Source: Nitrospirota bacterium (lineage in GTDB: Bacteria > Nitrospirota > Nitrospiria > Nitrospirales > Nitrospiraceae). Taken from it: a stretch of DNA of 64,000 bases. Of this stretch, positions 1-64,000 are shown piece by piece. The stretch's first letter is position 1; every line of letters starts with the position of its first letter. The notes beneath the pieces are model-generated. The model had not been told where the DNA came from. It was given only the letters and a program-made list of their open reading frames with translations, and ran no database searches. The stretch is from assembly GCA_026387665.1 (NCBI GenBank), contig JAPLLG010000013.1:186001-250000 (forward strand), written 5' to 3'. A program made the position numbers and the translations under genes.

Positions 1-946
1 GGAGCATCAGGGATACCCGTTCAAGTCCGACGGCGAATCCGACAGCCGGAACAGAGGGGCCGCCGAGCGTTTCCACTAAACCGTCATACCGTCCGCCGGC
101 GCCAACTGCGTTCTGTGCGCCCAAATGGGTCGAGGTAATTTCAAAACTTGTCAAACAATAGTAGTCGAGCCCCCGCACTAAACGAGGATTCAACTTGTAG
201 GGAACCCCAATGGCCTGGAGGCCGGCCAGGACCTGGTCGAAATGGGCGCGGGCTTCCGGCGCGAGATGGTCGGTCAGCTTGGGAGCAGACTCGGTCGCAG
301 TCCGGCATTCCGGTATCTTGCAGTCCAATACTCGCAGAGGATTCGTTTCCATCCGGCGCCGGCAGTTGGCGCAGAGACTGGCTTCCTGTTGTGCGAGGAA
401 TGTCAGGAGGATCGGCTTGTAGGCTGCTCGATCGCCGGCGCTGCCCAAACTATTGATCTCAAGCGTTAGGTCCGGCAAACCCAGATCTGAGAGCAGGCGC
501 CACAGGAGGGCGATAGCCTCGACGTCGACGCGCGGGTCCGACGTGCCGAACGACTCAACGCCGAATTGATGGAACTGCCTAAGCCTTCCCGCCTGAGGCC
601 GTTCATGGCGGAACATCGGTCCGATGTAGAAATATTTCTGCGGAAGAGGATCGGCCGCCCGATTATGCTCGATGAAGGCGCGGACCGTGCCGGCTGTGCC
701 TTCCGGGCGCAGGGTCAGCGAGGTCCCGTCTCGGTCGGGAAAGGTATACATCTCCTTCTCGACGATATCCGTCGCAGCCCCGATACTCCTGGCAAAGAGC
801 GCGGTCAGCTCGAAGATGGGGATCCGGATCTCCTGATAGCCATAGCAGAGAGCCCAGCGCCTGGCCGCATCCTCGATGAAACGCCACCGGGGCGTCTCCT
901 CTGGCAGGATGTCCTTAACGCCCTTGATCCCTTTAATAATGTCCAT
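1..946 (-). CDS. hisS: Histidyl-tRNA synthetase (3' part cut off by window edge)
   Basis: Charges tRNA-His with histidine in the cytoplasm. Reading the minus strand from the ATG at 946 gives 315 residues before the sequence ends, so the C-terminal anticodon-binding domain is missing only because of the window edge. Class II synthetase signatures are present: motif 1 region near residues 50-66, motif 2 FRHERPQAGR at 112-121, the histidine-specific LVRGLDYY at 257-264 and GAGGRYDGL near 282-290. Bacterial HisS is usually about 420 residues. The start is the first ATG of the frame and begins MDIIKGIKGVKDILP, typical of the family. A copy of the ~126 bp repeat lies 17 bases upstream. Identification is very secure. 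Confidence 0.97.
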   Translation of the reverse strand, partial: MDIIKGIKGVKDILPEETPRWRFIEDAARRWALCYGYQEIRIPIFELTALFARSIGAATDIVEKEMYTFPDRDGTSLTLRPEGTAGTVRAFIEHNRAADPLPQKYFYIGPMFRHERPQAGRLRQFHQFGVESFGTSDPRVDVEAIALLWRLLSDLGLPDLTLEINSLGSAGDRAAYKPILLTFLAQQEASLCANCRRRMETNPLRVLDCKIPECRTATESAPKLTDHLAPEARAHFDQVLAGLQAIGVPYKLNPRLVRGLDYYCLTSFEITSTHLGAQNAVGAGGRYDGLVETLGGPSVPAVGFAVGLERVSLML

Positions 947-962
947 AGTTAGCGACCGTCGA

Positions 963-1088
963 GCAGGATGCTGAAAAAGCCCGCCAGCTTCGTTCTCACC
1001 TCGAAAGCATCCTCAACGTAGCCAGGGGCTACGCCTCCGGTGCTTCCAGCGGCTGCGGCCTTGCTGATGGCCATTTTGAGCATCCTGC
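963..1088. repeat. Inverted-repeat element, copy A (full)
   Basis: 126 bases bounded by GCAGGATGCTGAAAAAGC and its near complement ending GAGCATCCTGC, with a small internal hairpin GTAGCC..GGCTAC at 1018-1032. The same length and layout recur at 35408-35533, 47862-47987 and 54459-54585. It lies in the spacer upstream of hisS. Confidence 0.9.
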
Positions 1089-1275
1089 GCAGTATTTCCC
1101 TGTTGCCATCAACAGTTTATCCGCGGACCTCTAGAAAGAAGTGGGACTATAGCGACGGGTTGCGGGCAAGTCAACGCAGAGAAGCCGGTCAAACGTCACT
1201 CGCCATGCGTCAATTAGTTCCGAATCGGCATTCGTCGGCCGCTTCTACAGTTTTTGCGAATGACGTCCGAGATCC

Positions 1276-1304
1276 TTGCGCCGACCGCCGCGCGGGGGTA
1301 TAGT
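1276..1304 (+). promoter_or_regulatory. Putative sigma70-type promoter for the ThyX-like gene
   Basis: TTGCGC at 1276-1281, a 17-base spacer and TATAGT at 1299-1304 would place transcription start about 25 bases before the ATG at 1336. It is judged by eye against the consensus only. Confidence 0.4.
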
Positions 1305-1335
1305 TCGCGGCCTATCTGTTGTCCGGGGATGTTTC

Positions 1336-2820
1336 ATGAGTATCGATCAGCCGACCCGCCGCGTCATCGCGCTGGCACCGATGCCGCCCGAGAAATCCGC
1401 CTATGCCCTGGCCCGCTACAGCCGCTCGCCCGATTCGATCGAGAGCAGCCTCCGCTGGGTCCATGGCCATTCGTCTGAAAAGTTCTGGGACCAGTTCTAC
1501 TTCGACTACGGCCATGCCTCCATCGCCGATCTGGGCCACGTCATTATCTGTTTCGAAGAGATCTCCGAACTCGCCGCGATCCGGCTTGAAGACGAGCAAC
1601 TGTGGGACGGCCAGGCGAAGTCCAGCCGGTATCAGAACTTCGCCTCTGGCGCCTGGTTCGTGCCCGATTCCATTCGCGGGACGGAGACGGAAGGCACCTA
1701 CCAGGGCATTCTCCGCAGCCTCGGCGAAATCTATAAGCTGTTGCACCAGCCCCTGATCCAATTTATTTCGGAGCGTGAACCGCGCCCCGAGTCGATGAAG
1801 CCGGCCGACTATCAACGGACGATCGCCGCGCGGGCTTTCGACGTGACACGCTATCTCCTGCCCCTCGCGGCCAAGACGAACGTCGGGCAAGTCGTCAGCA
1901 TCAGGACGCTGGAGAAACAAATCACCAGACTCTTATCGTCGCAATTGCCGGAACTGCATGCGATCGGAGCCGATCTCAAAGATGCCTGCCAACGGCCACC
2001 CCAGAACCTCTGGGGCGAACTCTGCGGTCAGCCCGGTGAACAGGAACCCCTCGCCCCGACGTTGGCGCGCCATGCCAAGGCGAACGACTATCAGGCCTCG
2101 GTCTACCTGGACCTGGCCAAATATGCGAAGAACGCGCTCAGGGGAACAGGATTGGATCAGCCGGCCTCCTGGGGCGAGCCGGAACCGGTGGACCTCATCG
2201 AGCCCCACGATCCCATCGACGAAATCGTCACGACCCTGTTGTACCGTGTCTCTCACGCGCCCTACCGGAACATTCTGGCGGTCGTCCGCACCTGGACGGA
2301 GAGACAGAAACAGGACACCATCGACGTGGCGATGAGCGCGCGCGGCCCTTACGACGAACTCATCAAAGAGTTCCGCAGCGGCTACGCCTTCACCTTTGAC
2401 GTGCTGATGGATATCGGAGGCTGGCGCGACATGCACCGGCACCGGCGCTGCCAGCAGATCCAACAGAACTTTACGACATTGCATGGCTATGACGTGCCGC
2501 CGCCGTTGGTACAGGCTGGGCTGGACCAGGAATATCGGCAGGCGATGGATGCGGTCCGTTCAGATATCGAGCAGCTCAAGAAAACCAGCGCGGAGGGATC
2601 GCTCTACGCTACGCCGTTCGGCTTCAAGGTCCGCTGCCTCTTCAAGATGGACTATGCCGAAGCCGAATATATCGCGCGAATCCGTTCCGGCGTAAAAGGC
2701 CATTGGTCCTACCGGACCATCGCCTGGCTGATGAAACAAAAAATCGCGGCGCGCTATCCCATGCTCGGGGATCGCATGCAGGCCACCTCGCCGGACATCG
2801 AAGACACTCTCACCAGATAG
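1336..2820 (+). CDS. Double-domain ThyX-like (FAD-dependent thymidylate synthase family) protein
   Basis: A 494-residue cytoplasmic protein resembling two ThyX domains in tandem, about twice the length of an ordinary ThyX. The N-terminal half has YGHASIADLGH (58-68) and SSRYQNF (96-102). The C-terminal half has DMHRHRRCQQIQQ (365-377). The classical catalytic motif RHRxxSxNExSxRY is not intact in either half: the RHR is kept in the second half but the Ser and Asn-Glu are replaced. It may therefore be a divergent dTMP-forming enzyme or a ThyX-fold protein with another role. The ATG at 1336 is chosen over an in-frame ATG at 1276 because it follows GGGGATGTTTC at a usable distance and starts the conserved region. 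It precedes a TPR gene by 15 bases. Confidence 0.8.
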   Translation: MSIDQPTRRVIALAPMPPEKSAYALARYSRSPDSIESSLRWVHGHSSEKFWDQFYFDYGHASIADLGHVIICFEEISELAAIRLEDEQLWDGQAKSSRYQNFASGAWFVPDSIRGTETEGTYQGILRSLGEIYKLLHQPLIQFISEREPRPESMKPADYQRTIAARAFDVTRYLLPLAAKTNVGQVVSIRTLEKQITRLLSSQLPELHAIGADLKDACQRPPQNLWGELCGQPGEQEPLAPTLARHAKANDYQASVYLDLAKYAKNALRGTGLDQPASWGEPEPVDLIEPHDPIDEIVTTLLYRVSHAPYRNILAVVRTWTERQKQDTIDVAMSARGPYDELIKEFRSGYAFTFDVLMDIGGWRDMHRHRRCQQIQQNFTTLHGYDVPPPLVQAGLDQEYRQAMDAVRSDIEQLKKTSAEGSLYATPFGFKVRCLFKMDYAEAEYIARIRSGVKGHWSYRTIAWLMKQKIAARYPMLGDRMQATSPDIEDTLTR

Positions 2821-2835
2821 ACCGGACCGACCCCG

Positions 2836-3873
2836 ATGACCGATTACCAAGCACAATGTGAAACGACTCTCTTGGCCGGCCAATGGGATCAGGCCTTGCC
2901 TGCCGCGCTGGCCTGGGCCCGTCATTCCGCCACGAGCACGGCCAGCGATCCGCGGCCCCATTTCGCCTTGAACGTCATCTATCTGCTGCGCGGAGAGTTT
3001 GCCGACGCCTGGAATACGCACCCCAAGTGCCTACAAGAATTGGACGACATTGCCAAGGTCAAAGAATGGGTCGAGGGATTCGTCGCGGGCCACTCGGAGC
3101 AGGCCAACGCCCATCTCGTGATGGGCCTGTTCCTCGCCCAGTCAGGCCAGTCCGAACAGTCGATCACGTCCTACAAGGAAGCGATCAAGCTCGCGCCTCA
3201 GTCCGCCTATCCTCATTATTTTCTCGCCCAGATCCATGAACGGGCCGACCACCTGGAAATGGCCATCAAGGAATACCGCGAAGCCGTCCGGCTGGACCCT
3301 TCCTATGTGCCGGCGCGCACCAACCTGGGCGTGGCCTATCAAGAGCAGGGCCGGCTGGAGATGGCGATCCCCCAATATCGCGAAGTGATCAAGCTGCATC
3401 CTACCGATGCGGTGGCCCACGCCAACCTCGCCTGCGCCCTCGCCGAGCAGGGCAAGTTTGAGCCTGCCTTACAGTCCTACAAGGAAGCCCTGCGCCTGAA
3501 TCCCAAGGACGCAGCGGTGCATTTCGCGCTGGGAGATTTCTACGATACGCGCGGACGTCTGGACCTGGCGCAAAAAGAATATGAAGCGGCCCTCGTCGCT
3601 GATCCGAACTTCGGTCCGGCGCACGCGGCGATCGGCTGGATGGCGCTGGGCCGACAGCATATGCAGGCCGCCTACGAAGCCTTCAACCGCGCCCTCAAGG
3701 CCAACGACCAAGACCCCCGGGCCTACCACGGCATCGCCGAATACTATTCCCAAAAGGGAAAGCGCGAGAGCGCATTGGACAACTTCACCAAGGCGCTCAA
3801 ATTCTACAAAGACCCCGAAAAGAAAAACGCGATTTTGAATCAGCTGTTTCAGGAAGGCCAAATGGCGGATTGA
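2836..3873 (+). CDS. Tetratricopeptide-repeat protein
   Basis: 345 residues without a signal peptide or membrane segment, so probably cytoplasmic. From about residue 90 to 330 there are consecutive 34-residue TPR units with the usual W/L-G-Y-A-F-A-P pattern, for example AHLVMGLFLAQSGQSEQSI, YPHYFLAQIHERADHLEMAI and ARTNLGVAYQEQGRLEMAI. TPRs mediate protein-protein contact, and no catalytic domain is attached. It probably shares a transcript with the ThyX-like gene 15 bases upstream. Its stop codon sits at the edge of a 25-base inverted repeat. The partner is unknown. Confidence 0.9.
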   Translation: MTDYQAQCETTLLAGQWDQALPAALAWARHSATSTASDPRPHFALNVIYLLRGEFADAWNTHPKCLQELDDIAKVKEWVEGFVAGHSEQANAHLVMGLFLAQSGQSEQSITSYKEAIKLAPQSAYPHYFLAQIHERADHLEMAIKEYREAVRLDPSYVPARTNLGVAYQEQGRLEMAIPQYREVIKLHPTDAVAHANLACALAEQGKFEPALQSYKEALRLNPKDAAVHFALGDFYDTRGRLDLAQKEYEAALVADPNFGPAHAAIGWMALGRQHMQAAYEAFNRALKANDQDPRAYHGIAEYYSQKGKRESALDNFTKALKFYKDPEKKNAILNQLFQEGQMAD

Positions 3874-3974
3874 AGAGGGTCTGAGGCCTCCTTCTTCCTT
3901 GCTCGCAGAGGCCCCACGATGAGACAGTGGTCCCTCGATGCGCGCAGTCGAAGAAGAAGGCCTCAACCCCTCTT
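3873..3974. repeat. Long inverted repeat at the left edge of the accessory island
   Basis: Arms at 3873-3897 and 3950-3974 pair at about 21 of 25 positions (AAGAGGGTCTGAGGCCTC against GAGGCCTT..CCCTCTT read on the other strand). The sequence is not the ~126 bp family. It starts within the TPR gene stop codon and may serve as a terminator or be a small mobile remnant marking the junction with the AT-richer region. Confidence 0.6.
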
Positions 3975-4080
3975 TGTGGGGTAGTAGAAGAATAACATGA
4001 GGGCCGCGCCCTGCGAGGGTGTAGTCGTTCGACAACCACAATAAAATTGTAACGCTTAAACCCAACGGCGTTTATATCAA

Positions 4081-4851
4081 ATGACTCGATCAAAAAGAAT
4101 AGAGCGTCTTCTTACCGCGATCCCAACGCTCTCGGATTATAGACTCCAACTTATTGATCGCATTGTCAGCGTTTTCTCTCTCCCGCGAGATTATTGGAAA
4201 TCTAAAACTTCGGGACTCATTTCGGAGCGTGTACTGGAAGACTTTGGCGATGCATTGCGTCTCCATCATTGCTTCTCTCGTGAGCCTTTTTCAAAGGACA
4301 AGTTTGAGTACGCTCTTGAGAGTGTATTGAAAACGGACGAGATTGACGCAGCTCTTGCGCCGCGCGGACAGAGGGGCTACGACATACGAATCAGAGACGA
4401 AAACTTTTCCCTCAAGACTGAGGCGGCAAAAGCCATTCGCTCTGACACGATCCATATTTCAAAGTTTATGGAGCTTGGCGGGGGTCAGTGGGGAGATGAT
4501 CCTAGTGACTTAATAGGCTTGAGAGCACAGTTTCTTGGGGCCTTGGCGGGAATTCAGCGAATCTTAATTCTTCGAGCACTAAAGAAGGGGACACCCGAAT
4601 ATTTTTATGAGTTGGTTGAGATTCCCAAAGCGCTTCTTAAGAAAGCCGCTACTGGTCGATTGAAAATGATGAGTAGTAGCAAGCAATCTCCAAAGCCTGG
4701 GTACTGCTATGTCGAAAAGGGAGAAAAGGCTCTGTACAGCCTGTACTTTGATGGTGGGGGCGAACGAAAACTACAGATTAAAGGGCTGAGAAAAGATTTG
4801 TGTCTCGTTCATGCCTCGTGGAAGTTTGAGCTACCTACGGACGCCCTGTGA
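4081..4851 (+). CDS. Probable type II restriction endonuclease
   Basis: 256 residues, cytoplasmic. It is called from context: it lies tail to tail with a DNA methyltransferase, overlapping it by 17 bases, the usual arrangement of type II restriction-modification genes. A PD-(D/E)xK-like centre can be proposed around GYDIRI (99-104, Asp101) and FSLKTEAAK (109-117, Lys112), which fits a D-x(n)-xxK core followed by helix residues. No family name can be given from reading alone. Base composition is clearly lower in G+C than the flanking genes, suggesting horizontal acquisition. No good ribosome-binding site precedes the ATG, so low expression of the nuclease is plausible. Function is inferred, not proven. 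Confidence 0.65.
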   Translation: MTRSKRIERLLTAIPTLSDYRLQLIDRIVSVFSLPRDYWKSKTSGLISERVLEDFGDALRLHHCFSREPFSKDKFEYALESVLKTDEIDAALAPRGQRGYDIRIRDENFSLKTEAAKAIRSDTIHISKFMELGGGQWGDDPSDLIGLRAQFLGALAGIQRILILRALKKGTPEYFYELVEIPKALLKKAATGRLKMMSSSKQSPKPGYCYVEKGEKALYSLYFDGGGERKLQIKGLRKDLCLVHASWKFELPTDAL

Positions 4852-5725
4852 ACAAAGCTGGTGATACCCCCAGCAATCTCTGTTTAGCAATATTGATATA
4901 GTCTGCTTTCACTTCAATGCCTACGCATCGGCGACCTGTTTCGATTGCGACGATACCGACCGTTCCACTTCCAAGAAACGGATCAAGTACCAACCCACCC
5001 TTGGGGGATCCTGCAAGGATGCAAGGACGAACGAGGGCGCGTGGAAACACGGCAAAGTGAGCTTCCTTGCACGGTTCTGTATTGATTTGCCAGACCGTAC
5101 GCTTGTTCTTACGTCCTTTTCCATCCGCCGTGGGCTCTTTAATGGCCTCTTGATCAAAGTAGTAGTTCTCGCTTTTTGAGAACATAAACAGATATTCATG
5201 CGAAACCGTTACTCGATCCTTGACGGACTCAGGCTGACAATTCGGCTTATGCCAGATAATGTCAGAGCGAAGATACCAGCCGTCACGTTGAAGAGACATC
5301 GCTAGCATCCAGGCTACACCGATTAAATCCTTGGGCTTTAATCCTTCGGGCGTGTCAGGGCGATACGACATCGCCCGTCCAGGATTCTTGGTATCCTTAT
5401 CGCGCCAGCCGCGGCCACCAGAGGTGTAAGTGTTAGCGATATTCAGCCAAAACGTGCCATCGGATCTCAGTACACGACGCACTTCTCTAAAACAGGCGAC
5501 TAAGTTCGAAATGTATTCTTCAATCGTCTCTTCCGCGCCGATTTGGCCACGATAACCATAATCTCGCATTCCCCAATACGGCGGTGATGTCACGCAGCAA
5601 TGAACTGTTTCATCGGGTAGGGATGACAGTTTATCGCGGACGTCCCCACTAACTATTTGGACAGGCTCATTCTCAGAGCACCGAAGAGGCCACACCGAGG
5701 AGCCATTAACATAAGGAGCGCTCAT
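4835..5725 (-). CDS. Site-specific DNA methyltransferase (beta-class, N4-cytosine or N6-adenine)
   Basis: 296 residues. It transfers a methyl group from S-adenosylmethionine to an exocyclic amino group in DNA, protecting the host against the convergent nuclease. Catalytic motif IV TSPPYW is at 46-51 and the SAM-binding motif I DPFLGSGT is at 248-255. Motif IV before motif I is the beta-class order typical of small type II enzymes. TSPPY is most common in N4-cytosine enzymes but does not exclude N6-adenine. The start codon overlaps the stop of the upstream ribbon-helix-helix gene by four bases (ATGA), indicating translational coupling. Confidence 0.93.
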   Translation of the reverse strand: MSAPYVNGSSVWPLRCSENEPVQIVSGDVRDKLSSLPDETVHCCVTSPPYWGMRDYGYRGQIGAEETIEEYISNLVACFREVRRVLRSDGTFWLNIANTYTSGGRGWRDKDTKNPGRAMSYRPDTPEGLKPKDLIGVAWMLAMSLQRDGWYLRSDIIWHKPNCQPESVKDRVTVSHEYLFMFSKSENYYFDQEAIKEPTADGKGRKNKRTVWQINTEPCKEAHFAVFPRALVRPCILAGSPKGGLVLDPFLGSGTVGIVAIETGRRCVGIEVKADYINIAKQRLLGVSPALFTGRP

Positions 5726-5931
5726 TTTTTTCTCTCACCAGAGTTCGCAGCTTGGCGGCTAGCGATGTAATGCGCTGGCTCTTCTTGCACCTTAGCGGTC
5801 AGTGTTTCAATGATGTAAGAGTGAAGCGTCTGATCGGATTCGATCGCTTTATACTTTAAAGCCTTATGCAGATTATCCTCCATCTCAAGAGGAAATGTCT
5901 TGTGGCGTTTTCGCACAGTCTTTAGTTTCAT
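5722..5931 (-). CDS. Ribbon-helix-helix (Arc/CopG-like) protein coupled to the methyltransferase
   Basis: 69 residues. A basic N-terminal strand (KTVRKRHKTFPLEM) is followed by two predicted helices, matching the Arc/MetJ ribbon-helix-helix fold that binds DNA as a dimer. It shares the ATGA junction with the methyltransferase, so it is probably the control protein of this restriction-modification locus. Most type II systems with a dedicated regulator use an HTH 'C' protein, so an RHH protein here is unusual. Immediately upstream lies an inverted repeat, ACTTACC-N11-GGTAAGT (5942-5966), a possible operator. The fold call is by pattern; an antitoxin-like role is an alternative. Confidence 0.65.
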   Translation of the reverse strand: MKLKTVRKRHKTFPLEMEDNLHKALKYKAIESDQTLHSYIIETLTAKVQEEPAHYIASRQAANSGERKK

Positions 5932-5941
5932 AGGTCAGGAA

Positions 5942-5966
5942 ACTTACCCTACTAACCTAGGTAAGT
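5942..5966. promoter_or_regulatory. Operator-like inverted repeat upstream of the RHH-methyltransferase pair
   Basis: ACTTACC at 5942-5948 is repeated in inverse at 5960-5966 (GGTAAGT). Between them, ACCTAGGT at 5955-5962 is itself an 8-base palindrome. The element begins 11 bases upstream of the RHH start codon, where an autoregulating RHH protein would be expected to bind. Confidence 0.45.
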
Positions 5967-6040
5967 CAATGAATGTAATCGGAGCAATTTTGAATACAAT
6001 ACGTTGTTACCGTCGTCTCGTGATGGCAACAACATGTCCG

Positions 6041-6073
6041 GGGGATTTAAAAGGGTCAGACCCCTTTGTTTTT
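6041..6073. repeat. Direct repeat DR1 flanking rhuM (left)
   Basis: GGGGATTTAAAAGGGTCAGA followed by CCCCTTTGTTTTT. It contains a near palindrome AAGGGTCAGACCCCTT. A copy with 30 of 32 matching bases lies in the same orientation at 7693-7724, on the other side of the rhuM gene. Confidence 0.75.
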
Positions 6074-6096
6074 ACGGGCCCTGGCATCACGTCGAC

Positions 6097-6246
6097 ATGC
6101 CAAAGCCCACAGCTAAAAAGAAGAAAGGCAAGAAGAATCCCGCAGGCATAAACCTGCTTACTCCGTAGTCGAAGCGGCTAATAGGGGAGGCGCTCACGCC
6201 TAAGAAGCCACGAAAGAAAAAGTCTACCAACAAGCCCAGATGCTAG
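6097..6246 (+). pseudogene. Lysine-rich small reading frame interrupted by an amber codon
   Basis: An ATG at 6097 opens a 50-codon frame ending TAG at 6246, with one internal TAG at 6166-6168. Both halves are lysine-rich (MPKPTAKKKKGKKNPAG, then LTPKKPRKKKSTNKPR), so the same compositional bias runs through the stop. This suggests a decayed small basic protein gene rather than chance, but the frame is short and no homolog is recognised. Confidence 0.3.
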
Positions 6247-6280
6247 GATCATAGCCGGTATCATCTAAGCTTATAAGCGT

Positions 6281-7621
6281 CTAGCTATCCGCGCTTTCCG
6301 ATTTGGGCAACGTCTTTTTCACCTTGATTTCATCGACAACATTGTCGAAGTCTGACTTATACTCTATGTCTTGGATTACACGGAACTTTTCATATTCATG
6401 GATCGCGTGACGCTCTGCATGTTCTCTTTTAACTTTTCCATGGCTATCGAGGACTTTGTAGTCGTTGAACTCCAGGAAGTCATCTAGCTTTTCTGCCCAG
6501 TCTTTCATCGTTAGGGCTTTGTTCCGCCTAGCGAAACTTTCCGCAAAATCAAGGTACATGCTTACAAGTCTGTCAAGGTCTTCTATTTCTTCTTTGGTTA
6601 GGTAATTCTTCCCAACAAGAACATCGGATTTAGTTACCTTCCCCTTTTTGCCTTCGTTTTTCCAATGCATTACGCCCATGTGAGGCTTTGTCGCATCGGC
6701 CCTGGTTGCAATCAGTTCAGCGGATGTATGGCCGTGAATCGCATAATGCAGTTTGTCTTGCACCTGCGCGTAGAACTGTTGCGTGATAGGGGAGTCCTTG
6801 TCGTAGTCAATACTGCACTGCGCATAAATGTCGGTAATCTTTTGATAGAAGCGCCTTTCTGATGCGCGTATTTCCCGAATGCGCTCAAGCAGTTCATCAA
6901 AGTAATCCTTGGCAAACAGCTTTGCGCCTTGCTTTAGACGATCATCGTTAAGGGCATAGCCTTTGATTAAGTAGCCTTTAATAACTTCTGTCGCCCACTT
7001 CCTGAATTGTGTGGCTCGATAGGAATTGACCCGATAGCCTATTGAAATTATCGCGTCCAGGTTATAGAAAGCCGTTGCGTACTTTTTCCCATCAGAGGCA
7101 GTTGTCAAGATTTCTTTGACAACTGCTGCTTGCCTTAGCTCTAAGTCATTGAAAATATTTGAAAGGTGATAACTAATATTTTGCTTTGTAGTATCAAATA
7201 TTTCAGCTAGACCCTGTTGCGTTGCCCACACAGTTTCCCCTTCAACTAAAACCCATACTTTTACGCTTCCGTCTGCTGACGAATAGAACAAGAATGGTGA
7301 GGTGGCCGGGCCATCATCAAAAGACTCCCGTGCAATTGGAACCGGAGCGTTGGTTCGCGTCTGGGGTTCGGCGAGAATAACAACACTGTTTATATGCTCC
7401 TTTTCTTCCTTATCAATCTCTGACGTTTGACGAAATATCAAATCGTTCGGGCTTAGTGAAATGCCACGCGACTTCGCCGCATCGAGAATGGGGCCGTGCC
7501 ACTTTGCCGGTATTACCCCTGTCTTTGCCCAGTGAGCAACGGTGCTTTGACCCTTTCCTATTATCTCAGCCAGAGCCGTCTGGCTACCAAATTTATCGAT
7601 AACCTTTTGCGCCGTATTCAT
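6281..7621 (-). CDS. RhuM-family protein with an N-terminal helix-turn-helix
   Basis: 446 residues, cytoplasmic. The central part has the RhuM signature: VWVLVEGETVWATQQGLAEI, TTKQNISYHLSNIF, then AFYNLDAIISIGYRVNS and TQFRKWATEVIKGY. RhuM proteins are widespread accessory proteins, named from a Salmonella pathogenicity island, whose biochemical role is unsettled; they often sit beside restriction or toxin genes. Residues 1-60 form an additional HTH of the kind seen in Cro/YdaS-like regulators (ALAEIIGKGQSTVAHWAKTG), not part of the usual RhuM protein. The ATG follows an AAAGGAGGG ribosome-binding site. An 18-base palindrome lies just upstream, consistent with autoregulation through the fused HTH. 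Family assignment is firm; function is not known. Confidence 0.87.
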   Translation of the reverse strand: MNTAQKVIDKFGSQTALAEIIGKGQSTVAHWAKTGVIPAKWHGPILDAAKSRGISLSPNDLIFRQTSEIDKEEKEHINSVVILAEPQTRTNAPVPIARESFDDGPATSPFLFYSSADGSVKVWVLVEGETVWATQQGLAEIFDTTKQNISYHLSNIFNDLELRQAAVVKEILTTASDGKKYATAFYNLDAIISIGYRVNSYRATQFRKWATEVIKGYLIKGYALNDDRLKQGAKLFAKDYFDELLERIREIRASERRFYQKITDIYAQCSIDYDKDSPITQQFYAQVQDKLHYAIHGHTSAELIATRADATKPHMGVMHWKNEGKKGKVTKSDVLVGKNYLTKEEIEDLDRLVSMYLDFAESFARRNKALTMKDWAEKLDDFLEFNDYKVLDSHGKVKREHAERHAIHEYEKFRVIQDIEYKSDFDNVVDEIKVKKTLPKSESADS

Positions 7622-7637
7622 GGATGCCCTCCTTTTA

Positions 7638-7655
7638 TTTGATTATTTTATCAAA
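7638..7655. promoter_or_regulatory. Palindrome upstream of rhuM
   Basis: TTTGATTATTTTATCAAA, an 18-base inverted repeat with six perfect outer pairs, begins 17 bases upstream of the rhuM start codon. It is a candidate operator for the fused HTH. Confidence 0.4.
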
Positions 7656-7692
7656 ATAACTGTTGTTGGTCAACGGTAAAATTGATATATTA

Positions 7693-7724
7693 GGGGATTT
7701 AAAGAGGTCAGACCCCTTTGTTTT
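7693..7724. repeat. Direct repeat DR2 flanking rhuM (right)
   Basis: GGGGATTTAAAGAGGTCAGA followed by CCCCTTTGTTTT, nearly identical to 6041-6073 and in the same orientation. The pair brackets rhuM and its palindrome. Confidence 0.75.
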
Positions 7725-7741
7725 CTTTCGGGTACTCCAGA

Positions 7742-7862
7742 GGCTGCTCAAAATTTCCGCCAGCGAGGCCGCAGGAAGCGGGACGACCGAGGCGTACCCT
7801 TGCAGTACGTCGCAGGTTGGTACGCGCGCGAGAAGGAAGCGATGTTGGAACTTTCAGCAGCC
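7742..7862. repeat. Inverted-repeat element, copy E (inverted orientation)
   Basis: GGCTGCTCAAAATTTCCGCC at the left and CTTTCAGCAGCC at the right correspond to the two ends of the ~126 bp family read from the other strand, with the shared internal GAGGCGTACCCTTGCAGTAC core. It sits inside the accessory island. Confidence 0.75.
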
Positions 7863-8047
7863 GACAAGAGTTCACTCAGGATGCCGCCAGTAAATTAGGA
7901 AACTTTCTTTGCGGTAAGTTAATCGAAGCCCGCCTCTTACTAATGAATCTCTTTCAGTGGCTCTTAGTAGCCGTATAATTAATTGATATACAAAGGACTT
8001 ATCAGTGAACTACTACTTTGTACTATTTTTACGAGAATTAGTACTTG

Positions 8048-8076
8048 TTGACATTAATCACATACTAATTTATAAA
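8048..8076 (+). promoter_or_regulatory. Strong sigma70-type promoter for the Fic gene
   Basis: A perfect TTGACA (8048-8053), a 17-base spacer and TATAAA (8071-8076). The expected start point near 8083 leaves a leader of about 23 bases before the ATG at 8106. TAGTAC at 8039-8044 and 8081-8086 flanks the promoter and pairs with GTACTA at 8020-8025, so repression by a palindrome-binding factor is conceivable. Confidence 0.65.
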
Positions 8077-8105
8077 TCTTTAGTACATTTTAGTATTTGG
8101 TAAAT

Positions 8106-9446
8106 ATGGCACTTGTCCTAACTCCCCCAAATTTCGCTGAGACTGTTAAAAGCCCAGAGCGGTTGCGAACCCTCTTTGAGTTGGGAGCTAAGCCAGAGTT
8201 TCAACAAACGATCCAGAGAGCAAACGAGCGCTACATACACTGGCATCGCTTCAGATATGTCCCGATCCCAAATGGATTAACCCATGAGGAAGTATGGACA
8301 CTATTAAAACTTGGGAGACGAGCGAATTTCAAACAGGCTCCGTTCACAGATAAGCAAGGAGTGCCGTTTTGGTACTGGATACCGGATGCTCTTCAAAGGT
8401 ATCTCCACGACATCGATGTCTGGGCTGGTGGCAACATTGTGTCAGAGCATCCAGGTCCATTGCCGGGGAAAGAGCAGTACATCATTAGATCGCTAATGGA
8501 TGAAGCGATCGCCTCCAGTCAGTTAGAGGGTGCTGCAACCACAACCAAGAAAGCCAAGGAGCTACTACAAACAGGACGAAAACCAAAAGACAGAAGCGAG
8601 CAGATGATTCTGAACAACTGGGAAACCATGCAGTTCATCAGAGAGAATAGAAAGGTCAGTCTCTCGAAAGAGCTCGTGATCGAAATTCATCAACGAATTA
8701 CCGCAGACACGTTGGACCATCCAGAAGATTCAGGTCGTATCAGGACTAGCAATGAAATAGTGGTCGAATACAAAGGAGAAACCGTCCACATACCCCCTGA
8801 CTTCAAGATTCTGCCAGAACGATTACAGGCATTTTGCAGATTTGCCAATGAAGATAGCCAAAGCAAATGGGTGCATCCTGTCATAAAAGCTGTAATGCTC
8901 CATTTCTGGTTAGCCTATGACCACCCGTTCACTGACGGAAATGGAAGAACGGCAAGGGCATTGATGTATTGGTATCTCCTATCTCGGGACTACATGCTTT
9001 TTGAATACTTAGCCATATCACGATACATACAACGATCGCCCGGACAGTACGTTCATGCGTATGTTCATACAGAAACCGACGAAAATGATCTAACGTACTT
9101 TCTCCTCTATAACCTAAGGGCAACAAAGCTAGCGTGCGAAGAGATACTGAGTTATATCGGAAGAAAGCAGAAAGAGCTGGCTGGATTGAGCTATGCCTTG
9201 AAGAAATACCCAGGCTTAAATCTGCGTCAGAGAAGTCTTCTATCTCATGCCATTCAACATCCTCAAGAGATTTACACATTCGAAACCCACCGAACTGCTC
9301 ACGGGATTGTCTATCAGACATCTCGCAACGACTTGCTCGAATTAGCAGAAAAAGGTTTTCTCAAGAAAGAAAAGTTGGGAAAAGAATTTATCTTTATTCA
9401 GGCTGACAAAATGATGGATAGACTGAGAAGTGCTGCAAGCACATAG
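8106..9446 (+). CDS. Fic-domain protein (AMP-transferase family)
   Basis: 446 residues, cytoplasmic. Fic enzymes transfer AMP or another phosphate-containing group from a nucleotide to hydroxyl side chains of target proteins. The active-site motif HPFTDGNGRTAR is complete at 273-284. The inhibitory helix motif SSQLEG at 138-143 (Glu142 as the blocking residue) lies N-terminal to the Fic core, which is the class II architecture with in-cis inhibition. The C-terminal ~100 residues look like a winged-helix domain (SRNDLLELAEKGFLKKEKLG). I use the ATG at 8106; a TTG three codons earlier is possible, and neither has a clear ribosome-binding site. The gene is AT-rich like the rest of the island. 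Confidence 0.92.
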   Translation: MALVLTPPNFAETVKSPERLRTLFELGAKPEFQQTIQRANERYIHWHRFRYVPIPNGLTHEEVWTLLKLGRRANFKQAPFTDKQGVPFWYWIPDALQRYLHDIDVWAGGNIVSEHPGPLPGKEQYIIRSLMDEAIASSQLEGAATTTKKAKELLQTGRKPKDRSEQMILNNWETMQFIRENRKVSLSKELVIEIHQRITADTLDHPEDSGRIRTSNEIVVEYKGETVHIPPDFKILPERLQAFCRFANEDSQSKWVHPVIKAVMLHFWLAYDHPFTDGNGRTARALMYWYLLSRDYMLFEYLAISRYIQRSPGQYVHAYVHTETDENDLTYFLLYNLRATKLACEEILSYIGRKQKELAGLSYALKKYPGLNLRQRSLLSHAIQHPQEIYTFETHRTAHGIVYQTSRNDLLELAEKGFLKKEKLGKEFIFIQADKMMDRLRSAAST

Positions 9447-9518
9447 CTCCGATTAAAGAGTGTATGGCGAGTCTGTTGAAAATTGTCTATAGCAAGGACA
9501 AAAAGGCGGTAGAGCGTG

Positions 9519-9639
9519 CGGTTGCTCAAACAGGTGGTCAACGAGGCCGCAGGCGAGAAAACACCGGAGGCGTACCCTCTGGGGTACGTTGAGGATTTTT
9601 CGAGCTGAGAACGAAGTTGGGCGCCTGTTTCAGCAACCG
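9519..9639. repeat. Inverted-repeat element, copy F
   Basis: Left end CGGTTGCTCAAACAGG, right end CCTGTTTCAGCAACCG, with the family core GGAGGCGTACCCTCTGGGGTACG. Its right end directly abuts the TAA stop of the esterase gene encoded on the minus strand. It lies at the right edge of the accessory island. Confidence 0.8.
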
Positions 9640-9640
9640 A

Positions 9641-10594
9641 TTACGGGAGGCCGAGCGAGCGCATGAAGTTTTCGACCGTCGCGGTGTAGTCGCTGGGAAG
9701 ACCCAGCTCTTTGTTGAGTTCCCCGTGCTTCATATCTACCGGCAGCACGGTGACCTTCCCACCTAGTTCGATGGCCTTGGACGCAAAGGTTCGTGCTTGC
9801 GGGCAGGTACCGTCGCTGCGCAACGAGCAGACCACGAACATCGGTGCCGGCGCGGCTGTCAGCCGGTGGTATGGGGACGCGGCAGTCCACAATGCGCGGT
9901 CCTTGCCGAACACACGATCATAAAAACCTTTGTGTTTCCGTTGCATGATCTCGACGAGGTCGTAGGCGGCGCTGTCGAGCACGATGGTGCCGAGCCAGGG
10001 TGTGCCGCCTTTGCTGGTCACGATGCGCGGGTCGGCAGCCAGCAGGGAAACCAGATGGGCTCCGGCGGAATGTCCCAGTAACAATACTCTGGCTGGGTCG
10101 CCTCCCCAGGATGGGGCCTTGGTCTGCACGAAGGCCAGCGCGCGGGCGATGTCGTCGGCCTGGTCAAGCGGGTTGGGCTGTCGAGACATGCGGTAGTTCG
10201 ACGACACGAGGATGTAGCCCTTGGGCAGCCAATGCGCGACCTTGTTCGAGACGAAGGCCGAGGCCCCCTTGTCGCCGATTATCCAGGCACCCCCGTGCAC
10301 CATGAAGATGATCGGAGCCGCCTTGGCTTGGGCGGGCATGTAGACATCCAGACGTTGCTGAGGGTCGTTGCCGTACGATAGGTCCCGTTCGAGTCGCGCG
10401 CCAGGCGGGAGGCGTACGCCGGTCGTTGACTGATCGCTGGGATCCATCTCTGCGGCATCGTCAGATGGTGCAGCTGCGCGGCGGCTTTCGAGCCGCTCCT
10501 CGAGCCTGTCACGGAGTGGGCCGCCGAATGCCGAGGTGAACTGCTCCAGCAATTCCACCAGAAACAACGCCAAAAATAGAAAATGTTTCATCAT
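9641..10594 (-). CDS. Exported alpha/beta-hydrolase (carboxylesterase-like)
   Basis: About 317 residues. It hydrolyses ester bonds of an unidentified substrate. The oxyanion-hole motif HGGAW, the nucleophile elbow GHSAGAH and a C-terminal Asp/His pair (MKHGELNKELG) fit the hormone-sensitive-lipase/BD-FAE type esterases. A hydrophobic N-terminus (MMKHFLFLALFLVELLEQF) suggests export or membrane anchoring. A GTG at 10609 is in frame, but the ATG at 10594 has GGGA six bases upstream and is preferred. The stop codon abuts a repeat element. No neighbour indicates the substrate. Confidence 0.85.
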   Translation of the reverse strand: MMKHFLFLALFLVELLEQFTSAFGGPLRDRLEERLESRRAAAPSDDAAEMDPSDQSTTGVRLPPGARLERDLSYGNDPQQRLDVYMPAQAKAAPIIFMVHGGAWIIGDKGASAFVSNKVAHWLPKGYILVSSNYRMSRQPNPLDQADDIARALAFVQTKAPSWGGDPARVLLLGHSAGAHLVSLLAADPRIVTSKGGTPWLGTIVLDSAAYDLVEIMQRKHKGFYDRVFGKDRALWTAASPYHRLTAAPAPMFVVCSLRSDGTCPQARTFASKAIELGGKVTVLPVDMKHGELNKELGLPSDYTATVENFMRSLGLP

Positions 10595-10749
10595 CAGTTC
10601 CCGGTTCACTCACCGACGCGCATCATGCCCTGTTCGTATCTGGGCATCAAGGCATGCAGGTGCATGGAGTTGCGATGTATCCCTAGTGGGGATAGAGTAG
10701 TGCTCGTCATTCACCAGGGGGTTCATGGGTCGCAACAAAAGGAGGCATC

Positions 10750-10992
10750 ATGAAAACACTCTGTTTAACGGTGCTGATTGGAATGTTGTTTGGCTGTGCG
10801 ACGACCCCTTCCGGACATTGGGAGCAGGCCGGGCGAACGGAGTTGGAAACCCAGGACGATCTTGCTCATTGCGAGAAAGTGGCCTATTTGGACTCGCAGC
10901 GCAACAAGACCGACGAGCCCTTCAAGGGACAGATCATCGAAAAGAATTGCATGCAACGGCTGGGCTACAGCTACATCAATAATCCGAAGTAA
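10750..10992 (+). CDS. Small putative lipoprotein
   Basis: 80 residues with a lipoprotein signal: MKTLCLTVLIGMLFGC, where Cys16 would be lipidated, followed by a short soluble part containing two more cysteines (HCEKVAY, NCMQRLGY). AAAGGAGG lies at a good distance from the ATG. Such small Cys-containing lipoproteins are common in Gram-negative genomes, and no specific role can be read from the sequence. Single gene; downstream there is only a repeat remnant. Confidence 0.8.
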   Translation: MKTLCLTVLIGMLFGCATTPSGHWEQAGRTELETQDDLAHCEKVAYLDSQRNKTDEPFKGQIIEKNCMQRLGYSYINNPK

Positions 10993-11028
10993 GTCGGGTT
11001 TTTAGCTGTCCCTCATGTATTCGACCGT

Positions 11029-11064
11029 GGCTGCTCAAACAGATGGTCAACGAAGACGTAGGCA
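11029..11064. repeat. Inverted-repeat element, half copy J
   Basis: GGCTGCTCAAACAGATGGTC and the following bases match the left end of copies F and I, but no right end follows. The XRE gene begins eight bases later. Confidence 0.55.
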
Positions 11065-11071
11065 ATGAAAG

Positions 11072-11536
11072 ATGCGAAACATTCTGAAAGCTTTTAAAGC
11101 TCGTGCGCTGGCTCGCCCGGATGTGCGTCGAGAGTATGAAGGGCTCAAAGAGGAGTTCGAGATTCTCGACGAGATATTTAAAGCAAGGGCCGATGCGGGA
11201 CTCACTCAGGCTGAACTCGCGGCTAGAATCGGAACCACGCAATTCGCGGTGGCCCGTCTGGAAACGGCAATGGGGAAGCATTCTCCCTCCATCGGAACAT
11301 TGAAGCGCTATGCCTCTGCGCTGGGATATCGACTTCAGGTCCGCTTAGTGAAAGAGGAAGGTTTTCCTGCGCGTAAACAGATGACGCATGCGGCGCCGGT
11401 CGATGCCGATACTTTACTGGCGCGGGCGCGAGCCCTTCGTCGAACGACTAAAAGTGTTCGAGTGACAGATCGACGACTCAAGGTGCTGAAAGGGAGACCT
11501 GGGGGTCTGTCGAAGGCGAATGTGCGAGCGAAGTAA
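11072..11536 (+). CDS. XRE-family HTH regulator, orphan antitoxin-like
   Basis: 154 residues. The HTH_3 domain spans about 38-92 (ARADAGLTQAELAARIGTTQ, AVARLETAMGKHSPSIGTLK), preceded by an arm (ARPDVRREYEGLKEEFEILD) typical of HigA/RelB-type antitoxins. Such proteins bind DNA and neutralise a RelE/HigB toxin encoded just upstream. Here the upstream 79 bases contain only a half copy of the repeat family and no toxin ORF, and none follows. The extended basic C-terminus (RRTTKSVRVTDRRLKVLKG) is not part of the HTH. It may be a solitary regulator left after toxin loss. Confidence 0.82.
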   Translation: MRNILKAFKARALARPDVRREYEGLKEEFEILDEIFKARADAGLTQAELAARIGTTQFAVARLETAMGKHSPSIGTLKRYASALGYRLQVRLVKEEGFPARKQMTHAAPVDADTLLARARALRRTTKSVRVTDRRLKVLKGRPGGLSKANVRAK

Positions 11537-11580
11537 AAGTGCGGGTGAGTTCAACGGGGAACGGTTTTCAGAGATTTCAG

Positions 11581-11748
11581 CGGCTGTTCAAAATTTCATC
11601 CAGTGAGGCCGCAGGAAGCGGGACGACTGAGGCGTACCCTTGCGGTACGTCGCAGGGAGGCACGCGCACGAGAACGAAGCTTGGGAAAACAGCGCGTCTT
11701 GGCGCGCTGGGGGTTGGGCGGGTGAGAAGTCGGAATTTTCAGCAGCCG
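11581..11748. repeat. Inverted-repeat element, copy G (enlarged)
   Basis: Left end CGGCTGTTCAAAATTTCATC and right end GGAATTTTCAGCAGCCG enclose the family core GAGGCGTACCCTTGCGGTAC plus about 40 extra bases (GCGCGTCTTGGCGCGC), giving 168 bases. The right end is next to the TAG stop of the minus-strand gene at 11750. Confidence 0.75.
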
Positions 11749-11749
11749 A

Positions 11750-12019
11750 CTAGAGTTCGCGGATTGCGCCCTGTAGGACCGTGATCTGCGTGACCGGATC
11801 GCCGGAGGATTTGAGCTCGGTGCGGATTTGGTTTTTGAGGTAGGAGGAGTAGCCCACTCGGTCGACTAAGAGGTCGAGGAACCGCTCGACCGGAAGGAGG
11901 CTCTTGGCCTTGAGTTCTTCCACGGTCTCGTCGCTGACCGGCACGTAGCTGCTCCCCATGTGGAACACCACATTGTAGTAACGGTCTTTCCCGATGCGCT
12001 CGAAGCGTAAACCCTTCAT
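11750..12019 (-). CDS. Conserved-looking hypothetical protein downstream of the dab cluster
   Basis: 89 residues, soluble, no signal peptide. It starts MKGLRFERIGKDRYYNVVFHM and shows no motif I recognise. The ATG at 12019 is chosen over the GTG at 12025 because an AGGAGG lies six bases before this ATG and the GTG overlaps that site. It is on the same strand as the PII-like and dab genes, 147 bases after the PII-like gene, so it could be the last gene of that operon or independent. A repeat element begins right at its stop codon and probably closes the unit. Confidence 0.7.
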   Translation of the reverse strand: MKGLRFERIGKDRYYNVVFHMGSSYVPVSDETVEELKAKSLLPVERFLDLLVDRVGYSSYLKNQIRTELKSSGDPVTQITVLQGAIREL

Positions 12020-12166
12020 GCCCACCTCCTGCCAGCTGACGACGGGCTCATTTTAGACAAACAGATCCTGGAAGACAAGGGCGAGCGAACCGACCGGGCG
12101 CTGCATCTCCGGGAGGTTTCTGGAGACGGATCGGACCTGTTCGGCTTTCGTGCCGGATCTGTTGCG

Positions 12167-12505
12167 CTACTTTGTGGGGGTCTTCCCGAAGTACTCCTGC
12201 CGGCTGACCGCCACGTCTGTGACGAACATGACCCCGGAATGCCGATCGAACAGCGGCCGTAGTCCTGCCAGGATGGGCTCCACCTTTTCTTCCGGGACGA
12301 CCGTCATGATCATCTCGAGGCTTTCTTGCTCGCTGAACATGAAGTGGGCTTCACGCACGCCATGATGCCCTTTGCCTGACACATTGCCGATGATCGTATA
12401 GCCGGTCGCGTTGACCCGGTCCAGCAGGTCCGTCACAAACGGCCGGTGTTCTCCCGCCACGATCACCCGGATCTCTTTCATCGGATGCAATATCAACCCG
12501 CCCAC
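12167..12505 (-). CDS. PII-like protein of the DabA/DabB carbon-uptake locus
   Basis: 112 residues with a ferredoxin-like PII fold pattern (KEIRVIVAGEHRPFVTDLLD, GYTIIGNVSGKGHHGVREAH, LEMIMTVVPEEKVEPILAGL, GVMFVTDVAV). PII-like proteins sense nucleotides, and in some inorganic-carbon systems bicarbonate, and regulate the linked transporter. There is no glnB-type uridylylated T-loop Tyr motif and no C-terminal CGPxGC loop of SbtB. The GTG at 12505 is preferred because AAGGAGC lies seven bases upstream; an ATG eight codons later is the alternative. It follows dabA by 47 bases on the same strand, indicating an operon and a regulatory role for the transporter. Confidence 0.85.
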   Translation of the reverse strand: MGGLILHPMKEIRVIVAGEHRPFVTDLLDRVNATGYTIIGNVSGKGHHGVREAHFMFSEQESLEMIMTVVPEEKVEPILAGLRPLFDRHSGVMFVTDVAVSRQEYFGKTPTK

Positions 12506-12552
12506 GGTTCAGCTCCTTCCTTGGTGAATAATTCTGTTCAGAATGCTCGCAT

Positions 12553-15500
12553 TCAAAAGCCGGCTCCTGAGTCGACTTTGGCCCACTCGCCGGTCGGGCG
12601 ATACCGATAGAAGACTCCCTCCTCCGGCTCCAGCGCGACCAGGTGGACCCACTCGTTGTGATAGAACTGCTGCAGCACTTCATGACGCCCGATCAGCTTC
12701 ACGATCCGCTCGCGCGGCGCTTCGATCACGGACAGGAGCCGCATCGGCTCATGGTACGGCACCTCGCCGTTCATGACGGTCTGCAGGGCGAGCCCGAGCC
12801 GGAGGTCGCTCCAGGGGCCGGACATGATGCCGAAACGTCCTACGACATTATGGTAGATCTTACTCCCGCTGCCATAGACCTCATTATCCACCGTGGAAAA
12901 ATAATGTTCCATGTTGATCCACTGAGCCACGACTTGCGGCCCGGTCATCAGCACTTCGAGCAAGCGGCTGCTGGGATCTTCGCGGTAGTCGTACGATTGC
13001 AGAAAGGCGCGTCCGCCTAGATCGATTCCTTTGGTCAAGTCCCGCCGGCCGATCACGATGGACGCGTTGCTCGACAGGCCCCATTCCGGGCGCACCTGGC
13101 TCCAATCCACGCTGCGGCGGCGCACATGCGCGATCGATTCAGGGGCCGGCAGCGGTTCGGCGAGATCGGGAAAGCGGGTGCAACGTTCAAGACTCGTGAG
13201 GCGGGAGGCTTCGCGAAGGTCTTGGGTCAGCCGCGCGATATCCGCGCGGTGCGTCGGCGGCGCATCCTCCAAATCGAAGAGTTGGACGGCATCGGTCGTG
13301 GTATCGACTTGCCCGGCCAGGAAGTGCGTGTCGGACGGAATCACGAGGCCGTTTTTCGCCAGGCGCTCCCGTACTTTTTGATTGTTGGCCATCATGGCGA
13401 GCACGCGCGCGTTGGGTTTGCCTTCGTTGCCTCCGCAGGCGCCGCAGTCCAGGGCGGATTCGAACGGATTATTCTCAGAGGTGCTGCCGTGCGCGCAGAA
13501 CAGGACGAGGCGCGCAAACTGATGCGTGAGGCCCATCATCCGCAAGGCCGTGTCCACTGTCAGGACCTGCTCGTCGAGCGTAAAGCCGGTGCGCGTGATC
13601 CGCTCCTTCTGCCGGGAGGCCGAGCGCTGATTGATGCCGTAGCGCTGGCGCAACGTCGTGACGAAGATTGTGAGCGCTTTCGTCGAGAGTCCGGCCTGGG
13701 TTGCGGCTGAGACGAGCGCCGCGTCCGGCTCGACGTCACCGCTCAAGGCCCATTGCCGCAAGGCCTCGATCAGCGCCGGCGTGATTTGAGAACTGCGCAG
13801 GCCGGTACGTTCTTGGAGCGCCTGCCTGATGGTGGCCTGTTGTTCGGCCATCAACATTTCGGCGGTATCGGTCGGCGCCAGTTTATCGATGGTGAGGGTC
13901 GTGGCGATGGATGGCACGAAGAGGCGCTGCAGCCAATCGGTCCAGCGCCGGTAGAGAGAGGGCAGAAACGTTTTCCCGATGATCGGGAGGCCATAGAACC
14001 AGCCCACCGATTCCACCATCACGTAGGGCGTGACGACATTTTCTTTCAGGTCGTGCAGGAGTGTATGGCCGGCATGGACCATTCTGGTCCGGGCCTCATG
14101 TTTCGAGACGACATGATCGAGATAGCTGCGGGGGATTTCGCGCACCTCGTTCTTTGCGCGCATGATGACGGGGAACTGTTCCGTGTCATGCTCCTTGCCC
14201 CAGGCGCGATAGCGGATGAAGGCGGCGAAGAAGCCGGCGAACCCGTAGGTGTCGTTCGCGCCGCTGGATTCGAGATGCCGCCGGAACGGTTCGGAGCGGA
14301 CATCGATGCAGAACACCGATTGCGAATGGGGCCGTTCGAGTCCCGATTCGACGCCGGATGGGGGCTGCGCGACCGGTGATCGGGCGAGCGCTCCGAGGAG
14401 TCGTTCCTGATAGCCGGCTTCGAAGGCCTTGAGCCAGACCGGTCCATGGTCCGATTCGGGGAAGGTTTTCATCCACTCGACGAGGCGGACGAGTTCGTCC
14501 GGCGCCGTGGTCATCAGCGTGGTCGGATCGAGCTGCAGCGCCAGCGCGAGGGACCGCAACTGCTTGGCGGCGCCATGGCGGGCGACGCGGAGCTGGCGGG
14601 GCGCGACATCCGACCGGTAGCGCTCGTACAATTCGTCCCAGTCTTGCGTGCGCTGATGCCGCAGCCGGTCGACTTCCTCCGCATAGATTGCGGGAAGCCG
14701 GCCGGCGACCCGTTCCCGACGCAGGAAATATTCCTTGGAACGCTGCCGCATATAGTCGGTCACAGACTGATACGTTCCCTCGATGCCGAGTTCCTCCCGG
14801 CAGGTTTGCTGAACCAGCTCACGCACATACCAGAGACGGATCGCGAGATACTTGACCACTCCGACCGGATAGGCCCGCTGCCATTCGTAGTCGCGCTCTT
14901 CCGAACGCCATTTAATGAAACCGGCCCATCCCGGCAGCGCCGTAAGTTGCAGGGAGAGATAATCCTGCCGCAGGTCTGCGGGAATGCCGAGCGCGTCCAG
15001 ACTTTCCAGCAACGTATCTTCGGGATAGTCGGGCAGGCTGGCAATCTTCCGTTTGCTGTCGGAAATGCCGCAGGGCGACCATTCATGGGCCGCGAGGGCT
15101 TTCCAGGCCAGGTACAAGCCCTGTTCCCGTCCCGGCATGGCCCAGGTGGCATGGCCTTCGTCCAGGAACGCCCCACACCACTTGATCAGTTCACGGTTGA
15201 TCCGGTCGACAATGGTGGTGCCCAGCGCCTGATCGCACCAATGTGAGAGCGTCATCCATCGGCCGAGCGATGTCTGGTTGCAGTGGACCAGGCCCCGTAC
15301 GCGTTCGTCCACATTCGGATTGGGCAAGACCGTTTCCAAGCGGTCGGCGATCGAGACGTCCAGTTGGTGGTAGGGATCGTGCTCCCATCGCGCATCCAAC
15401 GGTTCCTCGACCGGTGTGCAGAGGCCTTCGGCAAGACAGGCGCGGAGCACTTCGCCGTGGGACACGCGATGCAAGCCGATCGTCGCGTATTCGTCGCGCG

Positions 15501-15783
15501 CCAGCGGAGCCACAGCCGTTTCCATATGGCGGGATTGAATTCGGCCGGAACGGAGATAGTGGCGATAGAGCTCGCTGGGGAGATAGCCATTTCCTCCGAG
15601 GAATTGTTTTCCTCGTGTAACGGTTTCTTCGAACGGAAGATATTCGAGGCTATGGAGCGGATTGTGATGCACGAAGGTCCGCATCGGCCAATATTGGGCG
15701 ACGACCTCGCTCGCGAGGCGGATCACGCCCCGGAGCTCCATGCGTCTGGTTTCCATGTTGACGGATGGGTCTAGCGATTCCAT
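12553..15783 (-). CDS. dabA: DabA-type inorganic carbon transporter subunit (DUF2309)
   Basis: 1,076 residues, peripheral cytoplasmic subunit. With a DabB membrane subunit it is known to accumulate bicarbonate/CO2 in autotrophs, acting as a vectorial, energy-coupled carbonic anhydrase. Beta-CA-like metal ligands are visible: Cys492 and Asp494 in VFCIDVRSEPF, His765 in CAHGSTSENN, and Cys780 in DCGACGG. The N-terminal YWPMRTFVHHNPLH (31-44) is also characteristic. It overlaps the end of dabB2 by 13 bases and is followed by the PII-like gene, so dabB1-dabB2-dabA-PII form one unit. A second in-frame ATG at 15756 is possible. Length is in the normal range for the long DabA forms. Confidence 0.95.
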   Translation of the reverse strand: MESLDPSVNMETRRMELRGVIRLASEVVAQYWPMRTFVHHNPLHSLEYLPFEETVTRGKQFLGGNGYLPSELYRHYLRSGRIQSRHMETAVAPLARDEYATIGLHRVSHGEVLRACLAEGLCTPVEEPLDARWEHDPYHQLDVSIADRLETVLPNPNVDERVRGLVHCNQTSLGRWMTLSHWCDQALGTTIVDRINRELIKWCGAFLDEGHATWAMPGREQGLYLAWKALAAHEWSPCGISDSKRKIASLPDYPEDTLLESLDALGIPADLRQDYLSLQLTALPGWAGFIKWRSEERDYEWQRAYPVGVVKYLAIRLWYVRELVQQTCREELGIEGTYQSVTDYMRQRSKEYFLRRERVAGRLPAIYAEEVDRLRHQRTQDWDELYERYRSDVAPRQLRVARHGAAKQLRSLALALQLDPTTLMTTAPDELVRLVEWMKTFPESDHGPVWLKAFEAGYQERLLGALARSPVAQPPSGVESGLERPHSQSVFCIDVRSEPFRRHLESSGANDTYGFAGFFAAFIRYRAWGKEHDTEQFPVIMRAKNEVREIPRSYLDHVVSKHEARTRMVHAGHTLLHDLKENVVTPYVMVESVGWFYGLPIIGKTFLPSLYRRWTDWLQRLFVPSIATTLTIDKLAPTDTAEMLMAEQQATIRQALQERTGLRSSQITPALIEALRQWALSGDVEPDAALVSAATQAGLSTKALTIFVTTLRQRYGINQRSASRQKERITRTGFTLDEQVLTVDTALRMMGLTHQFARLVLFCAHGSTSENNPFESALDCGACGGNEGKPNARVLAMMANNQKVRERLAKNGLVIPSDTHFLAGQVDTTTDAVQLFDLEDAPPTHRADIARLTQDLREASRLTSLERCTRFPDLAEPLPAPESIAHVRRRSVDWSQVRPEWGLSSNASIVIGRRDLTKGIDLGGRAFLQSYDYREDPSSRLLEVLMTGPQVVAQWINMEHYFSTVDNEVYGSGSKIYHNVVGRFGIMSGPWSDLRLGLALQTVMNGEVPYHEPMRLLSVIEAPRERIVKLIGRHEVLQQFYHNEWVHLVALEPEEGVFYRYRPTGEWAKVDSGAGF

Positions 15784-17069
15784 GAGACTGGCTCCATGAT
15801 GGCCCCGGTGCCGGTCGATCGCGGCGCCCCCTCGAACAGGTTGGTTGGCGCGAGACCCAAGGCGAACATGATCATCACCACGATCAGGAGGGAGGTGAAT
15901 TCGGACTGACGTACATCCTCATAACGGAGATCCGGGCGTTTGCGGCCGAAGAGCAGCCCTTGCACCAGATCGAGGATGTACCAGGATGCCGCGAGCCAGG
16001 TGATGGCGACGACGAAGGGGGCCATCGAGAGGGTCAGCGGCGATGCGAAGAGTAACCCCATGAAGCCGGCGAAGACCCCAAAGGGAGGCAGCCCCATCGC
16101 GGCCAAGGCCAGGAGGGAAATCAACACGGCAAACTGCGGCATCTGCGCAGCCAGCCCACTGATGGCTCGCGGATCCACATCGTCGCCGTAGCGTGTCCGG
16201 ATCACCTGCCAGGCGAGGAGGAGTCCAGCAGTCACGAGGGCCAGGCTGCCCAGGAAGACCGCGGCCTGTGGACTGACAGTCCGCGAGGTGGCCACGAACC
16301 ACCAGAGGAGGGAGAAGAACGACAGGCTGCCATAGGCGAGGAGTAGCCGCACGCGCGACTGCGCCAGCGCCTTGATCGCTCCATAGAGGGCGCCCGACAA
16401 AGCCAAGACGATCACCGGCAAGGTTTCAAATTCCGATACGGCAGGGATCAGCGCGGCGAGCTTGTGCAGCCCGATTGCGGGAAGCAACAGTACGGTGAAC
16501 GAGGGGAGGCTGCCGGGTAATCGCGTGAGTGCCGCCACATAGCCATGGTGGAAGGGGACCAGGGGCAGCAGGATCATGCAGGCCAGCAGCGAGGGGATGG
16601 CCGAGCCTGTCATGGCCGCGATCCCCGCGCATAACGTTCCCAGCCCGTAGGTCCCGATGCCCAACCAGGAGGGGCCCCAGAAGGGATCGTGATGCCAATA
16701 GAGGAGGAACGTGATGAGGCCTAGGAGCAGCGTGAGCGCGATCGAGCCGATAGGGGGCGGGAGCGTGAGAATGCCCAAACCCATTCCCAAAAACACCAGG
16801 GTCACGACCCATGCCAGGCGATGGTCCCGGTGAACCGGCTGTCCCAGGAGCGAGACAGAGGCGGCCAGCGGAAGGAGCAGGACGAAGAGGAGCCCCTCGG
16901 TGGACCCCGTCAGCCTGAAGAAGCTCACGATGACGGCGAGCAGACTCACCAGGGTCACGGTGACGGACCAGGCCTTCAATTTCTCCGGCTGAGACCAGAC
17001 CGCGACGCCCAACAGCGCGCCTAGCAGGGGAACCGCGGCTAGGAGCCAGGGAGTAAGCATCTGCTCCAT
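15771..17069 (-). CDS. NuoL/M-like membrane subunit of the Dab complex (second, shorter)
   Basis: 432 residues and about 12-13 predicted membrane helices belonging to the proton-antiporter (NuoL/M/N, MrpA/D) superfamily. It begins MEQMLTPWLLAAVPLLGALL and ends just inside dabA. The usual Dab system has one NuoL-like subunit, DabB, which supplies ion-driven energy. Here two different ones are encoded in tandem, this one being shorter and more divergent. The ATG at 17069 overlaps the dabB1 TGA by one base, indicating coupled translation; a GTG at 17081 and an ATG at 17060 are alternatives. Membership in the complex is inferred from the operon. Confidence 0.85.
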   Translation of the reverse strand: MEQMLTPWLLAAVPLLGALLGVAVWSQPEKLKAWSVTVTLVSLLAVIVSFFRLTGSTEGLLFVLLLPLAASVSLLGQPVHRDHRLAWVVTLVFLGMGLGILTLPPPIGSIALTLLLGLITFLLYWHHDPFWGPSWLGIGTYGLGTLCAGIAAMTGSAIPSLLACMILLPLVPFHHGYVAALTRLPGSLPSFTVLLLPAIGLHKLAALIPAVSEFETLPVIVLALSGALYGAIKALAQSRVRLLLAYGSLSFFSLLWWFVATSRTVSPQAAVFLGSLALVTAGLLLAWQVIRTRYGDDVDPRAISGLAAQMPQFAVLISLLALAAMGLPPFGVFAGFMGLLFASPLTLSMAPFVVAITWLAASWYILDLVQGLLFGRKRPDLRYEDVRQSEFTSLLIVVMIMFALGLAPTNLFEGAPRSTGTGAIMEPVSWNR

Positions 17070-18769
17070 CACTCCGACCACCTCGCATTGCGCTTGTCGA
17101 TGCGGTGGACGAGGCGCATGACGGCTTTCCCCAGCGTCTGGTAGAGCTCATCCATATACAGCCGGTTCATGATGATGACATACAGGCGAATGCGTAGCCC
17201 TTCGACCCATCCCGGTATCCACATCGTCTGGCCATGGGCTCGCATGTATAGATAGCCCCAACTGAGCACGGTCAGAATCGTAGCTATGATGACCATGCTG
17301 TCGAAGAGCCAGTTCGGCAGGTCTGCGGCCTGGAAGTACGATGCGACCTCGTCCGGATTCGGATAGAGGAAGGCGGTGAAGGACTCGACGGCGAACAGAT
17401 AGACGAAGACGACGAAGAGCAGGGTCAGCAACATCGCGGAGGACACTTTCCAGGAGGCGATGGCGCGTAACCGTGTGAGCGTCAAGATGGCCTGGGACGA
17501 GGTGATCCAGATAAAGAAGAGAAAGATCACGGTCCCTTGAGACTCCAGCAGGGGGATGTGGAGCACCCCGTGCGTCACGAGGAGAATCAGGAGCGGAATC
17601 AACAGCGTGGTGATGAACCCCGTTGACCAGGTCAGGGAGGAAAACTCCTTGGCTTCCTCGCGAGGATCCGCATGAGGCGATTCCGGATCTTGGCGGGCCT
17701 TGTGGATGACATTCCCGCAATTTAAGAACACGGTCGCTTTGAAGAGGCCGTGCGCGATCAGGTGAAAGACGGCCAGCGAAAAGGCGCCCAGGCCGCATTC
17801 CATAATCATGTAGCCCATCTGTCCGATCGTCGAAAATCCCAGCGTCTTCTTGATGTCGTTCTGTGCCAGCATCATGGTGGCGCCCAGGACCGCGGTGAGC
17901 GTGCCTACCACGAGGGCCACATGCAGCGTGGTCGAGCTGAGACCATAGAGTGGCGCCAGGCGGTTGATCAGGAAGCCGCCCGCATTGATGATGCCGGCGT
18001 GGAGCAACGCATGAACCGGCGTAGGCGCATAAAGCGACCGGGGCAGCCAGAAATGCAGCGGAAACTGCGCGGACTTGCTCATGCCGCCGATGAACAATAA
18101 GAGCGTGACGGCTGTCGGTCCGCTGATCTCGACGCCAGGCCAGGGCGACAGCATGCCCGGCTGGTCGGCGGCCCTGGCGAAGAGGGCTTGAAATTCGAGC
18201 GTCCCATATAACTGGTAGGCGAGCACGGTGCCTGAGAGAAACGCGACATCGCCGATCCGTAACAGGGTAAAGGTCCTGAACGCGCCGTCGAGCGTTGCCG
18301 CATGGGCATGGTTGTGGGCCAGGAGATAGAGCATGTAGCTCAGGACCTGCCAGAAGAGAAACAGCATCATTAAATTGGCGCTGGACACCATGCACAGCAA
18401 CACCGCGGTCGTGAAGCCGATGAGCGCCAGATATCGCCGATCGTGAGGGTCCTGGTACATGTAGCTGATCGAGTAGGTGTAGATGATCGTTCCGACGCCG
18501 GAGATCAGCACCATCATGACGGCGCTCAAGCGGTCGACATAGAACCCGATGGGGAATGCCAGGGTGGCCGGGGACGCGGGATCGTAGAACCGGAGGGTGA
18601 TGGGCCCTTGTGTGGCCACCCACCAGAGCGTCGCGATGGCGCCGAGAAAGGCCCCGCCGATGGGATAGGCCGCCATCTTGGCCCGTTCCTGTCGCGAGGG
18701 TTCGTCACCCGCTAGGACGAGGAGCGCTGCGAGCAGCGGGAGCAGCGGCACGAGAATTACGAAGGACAT
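17069..18769 (-). CDS. dabB: DabB-type NuoL-like proton-antiporter subunit
   Basis: 566 residues with about 14 membrane helices. Hallmarks of the NuoL/MrpA family are present: the Lys in GGMSKSAQFPLHFWLPRSLY, then APTPVHALLHAGIINAGGFL and AQNDIKKTLGFSTIGQMGYM. In Dab transporters this subunit couples cation flow across the inner membrane to CO2 hydration by DabA. The ATG at 18769 has AAGGG seven bases upstream and starts MSFVILVPLLPLLAALLV; the longer open frame upstream is discarded. It is the first full gene of the minus-strand operon. A 33-codon ORF and a hairpin with a U-run precede it. Confidence 0.92.
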   Translation of the reverse strand: MSFVILVPLLPLLAALLVLAGDEPSRQERAKMAAYPIGGAFLGAIATLWWVATQGPITLRFYDPASPATLAFPIGFYVDRLSAVMMVLISGVGTIIYTYSISYMYQDPHDRRYLALIGFTTAVLLCMVSSANLMMLFLFWQVLSYMLYLLAHNHAHAATLDGAFRTFTLLRIGDVAFLSGTVLAYQLYGTLEFQALFARAADQPGMLSPWPGVEISGPTAVTLLLFIGGMSKSAQFPLHFWLPRSLYAPTPVHALLHAGIINAGGFLINRLAPLYGLSSTTLHVALVVGTLTAVLGATMMLAQNDIKKTLGFSTIGQMGYMIMECGLGAFSLAVFHLIAHGLFKATVFLNCGNVIHKARQDPESPHADPREEAKEFSSLTWSTGFITTLLIPLLILLVTHGVLHIPLLESQGTVIFLFFIWITSSQAILTLTRLRAIASWKVSSAMLLTLLFVVFVYLFAVESFTAFLYPNPDEVASYFQAADLPNWLFDSMVIIATILTVLSWGYLYMRAHGQTMWIPGWVEGLRIRLYVIIMNRLYMDELYQTLGKAVMRLVHRIDKRNARWSE

Positions 18770-18858
18770 GTCGTACCCTTCACTCTGCGAAACACGAACG
18801 GCGTCCTGCGCAGGGCCTCGGTGATGACGGAGTTCGTGATGTCTTCTGGAGTGCTCAT
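18757..18858 (-). CDS. Putative 33-residue leader ORF overlapping the dabB start
   Basis: ATG at 18858, TAA at 18757-18759, reading MSTPEDITNSVITEALRRTP and then a basic tail. It overlaps the first 13 bases of dabB in another frame, so its termination occurs just beyond the dabB initiation region, a geometry suited to translational coupling. No strong ribosome-binding site is seen. It could be a regulatory upstream ORF, a tiny subunit, or chance. Confidence 0.35.
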   Translation of the reverse strand: MSTPEDITNSVITEALRRTPFVFRRVKGTTCPS

Positions 18859-18881
18859 CGATATCGCCCGGTATACGGAAT

Positions 18882-18928
18882 AAAAAAAGCCAGCGGGCGC
18901 GACTCGTCAGAGTGCACCACACTGGCTT
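18882..18928 (-). terminator. Hairpin with U-run in the dab leader (terminator or attenuator)
   Basis: On the minus strand AAGCCAG (18928-18922) pairs with CTGGCTT (18893-18887), and the stem runs into seven consecutive T (18888-18882). A second small hairpin ACTCTGACGAGT can form inside the loop. No minus-strand gene lies upstream to be terminated, and dabB begins 113 bases downstream. A conditional attenuator of the dab operon is therefore possible. Confidence 0.5.
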
Positions 18929-19226
18929 GTATTGTTATCGGCCAACCGAAATGGGAAGCCGACGACCGTACGTGCCCCATAGTGGAGTTGGGTTTACACC
19001 TATGTGAGTTCCCCGCTACGGTTCCGCTAGATCTCTCTAGGAAATCAAGCCTGCGGCACCGTCTTCCATTCCAAGATGTAGCAGGATTCCGGAGACAAAC
19101 GCAAAGAATCTTTCGGTCCAGCGGCACAGGAACATCGGGGCCATCCCCATGGGTCCTTTGTCCCATTTGCTTGGGAAAACAGCTGAAAGTGACGGCAGGG
19201 ATTCTGCCGAGAATTGGCTCCTGTCA

Positions 19227-19256
19227 TTGCCTTGTTTGTCCTAAGGTCTCTATAAT
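19227..19256 (+). promoter_or_regulatory. Sigma70-type promoter for the DUF2294 gene
   Basis: TTGCCT at 19227-19232, an 18-base spacer and a perfect TATAAT at 19251-19256, about 70 bases upstream of the ATG at 19326. Confidence 0.5.
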
Positions 19257-19325
19257 CCGCCTCGCACGAGGAGGCCGTAGCGCAATGGTATGGCCCTTGT
19301 GAAATGGGCCATTGAGCGGGGGGAT

Positions 19326-19685
19326 ATGCACAACGCGATCAGACAGGCCGTCATCAAATTCGAGCAGGACTTCATGGGGCGCGGACCGACGGATGTGAAA
19401 GCCTTCATCATCCGGGATATGGTGGTCGTTCGACTCAAAGGCGTCCTGACTCAAGCCGAACGTCAGTTGGTGAAGAACGCGGATGGCGTGGAGATGGTCA
19501 AGCGTATGCGCCAGAATTTGATGGCGCAAGGCAAGGACAATCTGTGCGGCGAGATCGCCGGCATTACCGGCGTGAAGGTCACCGGTTTATTCACAGACAT
19601 CGACACGCAGGTCGGTGAGCGGGTCATGGTGTTTACGCTCGATCACGACCTTGAAACGAGTGAATCTTCCGCCAGTAGTTCGTGA
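19326..19685 (+). CDS. DUF2294-family protein
   Basis: 119 residues, soluble. The sequence RGPTDVKAFIIRDMVVVRLK, LTQAERQLVK and GVKVTGLFTDIDTQVGERVM matches the DUF2294 family of small proteins with no established function. The ATG at 19326 follows a GCGGGGGGAT purine run, whereas the upstream in-frame ATG at 19290 has no such site. It is transcribed away from the dab operon and toward the beta-carbonic anhydrase 161 bases further on. That placement suggests, but does not show, a part in inorganic-carbon handling. Confidence 0.85.
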   Translation: MHNAIRQAVIKFEQDFMGRGPTDVKAFIIRDMVVVRLKGVLTQAERQLVKNADGVEMVKRMRQNLMAQGKDNLCGEIAGITGVKVTGLFTDIDTQVGERVMVFTLDHDLETSESSASSS

Positions 19686-19846
19686 GTCGCTGTCAGTGCG
19701 CCGTCGCGAGGCTCTCAAAAGAACCGCTCCATGACGCGGAGCCCTGCTATCGGAAAGACATCGAACAGTTCCGGTCAGGCTCTCTGGTGGAATGGACTGT
19801 TTCGAAAGAGAAATCCGTGGGGTCGACCACATAAGGGAGAGAGGCG

Positions 19847-20473
19847 ATGGAAAAATTAGTTGAAGGGTTTAAAAAGTTTCAGGCGGAGATCTTTGGAGCC
19901 AAGCGCGAATTGTTCAGCCGCCTGTCCGAAGGCCAAACCCCTCGCGCGCTGTTCATTACCTGCTCGGACTCACGCATCGACCCCACCTTGCTGACACAGG
20001 CTGAGCCCGGCGAACTCTTCATTCTGCGGAATGCCGGCAATATCGTTCCCTCCTATGGGGAGACCATGGGAGGCAGCACGGCCACGATCGAATATGCTGT
20101 CGCCGTGCTGGGGGTGAAGCATATCGTCGTCTGTGGCCATACGGATTGCGGTGTCATGAGAGCGCTCCTTCACCCGGAATCGGTTGAGGATCTGCCCGCC
20201 GTGAAGAGCTGGATGATCCAGGCCGAAACGACGCGGCGCATCGTGCGGGAAAATTACGCCGACCTTAAAGGAGAGGACTTGCTGGTGACGACCATCCAGG
20301 AGAACGTGCGGATTCAACTGGACCACCTCAAGACCCATCCGGCGGTTGCCGTGCGGCTGAGACGCGGGACGCTGACCCTTCATGGCTGGGTCTACTCCAT
20401 CCGCACCGGCGATATCTGGGCCTATGACGAAAACAAGGACGCGTTCGTCTCCCTGGCTGAGCCTGCCCAATAA
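19847..20473 (+). CDS. Beta-carbonic anhydrase
   Basis: 208 residues, cytoplasmic by absence of a signal peptide. It interconverts CO2 and bicarbonate at a zinc site. The ligands are all visible: Cys39 and Asp41 in TCSDSR with Arg43, and His98 and Cys101 in CGHTDCG. The length is right for a bacterial beta-CA. AGAGAGGCG precedes the ATG. In combination with the adjacent DabA/DabB transporter it would set the form of carbon supplied to CO2- or bicarbonate-using carboxylases. Whether it is co-transcribed with the DUF2294 gene or has its own promoter is unclear. Confidence 0.95.
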   Translation: MEKLVEGFKKFQAEIFGAKRELFSRLSEGQTPRALFITCSDSRIDPTLLTQAEPGELFILRNAGNIVPSYGETMGGSTATIEYAVAVLGVKHIVVCGHTDCGVMRALLHPESVEDLPAVKSWMIQAETTRRIVRENYADLKGEDLLVTTIQENVRIQLDHLKTHPAVAVRLRRGTLTLHGWVYSIRTGDIWAYDENKDAFVSLAEPAQ

Positions 20474-20553
20474 CCACTGTGCCGGCTTGCGGCGAAGCCA
20501 TTCGCTGATCCGGCGATGGCGATTCTTGTTCATGCCATGCTAAATAAGAAGGT

Positions 20554-22032
20554 ATGCGATCCTTGTGTAAGCTTGAAGAATTGTCGTTCGACAACACCTA
20601 TGCCCGCTTGCCCGAGGCCTTCTACTCCAAGTTGCAACCCACTCCGTTCTCGTCGCCTCCCTATCTCATCAGTTTCAATCCCGCAGCAGCTGAATTGATC
20701 GACCTCGATCCGGAACAAGCGAAGCGGCCTGAATTTGCCGGTGTGTTTGGCGGCAGCATGCTTGCGCCGGGGATGGAGCCGCTGGCCATGCTTTACTCAG
20801 GCCATCAGTTCGGGGTCTATGTGCCGCAGCTCGGCGACGGCCGCGCCATCCTCCTGGGAGAAGTGCGGAATGAGCGGGGCGAGAAATGGGACCTGCAACT
20901 CAAGGGAGCCGGTCTCACGCCCTTTTCGCGGGAGGGTGACGGCCGCGCGGTGTTGCGTTCGACCATTCGGGAATATCTCTGCAGCGAAGCGATGCACGGC
21001 TTGGGGATTCCGACGACGAGGGCGCTCTGCATCGTCGGGAGCGACCATCAAGTGTATCGTGAACAGGTCGAGACCGGCGCGATCGTGCTGCGCATGGCGC
21101 CCTCGCACGTGCGGTTCGGCTCGTTCGAAATTTTCTATTATCGAAAACAACATGAGCAGCTCAAAGTGCTGGCCGACTACGTGATCGCGCAGCATTATCT
21201 CCATCTGATCGATACCTCGGACAAGTACGCGCGATTTTTCTCTGAGGTGGTCGAACGCACGGCGAGGCTCATCGCGCAATGGCAGGCTGTCGGCTGGTCC
21301 CATGGAGTGATGAACACCGACAATATGTCGATCCTTGGCATCACGCTCGACTACGGTCCCTTCGGCTTCATGGACGATTACGATCCCGGCTTCATCTGCA
21401 ACCACTCGGACCACAGTGGCCGCTACGCCTTTAATCAACAGCCCTACATCGGGCTGTGGAATCTCAGTTGTCTGGCTCAGGCGCTGCTTCCTCTGGCAGA
21501 GAAGGACGATCTCAAATCATCCCTCGATCGCTACACGCCCATGTGCGAAGGTCGCTACATGGAACTGATGAGGGCCAAGTGCGGGCTGACCGAGACGAAG
21601 GAAGAGGACGCGTCGCTGATCCAGGATCTTCTGGTGCTCATGCACCAGCACCATGTGGATTACACCATTTTCTTTCGGACCTTGAGTGCCTTTCAGACTG
21701 GAGCTGTAGCGCAGAACGAGCCACTTCGCGACTTCTTTGTGGACCGTGGAGCCTTCGACCAGTGGGCCGTCCGGTATGAGGCCCGTCTGCGCGAAGAAGG
21801 GAGCCGGGACGAGGACCGTTCGGTCCGCATGAACCGCGTCAATCCCAAGTATGTGCTCCGCAACTATCTGGCGCAGACCGCCATCGAGAAGGCGCAGCAG
21901 AAGGACTTTTCGGAAATCGATCGGCTGCTCACCCTGCTGCGCGATCCCTACAGCGATCAGCCAGGCATGGAGGCCTATGCGGCTCCACCTCCCAACTGGG
22001 GCAAACATCTCTCGGTCAGTTGCTCGTCGTAG
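20554..22032 (+). CDS. selO: SelO/YdiU family protein adenylyltransferase
   Basis: 492 residues. SelO is a pseudokinase that transfers AMP from ATP to Ser, Thr and Tyr of target proteins, linked to redox homeostasis. Family sequence is well kept: SFDNTYARLPEAFYSKLQPT, YSGHQFGVYVPQLGDGRA, LQLKGAGLTPFSREGDGRAV, and SHGVMNTDNMSILGITLDYG with the metal-binding NxDN. The protein ends VSCSS, with Cys near the C-terminus where some homologs have selenocysteine. The start at 20554 follows AAGAAGG closely; later in-frame starts would remove conserved residues. Confidence 0.94.
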   Translation: MRSLCKLEELSFDNTYARLPEAFYSKLQPTPFSSPPYLISFNPAAAELIDLDPEQAKRPEFAGVFGGSMLAPGMEPLAMLYSGHQFGVYVPQLGDGRAILLGEVRNERGEKWDLQLKGAGLTPFSREGDGRAVLRSTIREYLCSEAMHGLGIPTTRALCIVGSDHQVYREQVETGAIVLRMAPSHVRFGSFEIFYYRKQHEQLKVLADYVIAQHYLHLIDTSDKYARFFSEVVERTARLIAQWQAVGWSHGVMNTDNMSILGITLDYGPFGFMDDYDPGFICNHSDHSGRYAFNQQPYIGLWNLSCLAQALLPLAEKDDLKSSLDRYTPMCEGRYMELMRAKCGLTETKEEDASLIQDLLVLMHQHHVDYTIFFRTLSAFQTGAVAQNEPLRDFFVDRGAFDQWAVRYEARLREEGSRDEDRSVRMNRVNPKYVLRNYLAQTAIEKAQQKDFSEIDRLLTLLRDPYSDQPGMEAYAAPPPNWGKHLSVSCSS

Positions 22033-22124
22033 TCCCTCACCGTCTGTTGTAGAGTGGTCGGGGCAGCCTGGTCATCCTCGTGTTCGCGGACCGCGCGGCA
22101 CTAATTAGAGAAACGGAATCCTCT

Positions 22125-25100
22125 ATGGCAAAAGGAAGTGCGGAATCGAAGCTCGCCTTGGCGGGGGTGGTCACCCTCGCAGTCGCGCTTGTCGGCGTGC
22201 TGTTGGTGAAAGAGCCTCTGCGCAGTTCGCGGCCGGTAGGGACCGGATTGGAAGTGAAACAGACCACCGGTGAGCAATCGGTCCGTGCGCGGCTGTGGGA
22301 AGATCCGCTGGCAGCGGTGCAGCGGGGTATGCGAGAAACTCGGCCACCGTCGAGCGGGTTGTTCACGTCCGCGTCCGACCAGTCGGCTGAGTCGCTCCTC
22401 ACCCAGCGCCTGAGACCCTTGCGGCAGGCGATTATCAACCGGGTCAAGAAGGATGAGCAGATCACGGTTCTCCTGGTGACCATGAGCGGCGATCCCTATG
22501 CGGAGAATACGGAGTCCCGCATTCGAGATCGCTATGCGGTCGGCACCGCGCTGGGGGTGGCCTGCTATGTCCCGGAGGACGAGGGGCATCTCTCGTTCAT
22601 CGAGGGGGAGAAGCAGGGAGTCGGTCAGGCCGTGCCGTACGAGTGGTTTCGGCTTCGGAAGACCAGGGTCTGTGGCGAAGGGCTGGATCGAGCCCGGAGC
22701 ACCCTCGTGGTCTGGATTCCCGACGACGCCCTCAGCCGAGGGTTCTTGGCCACCCTAACCTCGCTGTCGCGGGCCTTAGTGTGCCAAGAGTCGACACAGA
22801 AAAGCGGATGCCTCCTGACTGACGACCGGCGCAAGTTGATCCGTCTGAATCCGACGTTGCAGCAGGCCGTCACGTTTAAGCTCGTGGGGCCCCGCAGTTC
22901 CTCCGCCTTGCGTAGTCTGCTGGATGAGGCTGGAGACTTGTATGCGGAGCCCCAAGAGGGGGGCGGGATCTGGCCGAATGAAGACGGGACCATCGAGCTC
23001 TATTCGCCCTGGGCTAGCGCGATGAAAGGGCTCCTGGCCTATGGGCTGAAGAAGGAAGGGGGGCAGGGTCTCGCGTGCCAGACGTATGAAGCCTGCGAGC
23101 AGGAGTTTTCCCATCGGTTGACTCTGGCGCACATTCGGCTCGTCTACGAGATCGGATCAGATGAACGGTTGTTCGATACGCTCATCGAAGAACTGGAACG
23201 GCGCCAGGTGCGCCTCGGCTGGGATTCGGTGATCCTTATCGGGGAATGGGATTCGTTTTATGGGCGAGCGCTGCCCATCGAGTTCCGCGCGGCAGCCTGC
23301 GCCAAGGTGGCGACCCTCACGGAGGCCGAGCTGATGCAGATTCAGGTTCCGGCGACGATCAAGTCCTGGTGTCCCACGGTCCCGCGCGCGGTCGATTTGC
23401 AGATTCAGCGCCCGGCGGACTATGAGTCCCTGACCTTGAACGTCTTCCGGTATAGCTATCTCAGCGGTCTCGATGGCGAAGTGCCGGGCGACGAAAGTGT
23501 AAAAGCCGGGCGCGGAGAGCATCCCAAAACCACTGAGACGGCGAAGGATGCGCAGACCGGCGCGCAGCAGGAACGTCCTGAAGGCACTGGCCAGCTTGAT
23601 TATGTGCGCGCCCTGGCCGCGCGGATTCAAGATGAAGGAGAAGGCGCCAAAGCGATCGGCATCCTGGGTACGGACCCCTATGATGCGCTGCTCATTATCA
23701 AAGCGCTCCGGCCGGCTTTCCCCTACGCTGTCTTCTTCACCGTCGATCTCGACGCGCGCCATCTTCACGCCAGCGAGTACAAGTGGACCAGGAACATGGT
23801 CGTCGCGTCGCCGTTCGGCCTGCAGTTGGACAGCGGTCTGCAACGCGATGTCCCGCCGTTTCGGAGCAGCTATCAAACGGCCACCTACTTTGCCGTGCTC
23901 CGGGCGGTACATCACGTGGTCTGCCGCGCAGCGGGCGATCGGCCGCCATCGGCGGCGCCCTGCCAGGCCGGGTATCACGTCGCCCTGACGCCGGAAGACC
24001 GGGTCTACGATGCGGCTGACCATCCCCGGATCTTCGAAGTGGGGCGAGAGGGCGCGGTGGATTTAAGCGTCGTGGATGTCGAAGGGGTGAGAACCATCCA
24101 TCCCTTGCGCGCAGACCTTGAGCATACGGCCGATCAGGGCCAGCTGAAGCAAGGTCTCACTCCCAGCAGCACCACCATGACGGCGCTGGTCGCGATCGGA
24201 CTGTTCGTCGGGACGCTGCTCGCCTGGACCAATCAGCGACTCTGGCTCTGGGTCTCGCGCTCCTGGCGCCTGCTATCCGTGGTTGGCCTCGTCCTTCTGG
24301 TCGGGACAGCGGTCTTGTGGACCATGGGTGGCGGGACAGCCCTCATGGCCTATCACGATGAAGGCGAACCGTTTTCCTGGACCGCAGGCGTGAGCATCTG
24401 GCCCGGGGAGTGGCTCCGGCTTCTCGCGGTGCTGCTGTGTCTCGTCTTTCTGGTCAAGGGGTCGCGCGATCTGACGAACAACAGCGACCGCCTGACCGAG
24501 GATTTCTTCTTCCGCACCGAGGGCCATCGCTCCCGATTCACCCTGAGGACATTTTGGACCAATGTGCAACGGGTCTATCATCCGGCTGCCACCAGAACGG
24601 CCACCACGGTCGATCAAGCCTGGGCCTGGTACCTCGAGGCGGCAGGTCCGCTGCAGCGGACGGCACGCGTCCTGGCTCTGGTCCTGCTGTATGGCGCAGT
24701 GATGATGTCCCTGGGCTACTGGGTCGTTGACGAAGAGATGATCCATCCTTGTCGGGGATGGCTGAGCTGTCGAGTGGACGTGGTCATGACGCTGCTCAGC
24801 GTGAGCCTGGTGGTGCTGCTGAATCTGACGGTGTTCGATGCGGTCATGTTGTGCCGTCGGTGGATCGGTTGGGTGAACAGCTCGAGCGGGGGCTGGTCGG
24901 AGCAGGTGCAGCAGGAGTATTTGCGTGAATATGGATTGAGCCAGAGCCACAAGGCCGAGTTTGAAAAGCTCAAGTACTTAGCCGGCATCGACCTGATCAG
25001 CCGACGAACGGAAGCGGTCAATCGCCTCATCCGATACCCATTCATCGCCTTGCTGATCATGATTGCGGCGCGCAATGACTACTTCGATATTTGGAATTAC

Positions 25101-25400
25101 CCGCTTCTGTTGTTGCTGTCCTGGGGGCTGAACGTCGTTCTGGCGATGAGCGGGGCGTTGTTGCTCTATCAAGCTGCCGACCGGGCGAAGCAGGCGGTCT
25201 TGGCCGGATTGAGTAAGCAAATGATCCAAGCCCTCGGGCTCGGCAAGGACCACGAAGTTCGCGCGAAGCAAGTTCAGTACATCATCGACGAGGTCGAAGC
25301 CAACCGGCAGGGGGCCTTCGTGCCGTTCTATCAACAACCAGTGGTCGAATCCTCGCTCTACGGCGTGGTCGCGTTGCTGCAATATTTGTATATGAGATAA
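22125..25400 (+). CDS. Large membrane protein with an extracytoplasmic-type N-terminal region, unknown function
   Basis: 1,091 residues from the ATG at 22125 (a GTG at 22080 is less likely). One membrane helix lies at about 9-28. A region of about 650 residues follows, then helices at about 684-701, 716-733, 763-777, 846-866, 885-908 and 971-1015. The soluble region has two alpha/beta-looking segments, ITVLLVTMSGDPYAENTESR (113-132) and AKAIGILGTDPYDALLIIKA (508-527), the latter followed by YAVFFTVDLDARHLHASEYK. This resembles two lobes of a Rossmann or periplasmic-binding fold. I do not recognise the family. It stands ten bases before two hydrolase genes, which might be co-transcribed. Side of the membrane is undetermined. 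Confidence 0.8.
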   Translation: MAKGSAESKLALAGVVTLAVALVGVLLVKEPLRSSRPVGTGLEVKQTTGEQSVRARLWEDPLAAVQRGMRETRPPSSGLFTSASDQSAESLLTQRLRPLRQAIINRVKKDEQITVLLVTMSGDPYAENTESRIRDRYAVGTALGVACYVPEDEGHLSFIEGEKQGVGQAVPYEWFRLRKTRVCGEGLDRARSTLVVWIPDDALSRGFLATLTSLSRALVCQESTQKSGCLLTDDRRKLIRLNPTLQQAVTFKLVGPRSSSALRSLLDEAGDLYAEPQEGGGIWPNEDGTIELYSPWASAMKGLLAYGLKKEGGQGLACQTYEACEQEFSHRLTLAHIRLVYEIGSDERLFDTLIEELERRQVRLGWDSVILIGEWDSFYGRALPIEFRAAACAKVATLTEAELMQIQVPATIKSWCPTVPRAVDLQIQRPADYESLTLNVFRYSYLSGLDGEVPGDESVKAGRGEHPKTTETAKDAQTGAQQERPEGTGQLDYVRALAARIQDEGEGAKAIGILGTDPYDALLIIKALRPAFPYAVFFTVDLDARHLHASEYKWTRNMVVASPFGLQLDSGLQRDVPPFRSSYQTATYFAVLRAVHHVVCRAAGDRPPSAAPCQAGYHVALTPEDRVYDAADHPRIFEVGREGAVDLSVVDVEGVRTIHPLRADLEHTADQGQLKQGLTPSSTTMTALVAIGLFVGTLLAWTNQRLWLWVSRSWRLLSVVGLVLLVGTAVLWTMGGGTALMAYHDEGEPFSWTAGVSIWPGEWLRLLAVLLCLVFLVKGSRDLTNNSDRLTEDFFFRTEGHRSRFTLRTFWTNVQRVYHPAATRTATTVDQAWAWYLEAAGPLQRTARVLALVLLYGAVMMSLGYWVVDEEMIHPCRGWLSCRVDVVMTLLSVSLVVLLNLTVFDAVMLCRRWIGWVNSSSGGWSEQVQQEYLREYGLSQSHKAEFEKLKYLAGIDLISRRTEAVNRLIRYPFIALLIMIAARNDYFDIWNYPLLLLLSWGLNVVLAMSGALLLYQAADRAKQAVLAGLSKQMIQALGLGKDHEVRAKQVQYIIDEVEANRQGAFVPFYQQPVVESSLYGVVALLQYLYMR

Positions 25401-25410
25401 CGGGCCATTT

Positions 25411-26130
25411 ATGCGCGAAGAATCAGTAGGCGGGCTGCGGATACGGGTCACGGGCGGCACAGACGGCAAGGGCGGAGGGCGCGGTCCTCTCGTTCTGCTC
25501 CTGCACGGCTTCGGCGCGCCAGGCGATGATCTGGTGTCGCTGGCCGACGTTTTGAATGTGCCGCCCGGTACGAGGTTTGTCTTTCCTGAGGGCCCGCTCA
25601 CATTGAGTTTTGGACCGGGCAATGCGCGGGCCTGGTGGATCATCGACATGGCCCGCATTGCCGCGGATCGAGCGGCCGGCAAGCCGCGCGATCTCTCGCA
25701 AGACATTCCCAAAGGCCTCGCGCCGGCGCGGGAGGCCATGCTGGCCTTCCTCAAAGAAGTCGAACGGGTGTTCAACGCGGACCCGCGCAAGACGATCCTC
25801 GGAGGATTTTCCCAGGGCGCGATGCTGTCGTGCGATGTGATGCTCAGAACGGCGCAGCCCTATGCGGGATTGGTCCAACTGTCCGGCACGCTCCTGGCTA
25901 AACAGGAATGGGCGCCGCTGCTCCCGAAACGCAAGGGGCTGCCGGTCTTTCAAAGCCACGGGATGCAGGATGAGATCCTGCCTTACGCGGGGGCGGAAGG
26001 GTTGCGAGACCAGTTGACTCACGCGGGGCTTTCGGTTGAGTGGCACAGTTTTCGTGGCGGCCATGAGATTCCACGAGCGGTGCTGCAGCGGCTGGGGCTC
26101 TTCATCACCAAATCGGTCACGCAGACATGA
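25411..26130 (+). CDS. Alpha/beta hydrolase, phospholipase/carboxylesterase family
   Basis: 239 residues, cytoplasmic. It belongs to the Abhydrolase_2 type serine esterases: LLLHGFGAPGDDLVS oxyanion region, nucleophile Ser in LGGFSQGAMLS, Asp in GMQDEILPY and His in RGGHEIP complete the triad. It starts ten bases after the large membrane protein gene and overlaps the next hydrolase by four bases (ATGA), so all three are likely one transcript. The substrate is unknown. Confidence 0.9.
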   Translation: MREESVGGLRIRVTGGTDGKGGGRGPLVLLLHGFGAPGDDLVSLADVLNVPPGTRFVFPEGPLTLSFGPGNARAWWIIDMARIAADRAAGKPRDLSQDIPKGLAPAREAMLAFLKEVERVFNADPRKTILGGFSQGAMLSCDVMLRTAQPYAGLVQLSGTLLAKQEWAPLLPKRKGLPVFQSHGMQDEILPYAGAEGLRDQLTHAGLSVEWHSFRGGHEIPRAVLQRLGLFITKSVTQT

Positions 26131-26888
26131 GCGGTCTGCAGCAGTTTGAACTCGCGGCAGCCGACGGCACATTGATCCGCGGCGATCGCTCGATCGGCCA
26201 GGATCGACAGATCCTCTTCATCACCGGTTTCCTCTCGAAACGCTGGGGCAATAAGAGCAAAGCGCTCGCGCAATGGTGTGAGGAAAAGGGTTGGGGGTTC
26301 TGCTGTTACGATGTGCGGGGCTTCGGCGACTCAGAGGGCACGTTTACGGACTACACCCTGTCAGATTGGATCGTCGATGCGAGGCTTGTTGTTGATCTGA
26401 TACAAGACGGTCCGCCGATCACCATTGTGGGCAACTCGCTCGGTGGCTGGATCGCCTGGCTCCTGGCGCAAGACTATCCTCTGGTCGAGAAGCTCGTCCT
26501 CATCGCGCCGGCTTTCAATATGATGGGAGTGCGGGCAAAATCGATTGAGCCTGAACGGCGGCAGGTCTGGCACAAGGCCGGCTGGATGCCGTGGGACGAC
26601 GAGCCGGCCCATCGTGATTTTCCCATTGCCTGGAAGTGGGTCGAGGAGAGCGAGGCCTATTGGAAAACGAATTTCGCGCGGCTGCGGTCGGTCAACACGG
26701 CCATCCTCCACGGTCAGCAAGACACAGTGATTCTGCCGCATGGCAGCAGCCAGTTCGTCGAGCAGGTGCGATCCCTTGCCCCCTCTTTTCCGATCGAGCT
26801 CCATCTGGTTCCGGGCGACCATCGACTGAGCAGTCCTGAGCATCTGGATACATTTCAGCGTCTCACAGTGGATTCAACGAACAGGTAG
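26127..26888 (+). CDS. Alpha/beta hydrolase, small serine-hydrolase type
   Basis: 253 residues. The order of motifs fits an alpha/beta hydrolase: ILFITGFLSKRWGNKSKAL, DVRGFGDSEGTF, nucleophile Ser in VGNSLGGWIAW, Asp in HGQQDTVIL and His in GDHRLS. It is distantly like ABHD10-type or acyl-peptide/thioester hydrolases. Translationally coupled to the preceding esterase through ATGA. It is followed nine bases later by a 55-residue ORF with its own ribosome-binding site, which may extend the operon. Confidence 0.88.
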   Translation: MSGLQQFELAAADGTLIRGDRSIGQDRQILFITGFLSKRWGNKSKALAQWCEEKGWGFCCYDVRGFGDSEGTFTDYTLSDWIVDARLVVDLIQDGPPITIVGNSLGGWIAWLLAQDYPLVEKLVLIAPAFNMMGVRAKSIEPERRQVWHKAGWMPWDDEPAHRDFPIAWKWVEESEAYWKTNFARLRSVNTAILHGQQDTVILPHGSSQFVEQVRSLAPSFPIELHLVPGDHRLSSPEHLDTFQRLTVDSTNR

Positions 26889-26897
26889 GAGAGCGAC

Positions 26898-27065
26898 ATG
26901 CTGGTGTTAATTCACAAAGAATGCGGCGGACCAGCGATTGACGATTCGTCCATCGGCGAAGCCTGCGCCATCCCCATCGACCGGTTTCCCTTTAATTGTT
27001 TTAGTTGCCTCGAGGAAATCGACGACGAATCGGAAGTCCGGCTGTCGCAAGAACTCGGCATCTAA
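26898..27065 (+). CDS. Small cysteine-containing protein (55 residues)
   Basis: ATG at 26898 after TAGGAGAGCGAC, TAA at 27063-27065. The product starts MLVLIHKECGGPAIDDSSIG and contains Cys9, Cys23 and a CxxC pair in FNCFSCLEEI. That pattern suggests a small zinc-binding or redox-active fold. The AGGAG site, codon use like the neighbours and position nine bases after a hydrolase gene argue for a real gene, probably the last of the operon. Function unknown. Confidence 0.65.
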   Translation: MLVLIHKECGGPAIDDSSIGEACAIPIDRFPFNCFSCLEEIDDESEVRLSQELGI

Positions 27066-27156
27066 CCGCATCCAGTCCGGCAGGTGGCGGGAACAGGATG
27101 TTGGCAGGCGAGAACGTCGATGGTCTGTACGTGTGGCACAACGGGAGAACATTCCT

Positions 27157-27312
27157 GTAGGATGCTCAAATAGGCCGTCAGTAAGGCCGCAGCGAATGAC
27201 CAACTGAACATTGAACGACGAACGCAGAATGCTGAAGCGACAATCGCTTCCTTCTTCATGGTTCATCGCGCACCACTCAGCGTTTCCAGACAGGCGGACT
27301 TTTTCAGCATCC
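27157..27312. repeat. Inverted-repeat element, copy I (decayed)
   Basis: Left end GTAGGATGCTCAAATAGGCC and right end GGCGGACTTTTTCAGCATCC are recognisable, but the interior has diverged from the other copies and is longer, 156 bases in all. It fills most of the spacer before ettA. Confidence 0.55.
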
Positions 27313-27345
27313 CGATAAGGCCCATTCCAATAATCAGAGGCATAC

Positions 27346-29028
27346 ATGGCGACTACGAACGATAAACAAGTCATTTTCTCTCTCGTCAATGTCGGCAAGA
27401 TCTATCCGCCGAAAAAGCAGGTGCTGCGCGAGATCTATCTGGGGTTTTATTACGGCGCGAAGATCGGCGTCTTGGGCCTCAACGGATCGGGTAAGAGCTC
27501 GCTGCTCCGGATCATTGCCGGGACCGATCCAAATTACACGGGAGAGATCACCCGCTCGAAGGGCTACAGCGTCGGTTTGCTGGAACAGGAGCCACAGCTT
27601 GATCCGAACAAGACGGTGAAGGAAGTCGTCGAAGAGGGAAAAAAAGAACTGGTGGCCATGCTGCGGGAATATGACGAGGTCAGCAATAAGATGGGCGAGG
27701 CCACGCCCGATGACATGGAAAAACTGCTCGAGAAACAGGCCCAACTGCAAGAAAAGATCGAAGCGGAAAATGGATGGGAATTGGACAACGTGCTCGAACT
27801 GGCCATGGATGCCCTCCGCTGTCCTCCGGCTGACGCCAAGATCGGGGTGCTCTCCGGAGGCGAGAAGCGCCGGGTGGCCCTCTGCCGCCTGATGATCCAG
27901 GAGCCGGATATCCTCTTGCTCGACGAGCCGACGAACCATCTGGATGCCGAGTCCGTGCAATGGCTCGAACAGCATCTGCAGCAATACAAAGGCACGGTCA
28001 TCGCCGTCACGCACGACCGCTACTTCCTCGACAACGTGGCAGGCTGGATTCTTGAGCTTGATCGCGGCCACGGCATTCCCTTCCAAGGGAACTACACCTC
28101 CTGGTTAGAGCAGAAGCAGGTGCGGCTGGAAAAAGAAGAAAAAGCCGAATCGAAACGCCGCAAGTCGCTGGAACATGAGTTGGAATGGATCCGCATGTCG
28201 CCGAAAGGCCGGCAGTCGAAGGGCAAAGCGCGGCTCAACCGCTATGAAGAGTTGGTCAATCAGAAACAGGAAGAGCAGGCAGCCGATCTGGAAATCTACA
28301 TTCCGCCAGGTCCGCGGCTGGGCGATGTGGTCGTCGAAGCCAATGGCCTCAGCAAAGCCTATGGGGACAAGGTCCTTTACGAGAATGTGAACTTCAGTCT
28401 CCCCAAGGGCGGCATCGTCGGCGTGATCGGTCCGAACGGAGCCGGCAAGACGACGATGTTCCGCATGATCACCGGGAGCGAGAAACCTGATACTGGCACG
28501 ATCAAGATCGGCGAGACGGTCAAGCTGGGCTATGTGGACCAGGATCGCAGTCTCGATCCGGAAAAATCCGTCTACGATGTCATCTCCGAGGGCCAGGATA
28601 CCATCATGCTCGGCAAGGCCGAAGTGAACGCCAGGGCCTATTGTGCCCGGTTCAACTTCGCCGGCACCGATCAACAGAAGAAGGTGAAGGACATCTCCGG
28701 CGGCGAACGGAACCGGGTGCATCTGGCCCGTATGTTGAAAGAGGGGGCGAACCTCATCATCCTCGACGAGCCGACCAACGACCTCGATATCAACACGTTG
28801 CGCGCGCTGGAAGAAGGATTGGAAAATTTTGCCGGCTGCGCCGTCATCAGCAGTCACGATCGCTGGTTTCTTGACCGGGTCGCGACTCACATCATGGCCT
28901 TCGAGGGCGACAGCAAAGTGGTCTGGTTCGAAGGCAACTATAGCGAATATGACGCGGATCGGAAGAAGCGGTTGGGCAAGGCAGCCGATCAACCGCACCG
29001 CATTCGCTATCGCAAGCTGACGCGCTAG
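27346..29028 (+). CDS. ettA: Energy-dependent translational throttle protein EttA (ABC-F)
   Basis: 560 residues, cytoplasmic, no membrane part. EttA binds the ribosomal E site and gates the first elongation step according to the ATP/ADP ratio. Two ABC domains are visible: Walker A GLNGSGKS (44-51) with signature LSGGEKRR, and Walker A GPNGAGKT with signature ISGGERNR. Walker B regions [12 protein letters not shown] and [12 protein letters not shown] are intact. Between them is the basic linker ([20 protein letters not shown]). Length matches E. coli EttA (555). The opening residues [20 protein letters not shown] are also typical. Confidence 0.96.
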
Positions 29029-29042
29029 CCCGCACCTTTCTT

Positions 29043-29918
29043 ATGGCACCACTCGCCCTCATCACCGGTGCGGCAGGGCTCATCGGCCATTACCTCGTCA
29101 AGACGGCGCCCCGCTGGGCGCCTCGTTGGGAGGTGCGGGGCCTCACCAGGCAGGATGTGGACCTGACCGATGCAGAGGCGGTCCGCCGTCTCTGGCGCGA
29201 TCTGCATCCTCAGGTCGTCATCCACTGTGCCGCGCAGAGTCGGCCTGGGCCTTGCCAGCAGGACCCGATTCTGGCGCGCCGCATCAATGTGGAGGCCACG
29301 GCTCTCCTTGCAGAACTCTCGTCGGACATTCCCTTTTTCTTCTTTTCCAGCGACCAGGTCTTCGACGGGGCCAAGGGTTGGTACGTTGAAACCGACCCGG
29401 TGAATCCTCTGAACGTGTACGGCGAGACCAAGGCGGAAGCTGAACATCTCGTGCTGCAGAACCCACGACACAGTGTGATTCGAGTCGGTCTGAATGCCGG
29501 TACTTCTCCGACCGGCGATCGCAGCTTCGTCGAAGATATGAGGAACTCGGTGAAGGGCGGAAAGCCGCTCACTTTGTTCACAGATGAGTTTCGTTGTCCC
29601 CTGCCTGCCGGTATGACGGCGCGAGCCATCTGGGAACTGATCGAGTTGGACCGGCCCGGTCTCTACCATCTTGGAGGAGCGGAACGGCTTTCGCGTTGGG
29701 AGATCGGACAAGTTCTGATTCCCTGGTACCAGGAACTGGCGGGGCAGATGGAGCCTGGTTCCGTGAAGTCCTACACCGGTGCGCCGCGGCCTCCCGACCT
29801 GTCGATGCGTTGCGACAAGCTCCAGGCTCTTCTGTCGTTCCCCCTGTCGGGATTTCGCACATGGTTGGCTGAACGGACTAGCATCGGTGTCGACCTATGG
29901 GATTACGAATCTCCATGA
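29043..29918 (+). CDS. RmlD-like NAD(P)-dependent sugar-nucleotide reductase
   Basis: 291 residues of the extended short-chain dehydrogenase family. Cofactor motif LITGAAGLIGHYL (6-18), a downstream CAAQSRPGPC segment, catalytic YGETKAEAE (YxxxK) and the SSDQVFDG loop match the dTDP-4-dehydrorhamnose reductase branch. It would reduce a nucleotide-linked keto-sugar, or act on another small substrate. No other rhamnose genes are nearby, so rmlD itself is not claimed. Fourteen bases after ettA; its TGA overlaps the start of the DUF1295 gene. Confidence 0.85.
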   Translation: MAPLALITGAAGLIGHYLVKTAPRWAPRWEVRGLTRQDVDLTDAEAVRRLWRDLHPQVVIHCAAQSRPGPCQQDPILARRINVEATALLAELSSDIPFFFFSSDQVFDGAKGWYVETDPVNPLNVYGETKAEAEHLVLQNPRHSVIRVGLNAGTSPTGDRSFVEDMRNSVKGGKPLTLFTDEFRCPLPAGMTARAIWELIELDRPGLYHLGGAERLSRWEIGQVLIPWYQELAGQMEPGSVKSYTGAPRPPDLSMRCDKLQALLSFPLSGFRTWLAERTSIGVDLWDYESP

Positions 29919-30724
29919 CCACCCTCGATCCCCTCACGGTGCTGGTGGTTGTGTATGGGGTGATGGCTTGCGTGATGGTGGCCCTGTGGTTGGCGGATCG
30001 TCGGATACACAATGCTTCGATCGCGGATGTGGGCTGGTGCGTCGGTCTGGTGGGCGCGGTGGCCTGGTATGGCTGGAGCACGACGGGCGATCTTGAACGG
30101 AAGATCCTGCTCCTTTCGATGGCCTCTCTCTATGGTGTGAGGTTGGGACTCTACATCCTGCTGAATCGCGTGATCGGCAAGGAAGAGGATGCGCGCTATC
30201 GGCAGCTCCGCTGTGAGTGGGGCTCGTCAGAATCGGTCAGGCTGTTCGCCTATTTTCAACTGCAGGCTGCGGCGGTGGCGCTTTTCTCGCTGCCATTTCT
30301 CGTGCTCATGCAGAACATTGTTCCTCCCTTCAGCCTCTGGGAGCTGGCGGGGTTCCTGGTCTGGCTCGTTGCCATTGTTGGTGAAGGATTTGCCGATTGG
30401 CAGCTTGCGCAATTTCGATCCAAGTCCTGGAATCGAGACCGGGTCTGCCGCGAGGGACTCTGGTTCTATTCACGCCATCCCAATTATTTCTTCGAATGGC
30501 TGCACTGGTGGGCCTATGTCGTCATGGCGGTTGGTACGTCCGGCTGGCTGCTCACCTGGATCGGTCCAGTGGCGATGGGCTGGGCCTTGTTGAAAGTGAC
30601 GGGGGTTCCGCTGGCAGAAGCGCAGGCGTTGCGAAGCCGTGGCGAGGAATATCGGATCTATCAGCGGACGACGAACCGGTTCATTCCCTGGTGGCCGAAA
30701 CGCTGGCCTATTGAGTTGGGGTAA
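29915..30724 (+). CDS. DUF1295 / steroid 5-alpha-reductase-like membrane protein
   Basis: 269 residues with about six membrane helices. The C-terminal signature CREGLWFYSRHPNYFFEWLH followed by EEYRIYQRTTNRFIPW is diagnostic of DUF1295 proteins, related to steroid reductases and isoprenylcysteine methyltransferases. They are thought to be NADPH-dependent reductases of lipid-like molecules, but bacterial members are uncharacterised. The ATG at 29915 overlaps the previous stop (ATGA); an in-frame ATG at 29897 is an alternative. Its end overlaps the convergent lipoprotein gene by 17 bases. Confidence 0.9.
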   Translation: MTTLDPLTVLVVVYGVMACVMVALWLADRRIHNASIADVGWCVGLVGAVAWYGWSTTGDLERKILLLSMASLYGVRLGLYILLNRVIGKEEDARYRQLRCEWGSSESVRLFAYFQLQAAAVALFSLPFLVLMQNIVPPFSLWELAGFLVWLVAIVGEGFADWQLAQFRSKSWNRDRVCREGLWFYSRHPNYFFEWLHWWAYVVMAVGTSGWLLTWIGPVAMGWALLKVTGVPLAEAQALRSRGEEYRIYQRTTNRFIPWWPKRWPIELG

Positions 30725-30932
30725 GAGCGGCAAGCCGCGCCCTCGCCATTTTCGCTTCTGTGCTAGTTGGATAGAGCCGGATCACATCTTCGTAGAGCTG
30801 CCTGGCATGGGGCAGGTTCATCTGCTTTTCTTCAAACTGGGCTGTTTCAAGCAGCTCCTTCGGCTGATCCCCGCTGCAGGAAATTAAGACTACACATAAA
30901 ATAACGGACCCCGTATAAATCCATGATCTCAT
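30708..30932 (-). CDS. Small lipoprotein with a TPR-like motif
   Basis: 74 residues. MRSWIYTGSVILCVVLISC is a lipoprotein signal with Cys19 as the modified residue. The mature part, KELLETAQFEEKQMNLPHAR and QLYEDVIRLYPTS, looks like one tetratricopeptide unit as found in YbgF/BamD-like proteins. The ATG at 30932 has GGAGG six bases upstream, so the longer open frame starting at 31013 is rejected. It lies 17 bases downstream of a regulator gene on the same strand. Probably outer-membrane anchored. Confidence 0.78.
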   Translation of the reverse strand: MRSWIYTGSVILCVVLISCSGDQPKELLETAQFEEKQMNLPHARQLYEDVIRLYPTSTEAKMARARLAALTPTQ

Positions 30933-30949
30933 GGTTCCTCCGATCGGTC

Positions 30950-31264
30950 TCACGGTTTGTGCGCAGCCTGATCGACTCCATAGCGTGGCGCGGTGATGTC
31001 TTCGCTGCGGCAAAGGGGGCAGCGGCTCGGTCTCGTCAGTTTCGTTCTGTCACGAAAGACGAAGTCGCAATCCTGACAACGTGCCGGGTCCAGGATAAAC
31101 TTTCTTGTCTTGTCCCGTGCAATAGTTTTCACGACATGGGGCAGATGATCTTCGACCTGACGCTCCGGGATCCCCAGCATCTGGGCCAGCTGAAACGACG
31201 ACAGTCTGGCGCCGGTCAGCAGATCGATGATGCGTTGGCGGGGCGTTCGCTCGCGCGGCAACAT
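30950..31264 (-). CDS. COG3357-type predicted transcriptional regulator (HTH plus zinc ribbon)
   Basis: 104 residues. Residues 8-48 form a winged-HTH-like region (RQRIIDLLTGARLSSFQLAQ). The C-terminal half carries Cys63, Cys66, Cys82 and Cys85 in ARCQDCDFVF and SRCPLCRSED, a zinc ribbon. This combination is the COG3357 family of predicted regulators, whose targets are not known. It is probably co-transcribed with the small lipoprotein gene and divergent from tldD. Confidence 0.8.
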   Translation of the reverse strand: MLPRERTPRQRIIDLLTGARLSSFQLAQMLGIPERQVEDHLPHVVKTIARDKTRKFILDPARCQDCDFVFRDRTKLTRPSRCPLCRSEDITAPRYGVDQAAHKP

Positions 31265-31353
31265 GGCGGCCCATCGTAGGCGATGAGGCCGGTAAAGCCA
31301 AGTCCCTGGCTGGTCAGTTGAACGGAATCCCTGCCTCTGGCAGGATGACGTGC

Positions 31354-32811
31354 ATGCCCAATCCTAATAAAGACGAATTGGCCGAATTGGTCCTGAAGCG
31401 CATCACCGCTTCCGGCGCTGAGTATGGCGATATCCGCTTCCTCGACAGTACAACTCAGACCATCAACGGTGAAGATCGCCGCATCGATTCCATTCGAGAT
31501 CAACAGGATAGAGGGTTCGGGATTCGCGTGCTCTATCACGGGGCCTGGGGTTTTGCGGCCAGTTCGGTGGTGTCGCTGGAAGAAGCCCCTCGTGTGGCAG
31601 ATTTGGCGATCGAGATTGCGAAGGGCTCTGCCTCCCTGGCGATCGAAAAGGTCAAACTCGTTGATGAGCCGGTCCATCGCGACCGGATCGTCACGCCGCG
31701 GCGGATCGATCCATTATCAGTTCCTCTCGAACAGAAAACAGCGCTACTGCTTGAGACGATGGAGTCTGTCCATCGGCAAGCCGGAGTCGTGCGGAGTAGC
31801 GCGAGTCTCTGGGCCCGCCGGGACCAGAAACTGTTCGTCTCGACCGAAGGGTCACGTCTGGAGTTCGATCTCCTGGCCGTGGGCGGCGATTTCGATGCGA
31901 CGGCGGTTCATGAGGGGCGGTTCGCGTCGCGGACGTTCAATACGCCGTATCTTCGGATGGGCTACGAAATGATCGAGGAGGCTAATTTTCTGGCCGAGGC
32001 TCCGCGCCTCGCCGCGCAGGCGGTCGAGAAGGTGCAGGCGCCTACCATTGCGCCAGGCCGATACGATCTGGTGCTCGACCCGGAACATCTGTCTCTCACC
32101 ATGCATGAATCCTGCGGCCATCCAAGCGAGCTGGACCGGGCGCTCGGGTACGAGGCCAACTATGCCGGCACCAGTTTTCTTACGACCGACAAACGGGGAA
32201 CCTTTCGCTATGGTTCTCCACATGTGAATCTCGTGGCCGACAACTGCGAGCCGGAAACCCTCGCCGCGACCGGCTACGATGACGATGGTGTGGCCTGCCA
32301 GAAATGGGACATTGTGCGCGAAGGGATCTTCGTCGGCTATTGCACGAGCCGCGAGGTGGCGCCGAATATCGGCGAGACCCGTTCGCGCGGCTCCAACAGG
32401 GCGGACAGCTGGGGCAGCGTGCCGATCGTGCGCATCGCCAACATCGGTCTTGAGCCTGGCAAGGCCACGTTCGACGAGTTGCTGACCGATGTGAAGCGGG
32501 GCATTTATATCGAAGGCCACGGGTCCTACAGCATCGATCAACGCCGCTACAACTTTCAGTTCGGCGGCGACGCCTTCTGGCTGATCGAGAACGGGAAGCG
32601 GACGCACATGATCCGCGACGTCGTCTATCACGGGATCACACCGGAGTTCTGGAGCAGTTGCGATGGAGTTGCGGACCGGTCACATCGCCGCCGGTACGGA
32701 TTCATTACGTGCGGTAAGGGCCAGCCTGGCCAATCAGGCTGGATGACCCACCCGGCTTCCCATGCGCGGTTCCGCAACGTGAATGTCATCGGAGGGCAGG
32801 CCGGATCATGA
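31354..32811 (+). CDS. tldD: TldD metalloprotease subunit
   Basis: 485 residues, cytoplasmic. With TldE it forms a heterodimeric zinc protease that degrades unfolded or leader peptides, first known from microcin B17 maturation and CcdA turnover. The metal motif HESCGHPSELD (HExxxH) is intact, followed by SRGSNRADSWG and GEIxxG-like segments typical of TldD. Three in-frame starts exist; the ATG at 31354 is chosen because AGGA lies eight bases upstream. Its stop overlaps the tldE start (ATGA). Confidence 0.94.
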   Translation: MPNPNKDELAELVLKRITASGAEYGDIRFLDSTTQTINGEDRRIDSIRDQQDRGFGIRVLYHGAWGFAASSVVSLEEAPRVADLAIEIAKGSASLAIEKVKLVDEPVHRDRIVTPRRIDPLSVPLEQKTALLLETMESVHRQAGVVRSSASLWARRDQKLFVSTEGSRLEFDLLAVGGDFDATAVHEGRFASRTFNTPYLRMGYEMIEEANFLAEAPRLAAQAVEKVQAPTIAPGRYDLVLDPEHLSLTMHESCGHPSELDRALGYEANYAGTSFLTTDKRGTFRYGSPHVNLVADNCEPETLAATGYDDDGVACQKWDIVREGIFVGYCTSREVAPNIGETRSRGSNRADSWGSVPIVRIANIGLEPGKATFDELLTDVKRGIYIEGHGSYSIDQRRYNFQFGGDAFWLIENGKRTHMIRDVVYHGITPEFWSSCDGVADRSHRRRYGFITCGKGQPGQSGWMTHPASHARFRNVNVIGGQAGS

Positions 32812-34151
32812 GCATGACCAGCCACAAGACTTGGCCGAAGCTGACGAGCCGGGAGGAATTCCGGTTTCTCGCGGAGCTGGTCATGAAACGGTCGACCGGC
32901 GATCACACGCTAGTTTCGCTGGAGGATCGGCATGGAGGGACGACGCGCTTTGCCAACAATCAAATCGTCCAGAACGTCGATACGAGGCGGGGCTCGCTGA
33001 GCGTGACGGTGGCCTTCGGGAAGCGGCAGGGTACAGCTGACACGACGGACTTTACCGCTGGGTCGGTGCAGGAGGCTGTGACCAGAGCCGCGCAGCTCGC
33101 GCGCCTTTCGCCGGAGGATCCGGAATATCTCGCTCCGGTGGCGCCGCAGAGCTATATAACGCCTCCGACCATGCGGACCGAAACGGCTGCGGCGGGGCCG
33201 GCCCGCCGGCTGGAATATGCGAATGAAGCGATCGGGCAATGCCGGATGGAAAATCTTGCCGCGGCCGGAATCGTATCGTCGTCGATGGTCACGGTCGGTG
33301 TGGCTGCCAGCACCGGGCTCTTCGCCCACGAAGAGCGGACCGATGCGCGATTCAGCCTCACAGTTCAGGCAGGCGAGACCACCGGCTGGGGCGCGTCGGC
33401 CCATCGGTCCATTGACCATCTGAAGATCCATGAGCGGACCATCACCGCGATTACGAAAGCGAAGCGCGGCGGGGAGGCGCGGGAGCTGCCGCCCGGACGC
33501 TACACCGTGATCCTTGAGCCGGCTGCCGTCGCGGGGCTCTGGTCCCAGCTGCTCTGGGCGCTCGATGCGAAGTCCTATGAGAAAGGCACGAGCGCCTTGT
33601 CCGGCAAATTGGGCAAGCCGATTGTCGATCCACGGCTGACGCTCCGCAATCTGCCTGCGCACGAGGATCTCCTGGGCGTCGGATTCACTACCGAGGGATT
33701 ACCGACCGTGGAGTCAAGCTGGATTACGGAGGGAGCGCTCACCCAATTGTCGTACGATCGCTTCACGGCGAAAGAACGGGGGATCGACAAAATCCCCACG
33801 CTCGACGCTCCCTGCCTGTCAGGGGCAGGAGCGTCTTTGCCGAACTTACAAGAATTGATCAAGCAGACGGAGCGCGCCATCCTCGTGACGAACTTCTGGT
33901 ATATCAGGACGGTTACCCCGACTGATCTCACCCTGACCGGTATGACGAGAGACGGCACGTTTCTCGTGGAGAAGGGCGCGATCGTATCGGCGGTGAAGAA
34001 TTTCCGGTTTCACGAGAGCCCGCTGCAGGCCTTCAACCGGATCGAGGCCTTCACTGGCCCGGCTGAAGCGATCACATCGGAGACCGGCAAGCTTCTGGTG
34101 CCGGCGATGAGGCTGCGCGATTTCAACTTTTCCAGCGTCACCAGATTTTAG
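32808..34151 (+). CDS. tldE: TldE/PmbA partner of TldD
   Basis: 447 residues of the PmbA/TldE half, which lacks the HExxxH motif and completes the TldD active-site chamber. The family pattern LPPGRYTVILEPAAVAGLWS, SYEKGTSALSGKLGKPIVDP and NFRFHESPLQAFNRIEAF is clear. It is translationally coupled to tldD. No peptide-precursor gene or modification enzyme is nearby, so a general peptide-degrading role is more likely than a dedicated bacteriocin pathway. Confidence 0.93.
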   Translation: MSMTSHKTWPKLTSREEFRFLAELVMKRSTGDHTLVSLEDRHGGTTRFANNQIVQNVDTRRGSLSVTVAFGKRQGTADTTDFTAGSVQEAVTRAAQLARLSPEDPEYLAPVAPQSYITPPTMRTETAAAGPARRLEYANEAIGQCRMENLAAAGIVSSSMVTVGVAASTGLFAHEERTDARFSLTVQAGETTGWGASAHRSIDHLKIHERTITAITKAKRGGEARELPPGRYTVILEPAAVAGLWSQLLWALDAKSYEKGTSALSGKLGKPIVDPRLTLRNLPAHEDLLGVGFTTEGLPTVESSWITEGALTQLSYDRFTAKERGIDKIPTLDAPCLSGAGASLPNLQELIKQTERAILVTNFWYIRTVTPTDLTLTGMTRDGTFLVEKGAIVSAVKNFRFHESPLQAFNRIEAFTGPAEAITSETGKLLVPAMRLRDFNFSSVTRF

Positions 34152-34172
34152 CGAACCGGCGAGGAGGCTGCT

Positions 34173-34793
34173 TTGAGGAAAAGACACACGCCGATTTTTT
34201 TCATTGTCTGGATCGTGCTGGTCTTCGGAGCCTGGATTCTTTACTCGACCGGCCCGGCGACTGCCGCGACTTCCGGCAAGGCCTACTTTGCGGGAGGCTG
34301 TTTCTGGTGCATGGAAGAAGTTTTCGAGAAGGTCGAGGGCGTCCTGTCCGTGACCTCCGGCTATATGGGGGGCACGGCCGCCAATCCGAGATACGAAGAG
34401 GTCTCGGCGGGCCGGACAGGCCATGCGGAGTCGGTCGAAGTGGTCTATGACCAGGCCAAGGTGAGCTATCAGACGCTATTAGAGGCCTTCTGGCGCAATG
34501 TTGATCCGGTCACGCCGAATGCCCAGTTCTGCGACCATGGCAGCCAATATCGCTCTGCGATTTTCTTTCAGACCGACGAAGAAAAACGCGTCGCGGACAG
34601 TTCCAAGCAGGCGATTGAGCAATCGAAACGATTGAACGGTCCGATCGTCACGCAGATCGTGCCGTCCGCTCAGTTTTATCCGGCCGAGGAGTACCACCAG
34701 GACTTCTACAAGAAGAATCCCGTCCGGTACAAATTCTATAAATATAATTGCGGCAGGGCTCAGCGGTTGGAAGAGTTATGGGGGAAACCATAA
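34173..34793 (+). CDS. msrA: Peptide-methionine (S)-S-oxide reductase MsrA, exported form
   Basis: 206 residues. It reduces methionine-S-sulfoxide in proteins. Catalytic Cys43 is in AGGCFWCMEEVF, and YMGGTAANPRYEEVSAGRTG, GHAESVEV and HGSQYRSAIFF are family signatures. Residues 1-32 are a hydrophobic export signal (FFIVWIVLVFGAWILYSTG), so this copy works in the periplasm or at the membrane. The start is a TTG at 34173, supported by GAGGAGG five bases upstream. Confidence 0.94.
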   Translation: MRKRHTPIFFIVWIVLVFGAWILYSTGPATAATSGKAYFAGGCFWCMEEVFEKVEGVLSVTSGYMGGTAANPRYEEVSAGRTGHAESVEVVYDQAKVSYQTLLEAFWRNVDPVTPNAQFCDHGSQYRSAIFFQTDEEKRVADSSKQAIEQSKRLNGPIVTQIVPSAQFYPAEEYHQDFYKKNPVRYKFYKYNCGRAQRLEELWGKP

Positions 34794-34898
34794 CCGGAAC
34801 TGTGTCCCTTCACAAGAATCGCGGGACAAGCCCTCGCCCCCGGTGTATATTTCAGAGAGCGACAATTGCATCAGTCTGTTTTTCAGTGAGGTCTGCCC

Positions 34899-35408
34899 GT
34901 GAAACGTCCGACCAGACGATCGACCAGAAAACCGGTAATAGGCGTCATGGGTCCTGCCAAGGCGGGAGCCAAAGAACTGGCCGACGCCAAAACTCTGGGA
35001 GAGCTCATCGCCCGTCAGGGCTGGGTGCTGTTGACGGGCGGGCGGGCGAGCGGCGTGATGGATGCGGCCAGCGAGGGGGCGAAGTCTGTGCCGGGCAGTT
35101 TGACGATCGGGGTTTTGCCGGATAGTAAGGCCTCCGTGTCCCGGTATGTGGACGTGGCGATCCTCACGGACCTGGGCCAGGCGCGCAACAATGTGAATGT
35201 CATGTCCAGCGACATCATCGTCGCCTGCGGGCTCGGTGGCACCGGGACCGTCTCAGAAGTGGCCCTGGCGCTGAAGGCCAAGAAGATCGTGATTCTGCTG
35301 GGCGCCGATAAGGCAGGAGTGAGGTTGTTCACAAAACTCGCACCGCAGCTCGTCCATGCCGCCGCCTCGCCGGAAGAAGCGGTGAAATTGATCGGCGATC
35401 TGCTCTAG
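34899..35408 (+). CDS. TIGR00725-type Rossmann nucleotide-binding protein
   Basis: 169 residues related to the LOG/lysine-decarboxylase-like Rossmann proteins: VIGVMGPAKAG, LLTGGRASGVMDAASEGAK, ARNNVNVMSSDIIVACGLGG and GTGTVSEVALALKAKK. The family binds nucleotides or nucleotide-derived ligands, and its bacterial substrates are mostly unknown. GTG start at 34899 with GAGG upstream. The TAG stop codon is shared with the first bases of a repeat element. Confidence 0.85.
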   Translation: MKRPTRRSTRKPVIGVMGPAKAGAKELADAKTLGELIARQGWVLLTGGRASGVMDAASEGAKSVPGSLTIGVLPDSKASVSRYVDVAILTDLGQARNNVNVMSSDIIVACGLGGTGTVSEVALALKAKKIVILLGADKAGVRLFTKLAPQLVHAAASPEEAVKLIGDLL

Positions 35409-35533
35409 CAGGATGCTGAAAAAGCCCGTCAGCGTCGTTCTCGCCTCGAAAGCATCCTCAACGTAGCCGGGGGCTACGCCTCCGGTGCTTCCATCGGCTG
35501 CGGCCTTGCTGACGGACTTTTTGAGCATCCTGC
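35408..35533. repeat. Inverted-repeat element, copy B (full)
   Basis: 126 bases from GCAGGATGCTGAAAAAGCCC to GACTTTTTGAGCATCCTGC. The outer arms match at about 21 of 23 positions. The first G is also the third base of the TAG stop of the gene upstream. Core hairpin GTAGCCGGGGGCTAC is present. Confidence 0.92.
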
Positions 35534-35684
35534 CGGGACGTTCCCCTCTTGTTCCATCACCGCCTTGTTGTCTTCAAGACTTTCGCGTCACAATTATTTT
35601 TCTGCTCTGTGTGGAAAGAGGGCTTGACCTGTCGGGAATCGCTCTGCGAAAAGAGAGACTCTTCGATCTGGGAGGAAGACAACG

Positions 35685-36842
35685 ATGACGCGGCACATTA
35701 ACCAGCGAATGGCGGACTTGGCCCATTCGGAAATTCGAGCCATGACTCAGGCTTGTGTGAATGCGAAGGGCCTCAACATGGCGCAGGGAGTCTGCGATAC
35801 ACCGGTTCCTCCTGTGGTGCTGCGAGCTGCGGAACAGGCGATGGAGCAGGGGAAGAACGTCTACTCGCGATTCGACGGATTACTGGAGCTCAGGCAGGCC
35901 CTTGCCGCCAAGTTGTTACGGGACAATGGGATCACCGCGGATCCGGAGACCGACATTACGGTCAGCGCCGGCGCCACCGGTTCCTTCCATTGTGCCTGTA
36001 TGGCCTTGCTCAATCCCGGTGACGAGGTAATCCTCTTCGAGCCTTATTACCAGTACCACATCAACGCGCTGCAGGCGGTGGAAGCTGTTCCGGTCAGGGT
36101 GAAGATGCAGGCTCCCGACTGGAGTTTTTCCGCAGCCGAACTCGCGCGCGCGATCACGCCCCGCACTAAGGCGATCATCGTGAACTCCCCAGGCAATCCC
36201 TCCGGGAAAGTGTTCAGTCGGCAGGAGTTGGAAACGATTGCCACGCTCGCGCAGCAGCATGATCTATTCGTCTTCACCGACGAAATCTACGAATATTTCC
36301 TCTATGACGGCCGGACCCATGTGAGTATAGCCACTCTGCCTGGTATGGCGGAGCGGACGATCACCATTGGCGGTTACTCAAAAACGTTCAGCATTACCGG
36401 CTGGCGCATCGGCTACAGCGTCGCGTCGGCGAAATGGGCGCAGGCGATCGGCGCCATGAATGATTTGCTCTATGTCTGTGCCCCGACGCCGTTGCAGGCC
36501 GGGGTGGCAGTGGGCATCCAGGAACTCCCAAGCTCGTTCTACCGGGACATGGCCCGAGATTTTCAGCGGAAACGCGACCGGTTCTGCGCTGCCCTCACGA
36601 AGGCCGGGTTGACTCCGTCGATTCCACGGGGCGCCTACTATGTGTTAGCGGATACGTCGCGCCTGCCCGGCACAACGGGAAAAGAGCGGGCGATGTTTTT
36701 GCTCGAACGGATCGGCTTGGCCTCCGTGCCAGGCGAGGCCTTCTTCTCCGGACCGGAAGGGTCGCGGTTCGTCCGATTCAGTTATGCGAAAGTCGATGCC
36801 GATGTGGATGATGCCTGCAGGCGACTGGCACAGCTCGGCTGA
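35685..36842 (+). CDS. Class I/II pyridoxal-phosphate aminotransferase
   Basis: 385 residues of fold-type I. The PLP lysine is in GGYSKTFSITGWRIGY; NSPGNPSGKVF and FTDEIYEYFLYDG are cofactor-binding segments. It resembles the AspC/PatA-like group that transfers amino groups between amino acids and 2-oxoacids. Substrate specificity cannot be read here. AGGAAGACAACG precedes the ATG. The gene ends eight bases before a half copy of the repeat and convergent with the next gene. Confidence 0.9.
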   Translation: MTRHINQRMADLAHSEIRAMTQACVNAKGLNMAQGVCDTPVPPVVLRAAEQAMEQGKNVYSRFDGLLELRQALAAKLLRDNGITADPETDITVSAGATGSFHCACMALLNPGDEVILFEPYYQYHINALQAVEAVPVRVKMQAPDWSFSAAELARAITPRTKAIIVNSPGNPSGKVFSRQELETIATLAQQHDLFVFTDEIYEYFLYDGRTHVSIATLPGMAERTITIGGYSKTFSITGWRIGYSVASAKWAQAIGAMNDLLYVCAPTPLQAGVAVGIQELPSSFYRDMARDFQRKRDRFCAALTKAGLTPSIPRGAYYVLADTSRLPGTTGKERAMFLLERIGLASVPGEAFFSGPEGSRFVRFSYAKVDADVDDACRRLAQLG

Positions 36843-36865
36843 CGGATTTTTTCAGCATCCTGCTA
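36843..36865. repeat. Inverted-repeat element, terminal half copy
   Basis: GGATTTTTTCAGCATCCTGC sits between two convergent genes. On the minus strand it continues the TAG stop of the dehydrogenase gene as TAGCAGGATGCTGAAAAAAT. No second arm is present. Confidence 0.6.
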
Positions 36866-37726
36866 GACTTTCGGATTGACCGTTTCATAGAGCGCGGCGT
36901 AATCGTCCTCGCCTAATCCCTTCGCAATGGTCCGCTCCAGCACTGGCTTGATTCCCTCCAGACTGCTCGTCGTTAGTTCATAGCCGGAGGCTTCTTTCAG
37001 GAAGAGCTCCACGTCCTTCAAGAGATGGCGGGTGGAAAAGTTCGGATGGTGATAGTCCCTCGTCAGGAGTCTCGGCAGTTTCTTGTCGAAGGCCGGGGCG
37101 AACAGGGCGCTCTCCCGCAAGATGGCCATGAAGGTTTCCACGGGAACGCCGGCCCGTTGCACCAGGCCAAGGCTCAGGGCAAAGGCCGATATTTCCGCCG
37201 CGATCAATTGATTGAGCGCGAGCTTCAGGGATGCGGCCTTCCCGACAGGACCGATCAGGCGCGGCTCCCGACCCAGAGAACGGAACAGCGGGCCCCATTG
37301 GGTGAATTGCTCTTCTGTTCCTCCGACCATCACCAAGAGGGTTCCGGCTTTTGCTTCTGCAATGCTGCCCAGCACCGGCGCTTCGCAATAGGATCCGCCG
37401 GCTCGCTCGACCTCGGCTTGGATGGCCTGGCTTTCTTCCTGCGCGATGGTGCCCATCTGGATCACGGTTTTACCGCGCAGGACCTCCAGCGAGGCTGGCG
37501 TCAGCAGGACGGCACGGATGGCCGCCGCGTCGGCCAGCATCAGGACGACACAGTCTGCTTGAGCCATGGCCTGCTCCGGCCTCGTGACGACGGTAATGCC
37601 GCAGGCCTGGAGAGGAAGCGCCTTGGCCGTGGTTCGATTGTAGACCGTGACGCAGTGGCCGACCGACTGGAGCCGTTCGGCGATCGCTCGACCCAAGAGA
37701 CCGGTTCCCAACAAAGCGATGGTCAT
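36863..37726 (-). CDS. NAD(P)-dependent beta-hydroxyacid dehydrogenase family protein
   Basis: 287 residues of the 3-hydroxyisobutyrate/6-phosphogluconate dehydrogenase superfamily. It has an N-terminal dinucleotide motif IALLGTGLLGRAIAE (3-17), a substrate-type GGSYCEAPVLGS loop, and the catalytic Lys in GKAASLKLALNQLI. It oxidises a small beta-hydroxyacid or reduces the semialdehyde; the substrate is not determinable. The ATG at 37726 follows GAGAGACTCC; a GTG at 37738 overlaps the upstream stop. It forms a pair with the phosphatase gene. Confidence 0.88.
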   Translation of the reverse strand: MTIALLGTGLLGRAIAERLQSVGHCVTVYNRTTAKALPLQACGITVVTRPEQAMAQADCVVLMLADAAAIRAVLLTPASLEVLRGKTVIQMGTIAQEESQAIQAEVERAGGSYCEAPVLGSIAEAKAGTLLVMVGGTEEQFTQWGPLFRSLGREPRLIGPVGKAASLKLALNQLIAAEISAFALSLGLVQRAGVPVETFMAILRESALFAPAFDKKLPRLLTRDYHHPNFSTRHLLKDVELFLKEASGYELTTSSLEGIKPVLERTIAKGLGEDDYAALYETVNPKV

Positions 37727-37734
37727 GGAGTCTC

Positions 37735-38538
37735 TCACTTTCTTTCTGGTTGCAAGCGGGCCTGTTCGGCATGAATTTGAAGTTTGGCGCGCAGGTCCTT
37801 GTCAGCCGTGGCAGCCACGGAGATGACGCCTGAAAATTTCGGGAGGGGCTGATTGAAGACGAAGGGTTTCCCTGCTCCGTCGCTGATCGTGCCGCCACTT
37901 TCTTCAATGAGCAGGACTCCAGCCGCCACATCCCATTCATGTTCCGGATCGATGGTAAAGGCGGCCTGGACGCGGCCTGCTGCGACCAGGGCCAGGGCAT
38001 GGGCGATGGAATACATGGGGCGGCACCGACTGGTTTCAGCGAGCGTCGACCAGCGGTCGATCCGGAATTCCCTGGCGCCGACCATGATGACGGGATCAAG
38101 GTCGTGACGAGCCGAGAGAGTGACGCGCGAGCCGTTCAAGAAGAGCCCTTCGCCGCGCACCGCCGTGAAGAGTTCATCGGTGGAGGGGTTGAGGATCGCG
38201 GCGACGACGGGCGCGCCGCGTTCAATTAATGCGGCAGAGATGCAGAACTCCGGCATCCGGTTGACCAAAGCCTTGGTGCCGTCGATAGGGTCCACAATCC
38301 AGACTCGCTCGTTGTCGAGTCGAGCCGGATCATCGGGGGACTCCTCCGAGAGCCATCCATCTAAGGGAAAATCCCGGCACTGCATCTCATGCAGGATGCG
38401 GTTGACCTCGAGGTCTACGGTGGTGACGGGCGAATGGTCAGGCTTCGTCCGCACCTCGAATCCATCCCTGACCAATTCACGCACCTTCGCGCCGGCCGAC
38501 CTAACGGCTTTGACCAGCACGGCTAATTCTTGTTCCAT
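37735..38538 (-). CDS. Inositol monophosphatase/CysQ-like phosphatase
   Basis: 267 residues of the lithium-sensitive Mg-dependent phosphatase family. Metal ligands are visible: Glu65-Glu66 in LSEESPDD, Asp83 and Asp86 in WIVDPIDGTKA, and Asp203 in HEWDVAAG. It is likely a 3'(2'),5'-bisphosphate nucleotidase (CysQ) or inositol-phosphate phosphatase; motif reading alone cannot separate these. The ATG at 38538 has GCGAGGCGC upstream and begins the family fold, so the longer frame from 38649 is rejected. Confidence 0.9.
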   Translation of the reverse strand: MEQELAVLVKAVRSAGAKVRELVRDGFEVRTKPDHSPVTTVDLEVNRILHEMQCRDFPLDGWLSEESPDDPARLDNERVWIVDPIDGTKALVNRMPEFCISAALIERGAPVVAAILNPSTDELFTAVRGEGLFLNGSRVTLSARHDLDPVIMVGAREFRIDRWSTLAETSRCRPMYSIAHALALVAAGRVQAAFTIDPEHEWDVAAGVLLIEESGGTISDGAGKPFVFNQPLPKFSGVISVAATADKDLRAKLQIHAEQARLQPERK

Positions 38539-38676
38539 GTTATGCGCCTCGCAAAGTTGACCGGGAAGAGTAGCAGGTCTTACCGGATCAGCAAAGCGGA
38601 AAGACGGTGCTGGGATGCCCCTTGACCATCGGAGCGAACCATCGTACAAGCAGAGGATCTTGCGAGGTCTCTACCG

Positions 38677-39732
38677 ATGAAATTGGTTCAGAAACGCTCT
38701 GAAAAAACGGGGCTCCCTCCTGGCACCCTGGTCCATATCGGCGAGAAAAAAACGGACAAGGTCGCGATCACGGTCTTCAACTACGTCGGCACCCGCTGCG
38801 ACGAACGTCAAGATGTATCGCTTGCTGCGCTTGCGCCCCCGACCGATGAGTCCGTCGCCTGGGTGAATGTCGGGGGCGTCCATAAGATGGAGATTCTGGA
38901 ATCGTTCGGGAAGCAGTTCCAGCTCCATCCTCTTCTCCTCGAAGACATTGCCAACACCGATCAGCGGCCGAAACTCGACGAGTATGAGACCTGCTTGTTC
39001 CTTGTGATGAAGATGCTTTCCGTCACCGATCGACAGGAGATCATCGTCGAACAGGTGAGTCTGGTCCTCGGACGGAATTTTGTGCTGTCCTTCCAGGAGA
39101 ACGGCACCGATGTCTTTAAGCCGGTGCGGGATCGTCTTCGTGGGGGCAAGGGACGCTTGCGGCAATCCAGGGCCGATTATCTGCTGTATGCATTGGTCGA
39201 CGCGATCGTGGATCAATACTTTGCCGTGCTGGAGGCTCTAGGCGAGAAGATCGAAGCGCTGCAAGATCTGGTGGTCAGCGATCCTAAGCCAGAGACGCTG
39301 CGCCAGATTCACGCCCTCAAACGGCAGTTGCTCTTTCTGCGGAGGGCGGTGTGGCCACTTCGTGAAGCGACAAACAATCTCTCCCGATCGGAGTCCCCCT
39401 TCTTGCAGGAGTCGACCAAGGTATTCTTCCGCGATGTGTACGATCATGTGGTGCAGATTGTGGATACCATCGAGACGCTTCGCGAAATGGTCTCAGCCAG
39501 TCTCGACATCTATCTGTCGAGCATCAGTTATCGGCTGAACGCCGTAATGAAGGTGTTGACGATCATTACGACAATTTTCATGCCGCTGACCTTCATCGTC
39601 GGTATCTACGGGATGAATTTCGAGCATATGCCGGAATTACAATGGGAGTGGGGCTATCCCGCCGTCTTGGGCGTGATGGCCTTGGTAGGAGCGGGAATGT
39701 TGCTTGTCTTCAGAAAAAAACGATGGTTGTGA
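38677..39732 (+). CDS. corA: CorA-type magnesium/cobalt transporter
   Basis: 351 residues. CorA forms a pentameric inner-membrane channel for Mg2+. The C-terminal pair of helices carries the selectivity motif YGMNF (311-315) followed by EHMPELQW, and it ends with a basic KKRW cytoplasmic tail. The large N-terminal cytoplasmic domain (ITVFNYVGTRCDERQ, FLVMKMLSVTD, VDTIETLREMVSASLDIYLS) fits CorA. It stands alone, converging on the 119-residue gene that follows by 15 bases. Confidence 0.95.
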   Translation: MKLVQKRSEKTGLPPGTLVHIGEKKTDKVAITVFNYVGTRCDERQDVSLAALAPPTDESVAWVNVGGVHKMEILESFGKQFQLHPLLLEDIANTDQRPKLDEYETCLFLVMKMLSVTDRQEIIVEQVSLVLGRNFVLSFQENGTDVFKPVRDRLRGGKGRLRQSRADYLLYALVDAIVDQYFAVLEALGEKIEALQDLVVSDPKPETLRQIHALKRQLLFLRRAVWPLREATNNLSRSESPFLQESTKVFFRDVYDHVVQIVDTIETLREMVSASLDIYLSSISYRLNAVMKVLTIITTIFMPLTFIVGIYGMNFEHMPELQWEWGYPAVLGVMALVGAGMLLVFRKKRWL

Positions 39733-39747
39733 GGGGCGGGAGAAACG

Positions 39748-40107
39748 TTACTCCTGGACCTCGACACGGTCGACGAAGTAGGCGGTCTCTCCGAAGCAGC
39801 TCGTCGGTAGGTACCGGTGCTCTTTATAGTGCAGCACCAGCCGTTTCCCCATCACCTGCGAGAGTTGTGATGCGACTTTGTCATCCCAGACGGTGAACTC
39901 CCAGAGCACTGGCGCGAGTCCTGGCACGGTAGTCATCGCCAATTCGCCCTCGTGGGTCTTGCAGACCCACCCCTTGTGGGAAAATTTCTGAATATAGCCA
40001 GCTCGACTGCCGTCGGAGTAGCTGTAGTTGAAGGCGATGAGCAGATAGGCCGCGCCCAAGAATAGGAGCAACAGAAACAGCTTCGGGCGCCAGAGCCACG
40101 TCATCAT
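39748..40107 (-). CDS. Small membrane-anchored protein coupled to leuD
   Basis: 119 residues: one N-terminal membrane helix ([17 protein letters not shown], 10-26), then a soluble part with [20 protein letters not shown] and [20 protein letters not shown]. The KFSxKGxxxKTxEG segment recurs in small uncharacterised membrane proteins of several phyla. The ATG overlaps the leuD stop by four bases, so it is translated with leuCD, although a link to leucine synthesis is not evident. The much longer open frame to 40509 is antisense-like and is rejected. Confidence 0.75.
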
Positions 40108-40742
40108 GCGCGTCCCGGTTGCGGGCGAAGGTCCGTGAAGAGCCAGGGCGCCTCGGTCTTCCGTCGGGTTTCGTAGGACACGATGCTGGCCTCGTGCTGC
40201 AACGTCAAGCCGATGGAATCGAGGCCCCGATAGAGGCAATCTTTCCGGAAGGGATCGATCTCGAAGCGATAGCTGGCGCCGCTCGGGGTCGTCACCGTCT
40301 GCTTTTCCAGGTCCACTGTCAGCTGGTAGCCGGGCGTCGCGAGCACGTCTTTCATCGTCGCCAGCACCTCGTCGGCCTTCAGGACGATGGGCAGAATGCC
40401 GTTCTGGAAGCAGTTGTTGTAGAAGATATCGGCAAAGCTCGAGGCGATGACGCAGCGGAAGCCCTGATCGAGGAGCGCCCAGGGGGCATGTTCGCGCGAC
40501 GAGCCGCACCCGAAGTTATCGCGCGTGAGGAGAATCGTCGCGCTCTGGAAGCGGGGTTGATTCAAAAAGAACATCGGGTCCTGCGACCCGTCCTTCTGTT
40601 TGCGCCAATCGTAGAACAGCCCTTCGCGGAGTCCGGTCCGTTTGATCGTTTTCAAAAACTGCTTCGGGATGATCTGATCGGTATCGACATTGACGCGGTC
40701 CAGCGGCGCGACCAGACCTGTCAGGATGGTAAATGCTTGCAT
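40104..40742 (-). CDS. leuD: 3-isopropylmalate dehydratase small subunit
   Basis: 212 residues. With LeuC it isomerises 2-isopropylmalate to 3-isopropylmalate in leucine synthesis. [20 protein letters not shown] (18-37), [15 protein letters not shown] and [18 protein letters not shown] are diagnostic. The ATG at 40742 has GAGGACCT immediately before it; the longer open frame to 40910 is rejected because it would overlap leuC. It follows leuC by seven bases. Confidence 0.96.
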
Positions 40743-40749
40743 AGGTCCT

Positions 40750-42153
40750 CTATTTCCAGGTTCGGATATCGACGAAGTGCCCCTCGACGGCGGCTGCGAC
40801 AGCCATGGCCGGAGAGACGAGATGGGTGCGGCCGCCAGCCCCCTGGCGTCCTTCGAAATTTCGATTGCTGGTCGAGGCGCAGCGCTCGCCTGGTTGAAGT
40901 ACGTCGGCATTCATGGCCAGGCACATACTGCAGCCGGCTTCCCGCCACTCGAATCCCGCGTCCTTGAAGAGGCGGTCGAGCCCTTCCTGTTCGGCCTGTT
41001 GCTTCACCAGACCGGAGCCTGGCACCACCATCGCCCGCACACCAGTGGCGACGCTCTTGCCCCTGGCCAAGTTGGCCGCCAGGCGGAGGTCTTCGATGCG
41101 TGAGTTGGTGCAGGATCCGATGAACACCGTATCGATCTTGATATCGGTGATGGGCATATTCGGGATGAGGCCCATATATTCCAATGCCCGCTCCGTAGCT
41201 TGGCGTTGATTCACGTCGGTGATCGTTCGGGGGTCCGGCACTCGTTGATCGATGCCGGTCACCATGCCGGGACTGGTGCCCCAGCTGACTTGCGGCGCGA
41301 TGTCCTCGGCCTTCATCGTGACGGTCATATCGTAGGAGGCGTTCGTATCGGTCTTCAGATGTTGCCAGGCTTGCACGGCCTGTTCGAACAGTTTCCCTTT
41401 CGGAGCCAGGGGACGGTCCTTCACATAGGCGATGGTCTTTTCGTCCGGCGCGACCATGCCGGCTCGCGCGCCTGCCTCGATCGACATATTGCAGAGCGTC
41501 ATGCGCCCTTCCATGCTGAGGGCGCGGATCGCCGAGCCAGTGTATTCGATGACATAGCCGGTTCCGCCGGCTGTGCCGATCTTTCCGATGATCGCGAGCG
41601 TGACGTCCTTCGCCGAACAAAGGTTCGACAGGACTCCGTCGACGCGAACCTCCATGGTTTTGGGTCGTTTCTGGACCAGGCATTGGGTGGCCAGCACATG
41701 TTCCACTTCGCTGGTGCCGATGCCGAAGGCCAAGGCGCCGAACGCGCCATGCGTCGAGGTATGGGAGTCGCCGCACACAATGGTCGTCCCCGGCAGGGTA
41801 AAGCCCTGTTCCGGCCCGATCACATGCACCACGCCTTGGCGGATATCGTTCATGCCGAAGAGGGTGATGCCGAAGTCGCGGCAATTTTCCTCCAGCGTCC
41901 GGATCTGTATCGCACTGAGGGGGTCGGCGATGCCCACGGACCGGTCGGTGGTCGGAACGTTGTGGTCCGGCACCGCCAAGGTGGCGCCGGGACGGCGCGG
42001 CTTGCGGCCTGAGAGTCTGAGTCCTTCGAACGCCTGCGGCGACGTGACTTCGTGGACCAGCTGGCGATCGATATAGAGCAGGGTAGTCCCGTCCGGCTCT
42101 GCGCGGACGACGTGAGATTCCCAGATTTTGTCAAATAGGGTCTGAGCGGCCAT
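40750..42153 (-). CDS. leuC: 3-isopropylmalate dehydratase large subunit
   Basis: 467 residues, the aconitase-type [4Fe-4S] catalytic subunit. It opens [35 protein letters not shown] is the active-site region, and the cluster cysteines are in [12 protein letters not shown] and [15 protein letters not shown] precedes the ATG. Gene order leuC-leuD-membrane protein is one transcription unit, probably from the promoter at 42207-42237. Confidence 0.97.
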
Positions 42154-42206
42154 GGTGACTCCTCAATGATCGGTCTCTCTCGGATGGCACCTCCGGGAGG
42201 ATCCAT

Positions 42207-42237
42207 ATTATACAGAGTCCTCCCCCGGTCTGTACAA
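42207..42237 (-). promoter_or_regulatory. Putative promoter of the leuCD unit
   Basis: On the minus strand TTGTAC (42237-42232) is followed after 19 bases by a perfect TATAAT (42212-42207). The spacer is longer than the ideal 17. The leader of about 45 bases contains CCTCCCGGAGG, which can fold into a small hairpin. No leucine-codon leader peptide is apparent. Confidence 0.4.
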
Positions 42238-42339
42238 GAGCGCTTGCTATAATTCTTGCGTTGAGCAGATGGACATGGTACCACCGCCTGGTCAGCTGGT
42301 AAGGGGTCCTGTCCCCTCGGCTACACCAGAGGATTCCCT

Positions 42340-42810
42340 GTGACATCTCAGGCCTGGACCGACCCCCCCGTCATTGAGTGGTCGCAACTGCTCCTCAACA
42401 GTTTTCGTCGCTGGACCGGGCGTGAACTGCTCGAACGAGTGGGCGACCCCGCGTACCAGGCCCATGCCCTCTTTCTCTCCCCATTCGTCGTTGTGTCGCA
42501 TGGGGCGGAAGAGGATCCCCTGCTCAACTACGGGAACCAGATGGCCTTGGACCTGTGGGAGTTGCCTTGGGATCAATTCGTGCAAACGCCCTCCCGGCTC
42601 ACCGCCGAACCGATCAATCGAGCCGAACGGGAATGGATGTTGGAGCAGGCCAAAGTCCGTGGCTACCTCGACACTTATCGAGGGGTGAGAATTACCTCAA
42701 CGGGTCGCCGCTTTCTCGTCGATAACGCCAGGATCTGGAATGTCGTGGACGCACAGGGGCAGAGGGTGGGACAGGCGGCGAGTTTTTCACAATGGACCTG
42801 GCTGAACTGA
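42340..42810 (+). CDS. MEKHLA-domain protein
   Basis: 156 residues made of a single MEKHLA domain, a PAS-related ligand-binding fold also found at the C-terminus of plant HD-ZIP III factors. NYGNQMALDLWELPWDQFVQ, PSRLTAEPINRAEREWMLEQ and YRGVRITSTGRRFLVDNARI are typical. Bacterial stand-alone members have no proven role. GTG start with AGAGGA six bases upstream. Divergent from leuC. Confidence 0.88.
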   Translation: MTSQAWTDPPVIEWSQLLLNSFRRWTGRELLERVGDPAYQAHALFLSPFVVVSHGAEEDPLLNYGNQMALDLWELPWDQFVQTPSRLTAEPINRAEREWMLEQAKVRGYLDTYRGVRITSTGRRFLVDNARIWNVVDAQGQRVGQAASFSQWTWLN

Positions 42811-42817
42811 TCAGCCT

Positions 42818-42846
42818 GCAAGATGCTGAAAAAGTCCGCCAGCAGG
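42818..42846. repeat. Inverted-repeat element, half copy H
   Basis: GCAAGATGCTGAAAAAGTCC and the following CGCCAGC match the left arm of the ~126 bp family eight bases after the MEKHLA stop codon. The right arm is absent, replaced by a different inverted repeat. Confidence 0.6.
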
Positions 42847-42849
42847 GGG

Positions 42850-42939
42850 GATGGACCGGTGAGTCCCTTGTGCTCGCGCAACGCGCGGCCTCAGAAGGCC
42901 CTCGTTGGACGCGCGCAGCGGGGGCCTCTCCGGTCCATC
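42850..42939. repeat. Second inverted repeat adjoining half copy H
   Basis: GATGGACCGG at 42850-42859 pairs perfectly with CCGGTCCATC at 42930-42939. The interior is rich in GCGCG with AGGCC palindromes. It is unrelated in sequence to the ~126 bp element and may have interrupted it. Confidence 0.5.
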
Positions 42940-42990
42940 ATGAAATAACGTAAACGCGCATCTTGCGTTGTGCTTTGAGGGAGAGGGTGC

Positions 42991-43215
42991 TTAGTTCGCT
43001 GATTCGTCCGGGAGCCGTTCGAATCGTGGGCGCGGAAGACCTTCGATTGTCACGGTTTCCAGAAACATCGCCAGAGGCCGGACCCACAGTCCCCGCTCTC
43101 CGTAGAGGGCGCGATAGACGACCAGCTCTTCTTCCGTTTCCGAATGCCGCGCCACCCCGAGCACTTCGTACTCGTGGCCCTTCTTGTAATGTCGATAGCG
43201 ACCAGGCTGGACCAT
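42991..43215 (-). CDS. DUF1653 small protein
   Basis: 74 residues matching the DUF1653 family: GRYRHYKKGHEYEVLGVARH, EELVVYRALYGERGLWVRPL and FLETV are the conserved parts. These compact SH3-like proteins are widespread and uncharacterised. The ATG at 43215 follows GGAGACGGG and opens exactly at the domain, so the longer frame from 43374 is rejected. No operon partner is evident. Confidence 0.88.
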   Translation of the reverse strand: MVQPGRYRHYKKGHEYEVLGVARHSETEEELVVYRALYGERGLWVRPLAMFLETVTIEGLPRPRFERLPDESAN

Positions 43216-43410
43216 CCCGTCTCCGTTTCTATTCCGTACTATACGAGAACAGACGATGGAATTACAGGGCAGCAGGGTCTGGCCGTTTCGCTGAATTCGT
43301 TGGCCGGAATGGGCCGTGAAGCGGACGGGCGCCCTATTTGTCGGGCCTGTAACTGTGGGGGTGCGGAGACTCAAGAGCCAATGTGCGGGAATCAGGGCGT
43401 GAAACGTTGG

Positions 43411-44034
43411 TTACGTCCAGAGCTCGAGGGGGCCTCGATGGACAATGGCATGGAGAATATCGCTGGTCGTCAGAATGCCGATCGGGTGACGGGCGTTGTC
43501 GACGATGGGAATGGCGCTTACATATTCATCGAGCATGGCGCGGGCGATCTCGCGGAGCTCTGTGGTGGGGCTGGCGGACAAAACCCGAAGGCTCATCACC
43601 TGGGCGAGCGTATGCTTGGCGGAGGGCCCGGGCTGGCTGGAGGATTCCAATTCCTGCGTGTAGGGCAACAGATCGCGGTCCGATATCAGTCCGACCAGGG
43701 CTCCGTGCAGTGACGTGACGGGGAGGTGGTGGATTCCTTTGCATTTCATCACCGTCCAGGCTTCCTGCAGCGTACTGTCTGACGGCAGCCAGGTGACGGG
43801 TGCGGTCATGAGGTCCTGCGCCAGGAGGCCCTGTTTCGGCGCGGGGTCTTGGTGCACCTGTTGCTGGTAGGCCTGTTGAGCGAGGAGCGCGGCCGGGTTG
43901 GCCTCCTGTTGTTCCTGTTCTTTCGAGTGATCCCGTCGATGGTCTGCGTTGGTTTGTGACGCAGGTGCCCGCTGCGACACAGGTCGCGCAGGCTGCGTTT
44001 CGACGATGGCATTGACGGCACGTATCAGGGACAT
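43411..44034 (-). CDS. CBS-domain protein
   Basis: 207 residues. A Gln/Ala-rich, probably disordered N-terminal region of about 70 residues precedes two CBS domains (about 72-135, LMTAPVTWLPSDSTLQEAWT and LVGLISDRDLL; about 145-205, VMSLRVLSASPTTELREIAR and PIGILTTSDIL). CBS pairs bind adenine nucleotides and act as energy sensors. No effector domain is attached and no partner gene is adjacent. GAGGTCAGCT lies before the ATG. Confidence 0.9.
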   Translation of the reverse strand: MSLIRAVNAIVETQPARPVSQRAPASQTNADHRRDHSKEQEQQEANPAALLAQQAYQQQVHQDPAPKQGLLAQDLMTAPVTWLPSDSTLQEAWTVMKCKGIHHLPVTSLHGALVGLISDRDLLPYTQELESSSQPGPSAKHTLAQVMSLRVLSASPTTELREIARAMLDEYVSAIPIVDNARHPIGILTTSDILHAIVHRGPLELWT

Positions 44035-44263
44035 AGCTGACCTCGTAACGTCTGTATCGGAGGTTACGGTAAATACTTAAGCTCGAAGGGTTTATTACGC
44101 GATTATTCTGGACAAGAGGCCAGGATTGGGAGAGAGGCAGGGCCGGAAGGGTCCAGGCTGGAGGCCTTTTGCGGCCGATAGCAGCCAGGCGGCCCCATCG
44201 TGTATCCTGCCCGTTCTTGTGTTGTCAGGGGAATGAAGGGTGCCATTACAGGGTCAGGATTCG

Positions 44264-45646
44264 ATGAAAAAGAGACATGACATGATCGTCATCGGGGGAG
44301 GCTCGGCTGGCTATGCCGCGGCACGGACCGCTCGTGATGCCGGCGCCGACGTAGCCATTGTGGATCAGGGGCCGCTGGGGGGCCTCTGTATTCTGCGCGG
44401 CTGTATGCCGACGAAGGCCATCTTGCGCTCCGCAGAAGTGGCGGCCCTCTTGAGGCGGGCGAAGGAGTTCGGGCTCTCCCCGGTGTCGGTCCAGGCCGAC
44501 CTGTCGGCGATCGTGGATCGGAAGGATCGGCTGGTCCGCGAATTTGCGGATTACCGTATTCAGCAGCTTCATGATCCGAAATTTACGCTCTATCCATCGC
44601 GGGCAGCCTTTCGCTCACCCAGCGAAATCACCGCCGGAGATACCGTCTTGTCGGCCAGCTCGTTCATCATTGCGACGGGGTCGCGGCCTAGCGACGTTTC
44701 GATTCCCGGTTTGGCCCAAGCAGGTTATTTCACCAGCGATACGATTCTGGATCTTCGCACCCAACCGGATTCGCTGATCGTCTTGGGCGGCGGGGCGGTT
44801 GCGCTCGAGCTTGGGCAGTTCTTCGCTCGGCTCGGGACGAGGGTGACGATTCTTCAACGGAGCCGGACGCTCCTTTCTGGAATGGATGAAGCTGTCGGCC
44901 GCGCGCTAGAAGCGGCCTTGCTCGACGAGGGGATCGACGTCGTTACGGATGCGCAGTTGCTGCGGGTGACCCACGATGCAACAGGGAAGACTGTGCGGGT
45001 GACGAAAGACGGTGGCGAGCGATCCTTCGTCGGCGAAGAGATTCTCCAGGCCCTGGGCCGCCGGCCCAACATCGAAGGGCTGCAGCTCGACCTGGCGGAG
45101 GTGGCAGTCGAAGGCGGGCGGATTGTGGTCGATGAGACCCTGCGCACGTCGCAAGCCCATATCTATGCCGTGGGTGACGCGAACGAGATCTCGCCCATCG
45201 TGCATCTCGCCATTCAGCAGGGCGAGACTGCGGCCTATAACGCGATGCATCCGAACGGGCCGGCAAAAGAACTCGACCATCGTCTCGATGCCGAGGTGGT
45301 TTTTACGGACCCTCAAGTCGCCGTCGTGGGACTGAACGAATCCGCATGTCGCGCCCAAGGCATTCCGTACCTGACGGCCTCCTATCCCTTTGCCGACCAC
45401 GGGAAGTCCCTCTGTCTCGGTGCCACCCACGGCTTTGTAAAACTGCTCTGTGCGCCACAGACGGGCGAACTTCTGGGCGCGCAGATTGTCGGCCCGGAGG
45501 CGGGTGAACTGATCCATGAACTGATCGCGGTCATGTATTACCATGGGACTGCGGCGGACCTTGTGCGTATGCCGCACTACCATCCCACGCTGGCGGAAAT
45601 CGTGACCTATCCGGCGGAGTCCATCGTCGAACAGTTGGGGACATGA
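44264..45646 (+). CDS. FAD-dependent disulfide oxidoreductase (dihydrolipoamide dehydrogenase/MerA-like)
   Basis: 460 residues of the class I pyridine nucleotide-disulfide oxidoreductases. FAD motif MIVIGGGSAGYAAARTARDA, redox cysteines Cys42 and Cys47 in GGLCILRGCMPTKA, NAD(P) motif IVLGGGAVALELGQFFA, and the C-terminal catalytic region MPHYHPTLAEIV are all present. The Cys spacing is CxxxxC as in lipoamide dehydrogenase and glutathione reductase, with ILRG in place of the usual VNVG. No metal-binding MerA N-domain is present. The substrate is uncertain. The ATG at 44264 with AGGATTCG is preferred to the GTG at 44240. The stop overlaps the next gene. Confidence 0.88.
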   Translation: MKKRHDMIVIGGGSAGYAAARTARDAGADVAIVDQGPLGGLCILRGCMPTKAILRSAEVAALLRRAKEFGLSPVSVQADLSAIVDRKDRLVREFADYRIQQLHDPKFTLYPSRAAFRSPSEITAGDTVLSASSFIIATGSRPSDVSIPGLAQAGYFTSDTILDLRTQPDSLIVLGGGAVALELGQFFARLGTRVTILQRSRTLLSGMDEAVGRALEAALLDEGIDVVTDAQLLRVTHDATGKTVRVTKDGGERSFVGEEILQALGRRPNIEGLQLDLAEVAVEGGRIVVDETLRTSQAHIYAVGDANEISPIVHLAIQQGETAAYNAMHPNGPAKELDHRLDAEVVFTDPQVAVVGLNESACRAQGIPYLTASYPFADHGKSLCLGATHGFVKLLCAPQTGELLGAQIVGPEAGELIHELIAVMYYHGTAADLVRMPHYHPTLAEIVTYPAESIVEQLGT

Positions 45647-46323
45647 TGAACAGATTCTCTATGTTCGCGCTCAGCCTCCTCCTTCTCGTAGAGCCTGCGT
45701 GCCAGCAACAGACCTGGGAGTCGGCGATGACGGCGGGACAGCAGGCCGTGCAGCAAGGCAATTACGCCGATGCGGAACGGCTGTTCCTTGTGGCGACGCG
45801 CAAAGCGGAGGAGTTCGGACTGGAAGACCGGCGTGTGGCGGTCAGCCTGTCACAGCTGGCGCAGGTCTATGCAGGCCAAGGGAAGTATGTGGAGGCGGAA
45901 CCGGTCTATCTGCAGGCGCTGAAAATTTACCAGGCCGTGCATGGGGAGTTGCACGCCGATGTCGCAGCCACGCTCAACAACCTCGGCGTCCTCCATCGCA
46001 TGTACGGCCAGTATGCCCAGGCCGAGCCTCTGTTGACGCGGGCCCTCGCCATCAAAGAAAAACTCCTGGGCCTCGACCATCCGGACGTGGCGTTGAGCCT
46101 CGTGAATCTGGCCCAGTTGCATGTGGTGCAAGGGCAGCCGGAGAAAGCGGAGCCGCTTTATCGCCGAGCCTTGGCGATTCGGGAGCGGGTGCTGGGATCA
46201 TCCCATCCGGAGGTGGCGAAGACGCTGGAGGACCTGGCCAATGTCCTGCGAAAAGTCGGGCGAGTGGACGAGGCGGCGTCGCTGGAGCTGCGCGCCAAAC
46301 ACATTCGCGCGACGCGGAGTTGA
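45643..46323 (+). CDS. Exported TPR protein, kinesin-light-chain type
   Basis: 226 residues. A signal sequence (FSMFALSLLLLVEPAC) with Cys20 could be a lipoprotein site, although EPAC is a weak lipobox. It is followed by 42-residue TPRs of the kinesin-light-chain kind (AVSLSQLAQVYAGQGKYVEA, AATLNNLGVLHRMYGQYAQA, ALSLVNLAQLHVVQGQPEKA). It overlaps the flavoprotein stop by four bases. Role unknown, probably scaffolding in the periplasm. Confidence 0.88.
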   Translation: MMNRFSMFALSLLLLVEPACQQQTWESAMTAGQQAVQQGNYADAERLFLVATRKAEEFGLEDRRVAVSLSQLAQVYAGQGKYVEAEPVYLQALKIYQAVHGELHADVAATLNNLGVLHRMYGQYAQAEPLLTRALAIKEKLLGLDHPDVALSLVNLAQLHVVQGQPEKAEPLYRRALAIRERVLGSSHPEVAKTLEDLANVLRKVGRVDEAASLELRAKHIRATRS

Positions 46324-46355
46324 ACCGGTTGCGTGATCCAGTGTAGCGTACCCTC

Positions 46356-46598
46356 ATGGCGAGGCAGCGCGATCCGGTTTCTATCAATTGGCGTATGAAC
46401 GGAATGGTTGCGCGATTCGTGGGGATCGTGGCGATTGCGCTGGGGTTCGTCGTCGGGATCTATGGTTTGGAAGAGACAGGAGCGCGGTGGCTGCAGACGG
46501 CGTTGGGCTTGCTGGCCACCGGCATGTTGGCGCAAGGTTACGCCCTCTATTGTTCCGTGAAGCGTATGCAAGAGATCAAGGATCAGCCCAGGCGATGA
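46356..46598 (+). CDS. Small two-helix membrane protein
   Basis: 80 residues with two membrane helices (VARFVGIVAIALGFVVGIYG and WLQTALGLLATGMLAQGYAL). No recognised family. Neither the ATG at 46356 nor the one at 46395 has a clear ribosome-binding site. Its stop overlaps the following lipoprotein gene by four bases (ATGA), so it is translated as part of the cluster. Confidence 0.6.
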   Translation: MARQRDPVSINWRMNGMVARFVGIVAIALGFVVGIYGLEETGARWLQTALGLLATGMLAQGYALYCSVKRMQEIKDQPRR

Positions 46599-47020
46599 AA
46601 CGAGCGTCTCAACACCTGTTTGCGGTTTGCCTGCTTCTCCTTGCTGGGACGATGTTGGCCTGCGGCGGCCCCTGGCGCGACGGCTATTTCAAAAAGGGTG
46701 TGGATCGGCTCACGCAGGACGAGGTGTTGGCGCGGTTCGGGCCGCCCCATACGGCGAAGACACCGGCGCTCGGAGGAGATTCCGTCTGGACCTATCGCGT
46801 GCCGATCGGCGACAAGGAGTTGGCCACGGTGCAACTGTTCCACTTGGGCGAAGCGGTGCAGCAAGCGGCCTCATTGATCGGAAAGAGTGGCGCCGAAGGG
46901 CCCAAGGCCATGTTGTATTGCTATCGTTATATCTTGACCTTCAATGAACAGAAGATTCTGAAGCAGTGGAAACGGGAAGAGTGTGTGCCGGGAACCCGCG
47001 ACACGCTGAATGCAAACTAG
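46595..47020 (+). CDS. Putative lipoprotein
   Basis: 141 residues. Signal MKRASQHLFAVCLLLLAGTM followed by LAC gives a good lipobox. The mature part begins GGPWRDGYFKKGVDRLTQDE, then VLARFGPPHTAKTPALGGDS and WTYRVP, reminiscent of SmpA/BamE-like 'outer membrane assembly' folds, in which a G-P-P loop recurs. That resemblance is a guess. Start codon shared with the previous stop. Confidence 0.75.
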   Translation: MKRASQHLFAVCLLLLAGTMLACGGPWRDGYFKKGVDRLTQDEVLARFGPPHTAKTPALGGDSVWTYRVPIGDKELATVQLFHLGEAVQQAASLIGKSGAEGPKAMLYCYRYILTFNEQKILKQWKREECVPGTRDTLNAN

Positions 47021-47040
47021 CCAGCGAGGTCTTGCCCCAT

Positions 47041-47862
47041 ATGCCTGCTTGGTTGCCGCATATCGATAGTTCCGTCGTCCTCGACAGTCTCAAGTCTCTC
47101 CTCCTATTGCTCTCCCTCCTGATTTTGCGGACCTTGATCGTTCGTGCGATCGCGAAGAATCCCGCCCTCTCGATGGAAGCGAAGCGGCGAGGGGTCGTCT
47201 CGGTCCGCAATACCATCTTGTTTGCGTTGCTGGTGGGACTGGTTGTTATCTGGGCGCACGAGCTCCAGGCCTTCGCCGTGTCTCTCGTGGCGCTCGCGGC
47301 GGCGCTTGTGTTGGCGACGAAGGAACTCCTCCTTTGCTGGAGCGGGGCGGCGCTGCGCGTGGGCGGAAAAGTCTACGAGGTGGGGGATCGCATTCAAATC
47401 GCCGGGTACCGTGGCGTCGTTTTGGATCACGACATCTTTGCGACCAAGCTCCTTGAGATTGGGCCGGGCCAAGCCTCGCACCTCTATACCGGCCGCATTG
47501 CGGTTTTTCCGAACAGCCTGTTGTTCACGAATACCTTGATCAAAGAGAATCCCGGCCAGGAATATGGGCTCTATCTCCTCGTGGTTCCGCTCGGGGACAA
47601 GCATGACTGGCGGAAGGCAGAGGGGCATCTGCTGGACGCTGCGAAAGCGGAATGTTCTTCGTTTATGGAAGAGGCCGGCCGGCACATGAAGTTGCTGGAA
47701 CAGACGAATCTCCTCGAAGCTCCGTCGCCGGAGCCGCGCGTGACCATCCAACTATCCGAAGCAGGGCAGATCCAGTTGGTGCTGCGATTCCCGGCGCCGG
47801 ACCGTGGCCGCTCGCGGATCGAACAGGCCATTTTGCGCCGCTATCTCACCGCATCCAATTAG
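47041..47862 (+). CDS. MscS-type small mechanosensitive channel family protein
   Basis: 273 residues. Three predicted membrane helices (LLLLLSLLILRTLIVRAI, ILFALLVGLVVIWAHEL, LVALAAALVLATKELLL) lead into the MscS beta domain (VGDRIQIAGYRGVVLDHDIF, AVFPNSLLFTNTLIKENPG). The FPNSLLFTN segment is typical of the family. It may gate solute release under osmotic downshock. The ATG at 47041 is chosen because the longer frame would overlap the lipoprotein gene. The TAG stop runs directly into repeat copy C. Confidence 0.87.
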   Translation: MPAWLPHIDSSVVLDSLKSLLLLLSLLILRTLIVRAIAKNPALSMEAKRRGVVSVRNTILFALLVGLVVIWAHELQAFAVSLVALAAALVLATKELLLCWSGAALRVGGKVYEVGDRIQIAGYRGVVLDHDIFATKLLEIGPGQASHLYTGRIAVFPNSLLFTNTLIKENPGQEYGLYLLVVPLGDKHDWRKAEGHLLDAAKAECSSFMEEAGRHMKLLEQTNLLEAPSPEPRVTIQLSEAGQIQLVLRFPAPDRGRSRIEQAILRRYLTASN

Positions 47863-47987
47863 CAGGCTGCTGAAACGGCTCGCCAGCTTCGTTCTCGCCT
47901 CGAACGCATCCTCAACGTAGCCAGGGGCTACGCCTCCGGTGCGTTCAGCGGCTGCGGCCTTGCTGCCGGGCCGTTTGAGCAGCCTGC
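47862..47987. repeat. Inverted-repeat element, copy C (full)
   Basis: 126 bases from GCAGGCTGCTGAAACGGCTC to GGCCGTTTGAGCAGCCTGC. The compensating changes on both arms (GGCTGC/GCAGCC and CGGC/GCCG) relative to copies A and B keep the stem paired. The first G is the last base of the mscS TAG stop. Confidence 0.92.
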
Positions 47988-48096
47988 GGGAGCGTGTTCT
48001 TCCTTTTTAAGATATGCCGTTTCGCAAGCGGGGCCGCATCCTCTCGGCTGACCCTCGTCTCACGTTTTACGCCTAACGTTTCACGCATCAGATCGG

Positions 48097-49611
48097 TTAG
48101 AGCACGCCGGCGAGACGGTTGAGGCTGAGAATCGCTTGACCAAAGAACAGCTGGAACGATTGCAGATCTTGGGAGGTTACCTGACCTGGAAGGGGTCCAT
48201 GGTCGCTGTACAGGAGTCCGATCGGCCGGATGCCGATGCGGATGGGGGCGAGGATGGCGGATGAGGTTTGCCAGGTCGTGAGGAACCTTGAGCCGAGGGC
48301 GCGAGGTCCGTCGGTCGAGGCCTGCGACAGCAAGAAGGGATCCTGTTGTTTCAATGCATGCAAGAACAGCGGGTGTTCCGCGCTGAGCGATCCCGTGAAA
48401 CTGGCCAGGTACTGCTCCGGCACGTCGACGCCCACCACCACTCGGCCGAGCAGTTGGTCGGTATCGCCTGGATTCAACAGTGCCAGGGCCACCCGCGTGA
48501 AGCCGCCGCCGTCATGCAGCGTATTGACCAGGACGGAGAGAAGATTGTTGAGGTCTTTCGCCGCCAGCAAGGCAGTCTGGAATTGCTGGAGGGTTTCTAG
48601 CGGGTGGGTTTGGATCGGAGGAGTTGTTGCGGGTTCATCCGGTCGAGCCTTGGGCAATTCTAGGTTGACCGTTGAGGGTAACGTCATGGCGATGGGTGCT
48701 GGGGCTGACGCTTGGGAGATCACGGTCTCTGTGATACCGACGGAACGGGACAGTTGCTGGCCCTTGTCGAAGGCGCGGGTTAAGGCGTCCTGCAGGGTGC
48801 GTTCCGGCAGGGCGGTGCCCCGTTGGACGGTGCGACGAATGGGGTCAGCGGCGCCGGGATTCGGTGAGTCAGCCATGGCGGCGACGAGATGGTTGGAGCC
48901 GGTCACCAGTCCCATGAACAGCTGCTGATCGGTCTGCCACTTGGTTTTCGCTGTGGGTGCCGGGCTGCCGATGAGATCCATCAGGCCGGCTGGCAGGACC
49001 CAGGTCTTGGCCAGGGCTGTGGCAAAACGAACCCTCGACACACCGAGAATTCTCACTTCGTCGTCTTGTGTCTTTGCAGCGGCGAGTTCCTGGAACAGAT
49101 CGGGCGTTTGGTACGCGATCACCAGGTCGGCGAACGAGTACAGGAGGGCGGCGCTGAACAGCTGTCCCGGTTGAGGATAGTTCATCGCCACGCCGAGTTC
49201 GGAGGCGTGGGCTGCGGCAAAGAGTGCTTTGGCGATCAAGCGGCCTAAGAGCGGCCGACGATCCGGCTGATTCTCCAGCTGCTCCATCAATTGGACGGTG
49301 GCGACGAGCGTGCGGACGGTGTCCAGGCCAAGCCAGGCCACTGCGTGGGTCACGGATGCAATAGTATGTTGCGGACTATAGGCGATCCCGTTGGCGATCT
49401 GCAGCACCTTGCAGGTCAATCCAGGGTCGCGGCGGATGACCTCGGCGAGGGCATCGGGGCTCGAGGTGTCTCCGCTGATATTGAGGACTTTCTGACAGGT
49501 CGCCCGTAATACGGGGATCGAATTGGCCTGTGGACCGAAGAGCGGGCGGAGTTGCTCGTGGATCTCGTTAATGACGTCAGAGTTGATGGTCGACGTACCG
49601 GCTTGCGTCAT
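48097..49611 (-). CDS. HDOD-GAF signalling protein
   Basis: 504 residues, cytoplasmic. The N-terminal HDOD domain (about 30-230: IPVLRATCQKVLNIS, RDPGLTCKVLQIANGIAYSP, VTHAVAWLGLDTVRTLVATV) is followed by a Pro/Thr-rich linker (300-340) and a C-terminal GAF domain (about 345-500). HDOD proteins occur in stress and motility signalling and mostly lack hydrolase activity; the HD metal residues are not obvious here. GAF would sense a small ligand. Single gene with no adjacent partner. Confidence 0.9.
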   Translation of the reverse strand: MTQAGTSTINSDVINEIHEQLRPLFGPQANSIPVLRATCQKVLNISGDTSSPDALAEVIRRDPGLTCKVLQIANGIAYSPQHTIASVTHAVAWLGLDTVRTLVATVQLMEQLENQPDRRPLLGRLIAKALFAAAHASELGVAMNYPQPGQLFSAALLYSFADLVIAYQTPDLFQELAAAKTQDDEVRILGVSRVRFATALAKTWVLPAGLMDLIGSPAPTAKTKWQTDQQLFMGLVTGSNHLVAAMADSPNPGAADPIRRTVQRGTALPERTLQDALTRAFDKGQQLSRSVGITETVISQASAPAPIAMTLPSTVNLELPKARPDEPATTPPIQTHPLETLQQFQTALLAAKDLNNLLSVLVNTLHDGGGFTRVALALLNPGDTDQLLGRVVVGVDVPEQYLASFTGSLSAEHPLFLHALKQQDPFLLSQASTDGPRALGSRFLTTWQTSSAILAPIRIGIRPIGLLYSDHGPLPGQVTSQDLQSFQLFFGQAILSLNRLAGVL

Positions 49612-49834
49612 TCTGCCTTCCTCACAGGTCCTTCTATGCCCTGACGTCCGTTATCGGTTGGTTGAGGGGAAAGCTGAGCAGGGGTGGCCGATCTTTGGAT
49701 TAGGCCCAATCAGGGCGGTGTTGCGTGTTGGTGTTCCGAACCGGTTCTTGACAGGGTTGAAAAAGGAGTGCAGGCTGTTTGCTTCTTTTGCAGGAAACAA
49801 ACTGCACCCATTATTATTTCCCAGGAGGTATCCC

Positions 49835-50143
49835 ATGCAGAAGTTGATCGTTGCCGCCTTTACCGCATTGTGCATGTTCGGAGCTGGCTCGTTGGCCATG
49901 GCTGATGAGGCCATCAAAGGCGAAGCGGGTACGATGAAATCCGATGTCGCAGCCGAAAAAGAGCCGGGGAAATCCGATTCGAAGGGCAAGAAGAAGGGCC
50001 ATAAAAAGCAGATGAAGGCCAAGCGCCACGCGGCGAAGAGCAAGACGAAGGCGCAGAAAGAGGAAGCGCCGGCCGCCACCTCATCGGTTCCGGCTCCTGC
50101 CGTTGCCCCGGCCGCAGCTCCGGCTCCTGCAGCAGGACACTAA
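49835..50143 (+). CDS. Exported Lys/Ala-rich small protein
   Basis: 102 residues. Signal peptide MQKLIVAAFTALCMFGAGSL with cleavage near AMA/DE, then a basic low-complexity region (KGKKKGHKKQMKAKRHAAKS) and an Ala/Pro tail (PAPAVAPAAAPAPAAGH). A strong AGGAGG lies at 49823-49828, and a terminator follows the gene. Such secreted basic proteins have been likened to acid-shock or histone-like tails, but no function is established. Confidence 0.75.
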   Translation: MQKLIVAAFTALCMFGAGSLAMADEAIKGEAGTMKSDVAAEKEPGKSDSKGKKKGHKKQMKAKRHAAKSKTKAQKEEAPAATSSVPAPAVAPAAAPAPAAGH

Positions 50144-50163
50144 GTTCGAGCAGTTGTGCGCAT

Positions 50164-50200
50164 GGCCCTCGGGAGGTTGTTCCTTCCGAGGGCCGTTTTA
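50164..50200 (+). terminator. Rho-independent terminator after the Lys/Ala-rich gene
   Basis: GGCCCTCGG (50164-50172) pairs with CCGAGGGCC (50186-50194); a further partial pairing closes the loop, and GTTTTA follows. The T-run is short. Confidence 0.75.
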
Positions 50201-50281
50201 TGTTGAGCTGCTCCCTCTCCGCCTTGTTCCCCCGCAGGCCTTTTGCTAGGATGCGCGGCCTGAATGTCTGTAGGACGCTGT

Positions 50282-51055
50282 ATGAAAATCGCGACGTTTA
50301 ACGTCAATTCGCTCCGCAAACGTTTGCCCATTGTGCTTGACTGGCTGGCTCAGCAGAAGCCTGATGTGCTCTGTCTTCAGGAAACCAAAGTCCAGGACAG
50401 CGAGTTTCCGCTGCTGGCCTTGGCTGAGTCAGGGTACGAAATCACCTACCGGGGAATGAAGTCGTACAACGGCGTGGCGATCTTGAGTCGGGAGAAGCCG
50501 GAGGCAGTGGCATACGGATTCGATGACGGAGGCGATTCGGAGGATGCGCGGCTCTTGCGCGTGGTGATCAAGGGGATTCCCATCGTCAATACCTATGTGC
50601 CGCAGGGTTTCGAGATCGATTCACCCAAGTATCAATACAAGCTTGGCTGGTACGATCGGCTCCGCAAGTATTTCGAAAAACATTTGTCGCCGGACAAGCC
50701 GGCCATCTGGTGCGGTGATATGAACGTGGCGCCGCGGCCGATGGACGTGCATAGTCCCGAGAAGCATCTCAAACATGTCTGTTATCACGAGGATGCGCGG
50801 CAGGCCTATGAAAAGACGTTGGCCTGGGGATTTCAGGATGTGTTCGTGAAGCTCTATCCGGACCGGCAGCAATATACGTTTTGGGATTACCGGGCGCCCG
50901 GTTCGCTGGAAGCGAATCGAGGCTGGCGCATCGACCATATTCTGGCGACGGCCCCGCTAGTCGAGCGTTGTGTCAGGGTAGAGGTGGACGTCGAGCCGCG
51001 GCGAGCGAAAGACCCCTCGGATCATACATTCTTATGGGCGGAGTTTTCGATCTAA
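50282..51055 (+). CDS. xthA: Exodeoxyribonuclease III
   Basis: 257 residues of the ExoIII AP-endonuclease family, which cut DNA at abasic sites and trim 3' ends during base-excision repair. MKIATFNVNSLRKRLPIVLD opens the fold. The catalytic Glu34 is in LCLQETKVQD, the Asp-Asn pair in WCGDMNVAPRPMDVHSPEK, and the C-terminal His in DPSDHTFLWAEF. The ATG at 50282 follows TAGGACGCTGT; six upstream residues of the longer frame are not conserved. Length is normal for the family. Confidence 0.96.
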   Translation: MKIATFNVNSLRKRLPIVLDWLAQQKPDVLCLQETKVQDSEFPLLALAESGYEITYRGMKSYNGVAILSREKPEAVAYGFDDGGDSEDARLLRVVIKGIPIVNTYVPQGFEIDSPKYQYKLGWYDRLRKYFEKHLSPDKPAIWCGDMNVAPRPMDVHSPEKHLKHVCYHEDARQAYEKTLAWGFQDVFVKLYPDRQQYTFWDYRAPGSLEANRGWRIDHILATAPLVERCVRVEVDVEPRRAKDPSDHTFLWAEFSI

Positions 51056-51146
51056 CCACGAGCGCAACGTCCACACCTGCCCCCGTTCGATCGGTTCGGC
51101 AAGCTGCCCGCCCCGACCGAACTGGTTCATGATCTCACACGAATCA

Positions 51147-51317
51147 TCAAGCTGCGTTCAGCGTCGGCTGTTTCGCGCGCAATGGGGTCACGCGATTCTG
51201 TGCGATCAAGGGATCGAGGACCAGGCCGCAGTTAATACAGCGGAGCACGGCCACGTCCTGCGAGAAATCCGGTCGCGACTCCTTCACCATCAGCCCGTTG
51301 CATTTTTGACAGGTCAC
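51147..51317 (-). CDS. Small zinc-ribbon protein (56 residues)
   Basis: GTG start at 51317 with a perfect AGGAGG eight bases upstream (51331-51326); TGA at 51147-51149. The product begins VTCQKCNGLMVKESRPDF and continues LRCINCGLVLDPLIAQNR. Two CxxC pairs (residues 3/6 and 27/30) make a small zinc ribbon. Its short length makes it easy to miss. Function unknown; possibly an RNA- or DNA-binding accessory protein. Confidence 0.75.
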   Translation of the reverse strand: MTCQKCNGLMVKESRPDFSQDVAVLRCINCGLVLDPLIAQNRVTPLRAKQPTLNAA

Positions 51318-51428
51318 GCTGCGTTCCTCCTGCTGTCATGTATTGCCGCGTCGAGAGGTTGTCTTTGTACGAGGGCACAGTAGCATTCCAAGATTAATAG
51401 GGTGTTAACTGGCAGTTAAAACTCTCTA

Positions 51429-52724
51429 ATGTCCATGGGTGACGACAGACACGATATTGCGGTGATCGGTGCAGGTGCCGCAGGGCTCGCTGCCTCGATT
51501 TTTACAGCAGAGGCCGCCGCGAAGGATGGTCTTTCGCTGAGGATCCTGCTGCTCGATGGGGCCAAGACCCTCGGTGCCAAGATCCTCGTCTCCGGCGGCG
51601 GACGCTGTAATGTCACGCATGATGTCGTGACCGCCACCGACTTCTTCGGCAATCGCCATATTATCAAAAATGTCTTGGCTGCTTTTCCGGTTCAGGCCAC
51701 GATCGACTGGTTCGCCTCGTTGGGCGTGGACCTCAAGTGCGAAGAGACCGGCAAGCTTTTTCCTGTGACCGACAAGGCGCGGACGGTTTTGACCGCATTG
51801 ATCAATCGCTGTCATGAGCTGGGTGTGGTCATTCGTCCGGACCATCGAGTGACAGAGGTTGCCTGTCTCGCCGGCTCAGAGGGCGGCTTCCTCATTCACC
51901 ATACCCATGGAACCCTGTACGCGAAGAAGGTCATTTTGGCCACCGGCGGCCGCTCGCTTCCGAAAACGGGGAGTGACGGGTTCGGCTATGAGTTAGCGCG
52001 TCGCCTGGGACATCAAGTGCACGCCACCGCTCCGGCCCTCACCCCGTTAGTGTTGGACGAAGCTTTGTTTCACAAGGATCTCTCAGGCATCTCACAGGAG
52101 GTGGAGCTGACGACGACGGTGAAGGGCCAGATCGTGGATCGACGGACCGGCAGTTTGCTCTGGACCCACTTCGGGGTCAGCGGCCCGGTCGTCATGGATG
52201 CCAGCCGTTTCTGGACGGGCGCTCATGAAAAGGGCGAGGCAGTTGAGCTGTGCGTGAACTTCCTGCCGGCCCTGACCCAGGAGGCAGCCCGTCAGTGGTT
52301 CATGGAGCAAGCAGCGGGGTCGCCTCGTCGTTCGTTGACCAAGACCCTGGCGCATCTGGTTACGGAACGATTCGCCGAATCCCTCTGCCGATATCTGGGG
52401 ATCAGCGGACAGACGGCCATTGCCCAACTGCCGCGGAAGGATCGGGATCGTCTGCTGGCGGCGCTCACAAAGTTCCGGCTTCCCGTGCAGCAGGATCGGG
52501 GGTGGAACTATGCGGAAGTCACGGCGGGCGGAGTGCCCCTCGAAGAAATCAGTTTCCGCACGATGGAATCGAAACTCGTGCCGGGCCTCTATCTGGTGGG
52601 CGAAATCCTCGATTGCGACGGTCGGATCGGGGGGTTCAATTTTCAATGGGCCTGGGCCACGGGATGGCTCGCGGGCAAGGCTGTTTCCGTAAGTGCAGAC
52701 ATTGATGGCAAGACTCGCCGATGA
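51429..52724 (+). CDS. HI0933/BaiN-like flavoprotein oxidoreductase
   Basis: 431 residues with FAD motif IAVIGAGAAGLAASIF (10-25), the family hallmark AKILVSGGGRCNVTH, and a C-terminal AEVTAGGVPLEEISFRTMES and IGGFNFQWAWATG. These proteins belong to the HI0933 group, annotated as aminoacetone oxidase-like or as BaiN-like enzymes. The true substrate is not settled. Start at 51429; an in-frame ATG two codons later is equally possible, and neither has a strong ribosome-binding site. Confidence 0.9.
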   Translation: MSMGDDRHDIAVIGAGAAGLAASIFTAEAAAKDGLSLRILLLDGAKTLGAKILVSGGGRCNVTHDVVTATDFFGNRHIIKNVLAAFPVQATIDWFASLGVDLKCEETGKLFPVTDKARTVLTALINRCHELGVVIRPDHRVTEVACLAGSEGGFLIHHTHGTLYAKKVILATGGRSLPKTGSDGFGYELARRLGHQVHATAPALTPLVLDEALFHKDLSGISQEVELTTTVKGQIVDRRTGSLLWTHFGVSGPVVMDASRFWTGAHEKGEAVELCVNFLPALTQEAARQWFMEQAAGSPRRSLTKTLAHLVTERFAESLCRYLGISGQTAIAQLPRKDRDRLLAALTKFRLPVQQDRGWNYAEVTAGGVPLEEISFRTMESKLVPGLYLVGEILDCDGRIGGFNFQWAWATGWLAGKAVSVSADIDGKTRR

Positions 52725-52851
52725 ACAGCCCATGTCTCCCGACGAGGTGTAGGCGCAGAATCGGTGTTTTCTTGACAGAGAGGAGGCGATCATCTATCCG
52801 TGGACAAGGTGGCGGCATGTCCGAGCAGGGGAACCGGAAGGAGCAGATGAT

Positions 52852-53370
52852 ATGGGCCGCATCCTGAGCTGTCCGCGGTGCAAGAATGACAGCATCTTGC
52901 GATCGCAGCCGCAATCGCTACGGGAGCACCTGGCCTCCCTTCTCTTCGTGGCGCCATTTCGCTGTCCATCGTGTAGTCACCGCTTTCTGGCGTCCCGTCT
53001 TTGGCTAGACCATCCCACGCATCCGATCGATCGCCGCGAACACCTCCGGATTCCGGTACGACTCTATCTCTCGTTCTCCGGGGGCAAGGTCCGCGCGGAG
53101 GGAACGGTACTCGATCTTTCGATGGGCGGCTGTATCATCAAGAGTGAAACCCATGTCCATACGGACGATATCTTTTATTTGCAATTGTCGCTTGGCGAAC
53201 GTGAAGCACCGCTTGAAGTGGCCGCGATGGTCCGTTCAGTGAGCGCCCGCGGCATCGCATTCAAGTTCCTTCGAGCCGCTCAAGAGGACAAGCGTCTGCT
53301 GGCCTTCGTTCAGGCCCAGGCGCCGGGTTCTCCTGAGAAATCCTCGCTCAACGCCGGTGTCGCAGCCTGA
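52852..53370 (+). CDS. PilZ-domain protein with an N-terminal zinc ribbon
   Basis: 172 residues. Cys7, Cys10, Cys38 and Cys41 (SCPRCKND and FRCPSCSHRF) form a zinc ribbon split by a hydrophobic stretch. The PilZ domain follows with the intact c-di-GMP motifs RREHLR (61-66, RxxxR) and DLSMGG (88-93, DxSxxG), so ligand binding is expected. It likely changes conformation with c-di-GMP and contacts a partner through the ribbon. AAGGAGCAGATGAT precedes the ATG. Confidence 0.9.
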   Translation: MGRILSCPRCKNDSILRSQPQSLREHLASLLFVAPFRCPSCSHRFLASRLWLDHPTHPIDRREHLRIPVRLYLSFSGGKVRAEGTVLDLSMGGCIIKSETHVHTDDIFYLQLSLGEREAPLEVAAMVRSVSARGIAFKFLRAAQEDKRLLAFVQAQAPGSPEKSSLNAGVAA

Positions 53371-53456
53371 ACAGGCCGGCCAGTGACTCGTAAATCGTGA
53401 AACGTGAAAGGCTTCCGAGGAAGGGCGCTCGGCCGTCCTGCGTTTTCAGCAGCCTG

Positions 53457-53762
53457 TTAGAGCGGAGTTTCCCAGGCAGAGTGGAGCGGATGCTCGTTGA
53501 TCAGCTCCTCGTGTGCGGCGAGGTCATAGGGTTCAATGACGAGGTCCTGCTCATCGAGCGGTTCCGGGCAGGTGGGGGAGCAGAGATAGGCACAGTAGGA
53601 TTCAGCCTTTTCCTTCGTGGCGAACCGGCAGAGTCCATACTCCGGCATTCCGGATGAGGGGTGCCAAAAGGCCAGCTCAATCGCGCTCCCCTGGTAGATG
53701 CCGAGGGTGCGGTGCCGGATCTGAAATCCGCCGGGCAAATGTGAAGAAGGCTCAAGCGACAT
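53457..53762 (-). CDS. Hypothetical protein of 101 residues
   Basis: Soluble, no signal peptide, with two cysteines in ESYCAYLCSPTC, a hydrophobic middle (AIELAFWHPSSGMPEYGLCR) and an acidic tail (EPYDLAAHEELINEH). No family is recognised. It diverges from the lemA module. Its TAA stop directly adjoins a short remnant of the repeat family (53443-53459). A Fur-box-like sequence lies just upstream. Confidence 0.65.
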   Translation of the reverse strand: MSLEPSSHLPGGFQIRHRTLGIYQGSAIELAFWHPSSGMPEYGLCRFATKEKAESYCAYLCSPTCPEPLDEQDLVIEPYDLAAHEELINEHPLHSAWETPL

Positions 53763-53782
53763 TGGACGTTCTACCTTCGTAT

Positions 53783-53801
53783 CATAATGGTGATTCTCAT
53801 G
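53783..53801 (-). promoter_or_regulatory. Fur-box-like sequence upstream of the 101-residue gene
   Basis: On the minus strand CATGAGAATCACCATTATG agrees with the 19-base Fur consensus at about 12 positions by hand count. It is 20-38 bases before the ATG at 53762. A separate inverted repeat CTCATG-ATAG-CATGAG (53796-53811) overlaps it, so another regulator is equally possible. Confidence 0.3.
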
Positions 53802-53859
53802 ATAGCATGAGCATCATCCTGCGCTAAAGACCGCGCAGGCACGTCGAAGGAGGACCACT

Positions 53860-54459
53860 ATGAGCCGTCGCACCTCGGTATTCGCCACCATCGCCATTGC
53901 AGTTCTGTTCACAGGCCTCACGGGCTGCGGCTACAACGACCTTCAGGGATTAGACGAAGACACGAAGGCCGCCTGGAGCGAAGTGGTCAATCAGTACCAG
54001 CGGCGGGCCGATCTGATCCCGAACCTGGTGGCCACCGTCAAAGGCTATGCAGAACATGAAAAGGATACACTCGAGGGAGTGGTGCAGGCGCGCGCGCAGG
54101 CGACCGGGATTCAAGTGACGCCTGACACGTTGAAAGATCCGGCCGCCTTCGAGCAATTCCAGAAGGCGCAAGCCAATCTTACCTCGTCGTTAGGCCGTCT
54201 GATTGCTATCGCAGAGAATTATCCGAATTTGAAAGCAGACCAGAACTTCCGCGATCTCCAGAGCCAACTCGAAGGGACGGAGAATCGTATCGCCGTCGCG
54301 CGCAAGCGTTATATCGAGAAAGTGGCGGAGTACAACAAGGGCGTTCGTTATTTCCCCACAAACCTGACGGCCAAGTTCTTGCTCCACCTGGAAGAGAAGC
54401 CGAATTTCACCGTGGCGGATGAGAAGGCGGTGGCGAAGCCGCCAGAGGTGAAATTTTAG
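53860..54459 (+). CDS. LemA-family lipoprotein
   Basis: 199 residues. Lipoprotein signal with LTGC at the lipobox (Cys23), then the LemA domain: VVNQYQRRADLIPNLVATVK, EKDTLEGVVQARAQATG, LTSSLGRLIAIAENYPNLKA and AVARKRYIEKVAEYNKGVRY. LemA proteins are envelope proteins of unclear mechanism, regularly encoded next to TPM-domain proteins as here. AAGGAGGA precedes the ATG. The TAG stop is completed by the first base of repeat copy D. Confidence 0.93.
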   Translation: MSRRTSVFATIAIAVLFTGLTGCGYNDLQGLDEDTKAAWSEVVNQYQRRADLIPNLVATVKGYAEHEKDTLEGVVQARAQATGIQVTPDTLKDPAAFEQFQKAQANLTSSLGRLIAIAENYPNLKADQNFRDLQSQLEGTENRIAVARKRYIEKVAEYNKGVRYFPTNLTAKFLLHLEEKPNFTVADEKAVAKPPEVKF

Positions 54460-54585
54460 CAGGATGCTGAAAAATCCTGCCAGCGTCGTTCTCGGCTCAT
54501 CGAAATCCTCAACGTACCCCTGAGGGTACGCCTCCGGTTTCGACTCGCCTGCGGCCTTGCTGGACAGGCTTTTTGAGCATCCTGC
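54459..54585. repeat. Inverted-repeat element, copy D (full)
   Basis: 127 bases from GCAGGATGCTGAAAAATCCT to GGCTTTTTGAGCATCCTGC, with core GTACCCCTGAGGGTAC. It separates lemA from the TPM gene inside an otherwise compact module, so it could attenuate the downstream genes. Confidence 0.92.
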
Positions 54586-54621
54586 GCAGAGCTTTTCGCA
54601 TCCGCTGAGCTGAGGTTTAAT

Positions 54622-55506
54622 GTGAGGGACAATCTTCGACAGCTGATGGTTCGTTTTATTCTCGTCGGTGTTTTATCTCTAGTCTCGGCCCTCACCTCTC
54701 CGTCCTTCGCGCTCGATGTGCCGACGCTCACGGGCCGCGTTGTGGATCTTGCGCAGGTATTGCCGGCTGAAGTCGCAGCCTCGCTTACCAATGATCTTGA
54801 AGCCCACGAAACGAAGACCAGCAATCAAGTTGTCGTTCTGATTCTGCCTTCCCTTGAAGGGGAACCGATCGAATCATTTTCTCATCTCGTCAGCACTACC
54901 TGGAAGCTCGGGCAGAAGGGGACCGATAACGGCGTGCTACTGCTCATTGCCCTGCGCGAGCGCAAGGTCCGTATCGAAGTGGGTTATGGCCTCGAAGGCA
55001 CCTTGACGGACCTTCGTTCTGCACACATCATTCGCCAGGAGATCGTGCCCCATTTTCGCGCAGGCGATCTGCCGGGCGGCATTGTTGCCGGAGTCCAGGC
55101 CATCCTCGGCACGATTGAGGGCACCTATAAGGCGGAAGAGGTGCTGCCGGGTCACGCGCCTGGCCAGGAGTCGACCTCGTTCGAGTATATGCTCATCGGG
55201 GTCGTGGTCGGGACCTTGGCCGGCCTCGTATTGAGTCATGGACTGCCACGGTCACGCGCGCTGCTCGGAGGCCTGCTCGCCTTCCTCATTGCCCAGGCTG
55301 CGAGCGTGGGGTTGGGGCTCGCGGCAGCTGGAGTGACGGCCTTCTTACTGTGGCTCATCCTGCAAGCGGGCCGCGGTCAGGGCGGAGGATGGGGAGAGGG
55401 GATCATGATGGGACCGGGCGGTGGGTTCGGCGACTCATTCGGTGGCGGCGGATTCAGTGGAGGGGGCGGGGGCTTCGGTGGCGGCGGCGCCTCGGGAGAT
55501 TGGTGA
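54622..55506 (+). CDS. TPM-domain exported protein (YgcG-like)
   Basis: 294 residues. A signal peptide (LVGVLSLVSALTSPSFA) precedes a TPM domain of about 130 residues (LTGRVVDLAQVLPAEVAASL, NQVVVLILPSLEGEPIESFS, RIEVGYGLEGTLTDLRSAHI). Two membrane helices and a Gly-rich tail (GGGGFSGGGGGFGGGG) follow. This layout is that of YgcG-like proteins found with LemA. The GTG start at 54622 has GAGG six bases upstream; the overlapping ATG at 54620 is out of frame. Coupled to the next gene by ATGA-type overlap. Confidence 0.92.
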   Translation: MRDNLRQLMVRFILVGVLSLVSALTSPSFALDVPTLTGRVVDLAQVLPAEVAASLTNDLEAHETKTSNQVVVLILPSLEGEPIESFSHLVSTTWKLGQKGTDNGVLLLIALRERKVRIEVGYGLEGTLTDLRSAHIIRQEIVPHFRAGDLPGGIVAGVQAILGTIEGTYKAEEVLPGHAPGQESTSFEYMLIGVVVGTLAGLVLSHGLPRSRALLGGLLAFLIAQAASVGLGLAAAGVTAFLLWLILQAGRGQGGGWGEGIMMGPGGGFGDSFGGGGFSGGGGGFGGGGASGDW

Positions 55507-56153
55507 TGAAAATTTTTACAGACGCAGAGCAGGAACGGATCAGGCAAGCAGTTCGACAGGCCGAGTTGGTCACGAAGGGCGAGATTGTGCCGATGATCGT
55601 CCCGGCCTCGGCCCGATATCGCGAAGCAGGCTATCGGACGGGGCTCATGCTTGCCCTGCTCTCTCTGGCCCTGCTCCTGACGATTGAGGTCTACTGGCTG
55701 CCTTGGGGTTGGCCTGCAGGCAATGCTGGCTGGCTGTTGCTGGCGGTCGTTGCATCCTATGGACTCGGGCAATGGCTTGGCAGAGTTCCGAGGGTCATCC
55801 GTCTTGTCACGTCACGCGAGCGATTGGCACATAAAGTGGCTCTGCGTGCCGAGCAGGCTTTCTACAAACATGGGCTGCATCACACGCAAGGCCGGACGGG
55901 CGTGTTGATTTTCGTGTCGTTGTTGGAACGACGGGTGCAGGTCTTGGCGGACAAGGGCATCAACGATCACGTTCCTGCCGGCACATGGGATGGCCTGGTT
56001 AGCGGCATCACCGAGGGCATCAAAACCGGACAAGCGACCGACGCCATCTGTGTGGCGATTGCCAAGTGCGGAGTGCTCCTTGCGCAGGTCAGTCCTGCCG
56101 GCTCCGGCGACAATCCCAACGAACTGTCCGACTCCTTGATTCAGGAGCCATAA
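55506..56153 (+). CDS. Second TPM-domain membrane protein
   Basis: 215 residues. A partial TPM-like N-terminus (FTDAEQERIRQAVRQAELVT, KGEIVPMIVP) is interrupted by two membrane helices (LMLALLSLALLLTIEVYWLP, GWLLLAVVASYGLGQWLG), followed by LIFVSLLERRVQVLADKGIN and a tail. Companion proteins of this shape commonly follow LemA and YgcG genes. Start at 55506 overlaps the previous stop, so the longer frame to 55350 is rejected. Completes the LemA-TPM-TPM module. Confidence 0.88.
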   Translation: MKIFTDAEQERIRQAVRQAELVTKGEIVPMIVPASARYREAGYRTGLMLALLSLALLLTIEVYWLPWGWPAGNAGWLLLAVVASYGLGQWLGRVPRVIRLVTSRERLAHKVALRAEQAFYKHGLHHTQGRTGVLIFVSLLERRVQVLADKGINDHVPAGTWDGLVSGITEGIKTGQATDAICVAIAKCGVLLAQVSPAGSGDNPNELSDSLIQEP

Positions 56154-56202
56154 TGTTCGGTTCGATAGACTGCCTGACGTGGTTCCGCTAGAATCCCGAC
56201 CC

Positions 56203-57819
56203 ATGGCCGATCCTACTGTTGTTGCTCCAGCTTCCGCGAACGTGCAGGACGAGACTCGCTCGGTGGTTAAGGCGGCTGGCTTGATCGGCCTGGCCACGTT
56301 TTCCAGCCGCATCCTCGGGTTCATCCGCGACATGGTGCTGGCAGGGCTGTTCGGCGCGACGCCCGCGGCCGATGCCTTCTTTGTCGCCTATCGCGTTCCC
56401 AACTTGCTGCGCGAGTTATTTGCGGAAGGGTCGATGTCCTCCGCCTTCATTCCGGTCTTCACGGAATATCAAACGCTCAAATCGAAACGAGACGCCTGGG
56501 AACTGGCGAGTGCCGTCTTTACCACATTGCTCACGATCGTGACCGGCATCACGATTGTGGGCATTGTCGCTGCGTCCGGAATTGTCTGGCTCCTAGCGCC
56601 GGGATTTCACGGCGATCCGGCGAAGCTGGGCATGACGACGTTGCTCACGCAGATCATGTTCCCCTATCTGATCTTTATCAGTCTGGCAGCGCTGGCGATG
56701 GGTATTTTGAATTCCATGCGCGCCTTCGCGGCGCCGGCTTTCTCGCCGGTGTTTTTCAACATTGTGATCATCGGCTGCGCATTTTTTCTGTCGCCAGTGA
56801 TGTCGGAGCCGATCCTTGGCGTGGCCATCGGGGTCGTGGCGGGAGGAATGGCGCAGTTTGCCATGCAGCTGCCTGGCTTGAGGCGGCGCGGCATGTTGTT
56901 CGGATTCCGGTTCGCGCCAGGCCATCCGGGCGTGCGACGGATCGGCCGGCTGATGGTGCCGTCGCTCCTCGGTCTTTCCGTGACGCAGATTAATATTACC
57001 GTGAGCACGATCCTCGCCTCCTTCTTTGCCGGCGGGCCGACCTATCTGTTTTACGGCATGCGGTTGATTCAGTTTCCGCTCGGAATTTTTGGCGTGGCAT
57101 TGGCCACGGCGATTTTGCCGACCCTCTCGGCGCAGGCGGCGCGCGGGGCCCTGGATGAATTGCGGACGACGGTGGGCTTTGGCCTGCGTATGATCCTCTT
57201 TATCATCCTGCCGGCGATGTTGGGCCTGATCCTCCTGCGTCAGCCGATCGTCCATCTGTTCTTCGAGCATGGGACCTTTACCTCGCACGATACGGCCGAG
57301 ACATCCTTGGCGGTGCTTTGTTATGCAGTCGGCCTCTGGGCCTTCGGCAGCGTTCGCATCATCGTTTCGGCCTTCTACTCCCTACAAGATACGCGCACGC
57401 CGGCCATCTCCGCGGCGATCGCCGTGGTCTCCAACCTCATCTTCTCGTTGCTGCTGATGTCCTCTCTTGGCGCGGCAGGCCTGGCCCTGGCCACAGCCTT
57501 GGCGGCGATGGTGAATGGAGGCATCCTGGTCGCGGTGTTGCACCGCCGGTTGGGCGGCATCGAGTGGGGCTCCGTGGGACGATCGTCATTGCGCGTACTC
57601 TTCGCATCCGTGCCCTTGGTCCTGATCTGTGCCTGGGTGGCAGCGGCGCAGATCTGGACGCAGCCAGGTGAATGGTCGGCGAAGTCGGCGATGCTCTTTG
57701 TTGCCATCGGATTGAGCGTGAGCGGCTATCTGGTCGTCCATGCCTTGCTGCGGTCTGAAGAACTTGGTTTGGTCTGGGGCATGGTGCGAAAAAAAATGGG
57801 TCGAGTCATCGGCCGCTGA
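56203..57819 (+). CDS. murJ: Lipid II flippase MurJ
   Basis: 538 residues with about 14 membrane helices. MurJ moves the peptidoglycan precursor lipid II across the inner membrane. The N-terminal signature SRILGFIRDMVLAGLFGATP with DAFFVAYRVPNLLRELFAEG, then SAFIPVF, is characteristic of MviN/MurJ. The ATG at 56203 is preferred; a GTG eight codons earlier is possible. Three bases plus a short leader separate it from the alkyltransferase gene. Confidence 0.95.
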   Translation: MADPTVVAPASANVQDETRSVVKAAGLIGLATFSSRILGFIRDMVLAGLFGATPAADAFFVAYRVPNLLRELFAEGSMSSAFIPVFTEYQTLKSKRDAWELASAVFTTLLTIVTGITIVGIVAASGIVWLLAPGFHGDPAKLGMTTLLTQIMFPYLIFISLAALAMGILNSMRAFAAPAFSPVFFNIVIIGCAFFLSPVMSEPILGVAIGVVAGGMAQFAMQLPGLRRRGMLFGFRFAPGHPGVRRIGRLMVPSLLGLSVTQINITVSTILASFFAGGPTYLFYGMRLIQFPLGIFGVALATAILPTLSAQAARGALDELRTTVGFGLRMILFIILPAMLGLILLRQPIVHLFFEHGTFTSHDTAETSLAVLCYAVGLWAFGSVRIIVSAFYSLQDTRTPAISAAIAVVSNLIFSLLLMSSLGAAGLALATALAAMVNGGILVAVLHRRLGGIEWGSVGRSSLRVLFASVPLVLICAWVAAAQIWTQPGEWSAKSAMLFVAIGLSVSGYLVVHALLRSEELGLVWGMVRKKMGRVIGR

Positions 57820-57827
57820 GGTTGCAT

Positions 57828-58385
57828 ATGAGCCGGGCGATCATCTTTAAATCACGATGGGGTTGGATGGCTTTGTCCGAAACGGCAAAGGGGATCGATT
57901 CCCTGGTGTTGCCGAAGGCCTCGCGCCTGGCCGCGCTGTCCGAGTTGCAGTCTGGCTCGATCGAACTGCCGGCCGGCCAGGCCTCGCCGCGATTGCGTGA
58001 GGCGCGGACGCAACTGACCGATTATCTGGCGGGAACACGAACATCGTTCGATCTGCCGCTGGACCTTTCACGAGGGACGACTTTTCAACGGAAGGTCTGG
58101 CGAGTTCTCCAGCGTATCTCTTGCGGCCAGCTGCGGTCCTATCAATGGGTGGCCCTTCGCGTAGGGGGCAGACAGTATGCCCGCGCCGTCGGCAATGCCG
58201 TGGGGGCGAATCCGATGCCGATCCTGGTTCCTTGCCATCGAATCGTGGCGCAGGATCAGTCGCTCGGAGGATTCTCGGGAGGCTTGTCCACGAAACGAAA
58301 ATTGCTCACCCTCGAAGGAACCCTGGCGCAGCTGAGACCGGCAAAAACTGATCGACGCTCAAGTCTGTCTCGCGAAGACCGATAG
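57828..58385 (+). CDS. ogt: Methylated-DNA--protein-cysteine methyltransferase
   Basis: 185 residues. It removes alkyl groups from O6-alkylguanine by irreversible transfer to an active-site cysteine. Cys136 in PCHRIV, preceded by AVGNAVGANPMPILV and followed by GGFSGG, is diagnostic; TTFQRKVWRVLQRISCGQLR is the DNA-binding HTH. The ATG at 57828 has GAGG seven bases upstream. Probably co-transcribed with murJ. The symbol ogt is used for the family type; there is no Ada domain. Confidence 0.93.
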   Translation: MSRAIIFKSRWGWMALSETAKGIDSLVLPKASRLAALSELQSGSIELPAGQASPRLREARTQLTDYLAGTRTSFDLPLDLSRGTTFQRKVWRVLQRISCGQLRSYQWVALRVGGRQYARAVGNAVGANPMPILVPCHRIVAQDQSLGGFSGGLSTKRKLLTLEGTLAQLRPAKTDRRSSLSREDR

Positions 58386-58468
58386 AAGGATCAGAGGGCA
58401 GATATCGTCAGATAGACCAACATCTGCTATATTGAGGTGAAACGTTTTCGAAGATGCGAGAGGTGGAA

Positions 58469-59035
58469 ATGGGAACGCAAGTTTCGCCACGGCATCCGCT
58501 TCGTCAGTTGTTCGGCGCCCTGACCGAGAAGAGCTTTACGGAGCATCTCGGGTGGCCCGACCCCAACGTCACCAGCTACGTCTCCAACCTGCTCGTCGAT
58601 TTTACCCATACTGACCAGCTTTATAAAATCAGAAACCAGGAAGACCGACCGGTCGATACGGTGGTGGACCTCTTGTTTGAATCGGAAGTCTTGCTAGGGG
58701 CCCAGTCGATGGAGCGTGAGCGGGACGTGCATCAGCATATCGGCGATTTCACGCTCTTCATGGCGGGGCTGTTCCCGGAATATCTGCGCCGCCTCAAGAC
58801 GAGCGGGCTGATCTACCATAAGGATTTTCTCGTGGACTACATGAAGACGGGCAAGCGCTCCTACGGGATTGTCGCGCAAATGGCGGACAGCCCGTCAGGG
58901 GAAGAAACGCCTCTGTTCCGGACACTCTCCGATAACTTCGAGCTCTGCGTCACCGGGCTGGGGTTCGTGCGGTCCGATCTGGACCGGATGAGAGATCCGG
59001 CGTACCGTCAGGTTCGGGATATTCTCCTCAATTGA
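58469..59035 (+). CDS. Conserved-looking hypothetical protein
   Basis: 188 residues, predicted soluble and helical, with no motif I know: HPLRQLFGALTEKSFTEHLG, YVSNLLVDFTHTDQLYKIRN, HIGDFTLFMAGLFPEYLRRL and FLVDYMKTGKRSYGIVAQMA. The ATG at 58469 has GAGAGGTGGAA directly upstream and is chosen over an ATG at 58454. The stop overlaps the TTG start of the asparaginase-like gene, so the two are coupled. Confidence 0.75.
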   Translation: MGTQVSPRHPLRQLFGALTEKSFTEHLGWPDPNVTSYVSNLLVDFTHTDQLYKIRNQEDRPVDTVVDLLFESEVLLGAQSMERERDVHQHIGDFTLFMAGLFPEYLRRLKTSGLIYHKDFLVDYMKTGKRSYGIVAQMADSPSGEETPLFRTLSDNFELCVTGLGFVRSDLDRMRDPAYRQVRDILLN

Positions 59036-59961
59036 CCAAGCCCTCTCCTCTCATTCTTGCCCACGGAGGCGCCGGCCGCAAACGGATGACGCCGGCGCAG
59101 GCCAGCTGTTTGGCCGATGCCCTCGTCATCGGCTATGCCATTCTTGAGCAGGGAGGTCCTGCCGCCATTGCCGTCGAATGCACGATCGGTCTCCTGGAAC
59201 AATCTGGTCTATTCAATGCGGGGCAGGGCGCGCATCGCCAGCTGGACGGAGTGCAACGGATGGACGCCTCGATCATGGAGGGCGCCCGCCTCAAAGCCGG
59301 AGCCGTCGCGTCGATCGAAGGGATCCTGCATCCGATTACGGCAGCCCGCCTGGTCATGGAAGACACGAACCATGTCTTGCTCGTAGGCCCACCGGCCACG
59401 GCGTTCGCACATCATTGTAAACTTGAACCCCTGTCGAAGGGGCGCTCGCTTCGCCGGAGTGCCGGTCGGGCCCCTGCTTCACCGGCTGCCGCGCAGACGA
59501 TGGAACTCTATCGCGCAATGGTGAAATCGCAGCGGACAGAGAAGGACCAGCATGGAACCGTGGGCGCGGTTGCGTTGGATCGGGCCGGGACGGTGGCGGC
59601 AGGAGCCTCGACCGGGGGCGTCGATTCGATGTTGCCAGGGCGGGTCGGTGACAGTCCGCTCATTGGCTGCGGCGTCTATGCCGACAATCAGAGCGGCGCT
59701 GTGTCGATGACCGGCATCGGCGAAGGCATCATCCGCCTTGTGCTCGCCAAAACCATCTGCGATCGTTTGGCGACGGGGGCCAGCCCAACGGTTGCTGTCC
59801 GACAGGTGCTGCGCCTGTTGGCGTCTCGGATCAAGGGGTCTGCCGGAGCTTTAGTCCTCTCGCCGGACGGGCGATTTGCCATCAGGCATGTGACGCCCCA
59901 TATGGCAGCAGGCTGGTGGAACGGGATTGGCTCGCCGAAAGTTCGAGGACAATTTCCATAA
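59032..59961 (+). CDS. Isoaspartyl peptidase/L-asparaginase family (Ntn hydrolase)
   Basis: 309 residues. Made as a proenzyme that cleaves itself before Thr176 in QHGTVGAVALD, freeing the N-terminal nucleophile. It then hydrolyses isoaspartyl dipeptides or asparagine. LILAHGGAGRKR, FNAGQGAHRQLDG and ASTGGVDSMLPGRVGDSPLI are typical. The start is TTG at 59032 overlapping the previous stop (TTGA); the next in-frame ATG would delete the conserved HGGAG motif. Cytoplasmic. Confidence 0.9.
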   Translation: MTKPSPLILAHGGAGRKRMTPAQASCLADALVIGYAILEQGGPAAIAVECTIGLLEQSGLFNAGQGAHRQLDGVQRMDASIMEGARLKAGAVASIEGILHPITAARLVMEDTNHVLLVGPPATAFAHHCKLEPLSKGRSLRRSAGRAPASPAAAQTMELYRAMVKSQRTEKDQHGTVGAVALDRAGTVAAGASTGGVDSMLPGRVGDSPLIGCGVYADNQSGAVSMTGIGEGIIRLVLAKTICDRLATGASPTVAVRQVLRLLASRIKGSAGALVLSPDGRFAIRHVTPHMAAGWWNGIGSPKVRGQFP

Positions 59962-60020
59962 AATATTCGCGCCAACCGAGCTGCTCCTGTGCGGTTGCAG
60001 CAGGTAGACCGTCGTGGCCG

Positions 60021-60749
60021 TTACGGAACTGGATGGGCGTGCTTCCGAGTGATCAGGCTCAGGATGCGATCGTGCCTGCGAGTCAGGGCCATGGTTTTTC
60101 TGATCGGATCGTATCGGCGCGGCGAGGGCAGGATAGCGGCCAGCCAGGCTGCCTCATCGGCCGTCAGGTCCTGCGAGGACTTCTGGAAGTGATGGCGGGC
60201 TGCCGCTTCAGCGCCGTAGACGCCCTGTCCCCATTCGGCGACGTTGAGATAGAGCTCGAGGATCCGCGCCTTCGTGAGTTGATGTTCGAGTGAACGTGTG
60301 ATGAGGGCTTCCCGCGCTTTTCGAAACAGGGACCGTTCGGACGAGAGATAGAGATTTTTGGCCAGCTGTTGGGTAATGGTGCTTCCGCCCCGCTTCAGTT
60401 CGCCCGCTTCGAGGTTGTACTTGGCGGCCTCCTTGATGCCCTCCCAGTCGAATCCTTCATGCGTGAAGAACGAGGCATCTTCCGCCGCCACGACCGCCTG
60501 CCGGAGGTGCGGGGAGATCTGCGCGAGGGGCACCCAGACCCAATGGCGTCCGATCGTGAGACCTTGCGCCTCGGCCTGGGCCTGGCGCGCGGTCATCAGG
60601 GCCGTCACGGGCGGATTCGTCGCGCGCAAGGACGAGACATCGGGCATGGTGAGCAGCCACACGAAGAGGAGCGTGCCGATCGGGAGGCCGAGGCCGATGA
60701 TCAGGAAGGCCTTCACGCGGGAGCGGGAGTGGGTGGTTGACTTCCGCAT
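60021..60749 (-). CDS. mtgA: Monofunctional peptidoglycan glycosyltransferase
   Basis: 242 residues. One N-terminal membrane helix (AFLIIGLGLPIGTLLFVWLL) anchors a GT51 transglycosylase domain. The catalytic Glu is in VVAAEDASFFTHEGFDWEGI, and RGGSTITQQLAKNLYLSSER is the second signature. It polymerises lipid II into glycan strands. Lacks a transpeptidase domain, hence monofunctional. Divergent from engB. Confidence 0.95.
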   Translation of the reverse strand: MRKSTTHSRSRVKAFLIIGLGLPIGTLLFVWLLTMPDVSSLRATNPPVTALMTARQAQAEAQGLTIGRHWVWVPLAQISPHLRQAVVAAEDASFFTHEGFDWEGIKEAAKYNLEAGELKRGGSTITQQLAKNLYLSSERSLFRKAREALITRSLEHQLTKARILELYLNVAEWGQGVYGAEAAARHHFQKSSQDLTADEAAWLAAILPSPRRYDPIRKTMALTRRHDRILSLITRKHAHPVP

Positions 60750-60823
60750 TAGAGGCTGCGTATCACAGAGATGATGTGTGGCTGTGTCAATAACATGGTG
60801 TCTGATCGGTGAATGGGTAGGGC

Positions 60824-61420
60824 ATGAAAATTCTCACGGCAGAGTTTATCAGAAGTTGTGCGGGGCCAGAACAGTTTCTGCAGGGCGATCTTCCGGAAGT
60901 CGCCTTCATCGGGCGGTCGAACGTCGGCAAGTCCTCGCTCATCAATTCGCTCTTGCAGCGCAGGGGGCTGGCCAAGGTGAGCCGCACGCCGGGCAAGACC
61001 CGCCTGGTTAATCTTTTTCGCATTACCAGTGACGATCCAGGATTGGCGCGATTCGTGTTGGTGGATTTGCCGGGTTATGGCTATGCGAGGGTCTCGAAAT
61101 CGCTGCGGGCGGAATGGGCGCCGCTGATTGAACAGTATCTCGACGGCAGCGAACAGTTGTGCGCGGTGGTGGTCCTGGTGGAAAGCCGGGTGGTGAGCGA
61201 GCAGGATCGGGAGACGATTGCCTGGTTGTTGTCCGTCGGACGTCCGCCCATCGTGGTGGCGACGAAAGTCGATAAGCTGAAAATGAGCGAGCGAGTTAAG
61301 GCGCTGCGCCGACTGCACGAAGGGCTGGGATTGACCGAGGAGGCTATTCCTTACTCGTCGACGACGGGCGAGGGGCGGGACCGGTTGTGGGCGGCCCTGA
61401 AGGAGCGGATTCGAACTTGA
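60824..61420 (+). CDS. engB: Ribosome-biogenesis GTPase EngB/YihA
   Basis: 198 residues. TRAFAC-class GTPase needed for large-subunit assembly. Walker A GRSNVGKS (30-37), G2/G3 region SRTPGKTRLVNLF and DLPGYGYARVS, and G4 TKVDKL are intact. Length is typical. Its last 77 bases run antisense to the end of the SurA-like gene. Confidence 0.96.
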   Translation: MKILTAEFIRSCAGPEQFLQGDLPEVAFIGRSNVGKSSLINSLLQRRGLAKVSRTPGKTRLVNLFRITSDDPGLARFVLVDLPGYGYARVSKSLRAEWAPLIEQYLDGSEQLCAVVVLVESRVVSEQDRETIAWLLSVGRPPIVVATKVDKLKMSERVKALRRLHEGLGLTEEAIPYSSTTGEGRDRLWAALKERIRT

Positions 61421-62372
61421 TCTCGATATAGGCTTTGTTCTTGAGCTCTGCCAGCCACGATTGAAAGACGTCTTCGCTTTTCTGCTGAAAAACGAGTCCC
61501 TGGATTTCAACGCGGACTTCCTCGTACGGCCGAAACTGTTTGGGTTGTTTGTCTTCCAGGCGAACGATATGGAGCCCCTCGGAGGTTTCGATCGTATCCG
61601 AGATGCCGCCTGGCACGAGCTTCGCGATGGCTCGTTCGATGCCCGGCAAGAGTTCTCCCTGCCGCACCAAGCCCAGGCGCCCTCCGCGCGAGGCGTTCGG
61701 CCCGTCTGAAAAACGCAACGCCAGATCTTCGAAGGGCTCCCCCCGTTTGAGCAGGGCCGTGATCTCGGCCGCTTTGGCTTTGGCGTCGGCCGTATCGTCA
61801 GGCGACCGGGGCTTGAGGAGAATCTGGCTGAGGGTGTACTCCTCCGGGAGCGCGAACCGGTCATGGTGTTCCTGGAAGTAGCGTTTCATGTCGGAGTCCG
61901 CGACCATCACCCCGCTCCGCACTTCCCGGTCGACGACCTTGAGCAGGATCAGCTGTTCCCGGACATTTTTCAGGTTGGCCGGATTCGTCTCGTCGATCGT
62001 TTCCCCCTGCTGCTTCATCTGCTGAAGCGCCTGCCGGACCTCCTGGTCGGAGACCTCGACCCCTTTGGCCTTGGCTTCCTGGAGCTGGAGTTTGCGCTCG
62101 ATCATCGAGGTCAGCGCCATATATTCCACCGTCCTGAGCCGGTGTGCGAGGGCTTCGCCGCGATATTCCTTCTGAATCCGTTCCCGTTCCGGGGCCAGTT
62201 CACGCTTCATATCGGACTGCATGATGAGGTCCGAGTTGACGATCGCGACGATCCGGTCTTGTACCTGCGCGGCTGAAAGCAGGGAGATTGGTGCGAGCAG
62301 CGACAGCGCGCAGAGGACCGCGCAGTGTAGTCGGGACGGGGGCATCGTGATGAAGGGACGGTGCATGATCAT
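61344..62372 (-). CDS. surA: SurA-like periplasmic folding factor with PpiC domain
   Basis: 342 residues from the ATG at 62372 (62366 and 62345 are alternatives; none has a clear ribosome-binding site). A signal peptide (CAVLCALSLLAPISLLSAAQ) precedes the SurA N-terminal domain (VQDRIVAIVNSDLIMQSDMK, ALTSMIERKLQLQEAKAKGV) and one parvulin domain (LSQILLKPRSPDD, LALRFSDGPNASRGGRLGLV, LVPGGISDTIETSEGLHIVR). E. coli SurA has two parvulin domains. It probably chaperones outer-membrane proteins. The C-terminal tail (GPPTTGPAPRPSSTSK) is Pro-rich and lies antisense to engB. Third gene of the mfd-ppiC-surA series. Confidence 0.88.
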   Translation of the reverse strand: MIMHRPFITMPPSRLHCAVLCALSLLAPISLLSAAQVQDRIVAIVNSDLIMQSDMKRELAPERERIQKEYRGEALAHRLRTVEYMALTSMIERKLQLQEAKAKGVEVSDQEVRQALQQMKQQGETIDETNPANLKNVREQLILLKVVDREVRSGVMVADSDMKRYFQEHHDRFALPEEYTLSQILLKPRSPDDTADAKAKAAEITALLKRGEPFEDLALRFSDGPNASRGGRLGLVRQGELLPGIERAIAKLVPGGISDTIETSEGLHIVRLEDKQPKQFRPYEEVRVEIQGLVFQQKSEDVFQSWLAELKNKAYIEIKFESAPSGPPTTGPAPRPSSTSKE

Positions 62373-62474
62373 GGCTCTGAGTTTTGCGCCAGGCTGCCGA
62401 TGAGGGTTCGAGGGATTGTACACGAATTGTGGATGGCTTGAGGAGTGTGAGTCAGGGGAGTGTCCGCTGCCGGA

Positions 62475-63374
62475 TCAGCGGGTGCCGACGTCGTCGGCGA
62501 CATAGCGTGAGGCATCGGCCAGGCGGACGATCGCTTTCGCACGGATGTCCACGAGCGCGTCGTCAAACCGTTTTCGGCGTTTTTCGTTGAGCAGTTCCTG
62601 CCGGAGGCGTTCCCGAATGGCTAAGTCCGCCTGGATCATTTCTTTGTCGAGGGCCGTGACCATGACGAGGTAATAGCCGGCCTCCGCCTTGATCGGCGCA
62701 CTGACCGTTCCTGGCTTGAGGGTTTGCAAGACCGCGTCGACCTCTGGGAGGACTAAATTCTTGTGGTAGGGGCCGAGATCGCCTCCTTTGGATTTCGTTT
62801 TGTTGTCGAGGGAATAGCGCTGCGCAAATTTGGCAAAGTCTCCGCCCCGGTTGATCTGCGCTTCGACATCCTTCGCGGCGGGGAGGCTGGGGAGCAGCAT
62901 TTGGGACACTTGCACCTTCAAGGCGGTCAGGAGTTCGTGGGCATGCTTCGCGTAAAAGGCGTCCAATTCTTCGTCCGAGAGTTCGATCTTGGTTTTGACC
63001 AGGCTTCTGAGGAGCTCGTCGAGAATCAGTTGTTCCCGATAGCGCTGGGTCCGATCCCGGACGACGTCGTTTTGATCAATCCCTTGCTTGCGCGCTTCCT
63101 GCATCAGCAGTTCGCGGGTGATGAGCTCGTCGAGAAAACGGCGCTTTCCCCCTTCTTTCTCATACCGGGACCTGGTGGCGTCGGACAGTTCTTCCCAGCG
63201 GGCTTCGAATTCGTTCTGCGTGATCTGCCGGCCGTTGACGAGGGCGACCACGCCTTCTTCCGGCGGCGGTGTGCAGCCGGTAAGCGATAGGAGGCTCCCT
63301 CCGATGGCGCAAGACAGCACAGCGAGAAAACGGAGGGTGGCGAAGTTTCTGGAAACGTTGGATGGTCGAGTCAT
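62475..63374 (-). CDS. PpiC/SurA-family peptidyl-prolyl isomerase lipoprotein
   Basis: 299 residues. Lipoprotein signal with LTGC (Cys34), a SurA-N-like helical part (VVALVNGRQITQNEFEARWE, RRFLDELITRELLMQEARKQ) and a PpiC parvulin domain (LKVQVSQMLLPSLP, FAKFAQRYSLDNKTKSKGGD, LGPYHKNLVLPEVDAVLQTL). Periplasmic folding catalyst anchored in a membrane. It stands between mfd and the SurA-like gene, all reading the same way, 17 bases after the mfd stop. Confidence 0.9.
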   Translation of the reverse strand: MTRPSNVSRNFATLRFLAVLSCAIGGSLLSLTGCTPPPEEGVVALVNGRQITQNEFEARWEELSDATRSRYEKEGGKRRFLDELITRELLMQEARKQGIDQNDVVRDRTQRYREQLILDELLRSLVKTKIELSDEELDAFYAKHAHELLTALKVQVSQMLLPSLPAAKDVEAQINRGGDFAKFAQRYSLDNKTKSKGGDLGPYHKNLVLPEVDAVLQTLKPGTVSAPIKAEAGYYLVMVTALDKEMIQADLAIRERLRQELLNEKRRKRFDDALVDIRAKAIVRLADASRYVADDVGTR

Positions 63375-63391
63375 AAGTCTATGAAACCTTG

Positions 63392-64000
63392 TTAGCGAGA
63401 TGATTGCGGAGACATCGTTGTGTTGGTATCACAGACTCCCAGGCTTTGCAAGGTTGCGGTGAGTTCTTGAAAGATGGAAGGCCAGTCCTGATGCGGCATT
63501 TGGAGTTCAAATGCGAGGGGCGAGAGGAAGCAAATCCGTTTCTTGTACCGGTCCATCAGCTTGTGAATCGCCTGGCTGGCGACCCGGCTCTTGGCGTCGA
63601 GCGTGACGACGACGGAGTGAGTTTTGAGTTCGATGGCAGCCAGGCGCAAGGCCTTGGCCTGGAGCCGCACCTGCATGACTTCGAACAGCCGTTCGACGGA
63701 GTCCGGGGCCATCCCGTACCGGTCTTGCATTTCGCCATGCAGCAAGGCGAGGTCTCCGACCTGGGCGCAGGAGGAGAGGCGTTTATAAAACGAGAGGCGC
63801 TGGTGGGGATCGGCAATATATTCATCCGGGATGAAGGCGGAGATATTGAGCCGGAGCACCGGTTCCGGTTCTTCTTCCACCACCTGGCCCTTGAGGCGCT
63901 GGACGGCCTGCTCCACCATCTGCATGTAGAGATCGAGTCCGATCGCGGCGATATGTCCCGATTGTTGTTTCCCCAGGAGGTTGCCGGCGCCGCGGATTTC
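63392..64000 (-). CDS. mfd: Transcription-repair coupling factor Mfd (C-terminal part; 5' end outside window)
   Basis: About 203 C-terminal residues are visible. Mfd releases RNA polymerase stalled at DNA damage and recruits UvrA. The segment EIRGAGNLLGKQQSGHIAAI followed by GLDLYMQMVEQAV is the TRG/helicase end of Mfd, and the C-terminal domain (LRLNISAFIPDEYIADPHQR, LSFYKRLSSC, DRYGMAPDSVERLFEVMQVR) matches the UvrA-blocking D7 domain. TAA at 63394-63392. The frame is open to the window edge. Identification is secure. Confidence 0.95.
   Translation of the reverse strand, partial: EIRGAGNLLGKQQSGHIAAIGLDLYMQMVEQAVQRLKGQVVEEEPEPVLRLNISAFIPDEYIADPHQRLSFYKRLSSCAQVGDLALLHGEMQDRYGMAPDSVERLFEVMQVRLQAKALRLAAIELKTHSVVVTLDAKSRVASQAIHKLMDRYKKRICFLSPLAFELQMPHQDWPSIFQELTATLQSLGVCDTNTTMSPQSSR

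Follow-up and report, generated by a model that had tools for sequence, protein, structure and literature searches.

A DAB1-type inorganic carbon operon with a long, antiporter-related interstitial subunit in a Nitrospirota bacterium

A second NuoL/M-type gene, lying between dabB and dabA in a Nitrospirota genome, raises the question of whether the locus encodes a new kind of Dab system and of what the additional subunit does. The window is the whole stretch of DNA analysed (64,000 nucleotides), and all coordinates below refer to it.

Layout of the locus

Four genes on the minus strand overlap or nearly abut. These are dabB (17069–18769, start ATG 18769; a NuoL-like proton-path subunit of 566 aa; PF00361 2.9e-46, PF00662 1.1e-13), the interstitial gene, hereafter X (15771–17081; the third DAB1 subunit, 436 aa, with a degenerate NuoM-like antiporter domain), the long form of dabA (12553–15783; 1076 aa; PF10070 3.1e-264) and a PII-like gene (12167–12505, likely start ATG 12481; PF00543 1.1e-22). 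A single operon is very likely, because X overlaps dabB at one end and dabA at the other, in both cases by 13 bases, and the PII gene follows 47 bases beyond dabA. Divergently, on the plus strand, lie mpsC (19326–19685, start most likely ATG 19326; PF10057, formerly DUF2294, 1e-35) and a beta-carbonic anhydrase gene (beta-CA; 19847–20473; PF00484 1.1e-46; best PDB match 5swc, 6e-67), in which the motifs CSDSR and CGHTDCG are both intact. The beta-CA gene is present at 7/40 X-type loci of the same-phylum survey described below. The next gene in the same direction is selO (protein adenylyltransferase; 20554–22032), a recurrent neighbour of mpsC/CA in the family (about 20 loci).

Based on family profile matches, all genes named in the initial annotation are present and correctly placed, including the PII-like gene after dabA and the DUF2294 gene and complete beta-CA across the divergent gap. 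The 467-base control region proposed there was counted from an out-of-frame ATG at 18858; with the gene starts re-assigned, the divergent dabB–mpsC region covers 18770–19325 (556 bp). The ATG at 18858 opens a 33-codon ORF (18858–18760), which is found in no relative, and a conserved leader peptide ahead of dabB was rejected. DabA and MpsC are each single copy in the genome, and no match to PF00016 (Rubisco large subunit) was found in it.

Comparison with described Dab systems

The DabA of the locus was aligned to DabA2 of the cryo-EM structure 9rd0. Residues C492, D494, R496, H765 and C780 correspond to C351, D353, R355, H524 and C539, all of which are required in DAB2 (PMC13144422), so that the Cys492/Asp494 and His765/Cys780 pairs pointed out initially are indeed kept. 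The zinc site (C492/H765/C780) and the D494–R496 dyad are invariant in 169 aligned DabA sequences. The finger glutamate is E591, in a TPYVMVE motif, and is equated with E444 of DabA2 by its position between aligned blocks rather than by direct alignment; this position is Glu or Asp in 169/169 DabA. Concerning DabB, residues K232, H257, K307, S313, H336, H340 and K344 are invariant in the alignment and correspond to the DAB2 proton-path residues probed by mutation (PMC13144422); His253 stands at the position equivalent to S256. The locus therefore shares with DAB2 (DabA2–DabB2) the features of the DAC/DAB family: a PF10070 DabA with the Cys2His zinc site, Asp–Arg dyad and finger glutamate, and an adjoining PF00361 DabB with NuoL-type proton-path residues. 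DAB2 differs in having two subunits, a short DabA and no X.

The closest described system is DAB1 of Halothiobacillus neapolitanus, a DAC whose three subunits include an additional TM protein (PMC13144422). Its genes run dabB1 (Hneap_0909), interstitial gene (0908), dabA1 (0907) and then PII; the interstitial gene has been referred to as 'mrpA family, PFAM 00361', and dabAB1 with this gene complements CA-free E. coli (PMC7714395). The order NuoL, TM protein, DUF2309, PII was printed in 2015 (PMC4633670). Gene order, long DabA, a PF00361-related interstitial subunit and PII are all common to DAB1 and our locus, and an H. neapolitanus MAG (L141) has the same layout. The interstitial protein is about 250 aa in H. 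neapolitanus DAB1 vs 436 aa here. Also, DAB1 of H. neapolitanus lies in a carboxysome operon, whereas our locus has a divergent mpsC and beta-CA; the carboxysome/Rubisco context, which is usual for DAB1 and does not define it, is missing from this genome.

The same order is found outside the phylum. A Nitrobacter hamburgensis plasmid carries dabB, a gene for a 253-aa hypothetical protein, dabA and PII beside carboxysome genes; on this plasmid (L112:9482-22332) dabB-X-dabA-PII occurs twice, in near-identical tandem copies. A genome scan gave 80 named DabA loci, including Halothiobacillus, Thiobacillus, Nitrosomonas and Acidithiobacillus, nearly all in the order dabB-X-dabA-PII with a middle gene of about 250 aa. 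X was recognised by HMM at the middle position in 68/80 and a PII gene in 76/80, and most of the exceptions are explained by fusions, low HMM scores or the end of a contig. A novel three-subunit system was therefore rejected, as the Nitrobacter plasmid and the 80 named DAB1 loci share the order. The initial reading, in which a PII-like protein partners a Dab complex of three subunits, was right and matches the described DAB1 layout; its contrast with a single DabB in described DAB systems does not hold, DAB1 being already three-subunit (PMC13144422, PMC7714395, PMC4633670). Since the three-subunit DAB1, the PF00361 interstitial gene and the gene order are all published, the locus is a described DAB1 operon and its layout is not new.

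Staphylococcus MpsABC shares with the locus the linked DabB, DabA and MpsC, which are linked on an S. pettenkoferi plasmid too. It has no X, no PII and a short DabA, and its mpsC is downstream and co-directional, whereas that of the locus is divergent. Based on its description, the Leptospirillum 'och' chromate-tolerance operon (NuoL and an 823-aa DUF2309 protein; PMC9080137) is also a DabB–DabA pair.

The interstitial subunit

X matches PF00361 (1e-10) over its C-terminal part only, at residues ~157–347. Its best match among solved structures is NuoM (2.4e-8), with X 164–418 aligned to NuoM 227–488. The claim of two tandem, overlapping NuoL/M-type genes thus stands for the overlap (13 bases) and the family match, but covers only this part of X. 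The 253-aa middle protein of Nitrobacter aligns with X 164–410 (hhalign probability 96, E 4.7e-9); plain BLASTP between the two gave no match. An X-only HMM, made from window-side X proteins with NuoM excluded, matches 69/73 short X proteins at E<1e-3 (median 44.7 bits), and a NuoM-only HMM matches 1/73 (6.6 bits). When all ORFs of the short-X loci were searched, matches of the X-only HMM were limited to the middle gene or to DabB–X fusions, which are found in class-level relatives and Aquificota (three Aquificota loci). Judged by these profile matches, the 436-aa X of the window is the long form of the ~250-aa DAB1 interstitial subunit, which has been termed 'small hypothetical' or 'unnamed' in the literature.

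The proton path of NuoM is a different matter. The columns of NuoM K234, K265, H322, H348, E407 and E144 (numbering verified on E. coli NuoM) keep their residue in 10/10 true NuoM. Only 3/119 X proteins keep any of the six, namely His at H322; the others have mostly Leu/Phe, Pro, Phe/Ala, Val/Leu and Phe/Leu/Met at these columns, and the short and fused forms lack the first ~150–160 residues, TM5 included. X therefore shares the fold of NuoM of complex I without the Lys/Glu/His path residues of a proton-translocating NuoM or antiporter subunit, a loss that was missed when X was counted as a plain NuoL/M-type subunit. The predicted model of X, which aligns to a fragment of ND4 at 2.2 A over 204 columns, has an antiporter fold and is confident from ~160 to ~415, with low confidence in the N-terminal third. 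A natural DabB–X fusion was also folded (mean pLDDT 78), and its structure matches are NuoL.

Since all six proton-path residues are essentially gone in the 119 X proteins, X is probably structural or regulatory rather than a second pump; the lost columns, together with the antiporter-like predicted fold, point to a structural or gating role. A more specific possibility, which we put forward tentatively and consider rather unlikely, is that X gates or locks the proton path of DabB, giving DAB1 a built-in control unlike DAB2; CPII and MpsC would then regulate the same complex as well. One modest new point is that the third DAB1 subunit appears to be a channel-dead antiporter relative, long here and fused elsewhere, which we did not find in print. 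The long X would show the origin of the DAB1 interstitial protein and suggests that this protein is unable to act as an ordinary proton channel, so that its role can be tested in the E. coli assay already available.

The survey covered about 80 same-phylum regions with four main layouts: dabB-X-dabA-PII (40 loci, PII in 40/40), dabB-dabA without X (16 loci, PII in 11/16), DabB–X fusions (5 loci, PII in 5/5) and dabA without dabB. Relatives whose dabA has DabB as its only partner, which the initial annotation had suggested looking for, do occur (the 16 loci). Judged from gene content, X is not always required, because X-less DabB-DabA-PII operons are found in the same family. In a FastTree phylogeny of 96 DabA, the window groups with X-type and fused loci in a clade with a support of 1.0. 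Loci of the X-less dabB-dabA-PII type also branch within this long-DabA group, close to a further clade that carries X (0.73), a position suggesting that they arose by loss of X; the rooting of this tree is uncertain, as the outgroup was disturbed by two fragments.

Several further arrangements were seen. A second, apparently intact dabB precedes dabB at 14/40 X-type loci (among them L035, L037, L044, L061, L062 and L066), which gives three antiporter-like genes. L074 (7529-19167) has a DabA without its own DabB, followed by mrpE/F/G/B/C/D-like and NuoL- and NuoM-like genes; these downstream genes were read in L074, and a locus of this type is possibly a DabA–Mrp hybrid. DabA without its own DabB is also found in L077, L079, L081, L085, L087, L091, L101 and L102, with MpsC mostly divergent and adjacent. 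The finger glutamate is Asp in 8/12 DabA without dabB. L033, L049, L053 and L055 contain an extra DabA without adjoining DabB, in genomes with other dab loci; in the tree these DabA are a separate clade that neighbours the X-less type.

Regulators, rival readings and proposed mechanism

The only PDB matches of the PII protein at E<=0.01 are 5d4n/5d4l (1.6e-31), the CPII of Thiomonas intermedia, so that among solved structures it is a CPII homologue, nearer CPII than GlnB. The title of Wheatley 2016 (cited within PMC6458275) describes the Thiomonas CPII as regulated by bicarbonate. This locus differs from the Thiomonas comparison in having no adjoining carboxysome genes. We found no published demonstration of CPII regulation of a Dab complex.

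Concerning the DUF2294 gene, the PF10057 match covers the full domain (profile 2–110/111). It had been put forward as a candidate new component, but PF10057 is already named MpsC, the third gene of S. aureus mpsABC, which is dispensable there (PMC6689103). A match to PF10057 is present in Bacillus subtilis as well. The linkage of this family to carbon-uptake genes, on which its candidacy was made to depend, does recur: mpsC is upstream at 26/33 X-type loci with enough sequence and is always divergent. Of the dabA loci sorted as having no dabB beside them, 8 also have a divergent mpsC upstream (L106, one of the 8, is a misfiled X-type locus), and at 3 fused loci mpsC is upstream and co-directional. 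It is absent from 80/80 proteobacterial/Aquificota DAB1 loci. Many of the surveyed genomes behind these counts are related; a chance inherited neighbour is less likely, because several different arrangements occur within one phylum. By gene neighbourhood, the MpsC–Dab linkage is wider than the published statement that MpsC is Staphylococcus-only, and its breadth was not found in print. Its repeated divergent placement brings mpsC, earlier dismissed as unrelated to DIC uptake, back into consideration.

Three other readings of the locus were weighed. X could be a second working proton channel, moving more protons per CO2 as in complex I variants with duplicated NuoM. The PF00361 match and NuoM-like fold agree with this, as do the 14/40 X loci of relatives that also have a second intact DabB; with the six NuoM positions non-ionizable or absent in practically all 119 X, and the fused and short forms devoid of the first ~150–160 residues including TM5, we regard it as very unlikely. 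A role for X as a subunit that specifically serves the assembly or docking of the PII regulator would fit the PII gene at every X-type and fused locus (40/40 and 5/5) and the co-occurrence of X and PII in proteobacterial DAB1. However, the PII gene does not need X, because 11/16 X-less loci and a Mycolicibacterium plasmid with DabB-DabA-PII carry it without X, and such a docking role is highly improbable.

Instead, the whole operon could have nothing to do with carbon uptake and encode a Na+/H+ antiporter or a fragment of complex I; a cation antiporter function has been guessed for orphan nuoL/M-like genes of Nitrospira (PMC7784846), DabB is NuoL-like, and S. aureus MpsABC complements Na+/H+ antiporter-deficient E. 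coli (PMC6689103). This is hardly credible, given that the overlapping genes of the operon include a full DabA that retains its zinc site and is followed by CPII, that a beta-CA gene is found beyond the divergent region, and that further nuo or mrp genes are absent from the immediate surroundings.

We consider it highly probable, from homology and gene context, that the locus encodes a DAB1-type pump in which X is a long non-conducting interstitial subunit, CPII a throttle and MpsC an accessory. DabA, a buried beta-CA-like zinc enzyme, would hydrate CO2 to bicarbonate only while protons flow through DabB, a coupling that has been proposed for DAB2 and is transferred here by homology. The most likely place of X is next to DabB, where it would serve structure or gating and conduct no protons. 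The CPII-type protein would probably throttle the complex in response to bicarbonate and adenylates, with MpsC as a putative accessory protein of the complex, and the beta-CA would equilibrate CO2 and bicarbonate. Because the genome has no Rubisco, the bicarbonate would be used in a different carboxylation pathway, the probable one being the reductive TCA cycle. The survey also shows that DAB1-type pumps occur in a genome that lacks Rubisco.

Elsewhere in the window, positions 4001–10000 have a GC content of 0.46–0.48 vs ~0.60 around them and include a Fic-motif protein at 8097–9446; this looks like an acquired stretch.
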